Source: a virus
Strand: one strand, 5' to 3'
Virus record (IMG/VR): IMGVR_UViG_3300028393_000001
Coordinates: 59,963 to 123,962 of that record
Length of the DNA: 64,000 nt
Notes under the pieces: model-generated
Told to the model about the DNA's origin: nothing
The model's input: only the letters and a program-made list of their open reading frames with translations
Database searches by the model: none
Part shown: piece after piece, positions 1-64,000 of the stretch
Numbering within the stretch: the first letter of the stretch is position 1
How the letters are laid out: every line of letters starts with the position of its first letter
Translations under genes and position numbers: made by a program

Positions 1-356
1 AAAATTTTCCTCAATATCATGCTTTCCTAGATAATTATTATAATGATGTTTATGGTACAATTGATCAAGTTGCCGAATATATTCGTGCCCTAGATAGTTA
101 TACACCAGCAAGTTTAAAGCGTTTTCAAGAGTTAACTTTTATTCAAGATCAAACTATGCAACAACCCCCTATGGGAATGTTTCAAGAATTGTTCAATGAT
201 AATGCAACAATGTTAAAGTTTTTAACTGATACGTTTGATGTAGCTACTGCGGAAAGACAGCAAGGAATTGCTAATTTTATTGCTGAAAGAATTGACGCGC
301 ATCAGAAACATCAGTGGATGATTCGCAGTATTTTAAAGAGCGTAGCTTCTCTATAA
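1..356 (+). CDS. dps: Dps/ferritin-like protein, 5' end missing
   Basis: The reading frame is open from the first bases of the window (codons start at base 3) to the TAA at 354-356, so the gene begins to the left. The visible 117 residues start with NFPQYHAFLDNYYNDVYGTI, which matches the helix of Dps proteins that carries the ferroxidase ligands (F..H..L...Y.....D..AE.IR.L), followed by a four-helix-bundle C-terminus ending in HQKHQWMIRSILK. Dps proteins oxidise and store iron in a 12-mer shell and protect DNA from peroxide. The ATG at 156 is internal, not the start. The neighbours are tRNAs, and a superoxide dismutase lies further right. The family is clear; whether it binds DNA cannot be judged because the N-terminal tail is not seen. 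Confidence 0.88.
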   Translation, partial: NFPQYHAFLDNYYNDVYGTIDQVAEYIRALDSYTPASLKRFQELTFIQDQTMQQPPMGMFQELFNDNATMLKFLTDTFDVATAERQQGIANFIAERIDAHQKHQWMIRSILKSVASL

Positions 357-367
357 AAAGCTAAAAC

Positions 368-441
368 GGGCTTATAGTTAAACGGTATAACGGTAGCTTT
401 GCAAGCTTCAATTCGGAGTTCGATTCTCCGTTGGTCCACCA
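368..441 (+). tRNA. tRNA-Ala(TGC)
   Basis: Cloverleaf of 74 nt: acceptor GGGCTTA pairs with TTGGTCC (one mismatch), anticodon loop TTTGCAA, T-loop TTCGATT, and an encoded CCA end. It lies 11 nt after the Dps gene. Confidence 0.95.
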
Positions 442-463
442 CTTACACACACAAGGACATAAT

Positions 464-691
464 ATGTTTTCACTAGATTTTTACATTGACTCTTTTCAAT
501 CAACAAAAAGAGCTTTAACCAATCAGGTCTTTACTGACCCTAAACTGAACAAGGCTGCAAATAAATTTATTGACGCACAAACTCAGTTTGCAAAAATGCT
601 TGCACAAAATACAGTAGATATGCTAAAGTATTCCGCCGACGCTGTTACTAACAAAGCATTTCCAAAGGCGACCAAAAATGACACCGTTTGA
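464..691 (+). CDS. Small phasin-like helical protein, function unknown
   Basis: Encodes 75 residues beginning MFSLDFYIDSFQSTK. The ATG at 464 is chosen because AAGGA lies just upstream; a longer reading frame from 431 would run through the tRNA-Ala 3' end. The sequence is amphipathic and probably all helical (FIDAQTQFAKMLAQNTVDML), a little like the phasin fold of polyhydroxyalkanoate granule proteins, but the similarity is too weak to name it. It overlaps the next gene by 14 nt, and the two products look alike in size and helix content, so they may act together. Confidence 0.65.
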   Translation: MFSLDFYIDSFQSTKRALTNQVFTDPKLNKAANKFIDAQTQFAKMLAQNTVDMLKYSADAVTNKAFPKATKNDTV

Positions 692-902
692 AATTCGTGC
701 AGACCTGCTTAAACTAGCAGCAGATCACCTAGAAAAACAGTTTACAGCAAATGTAAAGTTTGCAACAGAATATAACAAGGCTATGTTCCAAGCAGGAACT
801 GCTGCTGCTACTGAAGCCTTAGTTAAAATGCCTACATACTTTACATCTGAAGATGTAATTAAAAAGGCAACAGAATTTTATAGTTTTGTTCAAACAAAAT
901 GA
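678..902 (+). CDS. Small helical protein, function unknown
   Basis: Encodes 74 residues, MTPFEIRADLLKLAADHLEK onward, with long amphipathic helices (FATEYNKAMFQAGTAAATEAL). It overlaps the preceding gene by 14 nt, and its TGA shares bases with the ATG of the next small gene, so translation is probably coupled. The sequence has a weak phasin-like look (helical, Ala-rich), as does the gene before it. I do not recognise a defined family. Confidence 0.65.
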   Translation: MTPFEIRADLLKLAADHLEKQFTANVKFATEYNKAMFQAGTAAATEALVKMPTYFTSEDVIKKATEFYSFVQTK

Positions 903-1042
903 AGTTATTTAAGTGCTTAAAACAATTCTTTGAGCCTAAAAATCCAATGCAAGATTTCATTGAGCGTCATAATCCTCAATCGGTTTATGATGTAGAACGA
1001 TTGCAAAAAGAGTACGACAATCTTATATTTAAACTTAAGTAA
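899..1042 (+). CDS. Hypothetical 47-residue protein
   Basis: Short reading frame starting at the ATGA overlap with the preceding stop and ending TAA at 1040-1042. The product begins MKLFKCLKQFFEPKNP and is charged and probably helical toward the end (DVERLQKEYDNLIFKLK). Support comes from the coupled start and the tight packing with the next gene, which begins two bases later. No family recognised. Confidence 0.5.
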   Translation: MKLFKCLKQFFEPKNPMQDFIERHNPQSVYDVERLQKEYDNLIFKLK

Positions 1043-1043
1043 T

Positions 1044-1241
1044 ATGCCCCTAGTAATTAAAGACCGTAAAGTAGTTTATCAGAAGCCAACTGTGGATGAA
1101 ATGCCTAAGATTGGTAAATATGTTAGCCTGAATCCAATCTTTCAAATGCATCGGGCACACGCTCATATTAGAAATCTATCAGAATCTATGAGTGTACTAC
1201 AACGTAGTTTAATTCCTGGTGCATTAGAGCAATTAAAATAA
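1044..1241 (+). CDS. Hypothetical 65-residue protein
   Basis: Encodes a 65-residue basic protein starting MPLVIKDRKVVYQK. It follows the previous stop by one base and ends just before tRNA-Asn. No motif that I can name; the C-terminal half (MHRAHAHIRNLSESMSVLQR) is probably helical. Confidence 0.55.
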   Translation: MPLVIKDRKVVYQKPTVDEMPKIGKYVSLNPIFQMHRAHAHIRNLSESMSVLQRSLIPGALEQLK

Positions 1242-1242
1242 T

Positions 1243-1318
1243 TCCCTAGTAGCACAGCGGTAGTTGCACTTGACTGTTAATCAAGTTGTCCGTGGTTCGA
1301 TCCCACGCTGGGGAGCCA
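1243..1318 (+). tRNA. tRNA-Asn(GTT)
   Basis: 76 nt. Acceptor TCCCTAG pairs with CTGGGGA, anticodon loop CTGTTAA, T-arm GTGGTTCGATCCCAC, encoded GCCA end. Confidence 0.96.
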
Positions 1319-1323
1319 TAAAA

Positions 1324-1370
1324 TAGGCCTAAACAGGCTAGTCCAGGTGCAAGTCCTGGAATTTGTACTT
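1324..1370 (+). other. Two small hairpins, possible tRNA 3'-half remnant or leader RNA
   Basis: Between tRNA-Asn and the gene at 1420 there is a 5-bp hairpin with loop AAAC, then a hairpin CCAGG-TGCAAGT-CCTGG whose 7-nt loop looks like a T-loop. No acceptor stem or 5' half can be found, so it is not an intact tRNA. It may be a decayed tRNA or part of the 5' leader of the next gene. Confidence 0.35.
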
Positions 1371-1419
1371 GAATTTTCCTTAAAAATCAATTAAAATAAT
1401 CCTTTAACTAGGAACACTT

Positions 1420-1884
1420 ATGATTAAACTAAACGACTTTTTAAACATTACCGAATATGAAACTGGACACCTTGAGGTTGTCCATCAACAAGACGTATAT
1501 GGCAAAACTGCTATTAGTCTTGAAGTCTATGGCTTTGAATTTAATAAACTAATATGCGTATATGATATAGTATCGCAAGAAGTCCTAGAAATCATAGCCA
1601 AAGACGATGCTGCTGGTAAAAGTTATGTGTGGCAAACTTCAGACATTAAAGGTTTAGGCAACTATCGCGACTACCTAATTGAGCTAGAAGCAGAAGAAGA
1701 TATTTTAGAAAAAGCTGAAGCTATTTTCTTTAATAAGCCTTATGATTCACGAATAGTTGTTCCTATTGATATTAAAGACGAAGACTTCCTCTTATACGCA
1801 AAAGCTGCACATAAACTAGACATTACTATTAATGAGTTTATGGAACAAGCCATTCAGGAAATGGTAGAAAAATATAAAGGATAA
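1420..1884 (+). CDS. Conserved-looking phage protein with possible ribbon-helix-helix C-terminus
   Basis: Encodes 154 acidic residues beginning MIKLNDFLNITEYETGHLEV. The N-terminal two thirds look like a mixed alpha/beta domain. The last 45 residues (VVPIDIKDEDFLLYAKAAHK, then LDITINEFMEQAIQEMV) have the strand-helix-helix pattern of ribbon-helix-helix DNA-binding proteins. That reading is an inference from pattern alone. AGGAACACTT precedes the ATG. The next gene follows after 3 nt, suggesting one operon. Confidence 0.7.
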   Translation: MIKLNDFLNITEYETGHLEVVHQQDVYGKTAISLEVYGFEFNKLICVYDIVSQEVLEIIAKDDAAGKSYVWQTSDIKGLGNYRDYLIELEAEEDILEKAEAIFFNKPYDSRIVVPIDIKDEDFLLYAKAAHKLDITINEFMEQAIQEMVEKYKG

Positions 1885-1887
1885 CAT

Positions 1888-2085
1888 ATGAACGTAAACA
1901 GAGTTTCTCTTCAAAAGGAAGAAGTGTACCGCCAGTGGGAAATTAAAAAGTTAGACAAGCGGCACGAAGAACTTCGAATAGAAGAACAACGTGCTAAGTT
2001 AGATCTTATAGACAATGAGCAAGCAAGAGTTGAAATGAATCGTCGAATGAATCGTCCAGGACAAAATGTAGATAGGATGGCATAA
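1888..2085 (+). CDS. Hypothetical coiled-coil protein
   Basis: Encodes 65 residues, almost all charged and predicted to be one long helix (QWEIKKLDKRHEELRIEEQR). AAAGGA lies before the ATG. Its stop TAA overlaps the ATG of the next gene (TAATG), so the two are likely translated together. Function unknown. Confidence 0.6.
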   Translation: MNVNRVSLQKEEVYRQWEIKKLDKRHEELRIEEQRAKLDLIDNEQARVEMNRRMNRPGQNVDRMA

Positions 2086-2306
2086 TGGCGAAACCTAAAC
2101 CAAAACGTAAACCCACGGGGGCTATCGACATTCAGCCAGAAGGTCCACACGTTCCGGCTATGCCTCCAGTACAAGGAAGTTCAATGATTAGTCCAGTAAG
2201 TCCCGTCGAGGCGGGTGGTGGAACGTATAACCGTCCACCGCCTAAGCCTCAACCTTCAAAACCAATGAAGACTCCTAAACCTAAACCTCCGATGCCTAAG
2301 GCTTAG
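2085..2306 (+). CDS. Small Lys/Pro-rich protein
   Basis: Encodes 73 residues with basic, proline-rich ends (MAKPKPKRKPTG and KPMKTPKPKPPMPKA) and a Gly/Pro middle. The composition suggests a disordered, nucleic-acid-binding protein, but no fold can be assigned. Coupled by a TAATG overlap to the preceding coiled-coil gene. Confidence 0.6.
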   Translation: MAKPKPKRKPTGAIDIQPEGPHVPAMPPVQGSSMISPVSPVEAGGGTYNRPPPKPQPSKPMKTPKPKPPMPKA

Positions 2307-2307
2307 T

Positions 2308-2409
2308 ATGCCCAGTCCTCGTAGAACCAGTCAGATTTTAAAGGGGAAGAAGCCGCCTAAGCCCCGAAGCCTAAATGCAATGGCTAAAAGATCGGCGCGC
2401 AAAAAATAA
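2308..2409 (+). CDS. Hypothetical 33-residue basic peptide
   Basis: ATG one base after the previous stop; product MPSPRRTSQILKGKKPPKPR followed by a basic tail ending ARKK. Very basic like its upstream neighbour. The stop runs directly into tRNA-Ser, whose first base is 2410. Support is the coupled position and similar composition. Confidence 0.45.
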   Translation: MPSPRRTSQILKGKKPPKPRSLNAMAKRSARKK

Positions 2410-2496
2410 GGAAGATGTGTTGCAAGGTGCAACAGAGGCTTGCTAAGCCTTCGTCTAGAAATAGGCCGATAGGTTCGATTCCTATATCTTCCGCCA
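2410..2496 (+). tRNA. tRNA-Ser(GCT)
   Basis: 87 nt with a long variable arm. Acceptor GGAAGAT pairs with ATCTTCC, anticodon loop TTGCTAA, T-arm AGGTTCGATTCCT, encoded GCCA. Confidence 0.95.
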
Positions 2497-2499
2497 CTT

Positions 2500-2574
2500 A
2501 GCCGTGTAGCTCAGAGGAAGAGCAAACGCTTGATAAGCGTTAGGTCGACATCTCGGAATTGTCCATGGCTACCA
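2500..2574 (+). tRNA. tRNA-Ile(GAT)
   Basis: 75 nt. Acceptor AGCCGTG pairs with CATGGCT, D-arm TAGCTCAGAGGAAGAGC, anticodon loop TTGATAA, encoded ACCA. The T-arm is unusual: GACAT-CTCGGAA-TTGTC has a mismatch and no TTC at the loop start. Confidence 0.88.
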
Positions 2575-2598
2575 TAATTATCATTAGAAGGATATAAT

Positions 2599-2787
2599 AT
2601 GAAATACCAAAATTCAATGTGGGGCGATTACAGCCCTACTCCAGCGGTTGAACAGATCGGCGTGCAGATAGAAGCAGACAATCAACCTGAGATGGTTGTA
2701 ACAGCCCAACAAATGGCTACAGACCCCTCGTGTACTACAACAGAGGATATGATTGCAGCAATGGGTACAGTACCAGCACGCTCATAA
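2599..2787 (+). CDS. Hypothetical 62-residue acidic protein
   Basis: Encodes 62 residues beginning MKYQNSMWGDYSPTPAVEQI, preceded by GAAGGATATAAT that contains AAGGA. It sits between tRNA-Ile and tRNA-Trp. The product is acidic, with no motif I recognise. Confidence 0.55.
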   Translation: MKYQNSMWGDYSPTPAVEQIGVQIEADNQPEMVVTAQQMATDPSCTTTEDMIAAMGTVPARS

Positions 2788-2801
2788 AGCTAATTTTAAG
2801 T

Positions 2802-2876
2802 GTCTCTCTAGTGTAATGGCAGCATCACAGATTCCAAATCTGTTAGGTCAGGGTTCGAGTCCTTGGGGGGATGCCA
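2802..2876 (+). tRNA. tRNA-Trp(CCA)
   Basis: 75 nt. Acceptor GTCTCTC pairs with GGGGGAT (several G-U pairs), anticodon arm ACAGA-TTCCAAA-TCTGT, T-arm CAGGGTTCGAGTCCTTG, encoded CCA. Confidence 0.93.
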
Positions 2877-2896
2877 ACTTTTTAACAGGATATTTT

Positions 2897-3316
2897 ATGA
2901 AAAAATTTATTTCAATTGCCGTTATCTCTTTTGCTGGCGTTGTTAATGCCGGAGAAATTACAGCCTCCTACTTAACCGATAGCGGACGTGATGGATATGC
3001 CATTAGTACACAGGTCAAAGGCGTTACCCTTGGAGCCTCACACGTTGATCGTGTTTATGACCGCTTCTCAGTAGGTAAATCTTTTGATATTGCTAAAGTC
3101 GGACCACTACAACTAGCAGCAGGCGGAAGCGGAGTATATCAAAGTACTCTTGCTAAAAATGATAGTGGTTATGGCCTAGCAGCTCAGGTAACAGCAACTG
3201 CTGCGGTCAATAAAAACGTTGACGTAGTTGCTGGCGTACAGAAGTTCTGGGGACAGGACCGCGTGAGTGCTCAAAATGGTAACTCGGCTACTGTTGGAAT
3301 TAAAGTTAAGTTTTAA
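2897..3316 (+). CDS. Exported small outer-membrane-barrel-like protein
   Basis: Encodes 139 residues. The ATG at 2897 follows AACAGGATATTTT and starts a clear Sec signal peptide, MKKFISIAVISFAGVVNA, with cleavage likely after NA. The mature part has alternating hydrophobic strands and a C-terminal VGIKVKF, ending in Phe as outer membrane beta-barrel proteins often do. A role as a phage-encoded surface protein (for example blocking superinfection) is inference. It is directly followed by the tmRNA region. Confidence 0.7.
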   Translation: MKKFISIAVISFAGVVNAGEITASYLTDSGRDGYAISTQVKGVTLGASHVDRVYDRFSVGKSFDIAKVGPLQLAAGGSGVYQSTLAKNDSGYGLAAQVTATAAVNKNVDVVAGVQKFWGQDRVSAQNGNSATVGIKVKF

Positions 3317-3319
3317 TTT

Positions 3320-3416
3320 AAATACACTACTTGCCACTTAATAAATATATGCGGAGACGTTCCGGACTGTGTCATTCCGCGGGTAACTGGGAGCACCCAG
3401 CATAGGTAGTGTGTTT
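3320..3416 (+). repeat. Hairpin with outer stem AAATACACTAC / GTAGTGTGTTT
   Basis: 3320-3330 pairs with 3406-3416 (one G-U). Inside are GCGGA...TCCGC and CTGGG-AGCA-CCCAG hairpins. The outer stem sequence is close to that of the hairpin at 5563-5643. It may belong to the tmRNA acceptor piece or be a separate leader structure. Confidence 0.65.
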
Positions 3417-3486
3417 TTTATTTTATAGTTGTATGAAGTAGACAGAAAAGTGTCTTGGACGGGGGTGCGAATCCCCCCAGGTCCAC

Positions 3487-3543
3487 CAGAAGTATATTCG
3501 ACCTCACACGCGGAGAGGTGAAATATAACAGAATATACTTCTG
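3487..3543 (+). repeat. 12-bp helix closing the tmRNA spacer
   Basis: 3487-3498 (CAGAAGTATATT) is the exact reverse complement of 3532-3543. It begins within the CCA end of the acceptor piece and ends three bases before the coding piece, enclosing an inner hairpin ACCTC...GAGGT. Confidence 0.9.
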
Positions 3544-3631
3544 ATGGGCCTGCATAGTTTCGACAGGGCAAAGAGTAGGAAAATGGACAACTCGGTAGGC
3601 GATGACCGTTAATCAAGCAAAACAAGTAAAC

Positions 3632-3664
3632 GCAAACGACTCACAGTTCGCATTAGCAGCCTAA
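3632..3664 (+). other. tmRNA proteolysis-tag reading frame
   Basis: Codons GCA AAC GAC TCA CAG TTC GCA TTA GCA GCC TAA give tag ANDSQFALAA. The tag starts with the resume codon GCA and ends in the ALAA degron seen in many proteobacterial tags. Confidence 0.93.
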
Positions 3665-3722
3665 ACACTGCTTAGGGTTTTGATAAGTTTTCCTCGTAAC
3701 AGAATAAACTTATCTCAAATAC

Positions 3723-3798
3723 CGCAGAGTATGGAAGTGGTCATCCGTCTGGTCTCATAAGCCTGAAATCGTTGGTTCGAATCCAACCTCTGCATCCA
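3723..3798 (+). tRNA. Initiator tRNA-fMet(CAT)
   Basis: 76 nt. Acceptor CGCAGAG faces CTCTGCA, leaving a C1-A72 mismatch, the hallmark of bacterial initiator tRNA. Anticodon loop CTCATAA; anticodon stem with GG/CC pairs; T-arm GTTGG-TTCGAAT-CCAAC; encoded CCA. It starts a few bases after the tmRNA coding piece. Confidence 0.92.
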
Positions 3799-3816
3799 AT
3801 ACGAAAGGAAAATTGT

Positions 3817-4050
3817 ATGAAATTAAAATCTACTCCAGGTGCAATGGCAAATGCCAAGATACCTACATCCGTAAGCTACGGAGCAGATGCCCCCTCCTTA
3901 GATGCTGATATGGGTGTAGAGGATATTAGTCCTACAGGTACTGATATGGATGATATTCCACCAGGCAGTTTTGAGTTATTGACTCCAACAGTTAATAATA
4001 TTAAAATTACACACGAAGGTGATATGGGACGACTAAGTCCCCTAGAATAA
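3817..4050 (+). CDS. Hypothetical 77-residue acidic protein
   Basis: ATG at 3817 after GAAAGGAAAATTGT; a longer frame from 3772 would cover the tRNA and is rejected. The product, MKLKSTPGAMANAKIPTSVS onward, is Asp/Pro-rich and probably unstructured in the middle (DADMGVEDISPTGTDMDDIP). No family recognised. It lies between tRNA-fMet and tRNA-Gly. Confidence 0.55.
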   Translation: MKLKSTPGAMANAKIPTSVSYGADAPSLDADMGVEDISPTGTDMDDIPPGSFELLTPTVNNIKITHEGDMGRLSPLE

Positions 4051-4057
4051 AAGATGA

Positions 4058-4132
4058 GCGGGCATGGTGCTAGTGGTAACACATATCCTTGCCAAGGACA
4101 AGTTGCGAGTTCGATTCTCGCTGCCCGCTCCA
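4058..4132 (+). tRNA. tRNA-Gly(GCC)
   Basis: 75 nt. Acceptor GCGGGCA pairs with TGCCCGC, anticodon loop TTGCCAA, T-arm GCGAGTTCGATTCTCGC, encoded TCCA. Its CCA end is the first part of a 20-bp helix that runs to tRNA-Ser. Confidence 0.96.
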
Positions 4133-4223
4133 TATATAAATATACTACTAAACCCGCTGAGTCAGGTTTAACTACTGGAGTTCTGAAAAGAAGGTGTCGT
4201 AAGAGTAGTATATTTATATATGG
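4130..4223 (+). repeat. 20-bp perfect helix joining tRNA-Gly and tRNA-Ser
   Basis: 4130-4149 is the exact reverse complement of 4204-4223. The left arm begins at the CCA of tRNA-Gly and the right arm ends on the first GG of tRNA-Ser(TGA). The 54-nt inside holds a hairpin AAACC...GGTTT and then an unpaired A/G-rich stretch. Confidence 0.95.
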
Positions 4224-4313
4224 AAGATAATGCAGCGGGGTTGGTCCTGCGACTGGCCTTGAAAACCAGGTTCTCTTAACAGGGATGGGGTTCGACTCCT
4301 CTGTCTTCCGCCA
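4222..4313 (+). tRNA. tRNA-Ser(TGA)
   Basis: 92 nt with long variable arm. Acceptor GGAAGAT pairs with GTCTTCC, anticodon loop CTTGAAA, T-arm GGGGTTCGACTCCT, encoded GCCA. Confidence 0.93.
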
Positions 4314-4318
4314 ATATT

Positions 4319-4885
4319 ATGAAAAAAACAATATTATCACTATTTGATTACTCAGGTAATTGGCCTAGCCCTTATAAACGGGCAGGGTATGATGTGTATC
4401 AAGTTGACGTTAAACTAGGTATAGATATCTTAGAACTTCAACCCGAGGACATACCTGATAATGTCTATGGTATATTAGCTGCTCCTCCTTGTACAGATTT
4501 TGCAGGCTCAGGAGCACAGTACTGGAAAGCTAAAGACATAGACGGACGTACTGATAGTAGTCTAGCCCTAGTAGATAAAACATTAGAAATTATTTCTTGG
4601 TGTGACCCTAAATTTTGGGTGCTGGAAAATCCTGTAGGTAGACTAAGTAAACTTAGACCCAAACTAGGAGATCCCTGGTATTTTCAGCCTTGGCATTATG
4701 GTGATGCCTATACTAAGAAAACAGGGTTATGGGGTAATTTCAATAAAAGTTTAGTAAAACAGGAGGTAATTCCTGATCCTAATTCTTGGATAATGAAACT
4801 AGGTGGTAAATCGGAGAGAACAAAAGAATTACGCTCAATGACTCCTTTAGGATTTGCAGAGGCTTTCTTTAAAGCAAACCCATAA
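4319..4885 (+). CDS. DNA (cytosine-5) methyltransferase-like protein
   Basis: 188 residues. Residues 54-65 contain APPCTDFAGSG, the Pro-Cys motif IV that carries the catalytic cysteine (C58) of C5-cytosine methyltransferases, and ENPVGRL near residue 103 is the motif VI counterpart (ENV in most). The N-terminus ILSLFDYSGNW is the S-adenosylmethionine-binding motif I region. At 188 residues it is shorter than usual enzymes (300+) and has no visible separate target-recognition domain; many phages carry such short forms. Likely role: modifying phage DNA against host restriction. No cognate endonuclease is seen. Confidence 0.85.
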   Translation: MKKTILSLFDYSGNWPSPYKRAGYDVYQVDVKLGIDILELQPEDIPDNVYGILAAPPCTDFAGSGAQYWKAKDIDGRTDSSLALVDKTLEIISWCDPKFWVLENPVGRLSKLRPKLGDPWYFQPWHYGDAYTKKTGLWGNFNKSLVKQEVIPDPNSWIMKLGGKSERTKELRSMTPLGFAEAFFKANP

Positions 4886-4893
4886 ATTTAGAT

Positions 4894-4922
4894 TTGAACT
4901 GTGAGTTAAAATTCTTTATAAT
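4894..4922 (+). promoter_or_regulatory. Sigma70-type promoter
   Basis: TTGAAC, 17-bp spacer, TATAAT (4917-4922), seven bases before the ATG at 4929. Confidence 0.8.
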
Positions 4923-4928
4923 ATCAGT

Positions 4929-5156
4929 ATGAAAAAGAAATTTAATATCCAATCTCTCTCGCCGCAAATGTCTACACCTAGAGTAACTCGCACGGATATT
5001 CCGAGCTTGTATACTCCTGGGGGTAACTGTACCCTAAAAGAAACACCTAAGTATACAGGCGACCAAATGATTGGTATTTCAATCATTCATAAGTCCTGCC
5101 TACAACCTATCTTTAGTCAACAAGAGGCTATTGATGCAGCAAGTATGCGACGTTAG
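4929..5156 (+). CDS. Hypothetical 75-residue protein
   Basis: First gene after a promoter whose -10 ends at 4922, so the transcript would be almost leaderless unless it begins at a later ATG. Product begins MKKKFNIQSLSPQMSTPRVT and ends with MIGISIIHKSCLQPIFSQQE plus a short tail. This C-terminal pattern resembles small proteins of other tailed phages, but no function is known to me. The next gene starts one base after the stop. Confidence 0.65.
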   Translation: MKKKFNIQSLSPQMSTPRVTRTDIPSLYTPGGNCTLKETPKYTGDQMIGISIIHKSCLQPIFSQQEAIDAASMRR

Positions 5157-5157
5157 T

Positions 5158-5439
5158 ATGGCTAAGTCGTTTGCAGAAATTAAAAAATCATTAGGCTTAC
5201 TAGACTTTATCCAGTTTGGTAAGTATCGTGGTTGTCGTGTAGACTCCATAGTTGCTATGGATGACGACTACCTTCGTTATATGCAAACACAAGGTATCAA
5301 GTTTGATGCTAGTGTAATGGATGCACTAACCAATAAGTTTTCAGCTGATTCTATAGAAGTAGGGTATGACCCTCGTGAAGTTCAAGAAGTAGATGAGCAT
5401 GGTTATGGCCCTATATATTTTGGCGACGTGCCTTGGTAA
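5158..5439 (+). CDS. Small DUF3820-like protein
   Basis: 93 residues beginning MAKSFAEIKKSLGLLDFIQF. The stretch FGKYRGCRVDSIVAMDDDYL followed by RYMQTQ fits the FGKYKG...D.DYLRWM pattern of the DUF3820 / exonuclease-associated small domain. ATG at 5158 is one base after the preceding stop; an in-frame upstream start at 5071 would overlap that gene widely. Biochemical role unknown. Confidence 0.65.
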   Translation: MAKSFAEIKKSLGLLDFIQFGKYRGCRVDSIVAMDDDYLRYMQTQGIKFDASVMDALTNKFSADSIEVGYDPREVQEVDEHGYGPIYFGDVPW

Positions 5440-5461
5440 ATTAATAATAAGGAGAGCTGTC

Positions 5462-5500
5462 ATGACAAGTGACAAGAGTGACAAACTGCCGGGGGTATAA
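5462..5500 (+). CDS. Possible 12-residue leader peptide overlapping tRNA-Lys
   Basis: AAGGAGAGCTGTC gives a strong ribosome binding site 5 bases before an ATG that opens MTSDKSDKLPGV and stops at TAA inside the first bases of tRNA-Lys (starts 5491). It may be the start of a gene that was replaced by the tRNA, or a real short peptide. Confidence 0.3.
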   Translation: MTSDKSDKLPGV

Positions 5501-5565
5501 CTTAGCGGCTAAAGTAACTGGCTTTTAACCAGTAAATCAGGGTTCGATTCCCTGTGCCCCTACCA
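5491..5565 (+). tRNA. tRNA-Lys(TTT)
   Basis: 75 nt. Acceptor GGGGGTA pairs with TGCCCCT (first pair G-U), anticodon arm CTGG-CTTTTAA-CCAG, T-arm CAGGGTTCGATTCCCTG, encoded ACCA. Confidence 0.95.
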
Positions 5566-5643
5566 TATAAAAATACACTGTCCTAGGCTGTGACCTAGTC
5601 CATCAGAAGTCCTCAGAGACAGAAGCAGTGTGTTTCTATATGG
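5563..5643 (+). repeat. 18-bp helix joining tRNA-Lys and tRNA-Met/Ile(CAT)
   Basis: 5563-5580 pairs with 5626-5643: 16 Watson-Crick pairs, one G-U and one A-C. The arms begin at the CCA of tRNA-Lys and end on the GG of the next tRNA. Inside is a hairpin CTAGG-CTGTGA-CCTAG and an unpaired A/G-rich part. Confidence 0.92.
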
Positions 5644-5716
5644 TAATGTAGGACAATGGTAGTCCACCTCCTTCATACGGAGAATGCTAGTGGTTCGAGT
5701 CCACTCATTACCACCA
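5642..5716 (+). tRNA. tRNA with anticodon CAT (Met or lysidine-modified Ile)
   Basis: 75 nt. Acceptor GGTAATG pairs with CATTACC, anticodon loop TTCATAC, T-arm AGTGGTTCGAGTCCACT, encoded ACCA. One of three CAT tRNAs here. Its loop differs from the usual CTCATAA of Met tRNAs, so it could be the AUA-reading Ile tRNA. Confidence 0.88.
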
Positions 5717-5722
5717 AGTTAT

Positions 5723-5795
5723 GTGTGAGAGCCAGATTAGTGATGGTGCTGATGTATTTCAGTGAAAGAGTGAGCGAACCCACTTCCACACACCA
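5723..5795 (+). other. tRNA-like degenerate element ending in CCA
   Basis: GTGTGAG at 5723 can pair with TCCACAC before an ACCA end at 5795. A D-like arm, a hairpin CTGA-TGTATT-TCAG and a T-like arm GAGTG-AGCGAACC-CACTT follow the tRNA order. The anticodon loop has 6 and the T-loop 8 bases, and the D-loop lacks GG. It is either a decayed tRNA or an unusual tRNA-like RNA. Confidence 0.4.
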
Positions 5796-5798
5796 AGT

Positions 5799-6019
5799 TT
5801 TGTTAAAGTGTTAGCAAGAGAAATCACGCTGATTAGTATTCTTCGAAGGTACTAATCAGTAGAAAGTTGCGGGTTCGATTCCCGACTTATCGCCGTTTAC
5901 GGTGGAGGTATACAGGGGCGTATCAACTGGATGAATCCCAAGTAACGTACCGAGACCTTGCCGGCCTTGTATAATAAGGTGAATGGTTCCGATAATATGG
6001 GTGGAACTACTTTAACAAA
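5799..6019 (+). ncRNA. Candidate structured RNA with tRNA T-arm, ends closed by 11-bp helix
   Basis: 5799-5809 is the exact reverse complement of 6009-6019. Inside lie a 10-bp perfect hairpin (5829-5838 with 5850-5859), a canonical T-arm CGGG-TTCGATT-CCCG (5870-5884) followed by TTATCG, hairpins near 5965-5979 (CCTT-GTATAAT-AAGG) and 5984-6005, and CGATAA at 5990 that could pair with TTATCG. No coding frame of note. The order 3' half before 5' half resembles the permuted tmRNA in this genome. Alternative: several unrelated hairpins plus a tRNA fragment. Confidence 0.5.
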
Positions 6020-6027
6020 TTAAATAC

Positions 6028-6101
6028 TGGGGGATAGTTAAACGGTATAACCGCGGATTTTGATTCCGCTATCCTAGGTTCGATTCCTAGTCCCTCTGCC
6101 A
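6028..6101 (+). tRNA. tRNA-Gln(TTG)
   Basis: 74 nt. Acceptor TGGGGGA faces TCCCTCT with an open first pair, as is usual for tRNA-Gln. Anticodon loop TTTTGAT, T-arm CTAGGTTCGATTCCTAG, encoded GCCA. Confidence 0.93.
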
Positions 6102-6104
6102 CCT

Positions 6105-6199
6105 AAGTGTTTAGGCGTGGCCATGTTGTAACGGTTAGCAACAGAGATTGTGATTCTCTTAGTCTGGGTTCGATTCCCAGTGGTCACCCCTAAACACTT
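6105..6199 (+). repeat. 11-bp inverted repeat flanking tRNA-His
   Basis: AAGTGTTTAGG (6105-6115) is the exact reverse complement of 6189-6199. It lies directly outside the tRNA-His acceptor stem and would extend it to a helix of about 18 bp, occupying nearly all of the spacer to both neighbouring tRNAs. Confidence 0.93.
6117..6188 (+). tRNA. tRNA-His(GTG)
   Basis: Acceptor GTGGCCA pairs with TGGTCAC, discriminator C at 6188 (typical of His), anticodon loop in AGAGA-TTGTGAT-TCTCT, T-arm CTGGGTTCGATTCCCAG. CCA is not encoded (CCT follows), unlike the other tRNAs here. The base at -1 is C, so G-1 would have to be added. Confidence 0.92.
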
Positions 6200-6200
6200 T

Positions 6201-6275
6201 CGGTCTTTAGTAAAATGGATATTACACAACGCTACGAACGTTGGAGTGGGAGTTCGATTCTCTCAGGATCGACCA
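6201..6275 (+). tRNA. tRNA-Arg(ACG)
   Basis: 75 nt. Acceptor CGGTCTT pairs with AGGATCG, anticodon arm CAACG-CTACGAA-CGTTG, T-arm GGGAGTTCGATTCTCT, encoded ACCA. The A34 would need deamination by host TadA. Confidence 0.94.
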
Positions 6276-6281
6276 ATTAAT

Positions 6282-6355
6282 GCGGAGTTAGTTTAATGGT
6301 AAAACAGCAGATTTCCAATCTTCGGTCAAGGGTTCGATTCCCTTACCCCGCTCCA
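6282..6355 (+). tRNA. tRNA-Gly(TCC)
   Basis: 74 nt. Acceptor GCGGAGT pairs with ACCCCGC (one mismatch), anticodon loop TTTCCAA, T-arm AAGGGTTCGATTCCCTT, encoded TCCA. Confidence 0.95.
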
Positions 6356-6367
6356 GTCTAAAATACT

Positions 6368-6538
6368 ATGCTTAGTAAAAAAGAATTTCACGGCGACCAG
6401 TTCTATGCTTGGGCCGCCCAACAATATGAAGCTGCCCGAGTTTACTTAAAGAATTGTGGTAGACCCAAAGATGAATATGATCGTTGGCTTATTGAACAGG
6501 CCAAATTTGACGCAGTTCTCTTCAAAAGATTTATTTAA
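6368..6538 (+). CDS. Hypothetical 56-residue protein
   Basis: ATG at 6368, stop TAA at 6536-6538, between tRNA-Gly and tRNA-Val. The product, MLSKKEFHGDQFYAWAAQQY onward, is charged and probably helical. No family recognised and no strong ribosome binding site, so support is moderate. Confidence 0.5.
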   Translation: MLSKKEFHGDQFYAWAAQQYEAARVYLKNCGRPKDEYDRWLIEQAKFDAVLFKRFI

Positions 6539-6539
6539 T

Positions 6540-6614
6540 GCATCCTTAGCTCAGGGGTAGAGCGTCTCTTTTACACGGAGAGGGTCCGCGGTTCGAAACC
6601 GTGAGGATGTACCA
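6540..6614 (+). tRNA. tRNA-Val(TAC)
   Basis: 75 nt. Acceptor GCATCCT pairs with AGGATGT, D-arm TAGCTCAGGGGTAGAGC, anticodon loop TTTACAC, T-arm GCGGTTCGAAACCGT, encoded ACCA. Confidence 0.96.
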
Positions 6615-6616
6615 AC

Positions 6617-6692
6617 GCAACTTTAGCTGATGTGGTCATAGCGCTGGTCTGAAGAACCAGTGAACTAGGTTCGATTCCTAGAGGTTGCACCA
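6617..6692 (+). tRNA. tRNA-Phe(GAA)
   Basis: 76 nt. Acceptor GCAACTT pairs with AGGTTGC, anticodon arm CTGGT-CTGAAGA-ACCAG, T-arm CTAGGTTCGATTCCTAG, encoded ACCA. Confidence 0.96.
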
Positions 6693-6697
6693 GATAT

Positions 6698-6775
6698 ATA
6701 TAGGCGTGCGCTGAACGGCGAGGCAGTGGATTGCAAATCCTCATAATGCAGGTTCGAGTCCTGTCGCCTATTCCA
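6698..6775 (+). tRNA. tRNA-Cys(GCA)
   Basis: Acceptor ATAGGCG pairs perfectly with CGCCTAT, anticodon arm GGA-TTGCAAA-TCC, T-arm GCAGGTTCGAGTCCTGT, encoded TCCA. The next tRNA starts at the very next base. Confidence 0.92.
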
Positions 6776-6850
6776 GGTCTTAAAGTGTTCATGGACGCAC
6801 ACAACACTGTCACTGTTGAAGAAGGGGATCGTTACCCCTTGAGACCGCCA
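6776..6850 (+). tRNA. tRNA-Asp(GTC)
   Basis: 75 nt. Acceptor GGTCTTA pairs with TGAGACC, anticodon arm CAACA-CTGTCAC-TGTTG, T-arm AGGGG-ATCGTTA-CCCCT (loop without TTC), discriminator G and encoded CCA. Confidence 0.9.
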
Positions 6851-6856
6851 AATTTT

Positions 6857-6922
6857 TGCAATGCTCATTATGAGATTGCACCTGGGCATGTTGCCCAAAA
6901 GTTCTTGCTTATAAAAGGAGAA
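6857..6922 (+). promoter_or_regulatory. ROSE-like RNA thermometer in the hsp20 leader
   Basis: Three hairpins precede the hsp20 start: 6857-6880 (TGCAAT...ATTGCA with inner CTCAT/ATGAG), 6884-6896 (GGGCA-TGT-TGCCC), and 6902-6922. In the last, TTCTTGCTT pairs with AAGGAGAA containing the Shine-Dalgarno, with G6907 of the TTGCT box left bulged. This is the layout of ROSE elements, which melt on heating to free the ribosome binding site of small heat-shock genes. Confidence 0.72.
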
Positions 6923-6925
6923 AAT

Positions 6926-7348
6926 ATGACAGAACTAACCGTGGGTCAAGTAAACTTTGGATCCAACCTCAATCGTGCTTTAATTGGTTTTGACCAACTA
7001 TTCAATAACTTAGAATATGTACAAACTACAAATTATCCACCGTACAACGTAATCAAATCTGATGAAGATAATTATATCATTGAAGTGGCTGTAGCTGGTT
7101 TCAAGAAACCGGAAATTAAAGTAGAAATTGACAATAATAAACTATCAGTAAAAGGTTCTAAAGAGAAAGAGGATACAAAAACGCAGTATCTTCACCATGC
7201 ACTTAGTGCTAGAAACTTTAATCATCAGTTTACTATTGCAGAAAATATGGTGATTAAGTCAGCCACTTTGGAAGATGGAATACTTCAAGTATTAATTAAA
7301 CGTATTGTTCCAGAATCCAAAAAAGTACGTACAATAGATATTCTATAA
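6926..7348 (+). CDS. hsp20: Small heat-shock protein (Hsp20 / alpha-crystallin family)
   Basis: 140 residues. The ATG at 6926 follows AAAAGGAGAAAAT, a strong ribosome binding site; a longer frame from 6731 would run through tRNAs. Residues about 37-130 form an alpha-crystallin domain (NVIKSDEDNYIIEVAVAGFK; LSVKGSKEKED; ATLEDGILQVLIKRIVPE), with the conserved A/G-x-L-x-x-G-x-L motif as ATLEDGIL-V. It lacks only the terminal I-x-I style tail, ending instead in RTIDIL. Small heat-shock proteins hold unfolding proteins for refolding; phage members are known in cyanophages. Regulation is probably by the thermometer just upstream, and an intrinsic terminator follows at 7363. Confidence 0.93.
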   Translation: MTELTVGQVNFGSNLNRALIGFDQLFNNLEYVQTTNYPPYNVIKSDEDNYIIEVAVAGFKKPEIKVEIDNNKLSVKGSKEKEDTKTQYLHHALSARNFNHQFTIAENMVIKSATLEDGILQVLIKRIVPESKKVRTIDIL

Positions 7349-7362
7349 TCGTAATCTTAATA

Positions 7363-7395
7363 AGAGGACTAAAGACAACTTTAGTCCTCTTTTTA
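7363..7395 (+). terminator. Intrinsic terminator after hsp20
   Basis: 12-bp perfect stem AGAGGACTAAAG / CTTTAGTCCTCT with loop ACAA followed by TTTTT. Confidence 0.95.
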
Positions 7396-7412
7396 GTTTA
7401 AAAATTATATAC

Positions 7413-7441
7413 TTGAAATACTATTCAAATTTTGATATAAT
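7413..7441 (+). promoter_or_regulatory. Sigma70-type promoter
   Basis: TTGAAA, 17-bp spacer, TATAAT (7436-7441), 24 bp before the ATG at 7466. Confidence 0.88.
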
Positions 7442-7465
7442 TATATCTTACAAACACATTATATT

Positions 7466-7897
7466 ATGAAAAACCCTATGTTTCCCTTTCCAATGATTAC
7501 AGTCAAAAATGCTCGTGACGATGGCACTAATGTACAGGATGTTATTAACCATATTAAATTAGCTGAGGATAATCTTCGTAAAGAGATGTTGCTTAAAGCT
7601 AAACTTTGTGGTGTTGGTATTGTACATATTAAAAGTGCAGAAGGCGAGTGGCGTAAAGGCGGTATGACAGTTGCCTTTAAAAAGTCTAATCAATATAAGT
7701 ATGGCCGTATGGTAGAAGTAGCCGTGGCTGTTTGTAGCCCAGAAGATACTTTTAGCCGTAAAATCGGTACTCAAATGGCCCTAGAAAAATTCTTCTCACA
7801 AAAAGTAATTGAGTTGCCCTTGTTAGAATTTTATGGTCAGGAAGATATTAACATGGCAGTTAAAAAAGCATTTACAGCTATGTGGCACGCGATATAA
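7466..7897 (+). CDS. Hypothetical 143-residue protein
   Basis: First gene behind a near-consensus promoter. Product MKNPMFPFPMITVKNARDDG onward is a mixed alpha/beta protein with no signal peptide or membrane segment. No Shine-Dalgarno is visible in the roughly 20-nt leader (ACAAACACATTATATT). I do not recognise a family. tRNA-Leu and tRNA-Met follow within 5 bases. Confidence 0.75.
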   Translation: MKNPMFPFPMITVKNARDDGTNVQDVINHIKLAEDNLRKEMLLKAKLCGVGIVHIKSAEGEWRKGGMTVAFKKSNQYKYGRMVEVAVAVCSPEDTFSRKIGTQMALEKFFSQKVIELPLLEFYGQEDINMAVKKAFTAMWHAI

Positions 7898-7902
7898 TTA
7901 AT

Positions 7903-7985
7903 GCGGGTGTGGTGGAATGGTAGACACAGGAGACTTAAAATCTCCCGCTTTATGCGTGCTGGTTCGACTCCAGTCACCCGTACCA
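7903..7985 (+). tRNA. tRNA-Leu(TAA)
   Basis: 83 nt, class II with variable arm. Acceptor GCGGGTG pairs with CACCCGT, anticodon arm GGAGA-CTTAAAA-TCTCC, T-arm CTGGTTCGACTCCAG, encoded ACCA. Confidence 0.95.
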
Positions 7986-7990
7986 AAATC

Positions 7991-8065
7991 TCCTGTCTAG
8001 CATAATGGTAGTGCCGCGAACTCATAATTCGTACAGTCTGGGTTCGACTCCCGGGGCAGGAACCA
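7991..8065 (+). tRNA. tRNA-Met(CAT), probably elongator
   Basis: 75 nt. Acceptor TCCTGTC pairs with GGCAGGA, anticodon arm GCGAA-CTCATAA-TTCGT, T-arm CTGGGTTCGACTCCCGG, encoded ACCA. Fully paired acceptor start, so not an initiator. Confidence 0.92.
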
Positions 8066-8095
8066 AATTTTGTAATCTTAATAAGGAAAATCTAA

Positions 8096-8488
8096 GTGGC
8101 AATTAAACGTGGTAAATCAGCAGAAAGTCATTTTGCATCATATAAAACTTCAAAGCGTTGGGAATCTAATCGCAGGAAGAAGCTAGAACGTCAACTTAAA
8201 CTACAGCCTAACAATGAGCAAGTAAAGAAAGCCTTCTCTAATATTCATTACAGACGTAAAACTCCTGTAGTACGTGAATGGAGTGCCACTACGATTAGAA
8301 TGGCTAAAATAGTTAAACTATTTACAGGTAGGTTTGATCGAGATATTTTAAGCTCAAATAAAGATACAGCATCCTTAGCTATTCAGAAATCAGCATCTAG
8401 ACCAGAGCAACAAAAAAGTAAAATCCAGATTGCAGACAAAAACTTCTTCTCCATTGGTGCTCGCCTAAGTAGTGGCTCGCTTGCATGA
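8096..8488 (+). CDS. Basic protein of unknown function, GTG start
   Basis: 130 residues, starting at GTG 8096 behind AAGGAAAATCTAA, which fits a ribosome binding site. The N-terminal half is strongly basic (MAIKRGKSAESHFASYKTSK; WESNRRKKLERQL), suggesting RNA or DNA binding. No known domain is recognised. It overlaps the next gene by 4 bases (ATGA). Confidence 0.7.
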   Translation: MAIKRGKSAESHFASYKTSKRWESNRRKKLERQLKLQPNNEQVKKAFSNIHYRRKTPVVREWSATTIRMAKIVKLFTGRFDRDILSSNKDTASLAIQKSASRPEQQKSKIQIADKNFFSIGARLSSGSLA

Positions 8489-8736
8489 GTTTTATTGACT
8501 GGTATTTACTATTCAGTTTAACAACAGCAGTATGTGCAGTATGGGAACTACTAGTTCCTGTAATGAATACAGAAAAAGAAGAAATGGGTAAGATTGACGC
8601 AGAAAAACTAATATATATAGTGTTTTTTATAATGTCAATTATATTAGCTCCTTTAGTATTTCTTAGTTGTATAATCCCCTCTATGAGCGATAGATTTAGA
8701 AGTTCGTTACATAGTGGGCTTTTTCCCAAAGAATAA
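8485..8736 (+). CDS. Small membrane protein with two transmembrane segments
   Basis: 83 residues. Two hydrophobic stretches (WYLLFSLTTAVCAVWELLV and LIYIVFFIMSIILAPLVFLS) separated by a charged linker (MNTEKEEMGKIDAEK) predict an integral inner-membrane protein with both segments crossing. Starts in an ATGA overlap with the preceding gene. Function unknown. Confidence 0.72.
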   Translation: MSFIDWYLLFSLTTAVCAVWELLVPVMNTEKEEMGKIDAEKLIYIVFFIMSIILAPLVFLSCIIPSMSDRFRSSLHSGLFPKE

Positions 8737-8747
8737 AAAATTTGCAG

Positions 8748-8776
8748 TTGCACTGTAATGCTTAAACAGGTATAAT
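8748..8776 (+). promoter_or_regulatory. Sigma70-type promoter
   Basis: TTGCAC, 17-bp spacer, TATAAT (8771-8776), 28 bp before the ATG at 8805. Confidence 0.85.
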
Positions 8777-8804
8777 ATATACTTAAACAGCCCAATAAAC
8801 AACT

Positions 8805-9080
8805 ATGAAAACACTAACATTTAAATACGCAAAAGCAGATGGTTCAGTTTCTTATCGCTCACTTCTAGTGATGGTATCCCCTAATACTATGTATGAGGGC
8901 CTGGATATTTCAGAACTAGAGTCAGCAGACCAAGCTGAATTTGAGTCCCTAATGAGTTCAGCGTACAATAATTATATTAATGAAATTAATACTCTAAAAG
9001 AAGAGTTTGACATTAAGCACAGTTATCGTCGTTTTGACCCCAAGAAAATGACTGAGATCAATGAATTGGAAAAAGTATAA
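8805..9080 (+). CDS. Hypothetical 91-residue protein
   Basis: Behind its own promoter. Product MKTLTFKYAKADGSVSYRSL onward begins with a beta-hairpin-like stretch and continues as an acidic helix (ELESADQAEFESLMSSAYNN). The start resembles small WYL-like or SH3-like beta domains, but this is weak. tRNA-Thr begins two bases after its stop. Confidence 0.7.
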   Translation: MKTLTFKYAKADGSVSYRSLLVMVSPNTMYEGLDISELESADQAEFESLMSSAYNNYINEINTLKEEFDIKHSYRRFDPKKMTEINELEKV

Positions 9081-9081
9081 C

Positions 9082-9156
9082 GCCGGATTAGCATAGTGGT
9101 AGTGCTCCCGCCTTGTAAGCGGGAGGTCGTTAGTTCGATTCTAACATCCGGCACCA
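9082..9156 (+). tRNA. tRNA-Thr(TGT)
   Basis: 75 nt. Acceptor GCCGGAT pairs with ATCCGGC, anticodon arm CCGC-CTTGTAA-GCGG, T-arm GTTAGTTCGATTCTAAC, encoded ACCA. Last tRNA of the bank in this window. Confidence 0.96.
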
Positions 9157-9170
9157 CATATGTAGTAATT

Positions 9171-9440
9171 ATGGAACAAAAACGTAATCCTAGAAAATTT
9201 AGACTTTGGGATAGTAATGCACTACACGAAAATTTACAAGTATGTATACAGTATCAAACTGCAATTGAAGAAGCAGTAAAGCAGTCAACAATTGATGATA
9301 CTCCAGTATTAAATTCAACTATACCTACAAACTCACTATATGACATTGTTACTTGTTATATAGCAATGTATGAAAAAATATTAGCTGAAGATTTACTTCA
9401 GACTAATGGCACTCCCGTAAACAGAAACCAAATCCACTAA
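9171..9440 (+). CDS. Hypothetical 89-residue protein
   Basis: ATG at 9171 chosen; the longer frame from 9096 would lie inside tRNA-Thr. Product MEQKRNPRKFRLWDSNALHE onward, mostly helical, with no recognised domain. A downstream gene follows after 12 bases with AAGGAAA before its start. Confidence 0.6.
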   Translation: MEQKRNPRKFRLWDSNALHENLQVCIQYQTAIEEAVKQSTIDDTPVLNSTIPTNSLYDIVTCYIAMYEKILAEDLLQTNGTPVNRNQIH

Positions 9441-9452
9441 GGAAATTTAAAA

Positions 9453-9806
9453 ATGGCATGGACAGAAGAACAAAAACAGTCAGTTATCGAAGCATATAAA
9501 GCAGGTGACCCGACCCCCGAAAACTCAACAGAGTTGATTAAAGAAATTGCAGAAGAAATGGAACAGAGTGCAAACGGTGTTCGTATGATTCTAGTACAGG
9601 CAGGTGTATATGTGAAGAAAGAAGCTTCTACATCTATTGCCAAAGGCGGTACTTCTAAGTCTACAGGTACTCCTCGTGTTTCTAAGGACTCACAGATTGC
9701 AGAGTTGCGTGCTCTCATTGAAGCTAAAGGCGCTGAAGTGGATGACGAGATTCTTACAAAGCTGACTGGCAAAGCCGCAGCTTACTTCGCCAAAGTAATG
9801 GCGTAA
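9453..9806 (+). CDS. HTH-type DNA-binding protein, related to the gene at 13129
   Basis: 117 residues. Residues 1-50 (MAWTEEQKQSVIEAYKAGDP; ELIKEIAEEMEQSANGVRMI) show a SANT/Myb-like or GcrA-like three-helix pattern: W-T-x-E at the start, then a helix-turn-helix that ends S-A-N-G-V-R. A Ser/Thr-rich linker and a second helical part follow. The gene at 13129 carries several repeats of the same pattern (W-S-D-E...S-V-x-x-K). Likely a phage transcription regulator or DNA-binding protein; target unknown. A terminator follows directly. Confidence 0.72.
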   Translation: MAWTEEQKQSVIEAYKAGDPTPENSTELIKEIAEEMEQSANGVRMILVQAGVYVKKEASTSIAKGGTSKSTGTPRVSKDSQIAELRALIEAKGAEVDDEILTKLTGKAAAYFAKVMA

Positions 9807-9808
9807 TT

Positions 9809-9835
9809 AATGGCAGCTTAGGCTGCCATTTTTAT
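9809..9835 (+). terminator. Intrinsic terminator
   Basis: Stem AATGGCAGC / GCTGCCATT with loop TTAG followed by TTTATTT, three bases after the stop of the HTH gene. Confidence 0.93.
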
Positions 9836-9845
9836 TTATACAATT

Positions 9846-10118
9846 ATGTTTATAGTATATTCAAAAGAAAACTGCCCCTACTGTGTGCAGTCTAAAGCCC
9901 TACTCAAGTCTAAGGGACTAGAGTACATAGAACTAATGCTAGACTTGGGCCAGTCCCACAAACCTGATACTGAGTATGTATTCTTACATGATTTAGAAAA
10001 AATATTACCAGGTGTGCAATCAGTGCCTCAAATCTTTGAACGTCTTGATGGAGCAGCTCCTGCAACTCAACACATTGGCGGTTTCAAAGAGTTAAAGGAA
10101 TACCTCAATAAATCTTAA
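9846..10118 (+). CDS. Glutaredoxin
   Basis: 90 residues with the redox motif C-P-Y-C at positions 10-13 (MFIVYSKENCPYCVQSKALL), the conserved cis-proline in VQSVPQIF, and the glutathione-binding HIGGFKEL near the end. The fold and length fit classical glutaredoxins. It probably supplies electrons to the phage ribonucleotide reductase at 26663, as phage glutaredoxins such as T4 NrdC do. It lies directly after a terminator. Confidence 0.93.
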   Translation: MFIVYSKENCPYCVQSKALLKSKGLEYIELMLDLGQSHKPDTEYVFLHDLEKILPGVQSVPQIFERLDGAAPATQHIGGFKELKEYLNKS

Positions 10119-10119
10119 C

Positions 10120-10148
10120 TTGTAATTTTTGCCTTAAAGTGTTATAAT
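10120..10148 (+). promoter_or_regulatory. Sigma70-type promoter
   Basis: TTGTAA, 17-bp spacer, TATAAT (10143-10148), 21 bp before the ATG at 10169. Confidence 0.85.
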
Positions 10149-10168
10149 TATTCTTTAACGGAGATAAT

Positions 10169-10327
10169 ATGAAACAGCCCGACCCTAAATTGCATATGCT
10201 TATTAGTTTTGCTAAAAGTGCGTGTCGCATTATTGCGGCAGTACTACTAGCTGTTGGTGTATTTAAGTCGGCTGGTTTAATGTTCTTGATTGCAGAAGCG
10301 CTAGGAATTGTAGAGGAGTTAGTATAA
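10169..10327 (+). CDS. Small membrane peptide
   Basis: 52 residues, MKQPDPKLHMLISFAKSACR onward, with one long hydrophobic stretch (IIAAVLLAVGVFKSAGLMFL) that can span the membrane. Preceded by a promoter and by ACGGAGATAAT, a clear ribosome binding site. Its TAA overlaps the ATG of the next gene (TAATG). Function unknown. Confidence 0.65.
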   Translation: MKQPDPKLHMLISFAKSACRIIAAVLLAVGVFKSAGLMFLIAEALGIVEELV

Positions 10328-10932
10328 TGGCAAGAGCAGCTAAAGAAAACGAACTGTTAACAGACGCTAACATCGAGCGAGTTATTGCAGGATTTGAGTC
10401 AACACCTAAGATGACTAAAAAAGATGCGTGTGCCATTTTAGGCATCGCATACAATACAACTCGCCTGGATTCCCTAGTTGAAAAATATTTGGAAAAGAAG
10501 GCACGAGATGCTCAACGTCGAGCAAACCTTCGCGGTAAGCCTGCAACTCAAGACGAAGTAGTATATGTAATTCAGGAATACCTAGAGGGTGCTACAATTG
10601 ATGCCATTAGCAAGGCTACCTATCGCGGTAGTAACTTTGTTAAACATATACTAGAGAAGTACGAGGTACCTATTCGACAAACCTCTCACGACTATTTCAA
10701 ACCTGAACTTATTCCAGACGGAGCTACGCGTGACCGCTTCCAGGTTGGAGAAGTCGTCTACTCGGCTAGGTATGACTCTGTGGCACGCATCGACGCAGAG
10801 CAACATGACCATCGGCACGGATGGATTTATCGAGTTTGGCTACTCTCTGAAAAGTGGAAACAGTCAGCGTATCAAGAGGCTTGTGAGTTAGCCTCCTTAG
10901 AACACTTACGAACAGCAGGAGTACGAGTATGA
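10327..10932 (+). CDS. Putative HTH protein of unknown role
   Basis: 201 residues. The N-terminal half has two helix-turn-helix-like stretches (KMTKKDACAILGIAYNTTRL and ATIDAISKATYRGSNFVKHI), followed by a beta-rich C-terminal part (FQVGEVVYSARYDSVARIDA; GWIYRVWLLSEKW). This layout fits a phage DNA-binding protein; similar proteins occur in T5-like phages next to replication genes, but I cannot name it. Coupled to its neighbours by TAATG upstream and ATGA downstream. Confidence 0.68.
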   Translation: MARAAKENELLTDANIERVIAGFESTPKMTKKDACAILGIAYNTTRLDSLVEKYLEKKARDAQRRANLRGKPATQDEVVYVIQEYLEGATIDAISKATYRGSNFVKHILEKYEVPIRQTSHDYFKPELIPDGATRDRFQVGEVVYSARYDSVARIDAEQHDHRHGWIYRVWLLSEKWKQSAYQEACELASLEHLRTAGVRV

Positions 10933-11000
10933 AAGCACTTTGGGATAAGTTTAATAAGTGGTGTGAAAAATACTTTAAAGCTAATAAGGAGTATCAATGA
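10929..11000 (+). CDS. Hypothetical 23-residue peptide
   Basis: ATGA overlap with the preceding stop and another ATGA overlap with the next start frame this tiny gene (MKALWDKFNKWCEKYFKANK plus three residues). Amphipathic helix. The double coupling is the only support. Confidence 0.45.
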   Translation: MKALWDKFNKWCEKYFKANKEYQ

Positions 11001-11293
11001 CAGAAGAACCATATTACGAAAAACTAGTTTATGAAAATGAAATCAAAGGCTATCAACTAAAATTAGTAGTCAATGAATTTCGTGGTAAGCAGTATATTCA
11101 CATACGCAAATACTTTCTTTCCTATGAGGGAGAGTATGTACCCTCTCGCGAAGGTGTAAGTATGGAGGCATCACTTCATAATATATTCTCCTTGTTAGAC
11201 GGATTAATGGAAATTTGCTCTAAGGAAGAATCCGCAGAGGCAATACTTACCTATTTTAGCGATAAAATTACTCACTTGAAGAATTTAGAATAA
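10997..11293 (+). CDS. PC4/YdbC-like ssDNA-binding protein
   Basis: 98 residues. The segment LVVNEFRGKQYIHIRKYFLS, then YEGEYVPSREGVSM, follows the core of the PC4 (transcriptional coactivator p15) domain: V-x-x-F-x-G-K-x-Y-I-x-I-R-x-Y-x(4)-G-E-x-x-P-x-R-x-G-I-S. PC4-like proteins dimerise through a beta-sheet and bind single-stranded or unwound DNA. In this place, just before the ligase and replication genes, a role in replication or transcription of melted DNA is likely (inference). Confidence 0.8.
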   Translation: MTEEPYYEKLVYENEIKGYQLKLVVNEFRGKQYIHIRKYFLSYEGEYVPSREGVSMEASLHNIFSLLDGLMEICSKEESAEAILTYFSDKITHLKNLE

Positions 11294-11304
11294 ACTGCTA
11301 TAAT
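11276..11304 (+). promoter_or_regulatory. Sigma70-type promoter for ligA
   Basis: TTGAAG, 17-bp spacer, TATAAT (11299-11304), 7 bp before the ligase ATG at 11312, so the transcript is nearly leaderless. Confidence 0.82.
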
Positions 11305-11311
11305 ATACTTT

Positions 11312-12265
11312 ATGAACAAGATAAAAGCCTACTTAGATGAAGCCTCGATTGCCTACTACTCGGGTAGTCCTATTATTAGTGATGAAGCATTCGACAGATT
11401 AGCCGAAACCTCAGGCTATATGAAGGTAGGCGCTCGTCAACACGATAATATCGCAAAACACCTCTACCCTATGTACAGTTTGCAAAAGTACTACGAGGAT
11501 GAAGGTGTAGCCCCCATTCAAGGGGTCAAAGACATTACTGTAAGTGTTAAACTAGATGGCGCTGCTGTCAGCCTACTTTATGCGAACGGAGAGTTAGTTC
11601 AAGCTCTTACTCGTGGAGACGGCATTGAAGGCACAGATATTACAGAAAAATTCCTTGCCCGCCGAGATCTAGCCCCCTTAAAAGTACCCAGGCTTGATGT
11701 ATTTCAGGTTACTGGTGAAATTGTCGCGTCTAAGGAAATTCCAAATAGTCGTAACTATGCGGCAGGTGCTCTTAACTTAAAAGATATGAATGAGTTTAGG
11801 ACTCGTGCAGTATCTTTCTATGCTTACGGCGTATTTCCTTATGAGCAGCCTACCTTTGTCCGAGACATGGTTATCTTGACTACTCAAGGTTTTCAAACCA
11901 TAATAGCTAAAGAACTAGATAAAATCTATCCATGTGATGGATTAGTATTCCGAGTAAATGACAATCACGAATTTGAAAAACTTGGATATACTTCAAAACA
12001 TCCTCGCGGAGCATATGCAAAAAAAGAACGCCAAGCCGCTGTTGAGACAACTATCGTATCAGTAGAGTGGAATGTAGGTAAATCAGGTAAAGTAACCCCC
12101 GTAGCCCACTTAGACCCAGTTTATATTGGTGATAAGTTAGTGAGTAAAGCAACCTTAAACAATCCTGGGTTTATTGAAATGTTGAATATCTGCATAGGCG
12201 ACCGAGTAGGAGTTATACTAGGCGGAGAGATTATTCCATGCATTACCCACAAAGTAGAATCATAA
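11312..12265 (+). CDS. ligA: NAD-dependent DNA ligase, N-terminal (adenylation/OB) subunit
   Basis: 317 residues. The start has the Ia-domain pattern (AYLDEASIAYYSGSPIISDE, with YY and D..D), then the adenylation motif V-K-L-D-G-A with the lysine that takes AMP (SVKLDGAAVSLLY), then ALTRGDGIEGTDIT, GEIV, CDGLVFRV, KHPRGAYAKK and an OB-fold (GDKLVSKATLNN; GDRVGVILGGEIIP). The Zn finger, HhH and BRCT domains are missing here and occur in the next gene. Phage T5 also has a two-gene ligase, so this looks like a natural split and not a frameshift: the pieces are 93 bp apart with a promoter between. Confidence 0.95.
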   Translation: MNKIKAYLDEASIAYYSGSPIISDEAFDRLAETSGYMKVGARQHDNIAKHLYPMYSLQKYYEDEGVAPIQGVKDITVSVKLDGAAVSLLYANGELVQALTRGDGIEGTDITEKFLARRDLAPLKVPRLDVFQVTGEIVASKEIPNSRNYAAGALNLKDMNEFRTRAVSFYAYGVFPYEQPTFVRDMVILTTQGFQTIIAKELDKIYPCDGLVFRVNDNHEFEKLGYTSKHPRGAYAKKERQAAVETTIVSVEWNVGKSGKVTPVAHLDPVYIGDKLVSKATLNNPGFIEMLNICIGDRVGVILGGEIIPCITHKVES

Positions 12266-12308
12266 TAAATTCAATCATACACATTAGACCAGCACAGAAA
12301 AAATAGAC

Positions 12309-12337
12309 TTGCCAAGGCACTCTAAATACAGTATAAT
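12309..12337 (+). promoter_or_regulatory. Sigma70-type promoter for ligB
   Basis: TTGCCA, 17-bp spacer, TATAAT (12332-12337), 21 bp before the ATG at 12359, lying between the two ligase genes. Confidence 0.83.
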
Positions 12338-12358
12338 AACACATAAATTGATAATACT

Positions 12359-13114
12359 ATGCAAAAGATTGAAATTCCTACAACTTGTCCATGCTGTTCC
12401 TACAAGCTAGAAATAGTCAATGAACAACTGTTCTGTAGAAATCTATCCTGCGAGGCTCAATTAGGTAAAAAGCTAGAGCATTTTACAAAGACTTTAGGTA
12501 TCAAAGGTTTTGGCCCTAAGACTATTGAGAAACTTGGTTTAGCTGATATTACAGAACTTTTTTACTTAGATAAGGCTTCCGTTGTTGAAGCACTTGGAAG
12601 TGAGAAAGTAACAGATAAGCTCCTAGATGAAATCGAAAGAGCTAAAGGTGCAGATCTAGCCACCGTTTTAGCGTCATTTTCTATCCCTTTAGTGGGTGGA
12701 ACTGCTTCTAAGAAAATTGCTAGTGTAGTTAGTTCTATAGAAGAAATTACACAAGAAACCTGCAAACAAGCAGGCCTTGGAGATAAAGTTACTTCTAATC
12801 TATTGAACTGGATTAGTATGGATTATCCAGAAGTAAAAGAGTTCTTGCCATTCTCTTTTAAGTCCAGTGAAGTAAAACCTGTTAGTACAAGTGGCCCAAC
12901 TATTTGTATTACTGGTAAGTTATCCTCATTTAAAACAAAATCAGAAGCAACCAAGATATTGGAAGCAGCAGGTTTTATAGTAGTAGAGTCCGTAACAAAG
13001 ACTTTAAAGTATCTAGTAGATGAGGACAGCAAAGGAAGTACAAAGCGCAAAAAAGCAGAAGAATATGGCGTAACAATAGTAACAAATCTAACCGATTTTG
13101 TATCAAAATTTTAA
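12359..13114 (+). CDS. ligB: NAD-dependent DNA ligase, C-terminal (Zn-finger/HhH/BRCT) subunit
   Basis: 251 residues. A four-Cys zinc finger (CPCCSYKLEIVNEQLFC and CRNLSCEA, residues about 9-37) is followed by helix-hairpin-helix repeats (GIKGFGPKTIEKLG; ASFSIPLVGGTASKKIA) and a C-terminal BRCT domain (ICITGKLSSFKTKSEATKIL; residues about 180-251). These are the parts absent from the upstream ligase gene, so the two products should assemble into one ligase. It has its own promoter. ATG after an AT-rich leader. Confidence 0.94.
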   Translation: MQKIEIPTTCPCCSYKLEIVNEQLFCRNLSCEAQLGKKLEHFTKTLGIKGFGPKTIEKLGLADITELFYLDKASVVEALGSEKVTDKLLDEIERAKGADLATVLASFSIPLVGGTASKKIASVVSSIEEITQETCKQAGLGDKVTSNLLNWISMDYPEVKEFLPFSFKSSEVKPVSTSGPTICITGKLSSFKTKSEATKILEAAGFIVVESVTKTLKYLVDEDSKGSTKRKKAEEYGVTIVTNLTDFVSKF

Positions 13115-13128
13115 AAAAGAGAAAATAA

Positions 13129-13872
13129 ATGAGTGAAAAAGCTAAAAAATGGTCTGACGAAACTGTAGCCCAACTATTGTCGATTGTTGGTCATGATAGT
13201 CCAGTAAGCGTCGCGCGGGTTGAGCAAGCAGCCGAAGCATTGGGTGTTACAGAACGCTCAGTTGCATCTAAACTGCGTCAACTAGACCGTGAAGTTGCTT
13301 CTATGGCAAAAGAAAAGGTATCGGCCTTTACCCCCGAGCAAGGTGCTGCATTGTCTAGTATGGTTAGCAGCAATTCTGGTGTGTATACTTATAAAGATAT
13401 TGCTGAGCGTTTTGAGCACGGTACTTTCACTGCTAAACAAATTCAGGGCAAATTACTTGCTTTGGAATTGACTGGCAATGTTAAGCCTGCTGAAAAAGTA
13501 GAAGCAGCTCGTACCTACTCTGATGCTGAAGAAAGCACTTTCATCAAGATGGCTCAAGCAGGTAAGTACATTGAAGAAATCGCAGTTACCCTAGGTAAGA
13601 GCATTCCTTCTGTTCGTGGCAAGGCACTTAGCCTGACACGTAAAGGTCAAATTGACCGCATTCCGGCACAAAAAGATAGCCATGCTAAGAACACTGTTGA
13701 TCCAGTGACTGCACTTGGTATGAGCATTGTTAACATGACTGTTGCAGAAATTGCAGCTGCTGTTGATAAAACAGAGCGTGGTCTGAAAACACTTCTTACT
13801 CGTCGTGGTATTTCTGTTAAAGATTACGATGGTGCGGCAAAGAAGGCTAAAGCCGAAGCTAAAGCAGCTTAA
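13129..13872 (+). CDS. Multi-HTH DNA-binding protein, T5 D5-like
   Basis: 247 residues made of three or four similar helix-turn-helix units: KWSDETVAQLL...GVTERSVASKLRQL, AFTPEQGAALS...FTAKQIQGKLLAL, TYSDAEESTFIKM...GKSIPSVRGKALSL and a last one ending KTERGLKTLLTRR. The units end in the pattern S-V-x-x-K-L. The C-terminus is Ala/Lys-rich (AAKKAKAEAKAA). Length and position between ligase and helicase fit the D5 DNA-binding regulator of phage T5, which is abundant early in infection; that match is from synteny, not from alignment. The GC content seems higher than its neighbours. A strong terminator follows. Confidence 0.78.
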   Translation: MSEKAKKWSDETVAQLLSIVGHDSPVSVARVEQAAEALGVTERSVASKLRQLDREVASMAKEKVSAFTPEQGAALSSMVSSNSGVYTYKDIAERFEHGTFTAKQIQGKLLALELTGNVKPAEKVEAARTYSDAEESTFIKMAQAGKYIEEIAVTLGKSIPSVRGKALSLTRKGQIDRIPAQKDSHAKNTVDPVTALGMSIVNMTVAEIAAAVDKTERGLKTLLTRRGISVKDYDGAAKKAKAEAKAA

Positions 13873-13892
13873 TTGTAACCTGTAGGTTATTC

Positions 13893-13928
13893 AAGGCCAG
13901 GAGTTAATTTTAGCTCTTGGCCTTTTTT
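13893..13928 (+). terminator. Intrinsic terminator
   Basis: 14-bp stem from AAGGCCAGGAGTTA to TAGCTCTTGGCCTT (G-U pairs included), loop ATTT, followed by TTTT. Confidence 0.92.
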
Positions 13929-13937
13929 ATTTGTAAT

Positions 13938-14237
13938 ATGAAAATAACAATTACTTACCACGATACAGAGTCGTTCACTGTGGAAGAAGTGGTTAAACAA
14001 GCAGAACATAATTACGGTAAATCTATTAAGGTAGATATTACCCCTGAATCAAATAAACCCCATGATTTAATATACTTCGGGTTACAACAAATTATAACAC
14101 ACCAACAGCTAGGACTATTATTTAATGATAAGTTCGGCTATCAAGCTAGCCTGCAAAAATTACGCAATGAGACTCTATATAAGTTACAAGAAATTTTAGA
14201 TCAAGTAATTATTGACAACGAAAGTAAGGTAGAGTAA
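13938..14237 (+). CDS. Hypothetical 99-residue protein
   Basis: ATG at 13938; a longer frame would begin inside the terminator stem. Product MKITITYHDTESFTVEEVVK onward, with an N-terminal beta-strand pair and helical remainder. Its TAA overlaps the helicase ATG (TAATG), so it is translated with the helicase; a helicase-loader-like or accessory role is only a guess from position. Confidence 0.62.
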   Translation: MKITITYHDTESFTVEEVVKQAEHNYGKSIKVDITPESNKPHDLIYFGLQQIITHQQLGLLFNDKFGYQASLQKLRNETLYKLQEILDQVIIDNESKVE

Positions 14238-15619
14238 TGGATATTAGCGCAGTTGTCATTAATAAACTACTAACAGAAAAGAATTTAGATGTTTGGAGCA
14301 AATTAAAGCTCGCGTTCCTTGACCCTGCCTACTCCTCAGTATATAGTTTAATTACTAGATACTATGACAAGTATAGTACTATACCATCGTTCGATGACTT
14401 AGACGCTATTGCTAGAGAGGGGTTGGCGCAAAAGACGCTAGCAACCCTTCGTCTTATTGATGAAACTGACGTTACTGCAGAAGTTGCCCTAGATGCACTT
14501 ATAGATCAGTATACTCAGAATCAAACTATTATTTTATTGGATAAGTTTATTGACAAACTACCAGTTTATGATAGTACAGAAATCAAAGAAAATTTAGCGA
14601 GTATAGTACTAACCTTAGATGAAAAAACTTTAACAACTGAAGGCGTGTATACCATGAGCGATATCATGGTTTTTATACGACCAGATGAATTAGCTAAAAA
14701 TCGCGTACACTTAGGACTTAATAATACTTTCGATAGTGTGCTTGGCGGCGTAGCTAGACAAGAACTTATTTTAATTGGCGGAAAGCGTGGATCTGGTAAA
14801 TCTATTACTTGCAGTAATATTATGATTAATCAGTACGAGGCCGGTAATGCCTCCATATACTTTACAATTGAAATGGAAGCTCATGAAACCTTACAACGTA
14901 ACATGAGTATCTTAGCCAATGTAAATCACCAAAATCTTAAAAATAATACTTTAACAGATTCAGAACTATTACAAGTAGTTAAATCTAGAGCAGGTATGTA
15001 TGAAGATTCAGACAAATTAGTTATGGCATTTATTAAAGATAGAGATCAATATAAGTTTGAGGAAACCTTAGTACGAGAATACGCTCTTAAGGATCAAAAC
15101 CAGATGGTTATCATTGATGATAGAGCATTGACCCTAAGCTCTATCGATTTGCACTTAGGTAAGATGAAATCTCGTTTTGGCGATAAGTTTACTGTAGCAG
15201 TTATTGATTACTTAAATCAGATCGTTGTAGAGGGCGCATCACAGTTTGACTGGCAACCACAAGTTATTATATCTAAGAAGCTAAAAGAGTTTGCTCGTAA
15301 GTATGATATTGTAATGGTAAGCCCATATCAGATTGATGCTAGTGGCGAAACACGCTTTGCAAAAGGCATCTTAGATGCAGCAGACATTGCCCTACTAATG
15401 GAAGCAAACGCAAAAGAGGACGCAGCAATGAGTTTTGAGACAACAAAGATACGCGGCGCCAAAGAGATGCGATTTACTAGTGGCATGGATTGGGATAGCT
15501 TACGTATTAGTCCTGTTTCAATTGAAAAACCTGCTGTTAAAGAAGATAAACCAAAAAAGATTAAACGAGCAGGAACTAAAGTGGACGAACCTGCATCAGA
15601 CTTACCCTGGGATACATAA
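14237..15619 (+). CDS. dnaB: Replicative DNA helicase (DnaB/RecA-fold family)
   Basis: 460 residues. Walker A is GGKRGSGKS at 181-189 (LILIGGKRGSGKSITCSNIM), Walker B and motif regions FTVAVIDYLNQIV and VSPYQID follow, and FTIEMEAHETLQRN is the helicase motif with the catalytic Glu. The N-terminal 150 residues are helical as in DnaB. It unwinds the fork ahead of the phage polymerase. The next gene, a primase, overlaps by one base (TAATG), giving a helicase-primase pair as in T5. The last 25 residues are charged and probably disordered. Confidence 0.94.
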   Translation: MDISAVVINKLLTEKNLDVWSKLKLAFLDPAYSSVYSLITRYYDKYSTIPSFDDLDAIAREGLAQKTLATLRLIDETDVTAEVALDALIDQYTQNQTIILLDKFIDKLPVYDSTEIKENLASIVLTLDEKTLTTEGVYTMSDIMVFIRPDELAKNRVHLGLNNTFDSVLGGVARQELILIGGKRGSGKSITCSNIMINQYEAGNASIYFTIEMEAHETLQRNMSILANVNHQNLKNNTLTDSELLQVVKSRAGMYEDSDKLVMAFIKDRDQYKFEETLVREYALKDQNQMVIIDDRALTLSSIDLHLGKMKSRFGDKFTVAVIDYLNQIVVEGASQFDWQPQVIISKKLKEFARKYDIVMVSPYQIDASGETRFAKGILDAADIALLMEANAKEDAAMSFETTKIRGAKEMRFTSGMDWDSLRISPVSIEKPAVKEDKPKKIKRAGTKVDEPASDLPWDT

Positions 15620-16470
15620 TGAGCGATCCAGTATTAGACTTACTTAAAGATAAGGGAGTACCTTTTCAAATTTCTGGAAAAGACTATGTAACTAAATGTT
15701 TTAATCCAGAGCATGATGACACTAACCCTAGCTTTCGTATTGACCGAATGACTGGAATAGCTCACTGTTTTTCTTGTGGATTTAAGACAAATATATTTAA
15801 ATACTATGGTCTACTAACTAATAATGTTTCTGTAAGAGTAGCAAAATTAAAAGAAAAACTAAATATTTTAAAAGAGAGTAGTGCAGGACTAGATCCCCTA
15901 GAGGGAGCAAAACCTGTTACACAGTCTTTTAGAGGTATCTCTACTCAAACATTAAAATACTTTAAGGCTTTTGAAACAGATCAAGTAGAAAAAATGCTAG
16001 ATCGCATTGTCTTTCCAATTACAGATGTTAGAGGAAAAACTGTTTGCTATGTTGGGCGTCACTCAATGTCAAATGGTAATCCTAGGTATGTTAATTACCC
16101 TAGTGGTGCTACAATTCCCTTATTCCCAGCTAAGTTTGCGGAAAAGCATAGAACAGTAGTCCTAGTAGAAGGCATATTTGATATGCTAAATTGCTACGAT
16201 AAGGGTTTAAAGAATACAGTTTGTACCTTTGGTACTAGTAAATTACTAAACGATGTTCCACAAAAACTACTTAGCTATAAAGTAATGGGTATTGAGAAAG
16301 TATTTATTCTCTATGACGGAGACGATGCAGGACGCGAAGCAGCTAAGAAGATTAAGCCGTTGATAGAAGAAGCAGGTTTCATAACAGAAATCATTGATTT
16401 ACCTGAAGGACAAGATCCTGGGGTAATTACACAAGAGGATGTAAACTCTTTAATAGAATATACAAAATGA
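15619..16470 (+). CDS. dnaG: DNA primase (CHC2 zinc finger, Toprim)
   Basis: 283 residues. The N-terminal zinc-binding motif uses C27, H32, C50 and C53 (TKCFNPEHDDTNPSFR; IAHCFSCGF). A Toprim domain follows with VVLVEGIFDML (catalytic Glu) and LYDGDDAGREAA (D-x-D). It is shorter than bacterial DnaG and has no helicase-binding C-terminal domain. It lays down RNA primers for the polymerase at 16467, with which it overlaps by four bases. Confidence 0.94.
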   Translation: MSDPVLDLLKDKGVPFQISGKDYVTKCFNPEHDDTNPSFRIDRMTGIAHCFSCGFKTNIFKYYGLLTNNVSVRVAKLKEKLNILKESSAGLDPLEGAKPVTQSFRGISTQTLKYFKAFETDQVEKMLDRIVFPITDVRGKTVCYVGRHSMSNGNPRYVNYPSGATIPLFPAKFAEKHRTVVLVEGIFDMLNCYDKGLKNTVCTFGTSKLLNDVPQKLLSYKVMGIEKVFILYDGDDAGREAAKKIKPLIEEAGFITEIIDLPEGQDPGVITQEDVNSLIEYTK

Positions 16471-18752
16471 CAAAAATTTGCATTATAGATAAAGCCCCAA
16501 GTAGAAATAATTATAGTATCTACTTTAATTTTGATTTTGAACTATTTCACATGAGTCAAGTACCTATTACTAAACTCCTTAAGAAAGATGTGGACTTAGA
16601 TATTGACTTAGAGCCGTATGACTTTGTTATCCTAGTAGGGGCTGAAGCAGCAAAAGAATATGCTAAAGTTAGTTCTGTAACTAACTATGCCGGACAACTA
16701 ATGCATGATAAATTCATATGTATTAGCAACCCAGCGATGCTACACTTCAAGCCAGAAGGTAAGCCTGATTTTCAAAGATCAGTAGATCGTATTCATAAGT
16801 ACATTGAAGGCTCTATTAAGAATGCAAGTATTACTGGAGATTATTTGGGTATTGTAAATACTACCCAAGCATTAAAATTCTTACAAGAAGTTTTTGATAA
16901 TGCTGAAGGTTATGTAGCAATGGATACAGAAACAACAGCCTTATATCCTAGAGATGGATATGTGCTGGGATTGTCTATTAGCTATAAAGATAAGCATGGC
17001 GCATATATTAGCACTGAGTGTTTAGACGAAGAGTGTCTTGAAAAAGTACAGCAGATTGCTGATAAATATGAAATAGTTTTTCATAATATGAAGTTCGACA
17101 TTAAGATGATCGAATATCATTTAGGAATTAAATTCAATAGAGCACGAGTACATGACACAATGCTAATGCACTATGCATTAGACGAAAACGATAGTCACGG
17201 CTTAAAACCTTTGGCTCTTAAATATACTGAGTATGGTGATTATGATGCAGAATTAGATAGTTTTAAGAAGGAATACTGCTCTAGCAAGGGATTATTACTT
17301 GAAGATTTTACTTATGACCTAATTCCTTTTGATGTAATTGCAAAATATGCTGCAATTGATACAGCAGTAACTATTACTTTATTCCATAAATTCTGGCCTA
17401 ATGTTCAAAAGAATACTAAGCTATTATGGGTATATAAGAACATTTTAATACCTGGTACCCTATTCTTAATGGATATGGAAGAAGTAGGTATTCCAATTGA
17501 TCGTGAAAGAATGACTTCAGCCGAGGGTTTCTTAGACTTACAAATTGCAGAAGCAAAACAAGAAGTATATGCTTTTCAAGAAGTTAAAGACTTTGAAAAA
17601 GACGCAGGAATTATATTTAATCCAAACTCAGTACAACAACTTAGAAAAGTTTTGTTCGACTATGTTAAACTTACTCCCACCGGAAAGAAGACCGGCACCG
17701 GAGCTATTTCAACTGATGCCGAAGTGCTTGAAGAACTATCCGAAGAACACCCACTACCAGCAGCCATACTTAAAGTTAGACAGCTTGGTAAGATCAAGAA
17801 TACTTACATCAGTAAAATCCTACCAGAGTTAGACAAAGATGGCCGAATTCGTACAAATTTTAATCTTATTTTTACCACTAGTGGGCGTTTGTCTAGTAGT
17901 GGGAAATTTAATGCTCAACAGATTCCACGAGATAATTCAATCATCAAAGGATGTATTAAGGCACCTGAAGGTTACAAAATAGTATCACAAGACTTAACAA
18001 CAGCTGAAATGTACTATGCGGCCGTTCTTAGTACTGATAAGAATCTTCAACAAGTTTTTATATCAGGCGGCGACTTTCACAGTACTATTGCTAAAATGGT
18101 GTTTGATCTAGTTTGCGAGGTTGAAGATGTTAAGAACACTTTTGGTTCTATGCGTCAATCAGCAAAAGCAATTTCATTCGGAATCTTATATGGTTCTGGC
18201 CCTCAAAAAGTATCTGATACAGTATCAAAATCAACAGGTGAATACTATGGTATCGACAGAGCAAAACAAGATATTAAATCTTACTTTGAAAAATTCAATA
18301 AACTTAAAAAGTGGCTGGATAGCCGTAAAGAATTTATTCAAGCTAATGGTTACACTTATAGCTTTTTTGGCAGGAAGCGTCGTCTTATCAATGTGTTCTC
18401 CACAGATAAGGGAATTGCTGCCCACGAGGTACGTTCCGGAATCAATGCAGAAGTACAATCTTTAGCAAGTGATATGAACCTATTTGGCGCTATGGATACT
18501 GCTAATGAAATCAAAGCTAAAGGTATAGACGCTAAAATATTCATGTTAGTACATGACTCAATTGTAGCCTTAGTTAAAGACGAGTGTGTAGAAGAATATT
18601 GCGAAATATTGAAGAGAAATACTCAAAAAGATCGTGGTTGTTCTATACAAGGTTATCCAATTGGTGTAGATCAAGAAGTAGGACAGGATTATAGTTTTGG
18701 AAAATTTGATAAACAGTATCTCGTTGAAGGACATAGCTTATCCAGTATTTAA
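16467..18752 (+). CDS. polA: DNA polymerase, family A with 3'-5' exonuclease
   Basis: 761 residues. The 3'-5' exonuclease starts at about 150 (AMDTETTALYPRDGYVLGLS, with D-x-E) and continues HNMKFDIKM and YAAIDTAVT. The polymerase part has TSGRLSSSGKFNAQQIPRD, motif A as SQDLTTAEMYYAA, motif B as RQSAKAISFGILYGSGP and motif C as MLVHDSIVAL. No 5' nuclease domain; that activity is separate at 24916, as in T5. In motif A the usual D-[YF]-[SK]-Q-[IV]-E reads D-L-T-T-A-E. Confidence 0.96.
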   Translation: MTKICIIDKAPSRNNYSIYFNFDFELFHMSQVPITKLLKKDVDLDIDLEPYDFVILVGAEAAKEYAKVSSVTNYAGQLMHDKFICISNPAMLHFKPEGKPDFQRSVDRIHKYIEGSIKNASITGDYLGIVNTTQALKFLQEVFDNAEGYVAMDTETTALYPRDGYVLGLSISYKDKHGAYISTECLDEECLEKVQQIADKYEIVFHNMKFDIKMIEYHLGIKFNRARVHDTMLMHYALDENDSHGLKPLALKYTEYGDYDAELDSFKKEYCSSKGLLLEDFTYDLIPFDVIAKYAAIDTAVTITLFHKFWPNVQKNTKLLWVYKNILIPGTLFLMDMEEVGIPIDRERMTSAEGFLDLQIAEAKQEVYAFQEVKDFEKDAGIIFNPNSVQQLRKVLFDYVKLTPTGKKTGTGAISTDAEVLEELSEEHPLPAAILKVRQLGKIKNTYISKILPELDKDGRIRTNFNLIFTTSGRLSSSGKFNAQQIPRDNSIIKGCIKAPEGYKIVSQDLTTAEMYYAAVLSTDKNLQQVFISGGDFHSTIAKMVFDLVCEVEDVKNTFGSMRQSAKAISFGILYGSGPQKVSDTVSKSTGEYYGIDRAKQDIKSYFEKFNKLKKWLDSRKEFIQANGYTYSFFGRKRRLINVFSTDKGIAAHEVRSGINAEVQSLASDMNLFGAMDTANEIKAKGIDAKIFMLVHDSIVALVKDECVEEYCEILKRNTQKDRGCSIQGYPIGVDQEVGQDYSFGKFDKQYLVEGHSLSSI

Positions 18753-19248
18753 ATTAGGGTTAATTAAACCTGAAACTATGGATAAAGTAGTTTTCTACCT
18801 ATATCAATATGAGTCAGAAGATAATGAAACTATTGCAAAGTTAAAAATAGTAGACGATTTAAATATAGACAAAGATAGTTTAGCACTTAGAAGATTAAAA
18901 TTAAAATCTGAAGGTGCTAACCTATTCAAAATTAATAAAGCTGTATATTTTATTGGCGACTTAATTAAAATAGCTACACCACATACGTGGTTTATAGACT
19001 CTAATGGAAAAATATTTAAATATGCAAAAACTACTAAAGCTAAACTTAAATTTCATAAAATAAAAGCACTAATACCAATAAAAGGAGGCGGAGTAATAAT
19101 AGAAGTAGAAGATCTAAATACTAGATTTAAAGCTCTGTATACTCCCGAAAGCATGAATAGATACGCAGGAATCTTACATTATGGTAAATCTTTGATTTTA
19201 TATGGCTTTTATGATAAGGCGTATGAAGAAACTTGGAGAAAGATTTAA
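18697..19248 (+). CDS. Phage protein of unknown function overlapping polA
   Basis: Up to 183 residues. The longest frame begins at TTG 18697 with AGGA upstream; TTG at 18724 (giving MKDIAYPVFKLGLIKPETMD) or ATG at 18778 are possible shorter starts. All but the last overlap the polymerase 3' end in another frame. The sequence looks like an N-terminal winged-helix-like part (VVFYLYQYESEDNETIAKLK) followed by a beta domain (TPHTWFIDSNGKIFKYAK). It sits between polA and the SF2 helicase. No family named. Confidence 0.72.
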   Translation: MENLINSISLKDIAYPVFKLGLIKPETMDKVVFYLYQYESEDNETIAKLKIVDDLNIDKDSLALRRLKLKSEGANLFKINKAVYFIGDLIKIATPHTWFIDSNGKIFKYAKTTKAKLKFHKIKALIPIKGGGVIIEVEDLNTRFKALYTPESMNRYAGILHYGKSLILYGFYDKAYEETWRKI

Positions 19249-20543
19249 TGCCTAAAGCAATTATATCAAATAAAATTTACCTAGAAACCACAACTGAATT
19301 AGCACAGAAGTTAATTAAAACTCTTACTTATAAAATCCGTAGAAATATTCCTGGTGCTAAAAGTCATTTTATTCAATTTGACATAGTTAAGAATTATAAA
19401 GTAATGCCTAAGGGTGTTATGTCTATACCTGTGGGTAGAATAGATTTAATTCCTGAAGGGTATGAAATTACAGACAAAAGAATAATAAATGAGCTACCAT
19501 TTCCCAATCCTAAATTTCCACTAAGAGGAAGTCAGCTTGACGTATATAATAAGGTTGATGATACCTGCTTTATTAATGCAATGGTAGGTTGGGGTAAAAC
19601 TTTTACTGCCTTACATATTGCTAGAAAATTAGGTCAAAAAACACTTATAGTATGTCACAATACTATGCTGAGAGATCAATGGATAGAAGAAGTTGAGAAA
19701 TTATATGAAATGCCTGTTGGAGTTATTGGTTCTGGCAAATTTGATATAGATCACTCCATAGTAGTAGGAAACATACAGACTTTAGTAAAGTTAATACCAC
19801 AAATTGCAAAAGAGTTTGGCACAGTAATAGTTGATGAAGCCCACCACTGCCCGGCTAGTACTTTTACTGCTTTTATTGATAGTATGCATGCCCGTTATAA
19901 AATTGGGCTTAGTGGTACTATGCAACGTAAAGACGGTAAACAGATATTATTTAAAGACTTCTTTGGTACAAAACTATATCAACCCCCACAAGAAAACACT
20001 CTTACTCCCACAGTACAGGTTATTAAAACAGGTATTTCTCTTTCACCTGGAGAACCTTGGGTTAAAAAAATAAATAATCTATTATACGATCCAGACTATC
20101 AACATTTTATAGCTGCTGCTGCTAAAATACAGATTGATAAAGGCCACAAAGTCCTTGTTATTGCAGATAGGGTAGAATTTCTTAAACAAGTAGGAGAACT
20201 AATTGGTGAAACGTGTGTGTGCATTGTTGGTGGGACAACCTTTGAAGAAAGAATCCTACTCAAAGAACAAATTGAATCAGGAGAAAAAAGTTGCATTGCT
20301 GGAAGTAGACAGATTTTCTCAGAAGGTATATCAGTCAACATCCTTAGCTGTGTAATACTAGCTGTACCAATAGCAAATGACGGTCTATTAGAGCAGATTA
20401 TTGGACGAATAATGAGACAACATGAAAATAAGTTATCTCCATTAGTGGTAGATATGATGTTTAGTGGTGCAAGCGACAGAAAGCAAAACAAAGATCGCAT
20501 AGCATTTTATATGAGAAAGGGTTGGACGATACTAGGCTTATGA
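19248..20543 (+). CDS. Superfamily 2 DNA helicase, T5 D10-like
   Basis: 431 residues from the ATG at 19248 (TAATG overlap with the previous stop). Motif I is AMVGWGKTFTALHIARK, motif II VIVDEAHHCPAS, motif III LSGTMQRKDG, with motifs V and VI in SRQIFSEGIS and EQIIGRIMRQ. The N-terminal region (FPLRGSQLDVYNKVD) is the Q-like motif. The same place in T5 holds D10, a branch-migrating helicase, and T4 UvsW is of the same type. Likely role: recombination-dependent replication and fork repair. Confidence 0.93.
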   Translation: MPKAIISNKIYLETTTELAQKLIKTLTYKIRRNIPGAKSHFIQFDIVKNYKVMPKGVMSIPVGRIDLIPEGYEITDKRIINELPFPNPKFPLRGSQLDVYNKVDDTCFINAMVGWGKTFTALHIARKLGQKTLIVCHNTMLRDQWIEEVEKLYEMPVGVIGSGKFDIDHSIVVGNIQTLVKLIPQIAKEFGTVIVDEAHHCPASTFTAFIDSMHARYKIGLSGTMQRKDGKQILFKDFFGTKLYQPPQENTLTPTVQVIKTGISLSPGEPWVKKINNLLYDPDYQHFIAAAAKIQIDKGHKVLVIADRVEFLKQVGELIGETCVCIVGGTTFEERILLKEQIESGEKSCIAGSRQIFSEGISVNILSCVILAVPIANDGLLEQIIGRIMRQHENKLSPLVVDMMFSGASDRKQNKDRIAFYMRKGWTILGL

Positions 20544-20552
20544 AAAATACAC

Positions 20553-20581
20553 TTGCAAACGTATTCCAATAATGCTATAAT
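20553..20581 (+). promoter_or_regulatory. Sigma70-type promoter
   Basis: TTGCAA, 17-bp spacer, TATAAT (20576-20581), 20 bp before the ATG at 20601. Confidence 0.83.
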
Positions 20582-20600
20582 ATGTATTCCAGCGATAATT

Positions 20601-20981
20601 ATGGCTTTGTTCTTTAACTTAAAAACTCTTGAACAACAATCAAATGGTGATAGTAGTAGTTTTATGGCAATGCTAGAGTATCATTACTCTAAAAGATTAC
20701 CTTATAAATATTCTAAACATAAACCTAGTAAAGTATCACTGGCTGGTAACTGTTTTATTTTAAATCCAGAGGCACTATTTGCGGACAAACCAACAGATAT
20801 ATTATTTAAAATCCAATATATCAAACTAGCTGCTAGGCGTGACTATAATTTATATAAACAGTACAATTATCGGGCACTACAAAAATCATACTACCCTGAT
20901 ATAGACTATACTTCAATCAAATACAATCCGTTATTAATAATAACAAATACAGAGATACTCTTTAAATACGAGGAAAATTAA
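20601..20981 (+). CDS. Hypothetical 126-residue protein
   Basis: ATG at 20601 is chosen because it lies just after the promoter; the frame continues upstream to 20553 only through the promoter. Product MALFFNLKTLEQQSNGDSSS onward is Lys/Tyr-rich (YHYSKRLPYKYSKHKPSKVS). Followed 3 bases later by the SSB-like gene. Position matches T5 genes between D10 and D11-12, but function is unknown. Confidence 0.65.
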   Translation: MALFFNLKTLEQQSNGDSSSFMAMLEYHYSKRLPYKYSKHKPSKVSLAGNCFILNPEALFADKPTDILFKIQYIKLAARRDYNLYKQYNYRALQKSYYPDIDYTSIKYNPLLIITNTEILFKYEEN

Positions 20982-20984
20982 AAA

Positions 20985-21632
20985 ATGGCATTAGCTTTTT
21001 CACAAACCAAAGGTAAAGCAATCAAAAAATCTTTTGATGCTTATGAATATAAGGACGGAGAAAACACTGTTCGAATTGTTGGAGGTATTTTACCTCGCTA
21101 TGTTTACTGGCTCAAAGGCACAAATGCTAAGGATATTCCAGTTGAATGCTTAGCATTTGACCGCGAAGCTGAAAAGTTCAACAACAAGGAATATGATCAT
21201 GTTCCTGACTACTTCTCAGATAAAAAATGTTCTTGGTCTTATAGCACAAATTGCATCGATCTAAAAGACGGTAAAGTCAAAATCTTAAACTTGAAAAAGA
21301 AATTGTTTGAACAAATTTGTCAAGCAGCAGAAGATTTAGGCGACCCTACTGATACAGATAGTGGATGGGATGTAGTATTTAAACGTGTTAAGACTGGCCC
21401 CCTGCCTTTCAACGTTGAATATACTCTTTCAGTTCTACGTTGCAAAAAGCGGGCACTTACTGAAGCTGAAATAGAGGCTGCAACAGCTTCTGAGAGTATC
21501 GATGTGAAATATCCTCGTCAAACTCCAGAAGAGGTAAAAGCCACACTGGAGCGTATCTTGAAGGGCCCTGCCGGAGAAGAAGCAGCAGACTCAACAACGG
21601 ATAACGAAGCAGTTAGCGATCTAGCACATTAA
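20985..21632 (+). CDS. ssb: Single-stranded DNA-binding protein, gp32-like
   Basis: 215 residues. The pattern FDAYEYKDGENTVRIVGGIL, CSWSYSTNCIDLKDGKVKIL and KLFEQICQAAEDLGDP resembles phage SSBs of the T4 gp32/T5 kind, with a beta-barrel core, a helix, and then VEYTLSVLRCKKR. The C-terminus is acidic (EEAADSTTDNEAVSDLAH), typical of SSBs where it binds partner proteins. It is placed between helicase and recombination nuclease genes. The gene ends in a strong terminator, consistent with high expression. No zinc motif is obvious. Confidence 0.82.
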   Translation: MALAFSQTKGKAIKKSFDAYEYKDGENTVRIVGGILPRYVYWLKGTNAKDIPVECLAFDREAEKFNNKEYDHVPDYFSDKKCSWSYSTNCIDLKDGKVKILNLKKKLFEQICQAAEDLGDPTDTDSGWDVVFKRVKTGPLPFNVEYTLSVLRCKKRALTEAEIEAATASESIDVKYPRQTPEEVKATLERILKGPAGEEAADSTTDNEAVSDLAH

Positions 21633-21637
21633 TAAAT

Positions 21638-21672
21638 AAGCCCCTAAGTATTAGTAACTTAGGGGCTTTTTT
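21638..21672 (+). terminator. Intrinsic terminator after ssb
   Basis: 12-bp stem AAGCCCCTAAGT / ACTTAGGGGCTT with loop ATTAGTA then TTTTTT. Confidence 0.95.
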
Positions 21673-21683
21673 CACTATAAATT

Positions 21684-22634
21684 ATGAAAGTTTTATTTAC
21701 AGCAGATATTCATATTAAACTAGGTCAAAAAAACGTCCCAATTGATTGGGCTAAAAGCAGGTATGATAAGTTTATAAAACAACTATCTACTCTACAACAA
21801 AACTGTGACCTTTTAGTATTAGGCGGCGATATATTTGATCGTATGCCAACAATGGATGAATTAGAAGTCTATTTTGACCTTATAGCATCCATTTCAATAC
21901 CTTGTATTATATATGCAGGGAACCACGAGGCATTAAAGAAAGACACAACATTCTTTACTAGCCTTAAGCGTAGTACTCAAAGACTTAACTCAAAAGTTAC
22001 AGTTATAGATGATTATTACTCTTTGGAGAATATGGACTTTATTCCATATAATAAATTAAAAGATTTTAATCCTAATGATTTTACTGGTAATATTCTTTTT
22101 ACTCATGTACGTGGCGAAATCCCTCCGCATGTAAAACCTGAAGTTGACTTAGATGTATTTAATCGCTGGGACGTAGTACTGGCCGGAGACCTACATAGTT
22201 ATGAGAATTCACAGAGAAACATTTTATATCCTGGCAGCCCTTGTACTACTAGCTTTCATAGAAATAGAGTTAATACAGGCGTCATCTGTTTTGATACTAC
22301 TACTCTTCAACATGACTGGGTACATCTCGAACTTCCTCAGCTAATACGTAAAACTATTAGGGCTGGAGATGAAATGCCTGGCACTGACTACGATCATACC
22401 ATATACGAAGTTGAAGGTGACATGAGCGAACTGGGCGCCATGGAGGACAATACGCTTATAGATAAAAAAGTAGTTCGTAGACAAACAGATACTGCTCTTA
22501 TACTTGATCCTAGTATGACACTAGCTGCAGAATTAACCGAATACTTACTATATATTTTGCAGCTTCCAGATAATACAGTTCAAGATATAGTACAAATCTT
22601 AAACAATAACTTAGATAAGATTACTACAGAATGA
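21684..22634 (+). CDS. sbcD: SbcD/Mre11-type exonuclease subunit (T5 D12-like)
   Basis: 316 residues with the metallophosphoesterase motifs: FTADIHIKLG (D-x-H), LVLGGDIFDRMP (G-D), IYAGNHEALK (G-N-H-E), FTHVRGEIPP and LAGDLHSYEN (G-D-x-H). It is the nuclease half of an Mre11-Rad50 type complex with the next gene, which overlaps by four bases (ATGA). T4 gp47 and T5 D12 play the same part in recombination and host DNA breakdown. Confidence 0.94.
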   Translation: MKVLFTADIHIKLGQKNVPIDWAKSRYDKFIKQLSTLQQNCDLLVLGGDIFDRMPTMDELEVYFDLIASISIPCIIYAGNHEALKKDTTFFTSLKRSTQRLNSKVTVIDDYYSLENMDFIPYNKLKDFNPNDFTGNILFTHVRGEIPPHVKPEVDLDVFNRWDVVLAGDLHSYENSQRNILYPGSPCTTSFHRNRVNTGVICFDTTTLQHDWVHLELPQLIRKTIRAGDEMPGTDYDHTIYEVEGDMSELGAMEDNTLIDKKVVRRQTDTALILDPSMTLAAELTEYLLYILQLPDNTVQDIVQILNNNLDKITTE

Positions 22635-24439
22635 TTATATTTAAAGAAATTAGATGGAGTAATGCTTTCTCATATGGACCTAATAATGTAATTAAATTAG
22701 ACAGTGCTCCATTAACACAAATTGTTGGTAAGAATGGACACGGCAAAAGTTCTATAGCTTTAATTCTTGAAGAAGTCCTTTACAACCAAAACTCCAAAAA
22801 AATAAAGAAAGCAGATATACTTAATAGATACACATCTGATAAAACCTACTCAATAGAGTTAGATTTTAATAAAGATGGTGCAGACTATACAGTAAAAACA
22901 TCAAGAACCAATGCATCTACCTCTGTAAAATTGCTAAGAGACAGTGTAGATATTAGCAGTCATACTGCCACTAACACCTATAAAGCCATAGAAACTATAA
23001 TTGGTTTTGATCATAAAACTTTTAGTCAAATAGTTTATCAAAGTAGTGTTTCTAGTTTAGAATTTTTAACAGCAACAGATACGGCAAGAAAGAAGTTTTT
23101 AATAGAATTATTAAATCTATCTATGTATACCAAAGCTTCTGAGTGTTTCAAAGAACTTACCTCAGATATGAATAAGAAAGTAGATGCTATTCAAGCCAAA
23201 CTTTCAACTGTACGTAGTTGGTTATCTAAATATGAAAAAGAAGATTTATCACTTAAAGAACTAGAAGAAGAAATAGAGCCGCCAACAGAACAAACTTCTA
23301 AATTAACTTTATTAAAACACGAATTATTAAATATAGAGACTACTAATAAAAAGATTGTGCAAAATAACACGTACAAACAGATTATTAATAGTATAGTACT
23401 TGATGACCCTGCTCCACCTTCTATAGATGATAGCTTCCTTAATGCTTTAAAAGTAGAATTATCTAGCAAAGACTCAAAACTTAGGGAAGGTACGACTTTA
23501 TCTAAAAAGTGTCTAGGTCCTACTATTAAGTGTCCAACTTGTTCTCAAGATATGGATAACAGCACTATGTTTACCCTAGTAGAACAATTCAAAATAGACA
23601 AAATATCCCTTGAAAAAGATATTAAAGGTCTAAATGCAAAAATAGAGACCTCTGAGAGTATTATTTCTAAGTATAAAGCACACCAGAAAAAAGTAATTGA
23701 GTGGGAAAAGTACTATGCTTTAATAGATAACGATCTAACTAGTGAGTTATTAAATAAAGACGAACTATCTAGTAAGATTATTGGATTAGAAAAATCTATA
23801 AATGAAGTTAATAGTGCGATTACTAAAATTAGAACTAAGAATAAGAGTGTTAATGAACATAACTCTAAGGTAATAGTTATTAGTAGTCAAATGGCTGATA
23901 TGAGAGAAGAATTAGCAGAATACTCTACAGAATTATCAAAATATACAGCAGAGTTATCTAATTTACAAGTATTAGTTAAAGCGTTCTCTACTACTGGATT
24001 AGTAGCATATAAGATCGAGTGTTTAGTCAAAGATCTAGAAAGTCTTACTAACGAATACTTAGCCGAGTTAGCTGATGGTAGATTTCAGTTAGCATTTAAA
24101 ATAGCTTCTTCGGATAAACTAAATGTTGTTATTATTGACAATAGTCATGACGTGGATATCCTTGCTCTTTCTAGTGGTGAGCGTGCTCGCGTTAATGTGG
24201 CTACTTTGCTTGCTATTCGTAAACTTATGCAGACTTTATCTAACTCGCGTACTAATCTTCTTATCCTCGACGAAACAGTGGAAAATCTTGATGCAGAAGG
24301 TAAAGAAAAGTTGATTGAAGTTCTCTTAAAAGAAGAAAGCTTAAATACTTTCTTAATATCTCACGGATTTACGCATCCTCTACTAGAAAAACTACAGGTG
24401 CTTAAACAGCGCAATATGTCAAGGATAGATAATGGTTGA
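22631..24439 (+). CDS. sbcC: SbcC/Rad50-type ATPase subunit (T5 D13-like)
   Basis: 602 residues. Walker A GKNGHGKSS near residue 34, a long coiled coil interrupted by the zinc hook C-P-T-C (C301, C304), the ABC signature LSSGERARVN near 514 and Walker B LLILDETVENLD near 544. The coiled coils are short compared with bacterial SbcC (over 1000 residues) but normal for phage gp46/D13. Works with the overlapping SbcD-like gene. Confidence 0.95.
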   Translation: MIIFKEIRWSNAFSYGPNNVIKLDSAPLTQIVGKNGHGKSSIALILEEVLYNQNSKKIKKADILNRYTSDKTYSIELDFNKDGADYTVKTSRTNASTSVKLLRDSVDISSHTATNTYKAIETIIGFDHKTFSQIVYQSSVSSLEFLTATDTARKKFLIELLNLSMYTKASECFKELTSDMNKKVDAIQAKLSTVRSWLSKYEKEDLSLKELEEEIEPPTEQTSKLTLLKHELLNIETTNKKIVQNNTYKQIINSIVLDDPAPPSIDDSFLNALKVELSSKDSKLREGTTLSKKCLGPTIKCPTCSQDMDNSTMFTLVEQFKIDKISLEKDIKGLNAKIETSESIISKYKAHQKKVIEWEKYYALIDNDLTSELLNKDELSSKIIGLEKSINEVNSAITKIRTKNKSVNEHNSKVIVISSQMADMREELAEYSTELSKYTAELSNLQVLVKAFSTTGLVAYKIECLVKDLESLTNEYLAELADGRFQLAFKIASSDKLNVVIIDNSHDVDILALSSGERARVNVATLLAIRKLMQTLSNSRTNLLILDETVENLDAEGKEKLIEVLLKEESLNTFLISHGFTHPLLEKLQVLKQRNMSRIDNG

Positions 24440-24884
24440 TAGTAGAGAAAAAGGCGCCAGGGCTGAAACATTAGCTAGAGACGCTCTTAGAAAACTATCT
24501 AAATTACAATGGGAAAGAACGCCAGGATCTGGCGCTCTTGACCCTAAACATTTGCTAAAAGGTGACTTGTACATACCTGGTGAGAAAAATCTTTATGTAG
24601 TAGAAGTAAAACATTACGCAGAAGATCATCTTACTAGTGCCTTATTAACCCATAAAAAGCCGCAATTTTTTGAGTGGTGGGAGCAGGCGGTAAGGCAGGG
24701 TAAGCAAGTAAAACAAAAACCTTTACTTATATTTAAATTTGATAGATCTAAGCTATTCGTAGGGTATGAGGATATACCTTCTGGCGTATACAACTATATG
24801 TTTGTAAATGCCCATGGGTACGAAGTATATATTAGTCTCCTAGAAGATTGGTATGAGAACGAGCAACCAAAATTTATCGCTTGA
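24432..24884 (+). CDS. PD-(D/E)XK nuclease, Holliday-junction-resolvase-like
   Basis: 150 residues. SREKGARAETLARDALRKLS carries the conserved helix Glu, WERTPGSGALDPKHLLKGDL contributes the R-T-x-G-S-G-A...G-D of Hjc-like and phage nucleases, and NLYVVEVKHY is E-x-K. These three parts make the PD-(D/E)XK active site. T5 D14 lies at the same point of the gene order. The exact substrate is unknown; recombination or repair is likely. Overlaps sbcC by eight bases. Confidence 0.8.
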   Translation: MVDSREKGARAETLARDALRKLSKLQWERTPGSGALDPKHLLKGDLYIPGEKNLYVVEVKHYAEDHLTSALLTHKKPQFFEWWEQAVRQGKQVKQKPLLIFKFDRSKLFVGYEDIPSGVYNYMFVNAHGYEVYISLLEDWYENEQPKFIA

Positions 24885-24909
24885 CAAAGGTCACTAGATT
24901 TGGTATAAT
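24881..24909 (+). promoter_or_regulatory. Consensus sigma70 promoter
   Basis: TTGACA exactly, 17-bp spacer, TATAAT exactly (24904-24909), 6 bp before the exonuclease ATG at 24916. The -35 box overlaps the stop of the preceding gene. Confidence 0.93.
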
Positions 24910-24915
24910 ATACAC

Positions 24916-25779
24916 ATGACAAAAACATTTGAACAACTAAACCAGTCTGACCCTAAATCGTTAATGATTTTGGATTCCCTAAACCTTGCCTTTCGCTATA
25001 AGCATTCAAAGGCAGTAGATTTTGCCACAGATTATATGCGGACTGTTGAAAGTCTCCAGAAATCTTACAAAACTAAAAAACTTATTATTGCAGGTGATAT
25101 GGGCGCTAGTTCATATCGCAAAGCTCTTTACCCTCTCTACAAACAGAATCGCAAAGATAAGTATGCGAATCAAACTGAGGAAGAGGCTGCTGAGTTTGAG
25201 GCATTCTTTGAAGAAGTACAAGTTATCCTTTCAACATACGAAGATGAAGGTAAGTTTCCTGTTGTGCGTTTCCCAAATGTAGAAGCAGATGATATTGCCG
25301 CTTACATAGTATCAAAACGTAAAAAGTATAGTATTAATCAAGTATGGTTAGTATCATCTGACAAAGATTGGGACTTGCTAGTAGCTCCTGGAGTTTCACG
25401 TTTCTCATACGTTACTCGCAAAGAGATAACTCATGATAACTGGGATACACATTACGAGTGTACACAAGATGAGTATATTTCTATTAAATGCCTTATGGGT
25501 GACTCAGGCGACAATGTTGTGGGCGTTCCTGGTGTGGGGCCAAAACGTGCGCTTCAGCTTGTCCAAGATTATGGTAGTGCTTATGACATTATCGCAGCTT
25601 TGCCTATCAGTAGTAAGTATAAATATATTACCGCACTTAATGAGTTCGGTAGTGAAGGTTTAATGCTAAACTACAAATTAATGGATTTAGTTACCCACTG
25701 CGAAGAAGCAATTGGTGAAGAAAATTGTAAAAATATTAACAAAGTAATGGACTTTTATTTAAATGAAGATATTAGTTAA
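24916..25779 (+). CDS. 5'-3' exonuclease / flap endonuclease (T5 D15-like)
   Basis: 287 residues. LMILDSLNLAFRYKHSKAVD, LIIAGDMGASSYRKALYPLY, NVEADDIAAYIVSKR, VSSDKDWDLLVAPGV and MGDSGDNVVGVPGVGPKRAL give the aspartate clusters and the helix-3-turn motif of FEN-type nucleases. It removes RNA primers and flaps; in T5 this enzyme (D15) is essential for replication. It has the strongest promoter on this strand, directly upstream. Its end overlaps the dUTPase start by 17 bases. Confidence 0.95.
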   Translation: MTKTFEQLNQSDPKSLMILDSLNLAFRYKHSKAVDFATDYMRTVESLQKSYKTKKLIIAGDMGASSYRKALYPLYKQNRKDKYANQTEEEAAEFEAFFEEVQVILSTYEDEGKFPVVRFPNVEADDIAAYIVSKRKKYSINQVWLVSSDKDWDLLVAPGVSRFSYVTRKEITHDNWDTHYECTQDEYISIKCLMGDSGDNVVGVPGVGPKRALQLVQDYGSAYDIIAALPISSKYKYITALNEFGSEGLMLNYKLMDLVTHCEEAIGEENCKNINKVMDFYLNEDIS

Positions 25780-26197
25780 AACAGATGATAGTAGAGCAGT
25801 GCCTTTTAGGGCACACCCTACAGATGCAGGTGCAGACTTAGTTTCTAATAAAGAGATAGCACTATATCCTGGTGAAACAAAATTAGTAGACACTGGTGTT
25901 GCGGTTAAAATTCCTGAGAATTATGTTGGTTTAGTATTTAACCGATCATCACAGGGTAAAATTCATGTAACTATACCTCATTCAGTTGGAGTAATTGACT
26001 CAGACTATCGTGGTAATATTAAAGTCCTATTACAAAATAACGGGGAAGACCCCTACTTTATCTCTCGTTATACAACCCGAATTGCACAGCTAGTAGTTGT
26101 ACCAATAGTTCTTCCTGATTTTAAAGGATGGGATTCAACTACTGAGCCTTGGGATGATACTACTAGAGGTGCAGGCGGATTTGGAAGTACTGGTTAA
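25763..26197 (+). CDS. dut: dUTPase (trimeric)
   Basis: 144 residues with the five dUTPase motifs: HPTDAGADL, FNRSSQGK, GVIDSDYRGNI, TRIAQLVVVP and the C-terminal P-loop-like RGAGGFGSTG. It turns dUTP into dUMP, keeps uracil out of the phage DNA and supplies thymidylate synthesis. Length is typical for bacterial and phage trimeric enzymes. It overlaps the exonuclease gene by 17 bases. Confidence 0.96.
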   Translation: MKILVKTDDSRAVPFRAHPTDAGADLVSNKEIALYPGETKLVDTGVAVKIPENYVGLVFNRSSQGKIHVTIPHSVGVIDSDYRGNIKVLLQNNGEDPYFISRYTTRIAQLVVVPIVLPDFKGWDSTTEPWDDTTRGAGGFGSTG

Positions 26198-26214
26198 TTA
26201 AAAAAGGAAATAAA

Positions 26215-26469
26215 ATGATTAAACTTAAATATAAAGAAGATGGTAGTATTACACTTAAAGGTCTAAATGAGTATCACTTAGACCTTATTGCAGTTTTGGT
26301 TAATAGCGTGCGACTGGGCGACGAAACCCCTAGTTCTCAAGCCGCTTTTGACTTATGTGAGTTCTTTGAACAGGAACAATTCCCTGAAGAAGAAATCGAA
26401 TTAGTAGTTGTTAATAATAAAAACGACAAACACATTGAAGATTTTACCTTAGAAGTAAATCAGTTATAA
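26215..26469 (+). CDS. Hypothetical 84-residue acidic protein
   Basis: Product MIKLKYKEDGSITLKGLNEY onward, preceded by AAAAAGGAAATAAA, a good ribosome binding site. The sequence is acidic with probable beta-alpha structure (HLDLIAVLVNSVRLGDE; FEQEQFPEEEIELVVVNNKN). Lies between dUTPase and an AbrB-like gene. No function recognised. Confidence 0.68.
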   Translation: MIKLKYKEDGSITLKGLNEYHLDLIAVLVNSVRLGDETPSSQAAFDLCEFFEQEQFPEEEIELVVVNNKNDKHIEDFTLEVNQL

Positions 26470-26483
26470 TCAGAAAGAAGTAA

Positions 26484-26663
26484 ATGAGCCATTATACAGT
26501 AATAGTAGAAGAAGATCCAGAAACAAAGGATTTACTACTCCAACTTCCTGAAGAAGTTTTAGCAGAACTAAAATTAGTTGAAGGAGACGTTCTTAATTGG
26601 GAAGATGCAGGTGGTGGTTCATTTATTTTAACTAAAAAGTTAAAAACTTTAGAAGGGGAATAA
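26484..26663 (+). CDS. Small AbrB/MazE-like protein
   Basis: 59 residues. LLLQLPEEVLAELKLVEGDV followed by LNWEDAGGGSFILTK matches the swapped-hairpin AbrB pattern (hxhPxxhhxxLxhxxGDxhxh). Preceded by AGAAAGAAG, and its TAA overlaps the reductase ATG (TAATG). Could be a DNA-binding regulator of the reductase gene. No toxin gene is next to it, so an antitoxin role is not supported. Confidence 0.62.
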   Translation: MSHYTVIVEEDPETKDLLLQLPEEVLAELKLVEGDVLNWEDAGGGSFILTKKLKTLEGE

Positions 26664-28627
26664 TGACGGTCTCAACAAGAGCACAAGTAATTACACGCAG
26701 AACATACAACAGACCTTTATCAGATGACGGAAAAACTTTTGAAACTTGGCAGGAGACAGTTTCAAGAGTAATAGACCACCAACAATGGTTATGGGAACGA
26801 GCAGCCCGTAGAGAATTAACAGACCTAGAGTTTGCTGAACTATATGATTTAGAACAGCTAATGTTAGATCGTAAAGTTTCTATGAGTGGTCGTTCCCTTT
26901 GGCTTGGTGGAACAACAGTTGCACAAAAACGAGAAGCCTCACAATTTAATTGTAGTTTCACAGAAGTTGAAACAGTATACGATGTAGTAGATTGTTTATG
27001 GTTACTTCTACAAGGTTGCGGTGTTGGGTTTAAACCCGTAGTTGGAACACTAAATGGTTTTTCGAAACCTATTAAAAATATTAGAGTAGTACGCAGTACT
27101 CGTACCGCAAAAGGCGGAAGTGAACATAATACAGAAACTTGGGATAGTGATACTAAAACGTGGACTATTCAAGTAGGTGATTCAGCAGAAGCTTGGGCAA
27201 AGTCAGTAGGTAAACTAATGGCAGGTAAGTATCCTGCAAAAGAGTTAGTTTTAGACTTCAGTCAACTACGTCCTGCTGGCGAAAGATTAAAAGGATATGG
27301 TTGGATTTCTAGTGGCGATAGTGCTATTAGTACTGCCTACCTAGCTATTGCTAAAATTCTTAATGGTAGATCTGATAGCCTTCTTACAAGAATGGATATC
27401 ATGGATATTATTAACTGGCTTGGTACTATCCTATCTAGCCGCCGTTCTGCTGAAATTGCTCTTTTTGAGTATGGGCAACCTGAGTGGGAAGAATTTGCTA
27501 CAGCTAAAAAAGATTGGTGGCTGCATAATAACTCGCATAGGCAGCAATCAAACAATAGCTTAGTTTTTAAGGAAAAACCCTTATATGTTGACTTACGAAA
27601 AATCTTTGATCTTATGGAAGACGCTGGAGGATCCGAGCCAGGGTTCATTAATGCAGTGGAAGCTACTAGAAGAGCACCATGGTTTGCAGGATGCAATCCC
27701 TGTGTCGAAATCCTACTGGGAAATAAGTCCTTCTGTAATCTCACTGAAACCGACATCGGCAAATTTAAAGGGGATACCGCAGGATTACACGAAGCTATTA
27801 GGCTTGCCGCCCGTGCAAACTACAGGCAAACTTGCGTTAATTTAAATGACGGAATCCTTCAGGAGAGTTGGCATCTCAATAATTATTTCCTTCGTCTGTG
27901 TGGAGTTGGCCTTACTGGTATTGCCAAACGCCCTGATATGGGCGGTTATGATTACGAATACCTCAAGCGTACTGCTACCGCTGCTGCCATTGGTATGGCT
28001 GACGAGCTTGACCTTCCTAGCCCAAAAAACATAACCTGTGTTAAGCCTTCGGGAACTCTTTCAAAGATCATGGATACTACCGAGGGAATTCACAAGCCTT
28101 TAGGTAAGTACATTTTTAATAATGTTCAGTTTAGTAAGTATGACCCAGTAGTTGATAAACTACGGGCTGCTAACTATAATGTTATTAATCATCCTACCGA
28201 TGACTCAGGTGTATTAATTACTTTTCCAGTAAGATGGGATGACGTTCCCTTTCACAAAGTGAACGGCAAAGAGGTAAATTTAGACTCCGCAATAGAACAA
28301 CTAGAAAAATACAAATTAATCCAGACCAGCTGGACTCAGCAGAACACTTCTGTAACTATCTCCTATGGCTTAAATGAAGTAGAAGAAATTATTAAGTGGC
28401 TGCTAAATAACTGGGATTGTTATGTAGGTGTTAGTTTTATTTATCGTACTGACCCTAGTATGACAGCTAAAGATCTTGGGTACTTATATCTTCCACAAGA
28501 AGTAGTAAGTGAACAAGATTATAACGACTACGTTAAACTTCTTCAACCCGTTAGTCTAGAGGATACAAATAGTTTCGATGAAATTGTAGCTGAAGACTGC
28601 TCAACTGGAAGTTGTCCCATTAAATGA
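26663..28627 (+). CDS. nrdJ: Class II (adenosylcobalamin-dependent) ribonucleotide reductase
   Basis: 654 residues, resembling the monomeric RTPR type. C97 (QFNCSF) and C358 are the redox pair and C347 in GCNPCVEILLGNKSFCNLTE is the radical cysteine; the C-terminal DCSTGSC supplies a second pair for re-reduction, probably by the glutaredoxin at 9846 or a host thioredoxin. Class II enzymes need B12 but neither oxygen nor a separate radical subunit, and no NrdB-like gene is seen. It makes deoxynucleotides for phage replication. It is coupled to the AbrB-like gene by TAATG. Confidence 0.94.
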   Translation: MTVSTRAQVITRRTYNRPLSDDGKTFETWQETVSRVIDHQQWLWERAARRELTDLEFAELYDLEQLMLDRKVSMSGRSLWLGGTTVAQKREASQFNCSFTEVETVYDVVDCLWLLLQGCGVGFKPVVGTLNGFSKPIKNIRVVRSTRTAKGGSEHNTETWDSDTKTWTIQVGDSAEAWAKSVGKLMAGKYPAKELVLDFSQLRPAGERLKGYGWISSGDSAISTAYLAIAKILNGRSDSLLTRMDIMDIINWLGTILSSRRSAEIALFEYGQPEWEEFATAKKDWWLHNNSHRQQSNNSLVFKEKPLYVDLRKIFDLMEDAGGSEPGFINAVEATRRAPWFAGCNPCVEILLGNKSFCNLTETDIGKFKGDTAGLHEAIRLAARANYRQTCVNLNDGILQESWHLNNYFLRLCGVGLTGIAKRPDMGGYDYEYLKRTATAAAIGMADELDLPSPKNITCVKPSGTLSKIMDTTEGIHKPLGKYIFNNVQFSKYDPVVDKLRAANYNVINHPTDDSGVLITFPVRWDDVPFHKVNGKEVNLDSAIEQLEKYKLIQTSWTQQNTSVTISYGLNEVEEIIKWLLNNWDCYVGVSFIYRTDPSMTAKDLGYLYLPQEVVSEQDYNDYVKLLQPVSLEDTNSFDEIVAEDCSTGSCPIK

Positions 28628-28644
28628 GGTATTAAAATTTAGTA

Positions 28645-28673
28645 TTGTATAAATCATGTCCTTGTGTTATAAT
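28645..28673 (+). promoter_or_regulatory. Sigma70-type promoter of the homing endonuclease
   Basis: TTGTAT, 17-bp spacer, TATAAT (28668-28673). Expected start near 28680, which is downstream of the left arm of the hairpin at 28649-28706. Confidence 0.85.
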
Positions 28674-28706
28674 AATTTTTATATTATTTAATTGGGCATG
28701 ATTTAT
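28649..28706 (+). promoter_or_regulatory. RNA hairpin covering the endonuclease start codon
   Basis: 28649-28661 pairs with 28694-28706 over 13 bp with one G-U. The right arm contains GGG and the first two bases of the ATG at 28705. Only transcripts begun upstream (through the reductase gene) contain both arms. Confidence 0.75.
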
Positions 28707-29400
28707 GGCTTCAGGTATTTACTTATTAAGATTTTCAAACGGTAGTATATATATTGGGCAGTCAGTTAATATTTATGGACGGTATAAGGCACACTGTAAT
28801 AAATTAATTAAAGGTACTCATATAAATTCAAAAATGTCTATAGCGTATACTAAATACGGAATACCTTCTCTAGAAATTTTAATAGAGTGTCTTAAAGATG
28901 AACTAGATGCTAATGAAATAGCTGCAATTGAGGTTTTTGATAGTATTAATAATGGATTAAATATATCTCCTGCAGCAGGAGAGTTTCCTATATTAAATGG
29001 AGAATATAATGGCTCATCTAAGTATAGAGATAGCGATATTATACTAATAGTAGAATATCTGGTTGCAAATTTAGAGCAGCCACTTAAACTATCAGCTTCT
29101 ATATTAGGTATGCATTATTCTACAATTAAAAATATTGCTAATGGTACATCTCATAGATGGTTAATGGAAAGAATACCTGAAAGTTATAATAAATTAATAG
29201 CATTTAAAGGTAAACGTAGTATAAATACTAGTAAAGGAAAAGGGCTTAATTATAATATACTAAGTCCAGATAATATAATATATCCTATAACAAATATAAT
29301 TACTTTTTCCAAAGAACATTCCCTTAATGCAGGTGCATTAGGGGAAGTATTAAGAGGTAATACTCTTCAACATAAAGGCTGGAAATCTCCGCCTATTTAA
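28705..29400 (+). CDS. Free-standing GIY-YIG homing endonuclease
   Basis: 231 residues. GIYLLRFSNGSIYIGQSVNI gives the GIY...YIG motif, and GRYKAHCNKL carries the catalytic Arg and the following His; the catalytic Glu lies in DANEIAAIEVF. The C-terminal part (LSASILGMHYSTIKNIANGT; SLNAGALGEVLRGNTL) has the helix-turn-helix NUMOD-like DNA-binding pattern. It is not inside an intron and no intron is seen, so it is a Seg/mob type selfish gene placed after the reductase. It has its own promoter and a hairpin that can mask its start. The AT content is high. Confidence 0.92.
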   Translation: MASGIYLLRFSNGSIYIGQSVNIYGRYKAHCNKLIKGTHINSKMSIAYTKYGIPSLEILIECLKDELDANEIAAIEVFDSINNGLNISPAAGEFPILNGEYNGSSKYRDSDIILIVEYLVANLEQPLKLSASILGMHYSTIKNIANGTSHRWLMERIPESYNKLIAFKGKRSINTSKGKGLNYNILSPDNIIYPITNIITFSKEHSLNAGALGEVLRGNTLQHKGWKSPPI

Positions 29401-29432
29401 TTAATAAAAATAAATGGAACCACAAAAATAAT

Positions 29433-29606
29433 ATGACAACAGAAGAAAATACTACTCCACAAACATACTCCTTCTTATTCACACAGGAAGAAGCAAATAT
29501 TATTCTTAATGCTTTAGCAGAACTACCTTTCAAGGTATCTAATCCATTAATTGCTAATATGATTAAACAATTCCAAGAGCATACGCAATTAGCTAACGAA
29601 GAATAA
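29433..29606 (+). CDS. Hypothetical 57-residue protein
   Basis: ATG at 29433 to TAA 29604-29606. Product MTTEENTTPQTYSFLFTQEE onward; the core SFLFTQEEANIILNALAELP is typical of small phage proteins of unknown function. Last rightward gene, ending just before a convergent terminator. Confidence 0.65.
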   Translation: MTTEENTTPQTYSFLFTQEEANIILNALAELPFKVSNPLIANMIKQFQEHTQLANEE

Positions 29607-29611
29607 AAAAT

Positions 29612-29645
29612 AAAGCCCCTAAATCTTGCGATTTAGGGGCTTTTT
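29612..29645. terminator. Bidirectional intrinsic terminator between convergent operons
   Basis: 14-bp stem AAAGCCCCTAAATC / GATTTAGGGGCTTT with loop TTGC; T-run on the right (TTTTT) and A-run on the left, so it can end transcripts of both strands. Confidence 0.95.
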
Positions 29646-29649
29646 GCAT

Positions 29650-29904
29650 TTAAGCTTTTACAAATGTTTCAAATTCTTCTATGAGCATACTAATTGCTTC
29701 TTTGCCTGTTTCAGATTTAAAGTAAGCATCCATTTTATCCAAATTTTTGGAAATAAATACTTGCTGGGGTTGGGTTAGTGCTTTCCCAAAACTTTGATAA
29801 GTGCTTTCAAATAATGATAACATTTTTTGAGCTTGTGCCATATTATTATTAATATTAGGCATTATCATTTGAGGGGAAATAAGTTTAAGTAATTGTTCCA
29901 GCAT
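29650..29904 (-). CDS. Hypothetical 84-residue protein
   Basis: Product MLEQLLKLISPQMIMPNINN onward, helical (KMLSLFESTYQSFGKALTQP). Last gene of the leftward operon before the convergent terminator. No family recognised. Confidence 0.65.
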   Translation of the reverse strand: MLEQLLKLISPQMIMPNINNNMAQAQKMLSLFESTYQSFGKALTQPQQVFISKNLDKMDAYFKSETGKEAISMLIEEFETFVKA

Positions 29905-29955
29905 TATTTTTCCATATAAAAAGGTAGATGTTCTAATTTGTACATAATTTATCCT

Positions 29956-30426
29956 TTAATTATTATTTGCCATTATATTCCACTGTGTGCCGTCAAATAT
30001 TACTATAATTCCTTTATTTATTTCTAAATTTTGTGTTGAATTACCATCTATTTTTTGACCGCTAGTACCAGTAACACTAATATTACCGGTAACCTGAGTT
30101 TTTATTGCATATGTTTTACCTAATACACCCAATGGTAGGGTAATTGTAATATCTTTTTTAGTTGCAGCGATAAAGTAATCGTTAGCAGTAGCAGTATAAT
30201 TAATAGAAGTTAATTTTACAGTCTGTAAATTGTTAGTAGTTGCGCTTAATACACCTAAAGATGTAATGGACAAACCGCTACCGACTTGAATAATGCCTAA
30301 ACTAGTAGTAGTTGCTATATCAGATTCCAGCGAATAATCAAATACGCCAGAACTACTTTCACTAGGTACAGCTGGGACTCTTTTTAGTCCACGCCCAGGT
30401 TGGACTGGTGGTCTACTATAAGCCAT
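29956..30426 (-). CDS. Small fibre or decoration-like protein, family of four
   Basis: 156 residues. After a Pro/Ser-rich start (MAYSRPPVQPGRGLKRVPAV) it shows beta-rich repeats and a C-terminal module KTYAIKTQVTGNISVTGTSG...KGIIVIFDGTQWNIM. The same end (x-G-S-I-x-x-I/V-x-x-G-x-x-W) occurs in the genes at 30433, 30846 and 33021, so these are paralogues, probably virion fibre or head decoration proteins. The host target is unknown. Confidence 0.72.
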   Translation of the reverse strand: MAYSRPPVQPGRGLKRVPAVPSESSSGVFDYSLESDIATTTSLGIIQVGSGLSITSLGVLSATTNNLQTVKLTSINYTATANDYFIAATKKDITITLPLGVLGKTYAIKTQVTGNISVTGTSGQKIDGNSTQNLEINKGIIVIFDGTQWNIMANNN

Positions 30427-30432
30427 AATAGT

Positions 30433-30831
30433 TTAAGTTAATAACCACTGTACACCATCATAGATAAGTGTTAGTGAACCATAAGGTGTGTTAATTGTAG
30501 CGTTTACAGCACCATCAATGGTACCTGCAGTTGGAACAATAGTAATAGGTGTAGCAACACTAGCTAGACCTAAACCATCTTTGATAATAAAAGTTTGCCC
30601 TGCTACGCCAGCCGGTAGGTTTACTGCTACTGGAACTGGTCCAGGTACTTGTACTGCAATTGCAGCATCTGCACTTAAGACTGCTATGGGTGTTGCTACT
30701 GCAATTCGGATTGCTGTAATTACTACACCACCAGCACTAATAGTAATTCTATTTGCTCCAGTGCCTGTAGTAGGTGTGACTATGATACCAGTACCTGCAA
30801 TAATACTGGTAGGATTATTTGTATATGACAT
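30433..30831 (-). CDS. Small fibre or decoration-like protein, family of four
   Basis: 132 residues beginning MSYTNNPTSIIAGTGIIVTP, beta-rich, ending with QTFIIKDGLGLASVATPITI...YGSLTLIYDGVQWLLT. It shares this module with three neighbouring genes. Seven bases separate it from the next gene downstream. Probable structural protein; the C-terminal module likely forms a beta-sandwich or trimeric beta-knob (inference). Confidence 0.72.
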   Translation of the reverse strand: MSYTNNPTSIIAGTGIIVTPTTGTGANRITISAGGVVITAIRIAVATPIAVLSADAAIAVQVPGPVPVAVNLPAGVAGQTFIIKDGLGLASVATPITIVPTAGTIDGAVNATINTPYGSLTLIYDGVQWLLT

Positions 30832-30845
30832 ATGTGTCCTTAAAA

Positions 30846-31319
30846 TTAAGTTATGCTCCAGTTGGAGCCATTAAATACTACTGTAATACTACCAAATGGT
30901 ACATCAATAGTAGCTGTGCCGATATCAACATTTTGTGCTGTTCCTTGTATTGTAATAGGTGCATTATTTGCATTTCCACTACAATCCTTAATTACGTATA
31001 CTGTACCTAATATGCCTGTAGGTAATGTAATTGTTACTGGTGCTACGCTTAATACACATAGAAAATAGTCTGTGGCTAAAGCAGTATAAGTTGCTGTTGT
31101 TACATCAGTAACAGGCACTACGCCAGGTGTACCTGGTGGTCCTGGAGGCCCTGGAGGTCCAGGCGGTCCAACGGGTCCAGGTGGTCCAACTACTAGACTA
31201 TTATTAATAAATAAGTCTTTGTCAGGAATATATGGAAATATTGGATAAATAGGAGGAAACATTTGCATTTGCATTTGTCCCTCTGGTCCTTGGTTCTGCA
31301 TTTGTTGTGGAAAAAACAT
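30846..31319 (-). CDS. Collagen-like small fibre or decoration protein
   Basis: 157 residues. The start (MFFPQQMQNQGPEGQMQMQM) is followed by a Gly-Pro-Pro run of about 11 triplets (VGPPGPVGPPGPPGPPG...), a collagen-like trimerising rod, and then the common C-terminal module (VYVIKDCSGNANNAPITIQG; GSITVVFNGSNWSIT). Collagen repeats occur in many phage fibres. First gene after the terminator at 31328. Confidence 0.78.
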   Translation of the reverse strand: MFFPQQMQNQGPEGQMQMQMFPPIYPIFPYIPDKDLFINNSLVVGPPGPVGPPGPPGPPGPPGTPGVVPVTDVTTATYTALATDYFLCVLSVAPVTITLPTGILGTVYVIKDCSGNANNAPITIQGTAQNVDIGTATIDVPFGSITVVFNGSNWSIT

Positions 31320-31327
31320 AAAGTTTC

Positions 31328-31368
31328 CTTAATAAAAAGCCCCCTCGACTTATGGTTGAGAGGGCTTA
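31328..31368 (-). terminator. Intrinsic terminator (leftward)
   Basis: On the minus strand AGCCCTCTC / GAGGGGGCT stem (9 bp with one G-U) followed by TTTTTATT, placed just after the stop of the gene at 31384. Confidence 0.85.
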
Positions 31369-31383
31369 AAACTACACCAAATA

Positions 31384-32451
31384 TTAACGAATAGAAGTAT
31401 TTGTGTTAGTTGGGTTAGCTGTTAGTGTACCAGAACCAACATTAATTGCACCATTTGTAATGTTTTGGCCTAATCCGTAGATTAGATTAGCCAATGATGC
31501 GTATTGCTGTTGTTGCTGTGCTTGTTGTTGCATTTGATTAATGTTATTTGTAGTAGTAACGTTAATACCAGCTGTAGCTGCTTGTAGACGACCATCGCCA
31601 CGTAGTTCAATAATTTCTGCATTTGCATCAGTTAGTTGACGATTTAATGTTTGTTCGTATTGACTTACAATCAGTGCACGAGTAGTAGTACCATCAGCAG
31701 TAATAGCACGTTCTGTGTTATTAAAACCAACTAACATATTTGTGTTAACTTGATTTAGTTGTTGCATTACTGCAACTGCATTTGCATTAACAGCATCTTT
31801 TACGCCATCAATACGATTAACTAAACTACCTGTAGTAGAGTTAAATTGATTTGTCAAACCAATTGTTTGGTTAGCTTGACTAGCTTCCATTGCTGCTTGA
31901 CCTACTGCTACTGCTTTGTCAACTTGACCAATACTTTGCATTAATTGCATATTAGCCGTAGCTTGACCAGTTACGGCACTTTCGCCGCCATTGCCATTAC
32001 CACCAAATAAACCACCACCGCCTTGGCGTAGGAGGCTTCCTAAGATTAATCCACCAATCAATCCGCCACCACTACCAAAACCTAGACCACCATCTCCGCC
32101 GCCACTCATCATCATTCCTGCTGGGTTTAGAACTTCTGCCATTTTTTTCTTCCTTGTTTCATTATCAAAATAATTTGTTCCTGTTGACTCTATTGCAAAA
32201 GGAACCTCTATGTTACTGACTGTATCTCCGTACATTATAGTTACAGTACCTGTAACCCCTGGAGCATCCTTGATTTCAAAATATACTGGTTTTCCTGCAG
32301 GCCCCCAGAACTTATCTACTGGTGTAGTTAAGTTTCCGTCAACATACGCAACCACTTGTATATTATCAGGTTTGCTGACAGTTATCATACCGTCAGTGGG
32401 TATAATAACTGTGTTAGTAATCCCAGTAATGGGTTTTACTATTGACCACAT
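31384..32451 (-). CDS. Phage virion-like protein with Gly-rich and coiled-coil parts
   Basis: 355 residues. The first 90 residues look like a beta-sandwich (DGMITVSKPDNIQVVAYVDG; KPVYFEIKDAPGVTGTVTIM). A Met/Gly-rich segment follows (MMMSGGGDGGLGFGSGGGLI) and then a long helical region (MQSIGQVDKAVAVGQAAMEA) with Gln-rich runs. The pattern suggests a fibrous or scaffold-like structural protein that trimerises through the helices. No named family. Confidence 0.7.
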   Translation of the reverse strand: MWSIVKPITGITNTVIIPTDGMITVSKPDNIQVVAYVDGNLTTPVDKFWGPAGKPVYFEIKDAPGVTGTVTIMYGDTVSNIEVPFAIESTGTNYFDNETRKKKMAEVLNPAGMMMSGGGDGGLGFGSGGGLIGGLILGSLLRQGGGGLFGGNGNGGESAVTGQATANMQLMQSIGQVDKAVAVGQAAMEASQANQTIGLTNQFNSTTGSLVNRIDGVKDAVNANAVAVMQQLNQVNTNMLVGFNNTERAITADGTTTRALIVSQYEQTLNRQLTDANAEIIELRGDGRLQAATAGINVTTTNNINQMQQQAQQQQQYASLANLIYGLGQNITNGAINVGSGTLTANPTNTNTSIR

Positions 32452-32496
32452 TATATTTCCCTTCTCTTAATTTGTAATCTTACGATTACTGCATCC

Positions 32497-33024
32497 CTAG
32501 TTATCCCTATGATAACTAGGTAATTTTTCATTAATTATAGACCAATTGATAGTATTCCAGATATTATCAATATAGCCCCCTTTATTTGCGTGGTAATCTA
32601 AAGCCCATGAGTGTTCCCACCAATCTATTAATACAACAATGTCATTAAATATTGCATGATTTTTTATTGTACGTATTTTACCATCACTAGAAAGATATAC
32701 CCATCCGCTGCCTTGTATTTCAAAAGCAGCCTTTTTAATTTCTTGTTTAAATTTACTAAAATCTTCGTAGTAATGATTAATAAAGTCTAAGCTTTTGCCA
32801 AAAGGCTGATTAGTTTCCGAATATGGTTGTAGTTGTTGAAAAAAGATATTATGTAAAAAAGCACCTGCTTCATTAAATACAGGGTCGCCCTCATTATTAT
32901 TAAATCTTGTTACGTAACCACGAGCTAAGTTCTCGTAATGGTAATCTAAAGTTTCCGCACTCATAGCAGGACTTAATTCAGTTACACTATATGGAAGCGG
33001 GGCTAATACTAATATCTTATTCAT
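32497..33024 (-). CDS. sod: Fe/Mn superoxide dismutase
   Basis: 175 residues from the ATG at 33024, which overlaps the preceding stop (ATGA) and has GGAG upstream; a GTG at 33036 gives four extra residues. The four metal ligands are visible: H29 (MSAETLDYHYENL), H58 (NEAGAFLHNIFFQQ), D134 and H138 (LIDWWEHSWALDYHANKGGY), plus the conserved GSGWVYL. The second His of the usual HH pair after the first ligand is replaced (ENLARGYV). SOD removes superoxide. It stands between two structural-type genes, which is odd, and may be packaged or expressed late. Confidence 0.92.
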   Translation of the reverse strand: MNKILVLAPLPYSVTELSPAMSAETLDYHYENLARGYVTRFNNNEGDPVFNEAGAFLHNIFFQQLQPYSETNQPFGKSLDFINHYYEDFSKFKQEIKKAAFEIQGSGWVYLSSDGKIRTIKNHAIFNDIVVLIDWWEHSWALDYHANKGGYIDNIWNTINWSIINEKLPSYHRDN

Positions 33025-33317
33025 AGCGTACTCCACTCTATACTATTATATATAAAAGTTATGCTACCAAAATTTTTATTAATAACTTTAGTTAATTTTC
33101 CGTCTATAGTATTAGACTCACTACTAACCGTAATATTATTTATTTTTGCTCTACCACTAAAATCTTTAACTATATATAATTTTCCAGGTTTAGAATCAGA
33201 TGGTAATATAATCTCTACGCCTTCATCTGTAGCTAAAAAATGCTCTTCGCTGGTAGGGGTATATGGGGAATCGGTAACAAAACTAGTTGATATTATTCCA
33301 GAGGACTTTTGAAACAT
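33021..33317 (-). CDS. Small fibre or decoration-like protein, family of four
   Basis: 98 residues, MFQKSSGIISTSFVTDSPYT onward. The end KLYIVKDFSGRAKINNITVS...FGSITFIYNSIEWSTL matches the C-terminal module of the three genes at 29956-31319. It is the first gene behind the leftward promoter at 33372 and overlaps the SOD start by four bases. Confidence 0.74.
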   Translation of the reverse strand: MFQKSSGIISTSFVTDSPYTPTSEEHFLATDEGVEIILPSDSKPGKLYIVKDFSGRAKINNITVSSESNTIDGKLTKVINKNFGSITFIYNSIEWSTL

Positions 33318-33371
33318 CGGATTACCTTTATTTTATAGATACCAAAACTTTTTGTACCAATTTATTTTACA

Positions 33372-33400
33372 ATTATATACTTTATACCAAAAAAGTGCAA
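33372..33400 (-). promoter_or_regulatory. Sigma70-type promoter (leftward)
   Basis: On the minus strand TTGCAC (33400-33395), 17-bp spacer, TATAAT (33377-33372), 54 bp before the ATG of the gene at 33317. ATACCAAAA-like boxes at 33339, 33354, 33384 and 33400 surround it. Confidence 0.83.
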
Positions 33401-33433
33401 TACCAAAAATTTGTGCTATAAAATCCAAGCATG

Positions 33434-33475
33434 AAAAAGCCCCTATAAGTATTACTACCTATAGGGGCTTTTTTA
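33434..33475 (-). terminator. Intrinsic terminator downstream of phoH
   Basis: Inverted repeat AAAAAGCCCCTATA / TATAGGGGCTTTTT; the minus-strand copy ends in a T-run just past the phoH stop. Confidence 0.93.
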
Positions 33476-34144
33476 ATTTCTATAAGCCATTATGATTTGT
33501 TTACATAGTTTACTTCGTACTATATCTTCATCTAAAAATCTGATTATTTCAATGCCAGGAATACCTTCAAGTCTATGAACTGCGTCATCTAATCCTGAAT
33601 CTTCGATGTCACTTTGTTCAGAGTCTCCTGAAAAAATCATTTTAGTATTTTTACCGATTCTGGATAAAATCATTTTCATCTCAGTAACGGTGGCGTTCTG
33701 AGCTTCATCTACTAATACAATTGCATTATCAAATGTTGCTCCTCTCATAAAACCAAGTGGTCTTGGTTCAATAGTCTTAGTTTTTAACGCGTACTCATAA
33801 AATCCTTTACCTAAAGCCCTAGCAAATACACTATCAAAAGGATCTAAATAAGGTGCATACTTTTCTTCCAGTGTTCCGGGTAAGAAGCCTAAACCTCTAC
33901 CTGTTTCAACATTTGGTCTTGTTAGTATTATCTTATCTACTCTACGATGAAATAATTCTGAGGCAGCATAACTAGCTGCTACATAGGTTTTTCCAGTTCC
34001 TGCACTACCTACTCCAAATATAATATCATTATGTTTAATAGCATCTAGATATTCTCCTTGGATAAAGTTTAATGGTTGTACTTCTTTAAAAGAAGCACTA
34101 TAACTTTCACCTTCATTTCTTCGACTCTTTTTACCAGTAGCCAT
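33473..34144 (-). CDS. phoH: PhoH-like ATPase
   Basis: 223 residues. Walker A GVGSAGTGKT at about 44-53 and Walker B IVLVDEAQNATVTEM, with SGDSEQSDI as the sensor region, are those of the PhoH family (RecA-like fold, T4-like and many marine phages). Suggested roles include RNA/DNA helicase or nuclease activity during phosphate stress, but the phage role is not settled. It lies at the end of the leftward lysis operon and is followed by a terminator. Confidence 0.93.
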   Translation of the reverse strand: MATGKKSRRNEGESYSASFKEVQPLNFIQGEYLDAIKHNDIIFGVGSAGTGKTYVAASYAASELFHRRVDKIILTRPNVETGRGLGFLPGTLEEKYAPYLDPFDSVFARALGKGFYEYALKTKTIEPRPLGFMRGATFDNAIVLVDEAQNATVTEMKMILSRIGKNTKMIFSGDSEQSDIEDSGLDDAVHRLEGIPGIEIIRFLDEDIVRSKLCKQIIMAYRN

Positions 34145-34169
34145 ATGTTCTCCAAAAATGATTAATAAA

Positions 34170-34358
34170 TTACTTCTTTTTTACAGGAATTTTTGTTCCT
34201 TGATGTTTTTTATGTAACTTTTTAACCTTTTTGGCGGGTTTTTTAAATTTTGCGGTTTGTGTTGTAGTACTTACAGGTTTTTCTGGTACTGAGGCAGTTG
34301 CCAAACCAGAACTTACTAAAAACACTAATGAAAGCAGAGTTAAATATACTTTACTCAT
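34170..34358 (-). CDS. Exported Lys-rich small protein
   Basis: 62 residues from the ATG at 34358; a longer frame from 34406 lacks support. The signal peptide MSKVYLTLLSLVFLVSSGLA is cleaved after TASV or SGLA, leaving a basic tail (FKKPAKKVKKLHKKHQGTKI). Position between phoH and the holin-like gene suggests a lysis or envelope role. Function unknown. Confidence 0.6.
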   Translation of the reverse strand: MSKVYLTLLSLVFLVSSGLATASVPEKPVSTTTQTAKFKKPAKKVKKLHKKHQGTKIPVKKK

Positions 34359-34365
34359 AACAGCC

Positions 34366-34704
34366 TTATAAAATTGGATCATTTGAATTTGGAATGACCT
34401 TACCAATCCTACTTGGAGTAGTAGGAGTAACTGAGCTAGCAGGCATACTAGTTCCAGTTATTTTTTCTTGTGTACGACCATAAGCCGCAATACCAAGCAC
34501 AGCACCCATAGCAATATGAAATAAGCCTGCGCCTTGCAAGGTTAATGGTTGCCATTGTGTAGAAATTTGTCCGTGCCCTATTTGTTGTAGTAAACTCCAT
34601 AATATAGGAAATACCATAAAATCACAACTACATACAGCCATGTACATCCAGCCCATAGCTGGTCTCCATTTAGCAGTAACCCAATGTTCTTTATCATCTT
34701 CCAT
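34366..34704 (-). CDS. Holin-like membrane protein
   Basis: 112 residues. KWRPAMGWMYMAVCSCDFMV, FPILWSLLQQ, and PLTLQGAGLFHIAMGAVLGI with AAYGRTQEK match the pattern of the three-helix phage holins found with GH19 endolysins (K-W-R-P...D-F...F-P...P-L-T-L-x-G-x-x-x-F-H...G-A...G). Holins open the inner membrane at a set time so that the endolysin reaches the wall. It is in the same operon as the endolysin and spanins. Confidence 0.82.
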   Translation of the reverse strand: MEDDKEHWVTAKWRPAMGWMYMAVCSCDFMVFPILWSLLQQIGHGQISTQWQPLTLQGAGLFHIAMGAVLGIAAYGRTQEKITGTSMPASSVTPTTPSRIGKVIPNSNDPIL

Positions 34705-34712
34705 AAATACTC

Positions 34713-34829
34713 CTATCTATGTCTATCATTTAACCAGTCTTTAAACATTACCCAAAATATCATTACTAAAGGTACGCATCCTAATAAAAATAAGGCATCA
34801 TTAAATGTAATAATTATATTAAAATGCAT
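34713..34829 (-). CDS. Small membrane peptide in the lysis cluster
   Basis: 38 residues, MHFNIIITFNDALFLLGCVP onward, with GGAGGATAATTT just before the ATG, a strong ribosome binding site. One or two membrane segments and a basic tail (KDWLNDRHR). Position 8 bp before the holin-like gene suggests a holin partner or antiholin; this is inference. Confidence 0.55.
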   Translation of the reverse strand: MHFNIIITFNDALFLLGCVPLVMIFWVMFKDWLNDRHR

Positions 34830-34832
34830 AAA

Positions 34833-35450
34833 TTATCCTCCACTTTTTGCGGCTGTTTCAATTTGTTTCTTCTGCTCTTGTTCTCTAGCCCACTGTTGTT
34901 CTCTAATAATTTTTGCACGTTTTGCTTGTGCAATTTCAAACTCTTTTTGTTGTTCGGTCATACTATAAAACTGTACACCTAACATAATAAACGCAGACAA
35001 CACTAACCCAAATCCCACTGTATACATAGTCATCATAAAGTACTTAGCCATTTTTTCTTTATGTAACTGTTTAGCTTTTGCTATTGCTTCTTCGCCCGCA
35101 CGTTTTTCTTTTATTAGTCTAGTACGCTCAGCAATCATCTCTTGCCAAATTTGAGGTTTACCTAGCTGCCAATAAATCATATCCTTTAAAGCTCTTTCAT
35201 CCTCACGTAGTTGATTACTACGCATAGCAAACTCAAGTGCTTGACGCCCAAGTTGAGCATCAGTTTTTCCAATAGATTCATGCTTAGCCTTAATACTAGC
35301 CATATGAACTTGATCAGCAGATTCGAAAAAATGCCCTACTTGCCCAATAATGCTATTAACATCCTTGCCCATAGCAATTGCTTGCTTAATACCGCTAATT
35401 GCTGACTGCGCTGCTGAAAAAGCAAGACTTATAGTAATTGGATCAATCAT
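34833..35450 (-). CDS. Phage protein with one membrane segment and coiled coils
   Basis: 205 residues. The N-terminal helix (MIDPITISLAFSAAQSAISG) is followed by charged helical parts (AGEEAIAKAKQLHKEKMAKY), a membrane segment (FMMTMYTVGFGLVLSAFIML) and a Gln/Glu-rich tail. Similar small membrane proteins lie with lysis genes in other phages of T5-like and marine types. Function unknown. Confidence 0.7.
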   Translation of the reverse strand: MIDPITISLAFSAAQSAISGIKQAIAMGKDVNSIIGQVGHFFESADQVHMASIKAKHESIGKTDAQLGRQALEFAMRSNQLREDERALKDMIYWQLGKPQIWQEMIAERTRLIKEKRAGEEAIAKAKQLHKEKMAKYFMMTMYTVGFGLVLSAFIMLGVQFYSMTEQQKEFEIAQAKRAKIIREQQWAREQEQKKQIETAAKSGG

Positions 35451-35647
35451 TTTTTAATAGTATCTTTACAGCATACTAACTCCATCTTACAAACTTTTCC
35501 TGCCTTGACATATTCATTAACACCATATGTTTTTCTACCTGTTTCACAAATTTCTTTAAGTACTAATTCAGTATTAGGCCAAGGCTTATATGAATCAGCA
35601 CTAGATGCTAAACAGATAACCGTAAGTGCTAAAAGAATATATCTCAT
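35447..35647 (-). CDS. Exported Cys-rich small protein
   Basis: 66 residues, signal peptide MRYILLALTVICLASSADSY and four Cys in the mature part (EICETGRK; KVCKMELVCCKDTIKK). It overlaps the next gene downstream (34833-35450) by four bases. Envelope location is likely; role unknown. Confidence 0.6.
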   Translation of the reverse strand: MRYILLALTVICLASSADSYKPWPNTELVLKEICETGRKTYGVNEYVKAGKVCKMELVCCKDTIKK

Positions 35648-35650
35648 AGA

Positions 35651-36238
35651 TTACTCCTCAAATATTTTCTTTTGTTTACGATACCACTCTTGCCAACCTT
35701 TTACTTGCTCTACTACTTGGTAATAGGTTCCGTAATTTTCGTTAACTGTGGAGATAAAGTCACTTGCTTTAACATCGGAGGTTCCTTGAGCAACTCCTCC
35801 GGTACTTCCGGGAACTTCCTCTTTACTGGCGGCGTTGACGAGCACGACTGCAGCATTAGTAAGCTTGCAATTATTATCCAAGTCTTTAGCAACATTTTGT
35901 GTGATGTATTGCTGATTTGCATTAGTATCCTCCTTGATCTTTATAGTTTTAGTTAATATTTTAGTTACTATTACTGTATTAACTTCACTAGATTTAGCCT
36001 CTGCTTGGGCAACTTTAATTTGTTCTTCTACTATCTTAGCCTGCCAAGATTCCTGATTACTTATACCACCTTCTAAGTAAACTCCAAATACACATAGTAC
36101 TAAAGCTGTAAACTTTAAAGGTAGGTTATAAGCGGCTGGTATAATATTAGTTAAAATAGTTGTAATTAGTATAGTTAATATACTTAGTAGTACAGTTAAG
36201 TGAACTACCCAGTCTGGTAAAAAATTAATTATCCACAT
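35651..36238 (-). CDS. Inner-membrane spanin (i-spanin, Rz-like)
   Basis: 195 residues from the ATG at 36238; a longer frame to 36319 overlaps the upstream gene. Two hydrophobic segments (LTVLLSILTILITTILTNII and LKFTALVLCVFGVYLEGG) precede a long coiled coil (QAKIVEEQIKVAQAEAKSSE). A lipoprotein gene lies inside it in another frame, as in Rz/Rz1 pairs. The two-segment N-terminus is longer than in lambda Rz. Spanins join the inner and outer membranes and fuse them at lysis. Confidence 0.8.
   Translation of the reverse strand: MWIINFLPDWVVHLTVLLSILTILITTILTNIIPAAYNLPLKFTALVLCVFGVYLEGGISNQESWQAKIVEEQIKVAQAEAKSSEVNTVIVTKILTKTIKIKEDTNANQQYITQNVAKDLDNNCKLTNAAVVLVNAASKEEVPGSTGGVAQGTSDVKASDFISTVNENYGTYYQVVEQVKGWQEWYRKQKKIFEE
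35713..35922 (-). CDS. Outer-membrane spanin lipoprotein (o-spanin, Rz1-like), embedded
   Basis: 69 residues nested in the i-spanin gene in another frame. AAGGAGG with a 6-bp spacer precedes the ATG at 35922. A lipoprotein signal peptide (TWIIIASLLMLQSC, lipobox LQSC, C27) is followed by a short Pro-rich mature part (STPPVKRKFPEVPEELLKEP). This is the Rz1 layout, one of the clearest embedded genes known in phages. Confidence 0.88.
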   Translation of the reverse strand: MQISNTSHKMLLKTWIIIASLLMLQSCSSTPPVKRKFPEVPEELLKEPPMLKQVTLSPQLTKITEPITK

Positions 36239-36239
36239 A

Positions 36240-36692
36240 TTAACGTTTTCCAAACACTTTGTATTCAAGTAGGTCAAGGCGGCTGTCCAAATCTGCACGG
36301 GCCAAGGCCGAGTCTTCACGGATTTTTGCTCTGCCCAATGCTGATTCTTCTCTCAGGGCAGCAAAATCTTTTACACGCTCTAAAGTCATTGCTGCTCGGG
36401 CCAGTGCTGCTTCTTCCTTGATCTTTTCCATCTCAATGGTAGTGCCTTGAGGCGGAATGGCCTTGTTCTCAGCACTCACTACCACATTGATTTTGCTTTG
36501 AAGAATAGTAAGGTCGTGGCTGGCACTACTTAAAGCTGTCATTAAGTATACTATACATGAAAACATTATGGGTATACCCGCAAAGGTTATCTTTTCAACT
36601 AATGCACCTTTACTAACAGCTGCAGCTTGTGCATCTCGTAGTTCTTTTACTTCTTTTAGTAGTGTTTCTATATCATGTTCTTGTGTCGACAT
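36240..36692 (-). CDS. Membrane protein with C-terminal coiled coil
   Basis: 150 residues. A membrane segment (GALVEKITFAGIPIMFSCIV) precedes an Ala/Glu/Arg heptad region with repeats of the form AALARA...ALREESALGRAKIREDSA. Located between the endolysin and i-spanin genes. A role in lysis is inferred from place only. Confidence 0.68.
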   Translation of the reverse strand: MSTQEHDIETLLKEVKELRDAQAAAVSKGALVEKITFAGIPIMFSCIVYLMTALSSASHDLTILQSKINVVVSAENKAIPPQGTTIEMEKIKEEAALARAAMTLERVKDFAALREESALGRAKIREDSALARADLDSRLDLLEYKVFGKR

Positions 36693-36693
36693 A

Positions 36694-37308
36694 TTATACT
36701 CCTAATACCTCTAGGGCGTGCTCGTAATGTTTAACGCGATCTTCTAGTCCAATGTAACCACCATTAATACGTTTAGTCATTGCCTTAATATCACCTGAGT
36801 CAGCTAGAGTGTTTAAATCATTTGTTTCCCAGAACCAGCAAGCACTTTGTACGCAACCTTCAAATGTTTGAAGAAACTCTACTATCTCTTCCATGCTAGA
36901 GGATAAACTATCAGCAAACGCTTTATAGTTATCGTGGCCAGTTAACTGAATAAGACCTCTACCGCAGTAAGCATAGCCATCACCAGAATGCTCATCGCCA
37001 TTCCCCATACGACCACCATACACACGATTAGCAATAGCTTCTTGATTATGTGCATATTGTTCCGCCAATTCTTGATTAGGGAAGTACTTGGGAAAAACTT
37101 TCATAAGACTTTCAGCCTTATAGTTTAAATTTTCTTTAATTGCTGTAAAGCTAGCTGACTCGTGTGCGCACTGAGCTAAAAAAGCTGCAACACGTTCTGG
37201 TGAGTCAATTTCATATTCAGGAAGAATAGTATTTAGGCATTCTAGCCAATTATCTAGGTGTTTATTACTAGGTATAATTTGTTCTAGTTGATCTCTAGTT
37301 ATTTGCAT
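36694..37308 (-). CDS. Endolysin, glycoside hydrolase family 19
   Basis: 204 residues. AQCAHESASFTAIKENLNYK gives the catalytic Glu of GH19 (H49-E50), and GDGYAYCGRGLIQLTGHDNY the conserved Y-x-G-R-G-x-x-Q-L-T-G. NGGYIGLEDRVKHYEHAL is the C-terminal end. GH19 phage enzymes cleave the peptidoglycan glycan chain. No signal peptide, so it needs the holin. It overlaps the upstream gene by one base. Confidence 0.94.
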   Translation of the reverse strand: MQITRDQLEQIIPSNKHLDNWLECLNTILPEYEIDSPERVAAFLAQCAHESASFTAIKENLNYKAESLMKVFPKYFPNQELAEQYAHNQEAIANRVYGGRMGNGDEHSGDGYAYCGRGLIQLTGHDNYKAFADSLSSSMEEIVEFLQTFEGCVQSACWFWETNDLNTLADSGDIKAMTKRINGGYIGLEDRVKHYEHALEVLGV

Positions 37309-37712
37309 TATGCTTTCCTATCATTCATTATTTGATCACGTTTTTGCTCTGCCCAGCTTGCTCCTCCGTCTCCACCCCAAAGATCCCAAGCTACTCTACC
37401 CTTACTAGGAAATCCTTCTTCTCCACTTGAAAATCCTGTGGCCTGCTTATCTACTGCATGACGACTAAAAAAGGAATGCATACGTAGGACTGTGCTCTCA
37501 GTTAAATTTTCTTTATTTTTTAACTGATTAGCACGAGCTAATCCTACAGCTGTGCCTCCGGGATGGCCTTCTTCATGCCACTTTAAAGCACGACGTGCTG
37601 CTGTGGCCATTCCATCTGTTGGAGTGTATGTTTTATCACTTTTAAGTAGATTATCTTGAGCAAAATCTACTAAACTTTGTAAGTCTTCTAATTCTTTTTG
37701 GATATTTCTCAT
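37308..37712 (-). CDS. Conserved phage protein of unknown function
   Basis: 134 residues. TPTDGMATAARRALKWHEEG, AVGLARANQLKNKENLTEST and GRVAWDLWGGDGGASWAEQK are strongly patterned (W-D-L-W-G-G-D...W-A). I recognise this motif from many unrelated phages but know no function. Neighbour of the endolysin with a one-base overlap. Confidence 0.72.
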   Translation of the reverse strand: MRNIQKELEDLQSLVDFAQDNLLKSDKTYTPTDGMATAARRALKWHEEGHPGGTAVGLARANQLKNKENLTESTVLRMHSFFSRHAVDKQATGFSSGEEGFPSKGRVAWDLWGGDGGASWAEQKRDQIMNDRKA

Positions 37713-37855
37713 TTTTGCTCCTCTTGTTGCTCTGTGGTACCTTGCCTTAGTACCTCAACGGCTTGTCTATCCAAAACTACTTTATCTTTAGTAGCTCTAA
37801 TATTTTCATTTAAGTCCCGTAATTGGGCTAGTAAAGTTTCATAACTATCAGTCAT
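37709..37855 (-). CDS. Hypothetical 48-residue protein
   Basis: Starts in TGATG overlap at 37855 and ends in an ATGA overlap at 37709, so it is framed by coupled genes. Product MTDSYETLLAQLRDLNENIR onward, a charged helix with probable coiled coil. Function unknown. Confidence 0.6.
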   Translation of the reverse strand: MTDSYETLLAQLRDLNENIRATKDKVVLDRQAVEVLRQGTTEQQEEQK

Positions 37856-38298
37856 CACATCTCCGACATTCGCATAGAGTCTGGGTCAACTTCTACAGCT
37901 GTTTCTTCACAATCTTCTTCATCAGATTCCCAACTATCGCAAGTTCTTAGGGCTGAGCATGTAATATTCCAACGAGTACAAATAGCAGAAGGCATTCCCT
38001 GAATATCTGCCCACTTAGGCTCTACTGGTAGCTCTGATGGAAGTAAGGTACCTCCTTCACCTGAGGCTATACACTCAAGCATGTAGGGACTATTGTCATA
38101 GTGTCCACAATTCATGCATAATTGTGAACGGGCTACGCCTTCTTCTACACCCCAAAGGGTCATTTTATCTCCCCAGTATAATGTACTAGGTTGACGTGGA
38201 TCTGCAGGGCCCAAATTAGCAAGTTTGATTGCCATTAAATGGTTAGAGAGATTAACCTCTTTGTACTGGGCCTCTATTGGGCAATCTTCATTATGCAT
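37855..38298 (-). CDS. Cys-rich protein, possible metal- or FeS-binding
   Basis: 147 residues with C-x2-C (QLCMNCGHYDNSPYMLECIA) and later CTRWNITCSALRTCDSWE. This Cys spacing recurs in small phage proteins of unknown function and suggests zinc or iron-sulfur binding (inference). First gene of the short operon that leads into the lysis genes. Preceded by AT-rich DNA without a consensus promoter. Confidence 0.66.
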   Translation of the reverse strand: MHNEDCPIEAQYKEVNLSNHLMAIKLANLGPADPRQPSTLYWGDKMTLWGVEEGVARSQLCMNCGHYDNSPYMLECIASGEGGTLLPSELPVEPKWADIQGMPSAICTRWNITCSALRTCDSWESDEEDCEETAVEVDPDSMRMSEM

Positions 38299-38327
38299 TT
38301 TTATTTTCCATAAAAAGTTTATAAAAT

Positions 38328-38360
38328 AGTAGGATACTTAACTATGATAAGTACCCTACT
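38328..38360 (-). terminator. Hairpin, probable terminator of the giant-gene operon
   Basis: On the minus strand a 13-bp stem AGTAGGGTACTTA / TAAGTATCCTACT (one G-U) is followed by ATTTTAT. It is weaker than the other terminators in T-run. Confidence 0.55.
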
Positions 38361-38437
38361 AACTCTAAGTTATTAAAGCAATTTATTTAAAAATTGCTAT
38401 TTTTAAAAGTTTGTACTATGGTAGTATGTTTTTAATT

Positions 38438-41400
38438 TTAATCAAAGAAAAAGAAATTAAAGAATTTTCCTGGTGTGCTGATAGCAAATACCCAACCAAG
38501 ATTATTACTTACATTAGTTGAATTATTTCCAGCGTACCATGAACCTGTACCAGAACTTGTAGCGTTAGAATCTCTAATACTTAAATAATCCGTATTAGTT
38601 ATTCCTGTATTTCTAGTTAAAGTAAATTGTGTACCAGGTATTGTACTATTAATTGTAACAAGATTACCAGAAGTTCCGGATGCTGTAAAATTATTAACAG
38701 TTTGTGTTGAACCTGCTTCAAAAGATATTGTACTTGGTTTTGTCGTTGCAGTTATATCTGCAAACGTATTATTTCCTAGAACAGTTAGTGCACCGGACCC
38801 ACCTTGATTCAATGTTGAATAATTTCCCCCACTACCAGTAAATGTCTTTGCCGATGCACTTGACATATTTAATGTTAGACCTGTAATTATAATTGGAGAA
38901 CTGGTAGAAGAAATCCAAGAAGTTAATGGTGATGTGGGAACAGTAAATGAAGTGGTGTATAATGCTGCACCTTTAGTTATGCGGAAATTACTAATATAAC
39001 CACCAAAACCAAGTCTATATGTAGAATCCGCCCAAGCACCTATATTTAAATTACCGCCTTGTTGTCCCATAGTACCAGAACCTGTTTGTGGAGTACCTGG
39101 TACACCATTAAGATATCCTGTAAATATATTTCCTTGTCTAACTAATGCAAAATGATACCAAGTGTTTGGTGTTATAACGGTAGGATAATTTTCAATTGCA
39201 ACCGCAGTTGGACCAATACCATCACCTATAAACCACTGTATTTTTCCTTGATCTGCTCCGCTTCCTTGTATAAATGCACCATATGATTCATTAACAAAGT
39301 TTACTGTTCCATCCTTCCCGAATAAAGCACCATCTGTTGTTATATTATTTTTATTGAACCAACATTCAATTGTCCAATTTGGCGCACCTGTTGCTAAATC
39401 TAGTACACTACTATTTGGACCAGGTATACTTAAATATTGAGTAGTACCATCTAATAAAATACTACCTATACCAGAAAGTGGGGTCAAAGAATTAAACGTA
39501 GCCGAATTATTATTTGTTACAGTTAATGCATTACTACTACTATCAGTTGTAAAATTATCTGCATTTTGTGTACTTAATAATAAACTAGTTGAAGAACTTA
39601 TTACTGAAGTAAACGCAGTACCTGAACCTGTAATATTATAAGTAGAAGAACCTGTCAAACTAGCTGTAGCATTAGGAAAAGTTGTACCAGAAAAATTAGA
39701 ACTAGTTAAAGTAAATGATGAAGTGTTAAATGTTCCAGACATTAATGTAATTGTTCCAGAAACTATCATTGCGTCAGCAAGTGTAATTGTACCAATTGTG
39801 TTGAGTGTTAATCCAGAAATTGTTTTGCCTTGATTAGTAAATGTGCCTGTACCAGAAGCAATAATACTCATTACAGTAAATGTTCCTGTTGATGATAATG
39901 TTAAATTACCTACTATATTCAATGTAGTTGTAGTTATAGCAAAACTTGTTGTACCAAAATTCAAATTATTAAACCAGCTACCTGTTATAAATGTTATAAC
40001 AGAGGAACCAGTTGTTAATGTTAAATTTGGAGCTGATGTAGCAGAACCACCGGCTGTTGCTCCTAATTGAATTGTTCTTGTTACAGATGCATCGGTTTGG
40101 AAGCCTCCTGTACCTGTACATGTAAGTCCGGTTACATTACTCATTTGCAAGGCATATGCTAATCCTGTAGGATAATTTAATATAATATTATTTGAACCAA
40201 ATGAAATTACACGAGTGTTTGCGTTTGATGAAAAGAATTGGCCTATTGTTAAATTACTACCAAGAGTTAATGTACCAGCTGTTAATGAATATCCACCTGT
40301 ATTAGTTGAGGCATAGGCTTTATTAAAAGTAACTGATCCAGCTGTATGATTAAATGATGGTACTGCACCTAGTACAGCTGTACCACTATATGTAAATGTT
40401 CCTGTTGCATTTACAAAGCTAACAGATGGTATTATAGTTCCATTAGAAAAATTAAATGTGCCTGAGTTAGTAAATGTTGTACAAGTAATGGTACCAATGT
40501 TGCTTAATGTACCTGCTGTATATGTTGCTGTGCCTGAACAAGTCAAATTGAAAGTAGCGAAATCAATAGTTCCACTAGTTTGTGTATAGGTAGTACAACT
40601 TAAAGCACTCGCTAATGTAGTAATTGTAGGGTCTCCTACTACATTAATAATAGTAAATGCCGCTATTGTTTTTCCATTAGGAGTAATAGTTCCTGTTCTA
40701 AACATTGTTACCGATAAACCAGTATATGTACTAGTACTAGATAATAATAAACTATTAACGTTTACACTGGTTGTTGGGATAGTAAACGCAGTAGTACCAA
40801 AATTAAGTATTTTAAACCAACTACTAGTAGTCAATGTTTGTATTGCAGTACCAGATCCAGTAAACGTTAAGTTTGGTTCCATTCCACCAGCAGTAGTTAC
40901 CCCAAATTGAAACGTTCTAGTTATATCTGCGGCCGCAGTAAATCCGCCGGTGCTAGTATTGTCCCATGTAAAACCGGTAGTAACCGCCATTGATAAATTT
41001 ACTGCAGTTGCAGTAGTAGTTGCCAACACAATATTGTTTGTGCTAAATGAAATCGCCCTTGTATTTACATTAGATGAGCTGAATATACCTGTTGTTAAAT
41101 TACTGCCTAATGTTAATGTACCGGCTGTTAATGTATAAGTACCGGTGGCGGTTAAGGCATAAGCTTTATTAAAAGTAACTGATCCAGCTGTATGTGTAAA
41201 TGCTGGTACTGCACCTAGTACAGCTGTACCACTATATGTAAATGTTCCTGCTGTTGTATTTACAAAACTAACAGATGGTGTTATAGTTCCACTAGAAAAA
41301 ACAAATGTACCTGAGTTAGTAAATGTTGTACATGTTAAAGTACCAATATTTGATAGTGTACCACCATTGTAAGTTGCTGTGCTAGAACAAGTAAAATTAA

Positions 41401-44400
41401 AACCAGCAAAATCCAATGTGCCCAATGTGACTGCCAATGTTGTGGATGCTCCAGCACTTCCAAGTGTGATTGTAATACCAAGTGTATTAACTATAAATGG
41501 TCCAAGCGATGCACTATTGAATATATACGTACCGCTAACTAACGGATTAATTGTTGTACTAGTATAAACACCACCTGAAGAAAGTGTGAGATTACCAACA
41601 ATGTTTAAGGTTGTTGTTCCTGGATTAAATATTGTTGTTCCAAAATTTAAGTTCTTAAACCAACTGGCTGTTGTTAGTGTCGCAACAAAAGCACCTGTTG
41701 TGAATGTAAGATTTACTGCGGTTGATAGCGACCCACCAGTAGTTCCGTAAGTAAGTGTTCTTGTGTTAGCCATATCAGCCACGGTGAATCCACCGGGCCC
41801 GGTATAGGTAAATCCTGTCACAATAGCCATACTCAATACAGTTGTTGCGGTAGTTGTATGTGTGAGATTGATATTTCCTGCCGACAAGCTACCAAAATTA
41901 ATTGAACGTGTGTTAGCGTTTGATGAAAAGAATATCCCAGTATTCAATGTTACACCATCAGCAAGTGTTAGGGTACCTGCTGTTAATGCATATGTACCAG
42001 TGACGGTTAAACCAAGTGATTGATTTAATGTAACAGTACCAGCAGTGTGTGTGAATGTTGCTACTGAACTTAAAACGGCCGGACTATTATATGTAAATGA
42101 TCCTGTTGTTAATACAAAGCTGGTTGATGGTGTAATTGTTCCGCTAGAGAAAGTAAATGATGGTCCATTAACGGTAAAGGTTGTACAAGTGATTATTCCT
42201 ATATTACTTAAAGTACCTCCAGCGTATGTTACGGTACCAGTATCAGTTAAAGTAAATGTGGCAAAATTCATTGTACCCAAAGTTTGAGTATATGAAGTAC
42301 ATCCAAAAGCACCTGCTAGTGTGATAGTACCTGACGTATTAACAGTAAAAGCACCTATTGTTTTACCATTAGGTGTAATAGTACCAGTACCAACAGCATT
42401 AATAGCAAGAGCAGTGAATATACCAGCACCAGAAGATAATGTTAAGTTACCTGCTATATTTAATGTTGATGCGGCCGCAGTAAAAGCAGTAGAACCAAAA
42501 TCTAAATTTTTATACCAATTATTATTTGATATTGTAACAACTGCCGTACCAGAACCAGTCAATGATAAGTTAGGAGCATTTGTTAATGAACCGCCTGTTA
42601 GACCGGCTGTAACTGTTCTAGTAATAGATGCATCGGTTTGAAAACTACCAGTTCCTGTCCAAGTAAAATTAGTAAGTGTTGCTATATTCAATACAGTTAT
42701 AGCAGCAGTAGTGTGCGCCAATACAATATTACCTATACCAAACTGAATTGCTCTTGTATTTGAGTTACTAGAGCTGAATATACCAGTTGTTAATGTAAAT
42801 CCATTAAGGTTTAATGTTCCAGTAGTTAATGTAGTTGTAGCTGTGATTAAAATAGGAAATGCTGTTTGTAATGTAATTGTTCCTACAGTATTAATAGTTA
42901 ATCCACCTAAACCAGTAGATGTTGTTAGAGCAGCACCATTAATATTAAGATTACCTGTGCCTGTCATTGTTACACTCAATAAAGTGTAACTACCAGTGCC
43001 TGATAATATTAAACTACCAGAACAAGTTATACCTGTTGATGGTACAGCAAATGTTGTAGTACCAAAATTTAAGTTATTAAAAAAGCTTGAATTTATTGTA
43101 GCAACAGAGGCACCTGTTGTAAAAGTAAGATTTGGATTGACTGTCGTTACCGCCTGAACAAAACTACGAGTAACACTCATGTCCGCAACAGTAAAGCCGC
43201 CTAGACCTGGGCAAGTAATATTAGTTCCTTGAATATTCAAAACTGTTGTTGCAGCTGTTGTATGCGTAAGGTTTATATTTCCTGCAGTTGTTGTGCCAAA
43301 CGTAATCGAACGGACACTGTTACTATTTGAACTAAAAATACCTGTTGTCAATGTTACACTATCAGCAAGTATTAGGGTACCAGCTGTTAATGTATAAGTG
43401 CCAGTAGCGGTTAAGGCATAAGCTTTATTAAAAGTAACTGATCCTGCTGTATGTGTGAATAGTGTTACTGCACTTAATACAGCTGTATTGCTGTAAGTAA
43501 ATGAACCACTAGTTAATACAAAGCTGGTTGATGGTGTTATAGTTCCACTAGAAAAAACAAACGCTGGTCCATTAACTGTAAATGTTGTACATGTTAAAGT
43601 TCCAATATTTGATAGTGTACCACCAGTGTATGATACGGTACCAGTATCAGTTAAATTAAAACCAGCAAAATTAATTGTACCCGATGTTTGTACATATGAA
43701 GTACAACCAAAAGCGCCGGCTAGTGTTACAGTACCCAACGTATTAACGGTAAATGCGGCTACTGTTTTACCATTAGGTGTAATAGTACCTGTGCCAGCCA
43801 TTGTAAATCCCTGAGAAATGTATGTACTACCAGCTGCTAGGGTTAAATTACCTGTTATATTTATAGATGAACCACTAAGTGCACCAGTATTTCCAGTAAA
43901 ATCTAAATTATTAAACCAACAACCAGGACCAAATTGCGGAGGACTAGCAGCTCCACCTGTAATAAAAAGATTAGGTGCAGATGTTATAGAACCACCAGCA
44001 GTTATTCCAGAATCAAATGATCTTATAGTACTCATTATTGTACTAAATCCACCAGTACCTGTTGGTGTAAAGTTAGTAAGGTCTGTTATATTTAACACGG
44101 TATTACTAGCGGCAGTAGTTGCAAGAAAAATATAATAAGTATTAAATGCAATTGATCGAATATTTGTAGTAGGAGAATAAATAATACCTGTTGTTAAATT
44201 GGCACCCAATGTTATTGATCCTGCACTTAGAGTATACTGACCAGTAGCAGTTAATGAATATGCTTTATTAAAAGTAACTGATCCAGCGGTATGTGTAAAT
44301 AGTGGTACTGCACTTAGTACAGCAGTACCACTATATGTAAATGAACCTGATGTTAATACAAAACTGGTTGAAGGTGTTATAGTTCCACTAGAAAAAACAA

Positions 44401-47400
44401 ATGTAGCTCCGTTAACAGTAAATGTTGTACATGTTAAAGTACCAATATTTGATAGTGTACCACCAGTAAATGTTACCGTACCAGTATCAGTTAAATTAAA
44501 ACCAGCAAAATTCATTGTACCCAAAGTTTGAGTATATGAAGTACATCCAAAAGCACCTGCTAGTGTGATAGTACCTGACGTATTAACAGTAAAAGCACCT
44601 ATTGTTTTACCATTAGGTGTAATAGTACCTGTGCCATTCATTATTATTCCAAGAGCGGTATAAGTACCTCCAGTTGCTAAAGTAAGATCTCCGTATACAC
44701 TTACTACTGTACTGGCTGGAATTGATGTGCTTCCACTAAAATTTAAATTGTTAAATAAACTATTTATTGATAGTGTGGGTATACTTACTCCACTATAAAT
44801 TGATAAATTAACTGGTGTACCCGATACTGTATTAGTAAATGTAGGTGCTGAACTAACAAATACACTTGCTCCTGTATTAGTAATAGTAAAATTATTAATG
44901 CTACTATCTGACGACCCACTACCAAAAGATGTATTTAATAATAATGATGTTTGGGAACCTGTAATAGCACCAGTATTAACCCCACCAAATGGGTTTGCTG
45001 TTTGAGTAGAAGTAAAAAGTCCAGTTGGAGTAGTAAAATTACCTGTATATACTGCTACCCCTGTTACTAATCTTATATTAGAAATATAACCAGCAAAATA
45101 ATCTAAAAATCCAGGATATTGGAAAGATCCGATAATAGTTTTTCTAGCAGTGACTGTTTTTGTAATAGTTGCCGAGTTATCCAATACACCATTAACAAAT
45201 AGTTTAACAAGTCCTGACTGTCTTGTCACTGCCACATGATACCATGTACCCAGAGAGATAGCTATACTACCCTCAACATATGCCTGACTTGAACTATCTC
45301 TTAGTTGAAATCCGATGGTGCCTCCTGAACGTGTAAATAGTTCCCAATATGAGGTGCCGCTGGACTCAGCATTAGTTAACAATGTCCCATCTGTTGCTGA
45401 TGTTTTATAAAACCAACACTCAGCAGTAAAATCACCAGTACCCCAAGAACTTGCCCCAACTGGTGCTGTTAAATATTGACTAGTACCATCTAACAACACA
45501 CTGCCAGGAGTAGCATTAGCTGATCCAGAAGTAAATGTGCGATCCACACTCATTGCGGAAACAAATCCACCTGTTCCTGTAACAGTTAATCCTGAAGAAT
45601 ATGCCATATCCAATACATTTATAGATGTAGTAGTATGTGCAAGTATAATATTACCTGTACCAAATGCAATAGTTCTAAAAAGAGTATTATTTGAGCTAAA
45701 AATTCCTGTTGTTAGGGTAAATCCTGCAAGATTTAGTGTTCCAGTTGTTAATGTTACTGTAGAGTTAACAGCTACTGTTAATGGAGCAGCTAAAGTAACT
45801 GTACCTGTAGTACAATTAATTGTAAATGATGGTAAAGTTGAATTACCAGCACTATTAATAGTTCCTGTACCAATAAAAGTTACTGTTAAATTTGTAAAAT
45901 TTCCACCAGAAGACAGAAGTAAACTATTAAGTTTTAAATTTGTTGTAGGTACAGTAACTGCTCCCGTACCACTTAAATCTAGTATATTAAATAAAGAGCT
46001 TGTTACTAATGCAGGAACAGAACTGCCAGTTAATCTAAGAGATGGTGCATTAGATGTTGAACCACCAGAAACACTACCAAAATTAAATCCTCTGGTAATA
46101 GTCATATTTGAATAAAATCCACCAGTACCTGATGCAGTAAAAGTAAAATTATTAGCCTGGTTCATAACTAATACAGTTGTTCCTGCATTTGGAGATGTTA
46201 ATTCTATAGTATATGAACCAAATTGTATTGAACGTATATTAGTATTATTAGAAGAAAAAATCCCAGTACTTACATTTGCTCCTAATTGAAGCACACCTGT
46301 TACTAAAGTAAATTGTGATGTTGCGGATAAATTACCACTTTGCCAGTAAACTGTTGTATTTGATGAGTTTACTATAATATCTGGTTGAAATGTGCCACCA
46401 ATTAATAATGTTTGAGTAACAGCGTTTCCTAAAAAAATTACTCCTATAGCGCTGCCTGATACTGTGGAATTTACGCCTGTTTTAATATCTCCGTAGACAT
46501 TGAAATTATTTAAAATATTTAACGTCATTGATAAATTTCTTGACGACATGTCTAATGTACCAATGGAATAGTTACCATTAATAGTGATTGTATTTCCCGT
46601 AGTAAGGCCTGTATTATCTACAATACATACATCTTGGGGTAATGGAAAATTATTAACACTTGGTGTTCCACCAGATGATTCTGCCCAAGCAATTGCATTC
46701 CAGGTACCTCCAGCTGTAAGACTCCAATAGAGTGTTCTTGCAACAAAAGTTATATTTGTATTATTACCTAAGTTACCAAGTCTTGTTCCTGTAAAAGGAG
46801 AAGCCGTACCAGTAGCATTTATATCTTTAAAATCAATATCAGTTAAAGACAATGTAGCAGCTGACAATGTAATTTGAGTACCAGTTGTACTAGATTGTAA
46901 TAATAAACGACCAGACGATAATGTACTTGTATTGCTTAATATGCCATTAATTGTTTGAGTTCCAGTGATTGATACTGTAACAGTTCCTGTTGTTGTTGGA
47001 TTGGTGAAATTTAAATTATTATATGTGTTTGTTCCAGTAATAGTTGTTATACTATCTGGTGATTGTGCTGGAGTAAATGATACATTATAAAATGTTTTAT
47101 TACTACTACCATTGTTTATTATAGTTGACGAAGAAACTCCACTTAAATTAATTTGTGAAGTTCCTGCATTAAATGTAGTATTTTCATAAGTTTGAAAATA
47201 ACCACTTAGATTAATTGTAGAAGAACCTAAATTAAATATAGTAGGAAAACCAAGTGAAGTAGCAATATTAGTACATGTAATATTATAATTATTTGTATTA
47301 AATGTTCCCCTAAAACAAAATATATTTGTACATGAAAGTGCTGAACCTAAATTATAAGTAACATTACTACCATTACCAATATAAATACTACCAGGAATTG

Positions 47401-50400
47401 TTTTACCATTTGTTGTTATAGTTTTTGTACCAGTGCTAGCATATAAGTTAAGACTACCAGTCATAGCTGTAAAAGTCATACTAGCAGATAATGTATAATT
47501 ACCATAAATATAATGACTTACTTGTGCTGCCAGAGTACCAGTAAATCCTGTAAAATCAACATTATTAGCTGAATCATTAGCATTTGTTATAAAACTTAGT
47601 GTTGAGGCACCAGTAAAATTAAAACTAATTGATTGAGCTTCTGATAGTGGTCCAGGAGATACACTAACTGTTCCTGATGGAGAGGTTACATTAACAACAG
47701 GAGTTCCTGTGATTGTTAAAGTTGTAACTGTACTAGTATCCCAAATATTACCTGTACCATTAACAGTTATAGAATTAGAACCAAAATTGAGTGTTCTAGG
47801 TCCACCAGCATCATTACTATTAAAAGAACCAGTTGTTATATTATAACCATTAAGAGACAGTGTTCCATAATATAATTGAACACTACTTAATGAGGTCATA
47901 ACTAGATCTGCACCTAATTGAACTGTTGCAGCAGCAATCAGAATTGAAGCTTGAATAGTTCTTGAAATCGTTATAGTTCTAAGTGTAAGATCTAGGGGAC
48001 TTGGACTAGTGCCAAATTGGATTTGTCCAGTTAATGAAGTAACAGTTCCGCCAGTGGCTGGTATGGTGCAATCTCCCAAAATATTCAATGTCAATGGCAC
48101 AGTAAAAGTACATGTTAATCCTGTTAAATCTAAAGTATAAAGACTACCAGATAATGCAACAGTATCTGTGGCACCAGAATTAATTTGAATACCAACACAC
48201 GAATTACATTTAACATCAAGTAATGGGGTGTATGATTTAATTGACGATGCTAATTTAATAGTTCTTGTTCCAATAGAACCACTATATGTACTAAGTATTT
48301 TTATTGTTCCTAAAGACCAATCACGATTAGAAGAACTTGTATCCCATATTGTTGTATTATTACCTGTTAATTGAATTAATGAAGATGTACTGAAATCAAT
48401 AAAACGTGTAGTAGTTGTACCTGATGCAATATATGCACCAGTTGTTAAAGTGTAATTATTAAGCGATAATGTTCCATCTGCATGTGCGTATGTACTTACT
48501 GTAAGTGAATTATTTAAAGTAACAGTACCTGCCGTATGCGTGAAAACAGGTGTTGTTAACGTACCGCCAGTATATGTAAATGTTCCTGCCGTGTTCATTA
48601 CAAAACTAACAGAAGAATTAATTGTTCCACTAGAAAATGTCAAATCACCAATACAGTTAAACGTTGTACAACTTATAGTTCCAATATTACTTAGTGTACT
48701 TGCGGTATATGTTGCAGTACTTGAACAAACTATATTAAATCCAGCACAATCTAAGTTACCTGACGTTTGTGCATAGGTAGTACAACTTAAAATACCTGCA
48801 AGCGTTATGGTTCCTGTTCCGCCTGTAATAACTTGAAAAGCGGCGATTGTTTTACCATTGGGAGTAACTGTAACAGTACCGCCTGCTTTTGTTAACATAT
48901 TTAAACTTAAAGCGGTAAATGTACCACCGGTAGATAATACGAACTCATTGACATATACAGCAGAAGCAGATACCATTGTAAACGCGGTTGTTCCAAAATC
49001 AAGTTTATTAAAATTACCACCTGAAATTGTTGCGGAAGTAGTACCAGTACCTGTAAATGTTAAGTTTGGTGCATTTGTTCCAAGACCGCCGCTAGTATTT
49101 CCAAAACTAAATGTTCTTGTAACCAATGCATCTGCTGTAAATCCGCCAGTACCTGTCCAAGTGAAACCGCCGGCAATTGCCATAGCCAATACTGTTTGCG
49201 CTGCGGTAGTATGAGCCAAAACAACATTATATGTTCCAAACGCAATTGAACGAGTACCTGCACCAGAAGAACTGAATATACCTGTTGTTAAATTAGCACC
49301 TAGTGTTATGGTACCAGCTGTTAATGTATAAGTGCCGGTAGCGGTTAAAGCATATGCTTTATTAAAAGTTACGTTACCAAATGTATGTGTAAATGTAGGT
49401 ACAGCACTTAATACAGCTGTACCGCTGTAAGTAAATGTTCCTGCCGTGTTCATTACAAAACTAACACTAGGTGTAATTGTTCCACTAGAAAATGTCAACT
49501 CACCAGTACAGTTAAATGTTGTACAAGTAATGGTTCCAATATTGCTTAATATTCCTGAGTTATATGTGGCTGTTGAACTACACGTTAAGTTGAATGTAGC
49601 AAAGTTAATTGTACCAGCTACCGGGGCATTCATTATGAATGATGTTACACTCAGTGCAGCCGACAATGTGACTGTGCCAGAACCATTAACGCTAAATGCT
49701 GCTATAGCTTTACCATTAGGTGTAATAGTACCTGTACCAGCTGCTGTTATTGATAAGTTGGTATATGTACCGCCAGCTGCTAAAGTTAGATTACCAGTGA
49801 CGTTTACTGTTGATATTGCTGGAGTTGCAGTTGATCCAGTAAAATCTAAATTATTAAACCAACTAGCCGTAGTAATAGTTGGTATAGCTGCGCCAGCAGT
49901 TATTGCTAGATTGGGCGATGTTGTTATAGAACCGCCTGTTGTTGATCCGCATGTAAATGATCTTGTAACAGAACCGTTTGCTGTAAAACCACCAGTACCT
50001 GACCAAGTAAAGTTGGTCAAATCTGCCATACTCAATACTACAGTAGCAGCAGTTGGATGTACTAAAACAATACTGAATGTACTAAAAGCAATTGAACGAA
50101 CTCCAGTACCAGTAGAACTGAATATACCTATTGTTAAATTACTGCCTAGTGTTAGTGTACCTGCTGTTAGGGTATAAGTGCCGGTAGCGGTTAAAGTATA
50201 CGCTTTATTAAAAGTTACGTTACCAGCTGTATGTGTAAATGTAGGTACTGCACTTAATACAGCTGTACCGCTGTAAGTAAATGTTCCTGCTGTATTTACA
50301 AAACTAGTTGAAGGTGTGATTGTTCCACTAGAAAAATCAAATGTGCCTGAGTTAGTAAATATTGTACAAGTAATAGTTCCAATATTGCTTAATGTACCGC

Positions 50401-53400
50401 TAGTATACGTAGCTGCGCCTGAACAAATTATATTAAATCCAGCACAGTCTAAATTACCTGCAGTTTGAGTAAATGTACTAGTAGTTACTGGGCCCGTCAA
50501 TGTTGAGATTGTAATAAGTCCAACATTCTGAAAGCCGGCAATCGTTTTGCCGTTAGTTGTGATGTTTTTAACAACAGCGCCATCATGTTGGTTACCAATT
50601 CTTAAAGTTACACCAGTGTATGTTCCACCAGTTGATAAAATTAGTCCACTTACAGTTATTTGACCTGTTGTAACAGAACAAGTAGTTGTTCCAAAATCAA
50701 GATTATTAAAGTCGCTATTAGTTAATGTTTGAGTTTGATTACCACTACCAGTATATGTTACATTAAAACCCCCTAAAGTACCACTAGCTGTAGATCCAAC
50801 TGCAATTGTTCTTGTAACTGATGCATCTGTTAAAAATCCACCTGTACCTGTCCAAGTAAAATTTGTACCATTTACAACGTTTAATACAGTTTGTGCTGCT
50901 GTAGGGTGATTCAATACAATATTGTTTGTACCAAACGCAATAGAACGTACACCAGTACCAGCAGACGTAAATATACCTGTTGTTAAGTTGCCGCCTAATG
51001 TTAATGTACCTGCTGTTAGGGTATATGTTCCTGTAGTAGTTAATGAATAATTTGTATTAATTGTTACTGAGCCTGCTGTATGCGTAAACGTTGGTACTGC
51101 TGATAAACCACCGGCTGCAGAAAAATTAACTGTAAGAGAACCTGAAGTTATAACAATACTTGTTGAAATTATCCAAGAACAGCCTGCAGCTATACTATAT
51201 GTACTACCTGCAATTGTAAGTGTAGTACATTGAACCTGTCCATTGTTGGATAATGTTCCACCATTGAGTGTACATGTGCTACTACAAATAAGTATACAAT
51301 TACTTTCTGTAACTACTGTACCAGCTGTTACAGCTAAGGTAGTACATCTATTAGTGTTACCATTAAGAAATGTTGTAGTTACAAGAACATTATTAACAAT
51401 CACAGGACCTATGCTGATACCAGCATATATAGTACCTGTACCAACCATATTTGAAGTTAGTGCAGTGAGCACACTTGTAGTTGAAGAAGTTGTTAAATTA
51501 ACTAAATTTATAGTTGTTGCAGCAATAGTAAAAGCAGTAGTACCAAAATTAAGTTCACCAAACCAACTACCTGTTGTCAGTGTAGGAGCTGATATACCAC
51601 TAGCCAAATAAAGGCCAGGTGCATTTGTTGCAGTACCACCAGTAGTTCCAAATGTAAATGTTCTGGTAACTGCCATTATTGAATGGAAACAGCCAGTTCC
51701 TGAGCCAAAAGTACCTGAAGTAGTATATGTAAAACCAGTAACTGTAGCCATATTTAATACAACAGTCGCAAGCGTAGTATGTTGTAAAGAAATAGTACCA
51801 GTTCCAAAATAAATTGCTCTTGTGTTTGTATTTGATGAACTAAATGCACCTGTTAATAAACCAAAATTATTAAGGTTTAATGTACCAGTTGTTAATGTGG
51901 TTGTACCTGTAAGAATTGTTGCAAACGCTGATGATAAAGTAACTGTTCCTGCAGTATTAATATTTAGTGCAGCTAAACCACCTGATGATAATCCAGAACT
52001 AGTAAGGGTACCAGTTGCTATCATGTTTACGGTTACTGCATTATAACTACTACTAGCTGATAGATTTAAATTTCCAGTAATATTTAATGTTGCTGCTGCA
52101 GGGATGCCAGCAGTTGTACCAAAATCTAAATTATTAAAATAACTACCTGTTGTAATTGTTGGGATAGCTGCACTTGTACCTGTAAAGGTTAAATTTGGTG
52201 CAGTTACTAAGGCTCCACCAGTTGTACCAAATACTAGAGTTCTAGTTACAGCCATGTCTGTAATGAAGTTTTGAGTTCCTGTGAACGTATAACCTGTAAC
52301 AATAGCCATATTTAGCACAGTTGTTGCAGCTGTGCTATGTGTTAAAGTAATAGTACTAGTCCCGAACTGAATAGCTCTTGTATTTGTATTTGATGAACTA
52401 AATGCACCTGTTAATAAATTAAAACCATTTAGGTTTAATGTACCAGCCGTTAGTGTAGTTGTACCAAGTACCGTCACTGCAAATGCTGATAGTAAAGTAA
52501 CTGTTCCAGTAGTATTAATATTTAACCCAACCAGTGCGCCAGCAGATGTTCCAGAACCAGTAAGAGTACCAGTTGCTATCATGTTTACGGTTAATACACT
52601 ATAATTACCACTAGTTGATAGATTTAAATTTCCGGTAATATTTATGGTAGTTGGTCCGGCCACCGAATTGGCAGTTGTAGTAAAATCTAAATTATTAAAA
52701 TAACTACCTGTTGTAAGTCCGATACTACTTGTGCCACCTCCTGTAAAGGTTAAATTTGGTGCAGTTACTAAGGCTCCACCAGTTGTACCAAAAGTAAATG
52801 TTCTACCCCCTGCCGTATCTGAAATAAAGTTTTGAGTTCCTGTGAACGTATAACCTGTAACAATAGCCATAGTTAATACAGGAACGGCACCTCCTGTTAA
52901 AGTAACACTATAAGTACCAAATGCAATTGAACGAGTATTTACATTACTAGAATTTAATATACCAACTGATAAATTACCGCCTAATGTTAATGAACCAGCA
53001 GTAAGTGTATATGTACAATTAGTTGGTAATGTCCATGCAATAGTTGACGATACTGTACCATTAGTTTGTATAAATGCAGGGCCTGTTAGTGTACCTCCAC
53101 TATTTGTGTATATACCAGAAGTAATAGTAAAACTTGAACTACTAGAAATAGTACCTGAAGTATGGGTAAATGTTGGCCCATTTAATGTAAATGTTATACA
53201 CTGAAGTGTACCACTTGTAATATCTAAACTACCACTGTTCCATGTAGCTGTGTTTGAGCAAATTAGAGAACTTGCAGCACCAAGTACCAAAGAGCCTTGT
53301 GTTACTGTTAATGTGGTACATCTACTTGTATTGCCTGCTTGAGCGGTAGTAGTTGCACCAACCGTATTTATAATTAATGGTCCTATAGTATTTTGTGTAT

Positions 53401-54298
53401 TAATTGTTCCGGTTCCTACCATATTGGCTGTTAAGCTGGTAAGAACACATGTAGAATTATTGTAAATATTAACTAAATTAAGAGTTGTTGCTATAGCTGT
53501 ATATGCTGTTGTGCCAAAATTAATTTCATTAAACCAACTACCCGTTGTCAATGTTGCAACTGCAACACCACTAACTAAATAAAGTTTTGGAGCATTTATT
53601 GCCGAACCACTAGTAGTTCCAAACGTAAATGTTCTGGTAACCGACATTGTGGATTGAAAACCCCCTGTTCCTGATCCAAAAGTACCGCTACTTGTATATG
53701 TAAAATTGGTTACATCCGCCATGCTCAACACAGTTTGTGCAGCTGTAGTATGAGCTAAAATAATATTATTGGAACCAAATGCAATTGAACGTGTATTAAT
53801 GATACTAGAACTGAATATACCAGTAGTTAGATCAAAACCATTAAGAGATAATGCACCGTTAGTTAATGTAGTAGTCTGTGTTGCACCAGTTGTTAATGCG
53901 CTAGTCAAACTCCAGCCACCACCTACTCCATTGAATGTAATAGGAGCATTTATTGTTGTTCCGCCAGTACCAATTGTTTTACCAGTTATTGTACTGTTAA
54001 ATGTTATTGCACCAGTACTAGTCCAAGTCATAGCTATCAATGACATAGAACCTGAAATTGCAAGTGTAGGTGTTGTACCTATTGCAAACGTGACAGTGCC
54101 TGCCGATACCGTAATATCTTGGCAAGTTAAAGCTCCCGTCATTGTAACTGTATAAGTACCTGGTTGGTCAAATATAACATTGTCAGCTGCAGTAGGAACA
54201 CTTGCACCGCCTGTTACTGCACCTGATGTAGTAGCCCAGTTAGTAGTTAAAGTAGTATTCCATGTACCTGCACCGCCTCTCCAATATCTATCTGCCAT
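38438..54298 (-). CDS. Giant repeat protein of 5,286 residues, probable virion adhesin/fibre
   Basis: One uninterrupted 15.9-kb frame. It opens with MADRYWRGGAGTWNTTLTTN, a start seen in phage structural repeat proteins. It is built of Ser/Thr/Gly/Asn-rich beta repeats such as GTLTLGSNLTTGIFSSSNTN, VTRTFTFGTTGG, WFNNLDFGTTAF and GTYTLTAGTLTLG, with a period near 280 residues (840 bp, nearly identical DNA). Two LamG/concanavalin-like domains interrupt them at about residues 2,930-3,140 (TAECWFYKTSATDGT) and 4,945-5,130 (TIECWFNKNNITTDG). The C-terminus ends in KFFNFFFFD. Low Cys, no signal peptide. A parallel beta-helix or beta-solenoid fibre that binds host polysaccharide is the best guess. 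Confidence 0.85.
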   Translation of the reverse strand: MADRYWRGGAGTWNTTLTTNWATTSGAVTGGASVPTAADNVIFDQPGTYTVTMTGALTCQDITVSAGTVTFAIGTTPTLAISGSMSLIAMTWTSTGAITFNSTITGKTIGTGGTTINAPITFNGVGGGWSLTSALTTGATQTTTLTNGALSLNGFDLTTGIFSSSIINTRSIAFGSNNIILAHTTAAQTVLSMADVTNFTYTSSGTFGSGTGGFQSTMSVTRTFTFGTTSGSAINAPKLYLVSGVAVATLTTGSWFNEINFGTTAYTAIATTLNLVNIYNNSTCVLTSLTANMVGTGTINTQNTIGPLIINTVGATTTAQAGNTSRCTTLTVTQGSLVLGAASSLICSNTATWNSGSLDITSGTLQCITFTLNGPTFTHTSGTISSSSSFTITSGIYTNSGGTLTGPAFIQTNGTVSSTIAWTLPTNCTYTLTAGSLTLGGNLSVGILNSSNVNTRSIAFGTYSVTLTGGAVPVLTMAIVTGYTFTGTQNFISDTAGGRTFTFGTTGGALVTAPNLTFTGGGTSSIGLTTGSYFNNLDFTTTANSVAGPTTINITGNLNLSTSGNYSVLTVNMIATGTLTGSGTSAGALVGLNINTTGTVTLLSAFAVTVLGTTTLTAGTLNLNGFNLLTGAFSSSNTNTRAIQFGTSTITLTHSTAATTVLNMAIVTGYTFTGTQNFITDMAVTRTLVFGTTGGALVTAPNLTFTGTSAAIPTITTGSYFNNLDFGTTAGIPAAATLNITGNLNLSASSSYNAVTVNMIATGTLTSSGLSSGGLAALNINTAGTVTLSSAFATILTGTTTLTTGTLNLNNFGLLTGAFSSSNTNTRAIYFGTGTISLQHTTLATVVLNMATVTGFTYTTSGTFGSGTGCFHSIMAVTRTFTFGTTGGTATNAPGLYLASGISAPTLTTGSWFGELNFGTTAFTIAATTINLVNLTTSSTTSVLTALTSNMVGTGTIYAGISIGPVIVNNVLVTTTFLNGNTNRCTTLAVTAGTVVTESNCILICSSTCTLNGGTLSNNGQVQCTTLTIAGSTYSIAAGCSWIISTSIVITSGSLTVNFSAAGGLSAVPTFTHTAGSVTINTNYSLTTTGTYTLTAGTLTLGGNLTTGIFTSAGTGVRSIAFGTNNIVLNHPTAAQTVLNVVNGTNFTWTGTGGFLTDASVTRTIAVGSTASGTLGGFNVTYTGSGNQTQTLTNSDFNNLDFGTTTCSVTTGQITVSGLILSTGGTYTGVTLRIGNQHDGAVVKNITTNGKTIAGFQNVGLITISTLTGPVTTSTFTQTAGNLDCAGFNIICSGAATYTSGTLSNIGTITCTIFTNSGTFDFSSGTITPSTSFVNTAGTFTYSGTAVLSAVPTFTHTAGNVTFNKAYTLTATGTYTLTAGTLTLGSNLTIGIFSSTGTGVRSIAFSTFSIVLVHPTAATVVLSMADLTNFTWSGTGGFTANGSVTRSFTCGSTTGGSITTSPNLAITAGAAIPTITTASWFNNLDFTGSTATPAISTVNVTGNLTLAAGGTYTNLSITAAGTGTITPNGKAIAAFSVNGSGTVTLSAALSVTSFIMNAPVAGTINFATFNLTCSSTATYNSGILSNIGTITCTTFNCTGELTFSSGTITPSVSFVMNTAGTFTYSGTAVLSAVPTFTHTFGNVTFNKAYALTATGTYTLTAGTITLGANLTTGIFSSSGAGTRSIAFGTYNVVLAHTTAAQTVLAMAIAGGFTWTGTGGFTADALVTRTFSFGNTSGGLGTNAPNLTFTGTGTTSATISGGNFNKLDFGTTAFTMVSASAVYVNEFVLSTGGTFTALSLNMLTKAGGTVTVTPNGKTIAAFQVITGGTGTITLAGILSCTTYAQTSGNLDCAGFNIVCSSTATYTASTLSNIGTISCTTFNCIGDLTFSSGTINSSVSFVMNTAGTFTYTGGTLTTPVFTHTAGTVTLNNSLTVSTYAHADGTLSLNNYTLTTGAYIASGTTTTRFIDFSTSSLIQLTGNNTTIWDTSSSNRDWSLGTIKILSTYSGSIGTRTIKLASSIKSYTPLLDVKCNSCVGIQINSGATDTVALSGSLYTLDLTGLTCTFTVPLTLNILGDCTIPATGGTVTSLTGQIQFGTSPSPLDLTLRTITISRTIQASILIAAATVQLGADLVMTSLSSVQLYYGTLSLNGYNITTGSFNSNDAGGPRTLNFGSNSITVNGTGNIWDTSTVTTLTITGTPVVNVTSPSGTVSVSPGPLSEAQSISFNFTGASTLSFITNANDSANNVDFTGFTGTLAAQVSHYIYGNYTLSASMTFTAMTGSLNLYASTGTKTITTNGKTIPGSIYIGNGSNVTYNLGSALSCTNIFCFRGTFNTNNYNITCTNIATSLGFPTIFNLGSSTINLSGYFQTYENTTFNAGTSQINLSGVSSSTIINNGSSNKTFYNVSFTPAQSPDSITTITGTNTYNNLNFTNPTTTGTVTVSITGTQTINGILSNTSTLSSGRLLLQSSTTGTQITLSAATLSLTDIDFKDINATGTASPFTGTRLGNLGNNTNITFVARTLYWSLTAGGTWNAIAWAESSGGTPSVNNFPLPQDVCIVDNTGLTTGNTITINGNYSIGTLDMSSRNLSMTLNILNNFNVYGDIKTGVNSTVSGSAIGVIFLGNAVTQTLLIGGTFQPDIIVNSSNTTVYWQSGNLSATSQFTLVTGVLQLGANVSTGIFSSNNTNIRSIQFGSYTIELTSPNAGTTVLVMNQANNFTFTASGTGGFYSNMTITRGFNFGSVSGGSTSNAPSLRLTGSSVPALVTSSLFNILDLSGTGAVTVPTTNLKLNSLLLSSGGNFTNLTVTFIGTGTINSAGNSTLPSFTINCTTGTVTLAAPLTVAVNSTVTLTTGTLNLAGFTLTTGIFSSNNTLFRTIAFGTGNIILAHTTTSINVLDMAYSSGLTVTGTGGFVSAMSVDRTFTSGSANATPGSVLLDGTSQYLTAPVGASSWGTGDFTAECWFYKTSATDGTLLTNAESSGTSYWELFTRSGGTIGFQLRDSSSQAYVEGSIAISLGTWYHVAVTRQSGLVKLFVNGVLDNSATITKTVTARKTIIGSFQYPGFLDYFAGYISNIRLVTGVAVYTGNFTTPTGLFTSTQTANPFGGVNTGAITGSQTSLLLNTSFGSGSSDSSINNFTITNTGASVFVSSAPTFTNTVSGTPVNLSIYSGVSIPTLSINSLFNNLNFSGSTSIPASTVVSVYGDLTLATGGTYTALGIIMNGTGTITPNGKTIGAFTVNTSGTITLAGAFGCTSYTQTLGTMNFAGFNLTDTGTVTFTGGTLSNIGTLTCTTFTVNGATFVFSSGTITPSTSFVLTSGSFTYSGTAVLSAVPLFTHTAGSVTFNKAYSLTATGQYTLSAGSITLGANLTTGIIYSPTTNIRSIAFNTYYIFLATTAASNTVLNITDLTNFTPTGTGGFSTIMSTIRSFDSGITAGGSITSAPNLFITGGAASPPQFGPGCWFNNLDFTGNTGALSGSSINITGNLTLAAGSTYISQGFTMAGTGTITPNGKTVAAFTVNTLGTVTLAGAFGCTSYVQTSGTINFAGFNLTDTGTVSYTGGTLSNIGTLTCTTFTVNGPAFVFSSGTITPSTSFVLTSGSFTYSNTAVLSAVTLFTHTAGSVTFNKAYALTATGTYTLTAGTLILADSVTLTTGIFSSNSNSVRSITFGTTTAGNINLTHTTAATTVLNIQGTNITCPGLGGFTVADMSVTRSFVQAVTTVNPNLTFTTGASVATINSSFFNNLNFGTTTFAVPSTGITCSGSLILSGTGSYTLLSVTMTGTGNLNINGAALTTSTGLGGLTINTVGTITLQTAFPILITATTTLTTGTLNLNGFTLTTGIFSSSNSNTRAIQFGIGNIVLAHTTAAITVLNIATLTNFTWTGTGSFQTDASITRTVTAGLTGGSLTNAPNLSLTGSGTAVVTISNNNWYKNLDFGSTAFTAAASTLNIAGNLTLSSGAGIFTALAINAVGTGTITPNGKTIGAFTVNTSGTITLAGAFGCTSYTQTLGTMNFATFTLTDTGTVTYAGGTLSNIGIITCTTFTVNGPSFTFSSGTITPSTSFVLTTGSFTYNSPAVLSSVATFTHTAGTVTLNQSLGLTVTGTYALTAGTLTLADGVTLNTGIFFSSNANTRSINFGSLSAGNINLTHTTTATTVLSMAIVTGFTYTGPGGFTVADMANTRTLTYGTTGGSLSTAVNLTFTTGAFVATLTTASWFKNLNFGTTIFNPGTTTLNIVGNLTLSSGGVYTSTTINPLVSGTYIFNSASLGPFIVNTLGITITLGSAGASTTLAVTLGTLDFAGFNFTCSSTATYNGGTLSNIGTLTCTTFTNSGTFVFSSGTITPSVSFVNTTAGTFTYSGTAVLGAVPAFTHTAGSVTFNKAYALTATGTYTLTAGTLTLGSNLTTGIFSSSNVNTRAISFSTNNIVLATTTATAVNLSMAVTTGFTWDNTSTGGFTAAADITRTFQFGVTTAGGMEPNLTFTGSGTAIQTLTTSSWFKILNFGTTAFTIPTTSVNVNSLLLSSTSTYTGLSVTMFRTGTITPNGKTIAAFTIINVVGDPTITTLASALSCTTYTQTSGTIDFATFNLTCSGTATYTAGTLSNIGTITCTTFTNSGTFNFSNGTIIPSVSFVNATGTFTYSGTAVLGAVPSFNHTAGSVTFNKAYASTNTGGYSLTAGTLTLGSNLTIGQFFSSNANTRVISFGSNNIILNYPTGLAYALQMSNVTGLTCTGTGGFQTDASVTRTIQLGATAGGSATSAPNLTLTTGSSVITFITGSWFNNLNFGTTSFAITTTTLNIVGNLTLSSTGTFTVMSIIASGTGTFTNQGKTISGLTLNTIGTITLADAMIVSGTITLMSGTFNTSSFTLTSSNFSGTTFPNATASLTGSSTYNITGSGTAFTSVISSSTSLLLSTQNADNFTTDSSSNALTVTNNNSATFNSLTPLSGIGSILLDGTTQYLSIPGPNSSVLDLATGAPNWTIECWFNKNNITTDGALFGKDGTVNFVNESYGAFIQGSGADQGKIQWFIGDGIGPTAVAIENYPTVITPNTWYHFALVRQGNIFTGYLNGVPGTPQTGSGTMGQQGGNLNIGAWADSTYRLGFGGYISNFRITKGAALYTTSFTVPTSPLTSWISSTSSPIIITGLTLNMSSASAKTFTGSGGNYSTLNQGGSGALTVLGNNTFADITATTKPSTISFEAGSTQTVNNFTASGTSGNLVTINSTIPGTQFTLTRNTGITNTDYLSIRDSNATSSGTGSWYAGNNSTNVSNNLGWVFAISTPGKFFNFFFFD
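39800..54200 (-). repeat. Long near-identical DNA repeats (about 840 bp period) in the giant gene
   Basis: The motif GCATAAGCTTTATTAAAAGTAAC and its variants recur near 40315, 41155, 43420, 44260, 49350 and 50200. Neighbouring pairs are about 840 bp apart, which is 280 codons. Confidence 0.85.
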
Positions 54299-54301
54299 AG
54301 A

Positions 54302-54502
54302 CTACTCCTGAGTAGGCATTGCATTAATTACTGCATACCAATTATTATATCTATCCTGTTGCATATCTGAAATTTGTTGCTGATTTAGTTGACCATACTC
54401 TGTCTCAGTAAACCATAAGGCGTCTCTAAAAGTATTAGTACCATCGGTTTTTTCAAAAATTATTTGTACTTTACCATCAGTTATGTTTATAATATCATTC
54501 AT
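54302..54502 (-). CDS. Hypothetical 66-residue protein
   Basis: Product MNDIINITDGKVQIIFEKTD onward; ADGTNTF-like beta start and a helical end (QQQISDMQQDRYNNWYAVIN). Three bases before the giant gene start, so probably co-transcribed and possibly its assembly partner. No known family. Confidence 0.65.
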   Translation of the reverse strand: MNDIINITDGKVQIIFEKTDGTNTFRDALWFTETEYGQLNQQQISDMQQDRYNNWYAVINAMPTQE

Positions 54503-54513
54503 AATTATCTTCC

Positions 54514-55629
54514 TTAAAATCCAAAATTCTTAGCAATTAATTGCCACTTTGATATATCTGAGCTATAAATAAACCCCATATAGTCGTACTTATTTCCTCC
54601 TGATGTTACACTAGGAAGTGTTGAATCAGTTGATCCACTAAATGCAGCATTCCAGGAGAATGTCTGTACGTTAGTAGATTTAATTTTAAGGATAAGTTTT
54701 TGTCCATTCACAGGAGTACCTGTAACGGCATTTATACTAAGTGTGCCAGTTGCTTGAGTATTAGTTTGAAAAGCTGTATCAGTTGTATCACAATTAATAG
54801 TAATAGAAACTCCATCTATTATGGTTGCTACTCTATTACCTAATGTAACTGTAACGTCACTTCCAACTGTACTAGATGATATATTTTGACCAGTAAAATT
54901 TATACTAGTTAATGAGGTTGTTAAGTCTGTTCCTCTATTTTTAACTGTAATAGGTGATACTTTTAAATTTTTAACGTATAAGTCGCCTCCGCTAAAACGG
55001 AAATCTGTACCATCATAAAAAAGATAACGATTATTACCTGAAGGAGTAAAATAAATTGCAGCAGTATTAGCACCACTACGGTATAAGGTTATATCACCAC
55101 TACTGGCAAGACCAATTACACCTGTACTATTAACTGTAAAACCTGTACCAACATAAGAATTTGAAACATTTAAAGAATTAGCAGTTGTAGACGTAGCTGC
55201 AGTACCATCAATACTAACACCAGTTAGTGTTTGTGATCCAGTAGTTCTACTAAGAGAAATACTTGTAGTACCTATAAATACTACATTAGTAGTAGCCAGT
55301 TTATTATTAAAAGTTGTCCAATCAGTACTACTTAACACACCTCTATTACTAGCTGAAGCAGTAGGGATATTTAAAGTAATAACTGGTGTAGTTGTACTAT
55401 CAGCTACGGTTGAGGTAACATCAGTCCCACTTGATCCAATAGTCAAGGCTGCAACTGATGTTACTGTTCCGTTTCCACCACCAAAAGAACCAATAGTGGT
55501 TCCGTCAGCTTTTTTGTAATAAAGTACACCATCTTGGTAATTTAAAGCGAGTTCTCCAAACGCCAAATCACCGATAGCCGGCACGCGAGCAGCTATCGAT
55601 GATTTTTTAAGTATGACTTGAGTTGTCAT
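54514..55629 (-). CDS. Tail-fibre-type protein
   Basis: 371 residues. The first 45 (VILKKSSIAARVPAIGDLAF, then GELALNYQDGVLYYKKADGT) form the N-terminal module common to many phage fibres and Mtd-like proteins (L-K-x-S...P...L-x-x-G-E-L-A-x-N...L-Y...G). The rest is a Ser/Thr beta-rich rod and a C-terminal domain ending in KWQLIAKNFGF. Likely a receptor-binding or base-plate-side fibre; the receptor is unknown. Confidence 0.8.
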   Translation of the reverse strand: MTTQVILKKSSIAARVPAIGDLAFGELALNYQDGVLYYKKADGTTIGSFGGGNGTVTSVAALTIGSSGTDVTSTVADSTTTPVITLNIPTASASNRGVLSSTDWTTFNNKLATTNVVFIGTTSISLSRTTGSQTLTGVSIDGTAATSTTANSLNVSNSYVGTGFTVNSTGVIGLASSGDITLYRSGANTAAIYFTPSGNNRYLFYDGTDFRFSGGDLYVKNLKVSPITVKNRGTDLTTSLTSINFTGQNISSSTVGSDVTVTLGNRVATIIDGVSITINCDTTDTAFQTNTQATGTLSINAVTGTPVNGQKLILKIKSTNVQTFSWNAAFSGSTDSTLPSVTSGGNKYDYMGFIYSSDISKWQLIAKNFGF

Positions 55630-55678
55630 TGTGGCTCCTAAAAAGGTTTTACTTAACTATAGAGTTAAGTTTATAATT

Positions 55679-57343
55679 TTAATATATTCCGCCGTCAACT
55701 GCTTTAATGGTTACGGTACCTGCTGTAACTGTAAAATCTGTTGTAGCAAAAGATGCTAGACCCAATACTGAGGTAGTAGCCGTTGGAATAGCGTTAGCTG
55801 TAACAGCAGTAACTAGACCTTTTGCATTTACAGTAATTGCTGGTACACTAGTTGAAGTACCAAAACTACCTACATTACTATTAACAGTTGCTAGGGTAAG
55901 TGCTAAGCTTGTTGTTCCTGAGCCAGTAGCATCACCAGAGGCTGTAATTGTCTGGTTATCTGTTAGGTATGCTACTGTAGAGGCCGCAGTTACTAAACCT
56001 TTAGCATTAACAGTAACATTATTAAATGTACCTGTGTTACTATTAACTGTAGCTAGGGTAACTGTTGCAGATACATTTGCTGTACCATCTACTGCGGTTA
56101 GTGTAGCTGTAGCATCGCCTGTTAAGCTTAGGTTACGAGCTGTTTCCCACTTATTTGTAGAAGAGGCAACACCGGTTATTGTACCGACAATATTACCGTA
56201 GATTGAACCGGAAGTGCGAATATCTTTATTAAATGACCAGCTATTATCAGCCGAAACATAGAGTATGGTAGCAGGGGTTGTAGGACCAACAACTGTTAGA
56301 CCAGCACCGTTAGCAGCAGCAGCCGTGGTAGCGTCTTTAGCTAAGATAATATTTAGGTCAGCTACAGCTATTGCTGTTGAATTAATTGTTGTTGTAGTAC
56401 CCTGAACTGTTAAGTTACCTGTAATTGTAGCATTACCGCTTACACTAATATTAGTGCTCGTAATGTCATCACTTGTAAGGGTACCATTTACTGTTACATT
56501 ATTAAATGTTACGTTATCTGTTATGCCGACAGCTTGTCCGATTGCAAAGCTAACTTGATTATTTGTAACTGTAGTATTTACACCAGTTCCGCCAGCAAAA
56601 GTTAAAGTATCAGTACCAACAGCTACTGTATCAGTTCCTGTGGTGCCGGCAATTGAAAGACTGCTTGAGATTGCAGCAGTAGTTACTGAAGTTACTAAAC
56701 CTTTAGCATTTACAGTAACTACTGGAATTGCTGTTGTCGAACCAAATGTACCTACATTAGAGTTAACCGTAGCTAGAGTAAGTGCAAGAGCTGATCCACT
56801 GTTAGTGCCGGTGGCATCGCCACTTGCTGTAATACTAGTAAGATAACTTACATTAGAAGCTGCAGTTACTAAACCTTTACCATTTACTGTGACGTTATTG
56901 AAGGTACCTGTGTTACTATTAACTGTAGCAAGTGTTGCTACAGCAGTTACATCCCCAGTACCATCAATTGATGGAGATGTATATGTAACATCACCTGTTA
57001 AACTAAGGGTACGCGCTGTAACCCATTTAGTAGCAGAACTAGCAACACCTGTTAAATTGGCTGTAATTGTACCAGCTGCAAAATTACCACTACTATCACG
57101 CTTGACTAAGGTTGAAATAGTGTTTAAATTAGTAGCCGCTGTAACCATATCGGTAAAATATTTACCACCAATTACTACGTGATTTACAGCATTTCCACTA
57201 GTTTCAGTTCCGGTACCAATGTACAGCCTATCTCCACCATTTGAACCATTATCAACTAATGCGGAATACGCTAATTCACCTGCACCTAATGTGCTTGGAT
57301 TACCCGAGGTTTCTGATCTTTTGATCTTAATTGTTGACGCCAT
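55679..57343 (-). CDS. Tail-fibre-type repeat protein
   Basis: 554 residues. Opens with the same kind of module (IKIKRSETSGNPSTLGAGEL then AYSALVDNG...LYIGTG). The body holds two copies of the unit NKWETARNLSLTGDATATLT...NVTVNAKGLVTAAS and blocks such as LALTLATVNSNVGTFG, typical of phage fibres built from shuffled modules. ATG after GGACATAAAATG on the minus strand. Ends in a short C-terminus (TVTIKAVDGGIY). Confidence 0.82.
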   Translation of the reverse strand: MASTIKIKRSETSGNPSTLGAGELAYSALVDNGSNGGDRLYIGTGTETSGNAVNHVVIGGKYFTDMVTAATNLNTISTLVKRDSSGNFAAGTITANLTGVASSATKWVTARTLSLTGDVTYTSPSIDGTGDVTAVATLATVNSNTGTFNNVTVNGKGLVTAASNVSYLTSITASGDATGTNSGSALALTLATVNSNVGTFGSTTAIPVVTVNAKGLVTSVTTAAISSSLSIAGTTGTDTVAVGTDTLTFAGGTGVNTTVTNNQVSFAIGQAVGITDNVTFNNVTVNGTLTSDDITSTNISVSGNATITGNLTVQGTTTTINSTAIAVADLNIILAKDATTAAAANGAGLTVVGPTTPATILYVSADNSWSFNKDIRTSGSIYGNIVGTITGVASSTNKWETARNLSLTGDATATLTAVDGTANVSATVTLATVNSNTGTFNNVTVNAKGLVTAASTVAYLTDNQTITASGDATGSGTTSLALTLATVNSNVGSFGTSTSVPAITVNAKGLVTAVTANAIPTATTSVLGLASFATTDFTVTAGTVTIKAVDGGIY

Positions 57344-57352
57344 TTTATGTCC

Positions 57353-57688
57353 TTAATATTGGCCACATTCAAAGGCCTGTTTTTCTAAAATTCTACTGGC
57401 TTTCCATTTTAGGTCAGAAGAACCGTATATTAGTAGTGCACCATCTGGTACACCTGATGAAAAGTCTACATCTAGTAGAGTTGAAACTGAGGTAGCTGCA
57501 GACTGACCAGCAGGGCCTTGGGGTCCCGGAACAGTAGATGCTGCTCCAGCTACACCTGGAGGACCTTGTGGTCCCTGAGTGGATGAAATTACAGGTTCCC
57601 TTACCTTAGTAATATAGGAAACTATATTAGTTGTATAATCTGTTACAGATTGTATAGTATTATTTGCTACGACAATATAATCAGTCAT
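57353..57688 (-). CDS. Short protein with a collagen-like segment
   Basis: 111 residues with STQGPQGPPGVAGAASTVPG and PQGPAG as short collagen-like runs in the middle. The start (MTDYIVVANNTIQSVTDYTT) is beta-rich and the end (LLIYGSSDLKWKASRILEKQ) is a small domain. Collagen runs in phage proteins usually trimerise fibres. Member of the fibre operon. Confidence 0.72.
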   Translation of the reverse strand: MTDYIVVANNTIQSVTDYTTNIVSYITKVREPVISSTQGPQGPPGVAGAASTVPGPQGPAGQSAATSVSTLLDVDFSSGVPDGALLIYGSSDLKWKASRILEKQAFECGQY

Positions 57689-57689
57689 C

Positions 57690-58280
57690 TTATCTTATTG
57701 CCTCCCTAGTTAAGGATATTATACCAGTACAAAAAGGTGTTACCTGTCCTCCACTAGAGGTAAGATTTAAACCGTAAACAGCAGTAGTAAAAGAAAAGGT
57801 ACTAGTAGTGGCTGCAGGTATATTTAATGTTATAGTCTTATTAGTATTGTTAATAACTATTTGACCATTTGTGGTACTAAGTTCTTGAATTACAGTAGTA
57901 CTATCAATACTTTCACGTATCTGCATACGTCCAGTGTATCCTGTTAAGTTAATAGGAGTATTGTACTCTAATATACCTCCACCAGTATAGGCTTTAAATC
58001 CTATACTATTTATGTCATTAATAGTAACAGTATTAGTAGTTAAACTAGATACTTGATAATATTCCTCATTATTGTTTAAATCCGTCATACCTAGTATATT
58101 AGTAAATTTTACACGCCAATTTAATGGTACACCATGAGCTGGCGCAGTTACTACTATAGGAGCAGATCTACTTGCATCTGTAATAGGTATATAAGTTTTA
58201 TATTCGGATTCCCAACGTAATTCTTCATTAAACGTCGTCCCTTGATATATAGTAAAATTTATTCTTGCAGGTGTTGTCAT
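57690..58280 (-). CDS. Baseplate/fibre-associated protein
   Basis: 196 residues: MTTPARINFTIYQGTTFNEE then RWESEYK...PINLTGYTGRMQIRESIDST, a beta-sandwich pattern of the BppU-like N-terminal domain of fibre-attachment proteins (I-x-x-G-x-x-F...L-x-G...M-x-I-R). Likely holds a fibre to the baseplate. Coupled to its neighbour by one base. Confidence 0.7.
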   Translation of the reverse strand: MTTPARINFTIYQGTTFNEELRWESEYKTYIPITDASRSAPIVVTAPAHGVPLNWRVKFTNILGMTDLNNNEEYYQVSSLTTNTVTINDINSIGFKAYTGGGILEYNTPINLTGYTGRMQIRESIDSTTVIQELSTTNGQIVINNTNKTITLNIPAATTSTFSFTTAVYGLNLTSSGGQVTPFCTGIISLTREAIR

Positions 58281-58630
58281 TACACTCCTCCTGTATTAAC
58301 GCTATGCGACATTACTATATGTAATCTAGCAATCTCTTTATTAAGATTAGATATTTCTAGTTGCAGTTTCTGATTTTCTAAGGTAAGGTCAGTTAACTGC
58401 TGACTCAAACGAATGAGCTCTGCCTGTAATTTTCCAACTTCAGTGGAAAAGGCAGTATTTTGTACATTCATGCGCTCTAATTCGGTTTGCATAATTTTTA
58501 ATAAATTACTCTCTGCCGAATTGCTTTTCCAGTTTTTGATTATCAGCTGTATTCCAACTGCTAAACTTATTGTGGCTAATATAAAAGCTGTAAATAAACT
58601 TGACGTGTTATTTAAATCTATAATTTCCAT
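58280..58630 (-). CDS. Membrane-anchored coiled-coil protein
   Basis: 116 residues: a membrane segment (LFTAFILATISLAVGIQLII) and then a leucine-rich coiled coil (LQAELIRLSQQLTDLTLENQ). Unlike its downstream neighbours it is not fibre-like. First gene behind the consensus leftward promoter at 58693. Role unknown. Confidence 0.7.
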   Translation of the reverse strand: MEIIDLNNTSSLFTAFILATISLAVGIQLIIKNWKSNSAESNLLKIMQTELERMNVQNTAFSTEVGKLQAELIRLSQQLTDLTLENQKLQLEISNLNKEIARLHIVMSHSVNTGGV

Positions 58631-58692
58631 AAGGCGTTCCTTTAAATATGTAATTTAGGCACAAATTTTAGACGCCTATATGATTTTGTTCT

Positions 58693-58721
58693 ATTATATC
58701 ACGTTGGCACTACTATGTCAA
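58693..58721 (-). promoter_or_regulatory. Consensus sigma70 promoter (leftward)
   Basis: On the minus strand TTGACA exactly (58721-58716), 17-bp spacer, TATAAT exactly (58698-58693), 63 bp before the ATG at 58630. It drives the fibre operon and the giant gene. Confidence 0.93.
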
Positions 58722-58722
58722 G

Positions 58723-58770
58723 ATAAAAAAATTCCCGCCCCCCTATTTCTAAGGAGCGGGATATTTTTTA
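58723..58770 (-). terminator. Intrinsic terminator (leftward)
   Basis: On the minus strand TCCCGCTCCTTA / TAGGGGGGCGGGA stem with loop GAAA, then ATTTTTTT. It ends the fibre transcript just before the next promoter. Confidence 0.93.
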
Positions 58771-58783
58771 TAATTTGTTAATA

Positions 58784-59794
58784 TTAGAATGTTATTGACC
58801 AAGTACCTACAGTTTTCCATGCATATATTCTAAAATCAGTATCAGTATATTCTATAGGTGAGCCTGTGTAGGAAGCAGGTGCTGGGTAATCTTTTGGATA
58901 CTTTATAATGACAACGCCAGAACCACCAGCACCACCGTTTCTAGCATAAGAACCACCACCACCACCACCAGAGCTATTGGATGCGGCCCCCTGAGTACCG
59001 GCGCCTGCGCTGTATACCATTACACTTGTACTAGGGTAGGCAGCAGGTCCCTCATAATATTCTCCCTGGCCACCACCTCCAAGCCCTCCAATACCTTTAT
59101 AATTACTACCATAATAAATATAAGTGGCACTACCGCCACCACCACCACCAAAATAAGGATTACCATATCCACCAACATTCATCTGGCCAACTTTAAGTGT
59201 GTCGTTAGCTGTGCGGTCCAGCCAAGCAACGTAGGTACCGGCTCCACCTGCGCCACCTGCAGCGTTCGCTGTTCCAATACCACCTCCACCACCACCTCCA
59301 CCAGCACTACCACCTGTTGCAACAGATCCGCCATTTATACCAGTACCAGCTCCATAACCACCATTATTACCTTGACCAGAAACTCCAAGTCCGCGTCCCA
59401 AGTAGGAGCCAGAAGAGGCACCACCACCAGAGCCACCATTTGCACCACTTGTAGTGGTTGTAGCATTGCGCCCGGCTCCTCCACCTCCGCCAAATGCGGT
59501 AATTATTGAAAATACTGAATTATCGCCATTTGTACCAGTACCAGCTGTATAACCACCAGACCCGCCCGCGCCTACAATAACAGGATATTCAATACCAGAA
59601 TCAATAGCAAATGAGGTACCTTGAAGTACACCACCACCACCACCACCAGCGCCGGATGCTACTGTTGCTGTAGCAGCATAGTTAGTGCCACCTCCTCCAC
59701 CTCCTCCAGCAACTACTAGATAGTAAACACTAGGAGTTTTGTTTGAACTTGAACTAAGAGCAGTAATTATTGAAATTGATGAAAGTCTTGACAT
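58784..59794 (-). CDS. Glycine-rich tail-tip adhesin
   Basis: 336 residues. Long Gly runs (VVAGGGGGGGTNYAATATVA; SGAGGGGGGV; AGGAGGAGTYVAW) alternate with short hydrophobic turns, ending in GGAGGSGVVIIKYPKDYPAP and a small beta module (YTDTDFRIYAWKTVGTWSIT). This is the layout of Gly-rich receptor-binding tips such as the gp38-type adhesins and their tail-fibre relatives. Receptor unknown. Confidence 0.82.
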   Translation of the reverse strand: MSRLSSISIITALSSSSNKTPSVYYLVVAGGGGGGGTNYAATATVASGAGGGGGGVLQGTSFAIDSGIEYPVIVGAGGSGGYTAGTGTNGDNSVFSIITAFGGGGGAGRNATTTTSGANGGSGGGASSGSYLGRGLGVSGQGNNGGYGAGTGINGGSVATGGSAGGGGGGGGIGTANAAGGAGGAGTYVAWLDRTANDTLKVGQMNVGGYGNPYFGGGGGGSATYIYYGSNYKGIGGLGGGGQGEYYEGPAAYPSTSVMVYSAGAGTQGAASNSSGGGGGGSYARNGGAGGSGVVIIKYPKDYPAPASYTGSPIEYTDTDFRIYAWKTVGTWSITF

Positions 59795-59795
59795 A

Positions 59796-62700
59796 TTATG
59801 CGTACGAAGTTAAGCCGCCTATTACAGTCCATGTACTAGGGGTTGTTTGAATAAAGGATAGAGACATCAAATTAACTCTACTAGCTGTACCATTGGGAGT
59901 TACAGCATTCTGCCATTTTATTGTCTGCGCTACTGTATTAATTGTTATACTAGAAGGTAAATAAACTGTTCCTCCTTGTACCATTATTAAAGTAACATTA
60001 CTTATGTAACCCGCAGTAGTTGGTATATTGGTAAAATTTGCAACAAAAGTTGCAGTAATACTAGGAAAATAAAAAATAGATGATTGACTATAATCTAATT
60101 GTACTGAACCAGAAACTATTGTTGGAGTAGTATAACTTTCTTGAAATGCCCCTGATGTAACTATACCTGTAAAAGTAGGAGAAGCTTTTGGCGCTCTTAA
60201 ATTTATTGCAGTATTAGTTGCTGTACTAACTGGTTTATCTAAGTCAGAAGTATTATCTACATTAGCTAAGTTAACCATTGATTTAGTAATATTACTTGTA
60301 TAGGCAACTGTACCACCCGTACTAAAATTAACTGAACTTGCATCAGTACCTGTAAATGTTAAGGTATTACTTACAGTAAGAATTTTATCATTAGCAATAG
60401 TTAGGGTAGAACCAGATGCTGGGGCAGTAATTGTTACTTTATTAATTGTAGTAGCTGAGGCAACACCCAGCGTTGGTGTTACTAATGCTGGACTTGTAGC
60501 AAATACTAATGAGCCAGTGCCTGTTTCATCTGATATAATACTCAGTAATTCTGAGGAAGTAGTAGCAGCAAATGCTGATAACTTATTACTTGTATAAGCA
60601 ACTGTACCACCAGTACCAAAAGCAACTGAACTTAGATCAGTACCTGTAAATGTTAGGGTATTATTTACAGTAAGAATTTTATCATTAGCAATAGTTAATG
60701 TAGAACCAAGTGAGGGAGTAGTAATTGTTACTTTATTAATTGTAGTAGCTGAGGCAACACCAAGTGTTGGTGTTACTAATGCTGGACTTGTAGCAAACAC
60801 TAATGATCCAGTGCCTGTTTCATCTGATATAATACTAGCTAATTCTGCTGAAGTAGTAGCAGCAAATGCTGATAGTTTACTACCTGTATATACAACAGTA
60901 CCACCAGTACCAAAAGCAACTGAACTTGCATCAGTACCTGTAAATGTTAGGGTATTACTTGCTGTTAATGTTTTACCCTCTGCAATAGTTAGGGTAGAAC
61001 CAGTCGCTGGAGCAGTAATTGTTACTTTATTAATTGTAGTAGCTGAGGCAACACCCAGCGTTGGTGTTACTAATGCTGGACTTGTAGCAAATACTAATGA
61101 GCCAGTGCCTGTTTCATCTGATATAATACTCAGTAATTCTGAGGAAGTAGTAGCAGCAAATGCTGATAACTTATTACTTGTATAAGCAACTGTACCACCA
61201 GTACCAAAAGCAACTGAACTTAGATCAGTACCTGTAAATGTTAGGGTATTACTTGCTGTTAATGTTTTACCCTCTGCAATAGTTAGGGTAGAACCAGTCG
61301 CTGGAGCAGTAATTGTTACTTTATTAATTGTAGTAGCTGAGGCAACACCAAGTGTTGGTGTTATTAGTGTTGGACTTGTAGCAAACACTAATGATCCAGT
61401 GCCTGTTTCATCTGATATAATACTAGCTAATTCTGCTGAAGTAGTAGCAGCAAATGCACTAAGTTTATTGCTTGTTGTGGCTAATGTGCCACTAGTTGGC
61501 AGTATTAGTGATGTAATACCTGTTACAGTAAATGTTGTATCAAATGCACCGCTAGTAGTTAAATTACCTCCTAAAGTAATAGTCTTATTAGTGTTAGCTA
61601 CGCCAGTGCCGCCGTATTGACCAGAAATAATTGTACCTTGCCAAGTACCGGTACCTATTGTAGCAACACTAGTTAGGCTGGAAGTAATAACACCTGAACC
61701 AAGTGTTGTTCCACTTAATACATCAATACCAGCAATCTTAAATGTTTTACCAGCTACAACATTAAAAGGTTCTGAAGAAGTCCAGCCATTTGAGGCACTC
61801 CAAGTAATATATTTATCCGTTGTACCTTTAAGAGTAATACCACCACCTATGGCAGTTACATCTGTTGGGCTAGCTGTGTCGCCTAAGGTAATATTAATAT
61901 CATCTACAGAAACAGTAGTAGCATTAATAGTTGTTAGTGTACCATTAACAATAAAGTTACCACTAATTGTTAAATCATTATTAATTGTTGTAGTACCAGA
62001 ACTTGCACCAATGCTTAATGCTGTTGCAGCACCGAAGGCATTAATAGTAGTTGCAGTTGTATTCAATAATGCAAAATTTGTACTTGGCGTAGTTAATGAT
62101 GTAGTAATTGTTGGACTTGTACCAAATACTAATGAGCCAGTGCCTGTTTCATCTGATATAATACTAGCTAATTCTGAGGAAGTGGTACCAGCAAATGCTG
62201 ATAACTTATTACTTGTATAGGCAACTGTACCACCCGTACTAAAATTAACTGAACTTGCATCCGTACCTGTAAATGTTAAGGTATTACTTGCTGTTAGTGT
62301 TTTACCCTCTGCAATAGTTAGTGTAGAACCCGTTGCTGGAGCAGTAATTGTTACTCTGTTAATTGTAGTAGCTGAGGCAACACCAAGTGTTGGTGTTGTT
62401 AGTGTTGGGCTTGCTGAAAACACTAATGATCCGGAACCTGTTTCATCTGATATAATACTAGCTAATTCTGAGGAAGTAGTAGCAGCATGTACTGATAACT
62501 TATTACCTGTATAGGCAACAGTACCACCTGTACTAAAATTAACTGAACTTAGATCAGTACCTGTAAATGTTAGGGTATTGCTTGCTGTTAATGTTTTACC
62601 CTCTGCAATAGTTAGGGTAGAGCCAGTTGCTGGAGCAGTAATAGCTACTTTATTAATTGTAGTAGCTGAGGCAACACCAAGTGTTGGTGTTACTAATGTT

Positions 62701-64000
62701 GGAGAAGTTAAAGTTGCAGAATTTAAAGTTGGACTTGTAGCAAATACTAGTGCTCCACTACCTGTCTCATCGCTAATTACACCGGCTAATTCTGAGGAAG
62801 TAGTAGCAGCAAATACTGATAATTTACTACCTGTATATACAACAGTACCACCTGTACTAAAATTAACTGAACTTAGATCAGTACCTGTAAATGCTAGAGT
62901 ATTATTTATGGTAAGAGTTTTATTATCAGCAATAGTTAGTATAGAACCAGATGCTGGGGTAGTAATTGTTACTTTATTAATTGTAGTAGCTGAGGCAACA
63001 CCAAGTGTTGGTGTTACTAATGTTGGAGAATTTAAAGTTGGGCTTGCTGAAAACACTAATGAGCCAGAGCCTGTTTCATCACTAATTATACCTAGTAGTT
63101 CAGCTGATGTAGTAGAGGCAAATGCTGATAACTTATTAGCTGTATAGGCAACAGTACCACCCGTACTAAAATTAACTGAACTTGCATCCGTACCTGTAAA
63201 TGTTAAGGTATTACTTGCTGTTAGTGTTTTACCCTCTGCAATAGTTAGGGTAGAGCCAGTTGCTGGAGCAGTAATAGCTACTTTATTAATTGTAGTAGCT
63301 GTGGCAACACCCAGCGTTGGTGTTACTAATACAGGGCTTGTAGCAAGAACATTAGTACCAGTACCAGTAACTGTGGTAAATCCATCAAATGATGCGTACC
63401 AAGATGCTGCCGAAGTCCCTGTAATTGCTGTTACTGTAAAAGTAGCAGAAGTGCTTGGCGGTACTAATAAGATAGTGTTTAATCCACTACTTTGTACAGT
63501 TATGCTACCAGTACTATTATTTACAATTTGATATTGTTGGCCAGTTATTAATGTACTTGTAATTGGAAGTACTACAATTTGTGTTGCAGTACCCGTAAAA
63601 TATTGTTGATAATTACTGGAATTAGTTAACGTAGTAGTTAATGTATTAGTTATAGTAGTACTATACCCATTAATAGTACTTTTACTTGAAATTATATTTG
63701 CACTAATATCCGCTGCTGATAGAGTGCCAGTAAACGTTGGGCTTGCTGAAAACACTAATGATCCCGTACCTGTTTCATCACTAATTATACTAGCTAATTC
63801 TGAGGAAGTAGTAGCAGCATGTACTGATAACTTATTAGCTGTATAGGCAACAGTACCACCCGTACTAAAATTAACTGAACTTAGATCAGTACCTGTAAAT
63901 GTTAGGGTATTGCTTGCTGTTAATGTTTTACCCTCTGCAATAGTTAGGGTAGAGCCAGTTGCTGGAGCAGTAATAGCTACTTTATTAATTGTAGTAGCTG
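59796..64000 (-). CDS. Repeat-built tail-fibre protein, 5' end beyond the window
   Basis: The frame is open to the right edge (about 1,400 residues visible), so the gene starts outside; the GTG at 63755 that reads as MFSASPTF is internal. It is made of a 98-residue unit (ATTINKVTITAPATGSTLTI; AEGKTLTASNTLTFTG; TGGTVAYTSNKLSAFAATTS; SIISDETGTGSLVF) repeated many times, with an inserted segment LTTPSTNFALLNTTATTINA...TVSVDDINITLGD. The C-terminus (SLSFIQTTPSTWTVIGGL) is typical of fibre ends. Likely a long tail fibre. Confidence 0.87.
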   Translation of the reverse strand, partial: ATTINKVAITAPATGSTLTIAEGKTLTASNTLTFTGTDLSSVNFSTGGTVAYTANKLSVHAATTSSELASIISDETGTGSLVFSASPTFTGTLSAADISANIISSKSTINGYSTTITNTLTTTLTNSSNYQQYFTGTATQIVVLPITSTLITGQQYQIVNNSTGSITVQSSGLNTILLVPPSTSATFTVTAITGTSAASWYASFDGFTTVTGTGTNVLATSPVLVTPTLGVATATTINKVAITAPATGSTLTIAEGKTLTASNTLTFTGTDASSVNFSTGGTVAYTANKLSAFASTTSAELLGIISDETGSGSLVFSASPTLNSPTLVTPTLGVASATTINKVTITTPASGSILTIADNKTLTINNTLAFTGTDLSSVNFSTGGTVVYTGSKLSVFAATTSSELAGVISDETGSGALVFATSPTLNSATLTSPTLVTPTLGVASATTINKVAITAPATGSTLTIAEGKTLTASNTLTFTGTDLSSVNFSTGGTVAYTGNKLSVHAATTSSELASIISDETGSGSLVFSASPTLTTPTLGVASATTINRVTITAPATGSTLTIAEGKTLTASNTLTFTGTDASSVNFSTGGTVAYTSNKLSAFAGTTSSELASIISDETGTGSLVFGTSPTITTSLTTPSTNFALLNTTATTINAFGAATALSIGASSGTTTINNDLTISGNFIVNGTLTTINATTVSVDDINITLGDTASPTDVTAIGGGITLKGTTDKYITWSASNGWTSSEPFNVVAGKTFKIAGIDVLSGTTLGSGVITSSLTSVATIGTGTWQGTIISGQYGGTGVANTNKTITLGGNLTTSGAFDTTFTVTGITSLILPTSGTLATTSNKLSAFAATTSAELASIISDETGTGSLVFATSPTLITPTLGVASATTINKVTITAPATGSTLTIAEGKTLTASNTLTFTGTDLSSVAFGTGGTVAYTSNKLSAFAATTSSELLSIISDETGTGSLVFATSPALVTPTLGVASATTINKVTITAPATGSTLTIAEGKTLTASNTLTFTGTDASSVAFGTGGTVVYTGSKLSAFAATTSAELASIISDETGTGSLVFATSPALVTPTLGVASATTINKVTITTPSLGSTLTIANDKILTVNNTLTFTGTDLSSVAFGTGGTVAYTSNKLSAFAATTSSELLSIISDETGTGSLVFATSPALVTPTLGVASATTINKVTITAPASGSTLTIANDKILTVSNTLTFTGTDASSVNFSTGGTVAYTSNITKSMVNLANVDNTSDLDKPVSTATNTAINLRAPKASPTFTGIVTSGAFQESYTTPTIVSGSVQLDYSQSSIFYFPSITATFVANFTNIPTTAGYISNVTLIMVQGGTVYLPSSITINTVAQTIKWQNAVTPNGTASRVNLMSLSFIQTTPSTWTVIGGLTSYA
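60250..64000 (-). repeat. 294-bp tandem coding repeats in the fibre gene
   Basis: Units of 98 codons recur with near-identical DNA; CTCAGTAATTCTGAGGAAGT at 60541 and again at 61129 are 588 bp (two units) apart. Divergent units and one non-repeat insert near 61450-62120 break the array. Confidence 0.88.

Follow-up and report, generated by a model that had tools for sequence, protein, structure and literature searches.

The window analysed here is a 64,000-nt (64 kb) stretch (positions 59,963–123,962) of a 124 kb virus record, with genes for an A-family DNA polymerase, PhoH and ribonucleotide reductase present. In a DNA similarity search of the window against known phages, a tRNA-Val was the sole match. 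Inside the tRNA cluster, on the plus strand, a tRNA-Asp gene with an encoded CCA (GUC; 6776–6850; ARAGORN; 36.5 bits to Rfam tRNA) is followed by a 75-nt leader that runs from the tRNA CCA to an ATG (6851–6925) and by a coding sequence of 140 amino acids (6926–7348, ATG at 6926). The phage heat-shock gene that a sequence-only reading of this DNA had supposed to lie here is an hsp20 gene, as its product matches PF00011 (72.1 bits) and phrog_432 (136.8 bits). Downstream on the same strand, at about 7363–7394, AGAGGACUAAAG ACAA CUUUAGUCCUCU and then a U run, read by eye, form a predicted intrinsic terminator that closes the tRNA-hsp20 unit. A phage tmRNA of the permuted betaproteobacterial type (3374–3755; RF04321, 136.8 bits; ARAGORN tag ANDSQFALAA) sits among the cluster of 19 tRNAs. 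Elsewhere in the window, two adjacent ORFs (11312–12265 and 12359–13114) resemble, by eye, the two halves of a NAD-dependent DNA ligase, and the minus strand holds a repetitive ORF of 5286 residues (38438–54298).

Folding the leader without most of the coding sequence (6857–6930) gave three plus-strand hairpins with an energy of −20.3 kcal/mol (z = −2.54; 5 of 200 shuffles were as good), at the places where the sequence-only reading had put them. Hairpin A (6857–6880), whose helix covaries, contains a bulged G6863 (AU[G]CUC..GAGAU) and is the counterpart of the AUGCC/GGGU hairpin in relatives and in Rfam ROSE_3. Hairpin B (6883–6897; UGGGCA-UGU-UGCCCA) is shared within the window's subfamily. 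The two upstream hairpins that had been likened to those of ROSE elements are both present, and three hairpins in all fit the ROSE-type architecture of two to four with stable upstream ones. Hairpin C (6902–6922), the putative ROSE-type thermosensor, pairs UUCUU[G]CUU with AAGGAGAA through five outer pairs (U6902-A6922, U6903-A6921, C6904-G6920, U6905-A6919 and U6906.G6918) and, past the bulged G6907, three inner ones (C6908-G6917, U6909-A6916 and U6910-A6915). In this 3′-most hairpin UUGCU (6905–6909) pairs with the Shine-Dalgarno (SD) sequence AAGGAG (6915–6920) and masks it, and G6907, the bulged G of the U(U/C)GCU motif in the leader-only fold and in relatives, lies opposite the SD, which agrees with the bulge that had been proposed in TTGCT. 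By itself hairpin C is within chance expectation, as a bulged-G SD hairpin of at least 8 pairs appeared in 3.6% of leader shuffles and in 4 of the 24 SD-bearing leaders of the window's own genome. A single sequence is therefore insufficient proof, and we regard hairpin C as real because it is conserved in relatives.

A covariance model built from seven relatives with the window excluded (R1) matched the window at 6883–6923, across hairpin C, with 29.2 bits (E 5.9e-5 in 558 kb), and this was its sole match in the window at E ≤ 1. A second model, R2, trained on phage leaders only, matched 6855–6923 with 31.4 bits (E 3.5e-5). The element was found once in this phage, and a search of it for homologues of DnaK and GroES found none. 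Across 79 R1 matches, in an alignment that is fitted to the structure and includes a few false rows, 91.1% of cells were paired, compared with 71.8% after shuffling the 3′ letters and at most 58% with slid partners; double changes occurred at 12 of 18 pairs (265 cells versus 82 shuffled), and the covariation score was 0.461 versus 0.152. A MAFFT alignment of 74 leaders placed the SD out of register and was not used for covariation, which was therefore assessed from the model-fitted alignment together with alignment-free swapping of arms. Because the model alignment is structure-fitted and has false rows, hairpin A was examined in this alignment-free way: its outer arms formed 4.5 of 5 pairs, compared with 2.43 ± 0.11 when arms were swapped between leaders. 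The core of hairpin C (CUU, AAG, GAG) is nearly invariant, as is expected of an SD, and its variation consists mostly of U to C opposite G and of a covarying outermost pair.

The same motif is widespread in phages. Among 113 hsp20 leaders from viral contigs, chosen by the coding pattern NYPPYNxxK and thus independently of the leader, 103 had T[TC]GCT..AGG within 45 nt of the start, a count that includes one leader near-identical to the window and at least three matches that look accidental (L162, L191 and L225). The bulge of the motif is retained in 92 of 98 non-redundant leaders. A further sample of 20 leaders included 19 from named phages (of Synechococcus, Prochlorococcus, Pelagibacter, Methylophilales, Sinorhizobium, Pseudomonas and Salicola); the U(U/C)GCU signature lay opposite the SD in 17 of the 20, and the remaining three (S-TIM5, Callisto and SCTP-2) had the bulged-G pairing in altered form; in S-TIM5, CCAC[G]CUU faces the SD AAGGUGG, a compensated A-U exchange. 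The first distant relative, L002, whose Hsp20 is 49% identical, carries GGGCAC-GGTGCCC and ACTTGCTTAATTTAAGGAG. A gene-blind exact scan for CTTGCTTN{3,8}AAGGAGA found at least 122 instances in viral contigs, at least 109 of them with a start codon, of which at least 91 preceded hsp20 and at least 5 dnaK; the identical scan of bacterial and archaeal genomes found at least 117 instances, at least 40 with a start and at least 3 before hsp20. Genes for Hsp20 are common in cyanophages, and the element occurs before hsp20 of marine and freshwater T4-like phages, two pelagiphage types and jumbo phages. In cyanophage S-CREM1 (L003:30-128), an annotated glnA riboswitch lies near the element-bearing hsp20.

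Genes other than hsp20 also carry the element. R2 and a pattern scan located it before phage dnaK in eight loci, and in four contigs (L082, L024, L147 and L194) dnaK and hsp20 each have their own copy. In a groES, groEL, hsp20 cluster (L090:10724-13254), one ROSE-like leader precedes groES and another hsp20. The element was also found before a rubredoxin gene (L039) and before small phasin-like ORFs (L014, L065, L138, L166 and L226), in three cases with hsp20 directly downstream. A homologue of the L014 phasin-like protein is encoded at 431–691 of the window, where the element is absent. Of 84 leaders, 28 have a T4-like late promoter, TATAAATA, 8–17 nt upstream of hairpin A (chance expectation about 0.5 in the 44-nt windows searched), and therefore in these relatives the mRNA probably starts at hairpin A and hsp20 is probably a late gene. 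No such promoter was found upstream of the window's own leader; there the 3′ end of tRNA-Asp is 6 nt upstream of hairpin A, and processing of this tRNA probably sets the 5′ end of the leader.

The sequence-only reading had assigned the leader to the ROSE type and had proposed a search with the Rfam ROSE models. The assignment stands as regards an RNA family with a conserved motif, covarying stems and retrieval of ROSE_3, and fails as regards the models themselves, none of which matches the window. An Rfam scan of the window (ROSE, ROSE_3, FourU and other thermometers) gave no credible match: ROSE (RF00435) had none at E ≤ 10 in the whole 124 kb record, and ROSE_3 (RF02523; cut-off 43 bits) had none in the window. 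Relatives match ROSE_3 below its threshold, with 34.1 bits for Melnitz, the best phage record tested, and 29.6 bits for L002; both align with the ROSE_3 consensus over all 69 positions. Matches of preQ1-II (16 bits) and freshwater-2 (15 bits) to the AAAGGAGAA..AUG end are at chance level and were dismissed, and a FourU thermometer was ruled out, as the anti-SD is UUCUUGCUU and no FourU match was obtained. When 150 genomes of Polynucleobacter's order and 299 of its phylum were searched with R2, matches were obtained in six distinct bacterial genomes. All eight bacterial R2 matches examined lay upstream of hsp20 (five found without the DNA pattern, three at loci first met through it). Two are authentic Rfam ROSE_3 elements (67.1 and 70.7 bits), and because a model trained on phage leaders retrieves them, the phage and bacterial elements appear to be of one structural kind. 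A mainly host (betaproteobacterial) feature was rejected as an explanation, since strict filters, which make these figures lower bounds, detected the element in 2 of the 150 order genomes and 5 of the 299 from the phylum. Bacteria seldom carry the element and phages often do, so it could have descended in either direction. The hsp20 leader of Polynucleobacter yangtzensis (L323:7803-7858) closely resembles the phage ones.

Judged from its sequence, the window element is ROSE-like and closest to ROSE_3; because it scores below every Rfam ROSE model we call it ROSE-like and not a member of ROSE_3, although it resembles that family in every structural respect that could be assessed here. The phage elements share with ROSE_3 the order of two hairpins, an AU[G]CC..GGGU first hairpin with a bulged G, and YGCU paired with AGGAG upstream of hsp20. 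They differ from ROSE_3 in that their A/U-rich SD hairpins are shorter and that dnaK and groES are among the genes they precede. We conclude that they are a phage branch and variant of an established type of element, broader in target genes than known ROSE elements. In the short ROSE-like thermometers of Pseudomonas, pairing of U(U/C)GCU with the SD has been proven experimentally, and removal of the G locks the switch (PMC3669281). The Pseudomonas ibpA leader (Krajewski 2013, PMC3669281) is likewise short, with a stable first hairpin and a short SD hairpin with U(U/C)GCU before a small-heat-shock gene, but that gene is cellular and the SD core is flanked by G-C pairs where the window has A/U; the window adds a third hairpin and a start-codon stem. 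ROSE (RF00435) of B. japonicum hspA shares U(U/C)GCU opposite the SD, an unpaired or G-G guanine (G83, the counterpart of window G6907; PMC9450479), upstream accessory hairpins and a small-heat-shock gene, whereas the window's leader is shorter and has no RF00435 match. The phage lambda cIII thermometer (Altuvia 1989, cited in PMC4166951) similarly masks a ribosome binding site in a phage leader in a temperature-dependent manner, but closes at high temperature, lacks the ROSE motif and controls lysis/lysogeny. A literature search for ROSE elements or hsp20 thermometers in phages found no paper, nor any temperature experiment on a phage member.

The window also contains a competing hairpin, absent from the sequence-only reading, that involves the start codon. 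On the plus strand, AGUUCU (6900–6905) can pair with AGAACU (6931–6936), an outer stem predicted by folding and seen in relatives that is continued by UUAUA/UAUGA across the start codon; the start codon is part of this stem or enclosed by it, and the stem and hairpin C compete for C6904. Once coding sequence is added to the fold, the energy model favours this hairpin (6900–6913/6925–6936), in which the AUG is sequestered and the SD is in the loop. By nearest-neighbour energies, which ignore the non-canonical pairs of ROSE elements, the AUG hairpin is predicted at −5.3 and the SD hairpin at −2.6 kcal/mol at 37°C, −10.9 and −6.1 kcal/mol at 15°C, and the SD hairpin at −1.3 kcal/mol at 45°C. Predicted exposure of the AUG in the window rises from 0.02 at 4°C to 0.42 at 37°C and 0.51 at 42°C, whilst between 10 and 45°C the predicted opening of the SD across the class increases only gradually, from 0.27 to 0.38. 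In the window's subfamily, relatives of L176 and L237 chosen independently of the leader, hairpin B is shared (L373-L400 and L416-L442), and an extra stem joins an arm just 5′ of the anti-SD to codons 2–4, with covarying variants CGUUC/GAACG, UGAUUC/GAAUCA, UUGUC/GACAA and CAUUC/GAAUG. RNAalifold selects this outer stem, with double changes at three of five pairs, and extends it as far as the AUG's G. Pairing of U(U/C)GCU with the SD is present in 99.4% of the subfamily's cells.

Computation supports the structure of the element and shows it to be conserved, to covary and to accompany chaperone genes. We consider it very probable that this leader of 75 nt is an RNA thermometer of the ROSE type, similar to ROSE_3, that controls translation of the phage Hsp20; opening on heating, ribosome binding and benefit to the phage are extrapolated from the ROSE family. 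On an mRNA beginning at hairpin A, by tRNA-Asp processing in the window or from the late promoter in relatives, hairpins A and B would be folded at ordinary temperature, with the third element positioned to close the initiation region. In the closed state the SD would be held by UUCUU[G]CUU across the bulged G and a U.G pair, the AUG would be held by the stem extending into codons 2–4, or both; either closed form would be marginally stable, block initiation and melt on heating. In the warm, hairpin C (and the outer stem) would open, ribosomes would load and Hsp20 would be made, a holdase chaperone that may shield late phage proteins in the heat-stressed cell. The presence of the element before heat-shock or chaperone genes of many unrelated phages suggests that phages probably switch on their own chaperones on warming. 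ROSE-like RNA appears to be regular equipment of phage hsp20 genes and is present also before phage dnaK and groES. If it works as proposed, phages would read the infected cell's temperature directly through their mRNA, independently of the heat-shock response of the host, and the role of viral hsp20 genes would become testable.

One explanation that we weighed against this reading is still a thermometer, but one that masks the AUG: for the window and its nearest relatives, the start-codon hairpin and not the SD hairpin would be the working switch, with the ROSE motif left as a relic or serving as a second closed form. This is a possibility, if a clearly less probable one, that draws on the RNAalifold-supported outer stem with its double changes, on the greater predicted stability of this hairpin in the window and on the predicted rise in AUG exposure between 4 and 42°C. 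However, phages without the outer stem also conserve the pairing of U(U/C)GCU with the SD, this pairing is near-universal in the subfamily itself, and the outer-stem double changes come from few clades. Chance, in which an A/U-rich leader merely happens to fold over its SD, would be compatible with the shuffles (3.6%) and the leaders of this genome (4 of 24) that have an equal or better bulged-G SD hairpin, but is highly improbable given the E-value of a model from whose training the window was excluded (R1, 5.9e-5) and the conservation and covariation; the comparative data already make chance unlikely.

We also considered a structured translational control site that is not driven by temperature, for example one bound by a protein of the phage or host, or a simple brake on late translation. 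Hairpin A carries the bulged motif of hairpin C (UGC/GG), one clade changes both bulges from G to A together, as a shared partner predicts, and regA, a translational repressor gene, is directly upstream in several cyanophages. We nevertheless judge such a site improbable, since the targets are almost all chaperones (hsp20, dnaK and groES), the motif matches proven thermometers (PMC3669281 and PMC9450479), hsp20 genes with no regA before them keep the element in both phages and bacteria, and the G-to-A change is limited to related phages.

The thermometer reading can be taken further, to a shared RNA device that runs a phage chaperone regulon (hsp20, dnaK, groES-groEL and phasin-like genes) and in which the two UGC/GG motifs act jointly. 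We hold this extension to be doubtful. Joint action, by docking of the motifs on each other or through a common partner, would account for the shared G-to-A change of the two bulges in one clade and would amount to more than a set of independent local thermometers. The paired G-to-A bulges may reflect shared descent, or they may be a sign that both motifs work together. The A-for-G bulges lie in one clade (L417-L442, leaders upstream of hsp20), and a simple script that scored the bulges of hairpins A and C found 117 leaders with (G,G), 20 with (A,A), 11 with (G,A) and 1 with (A,G).
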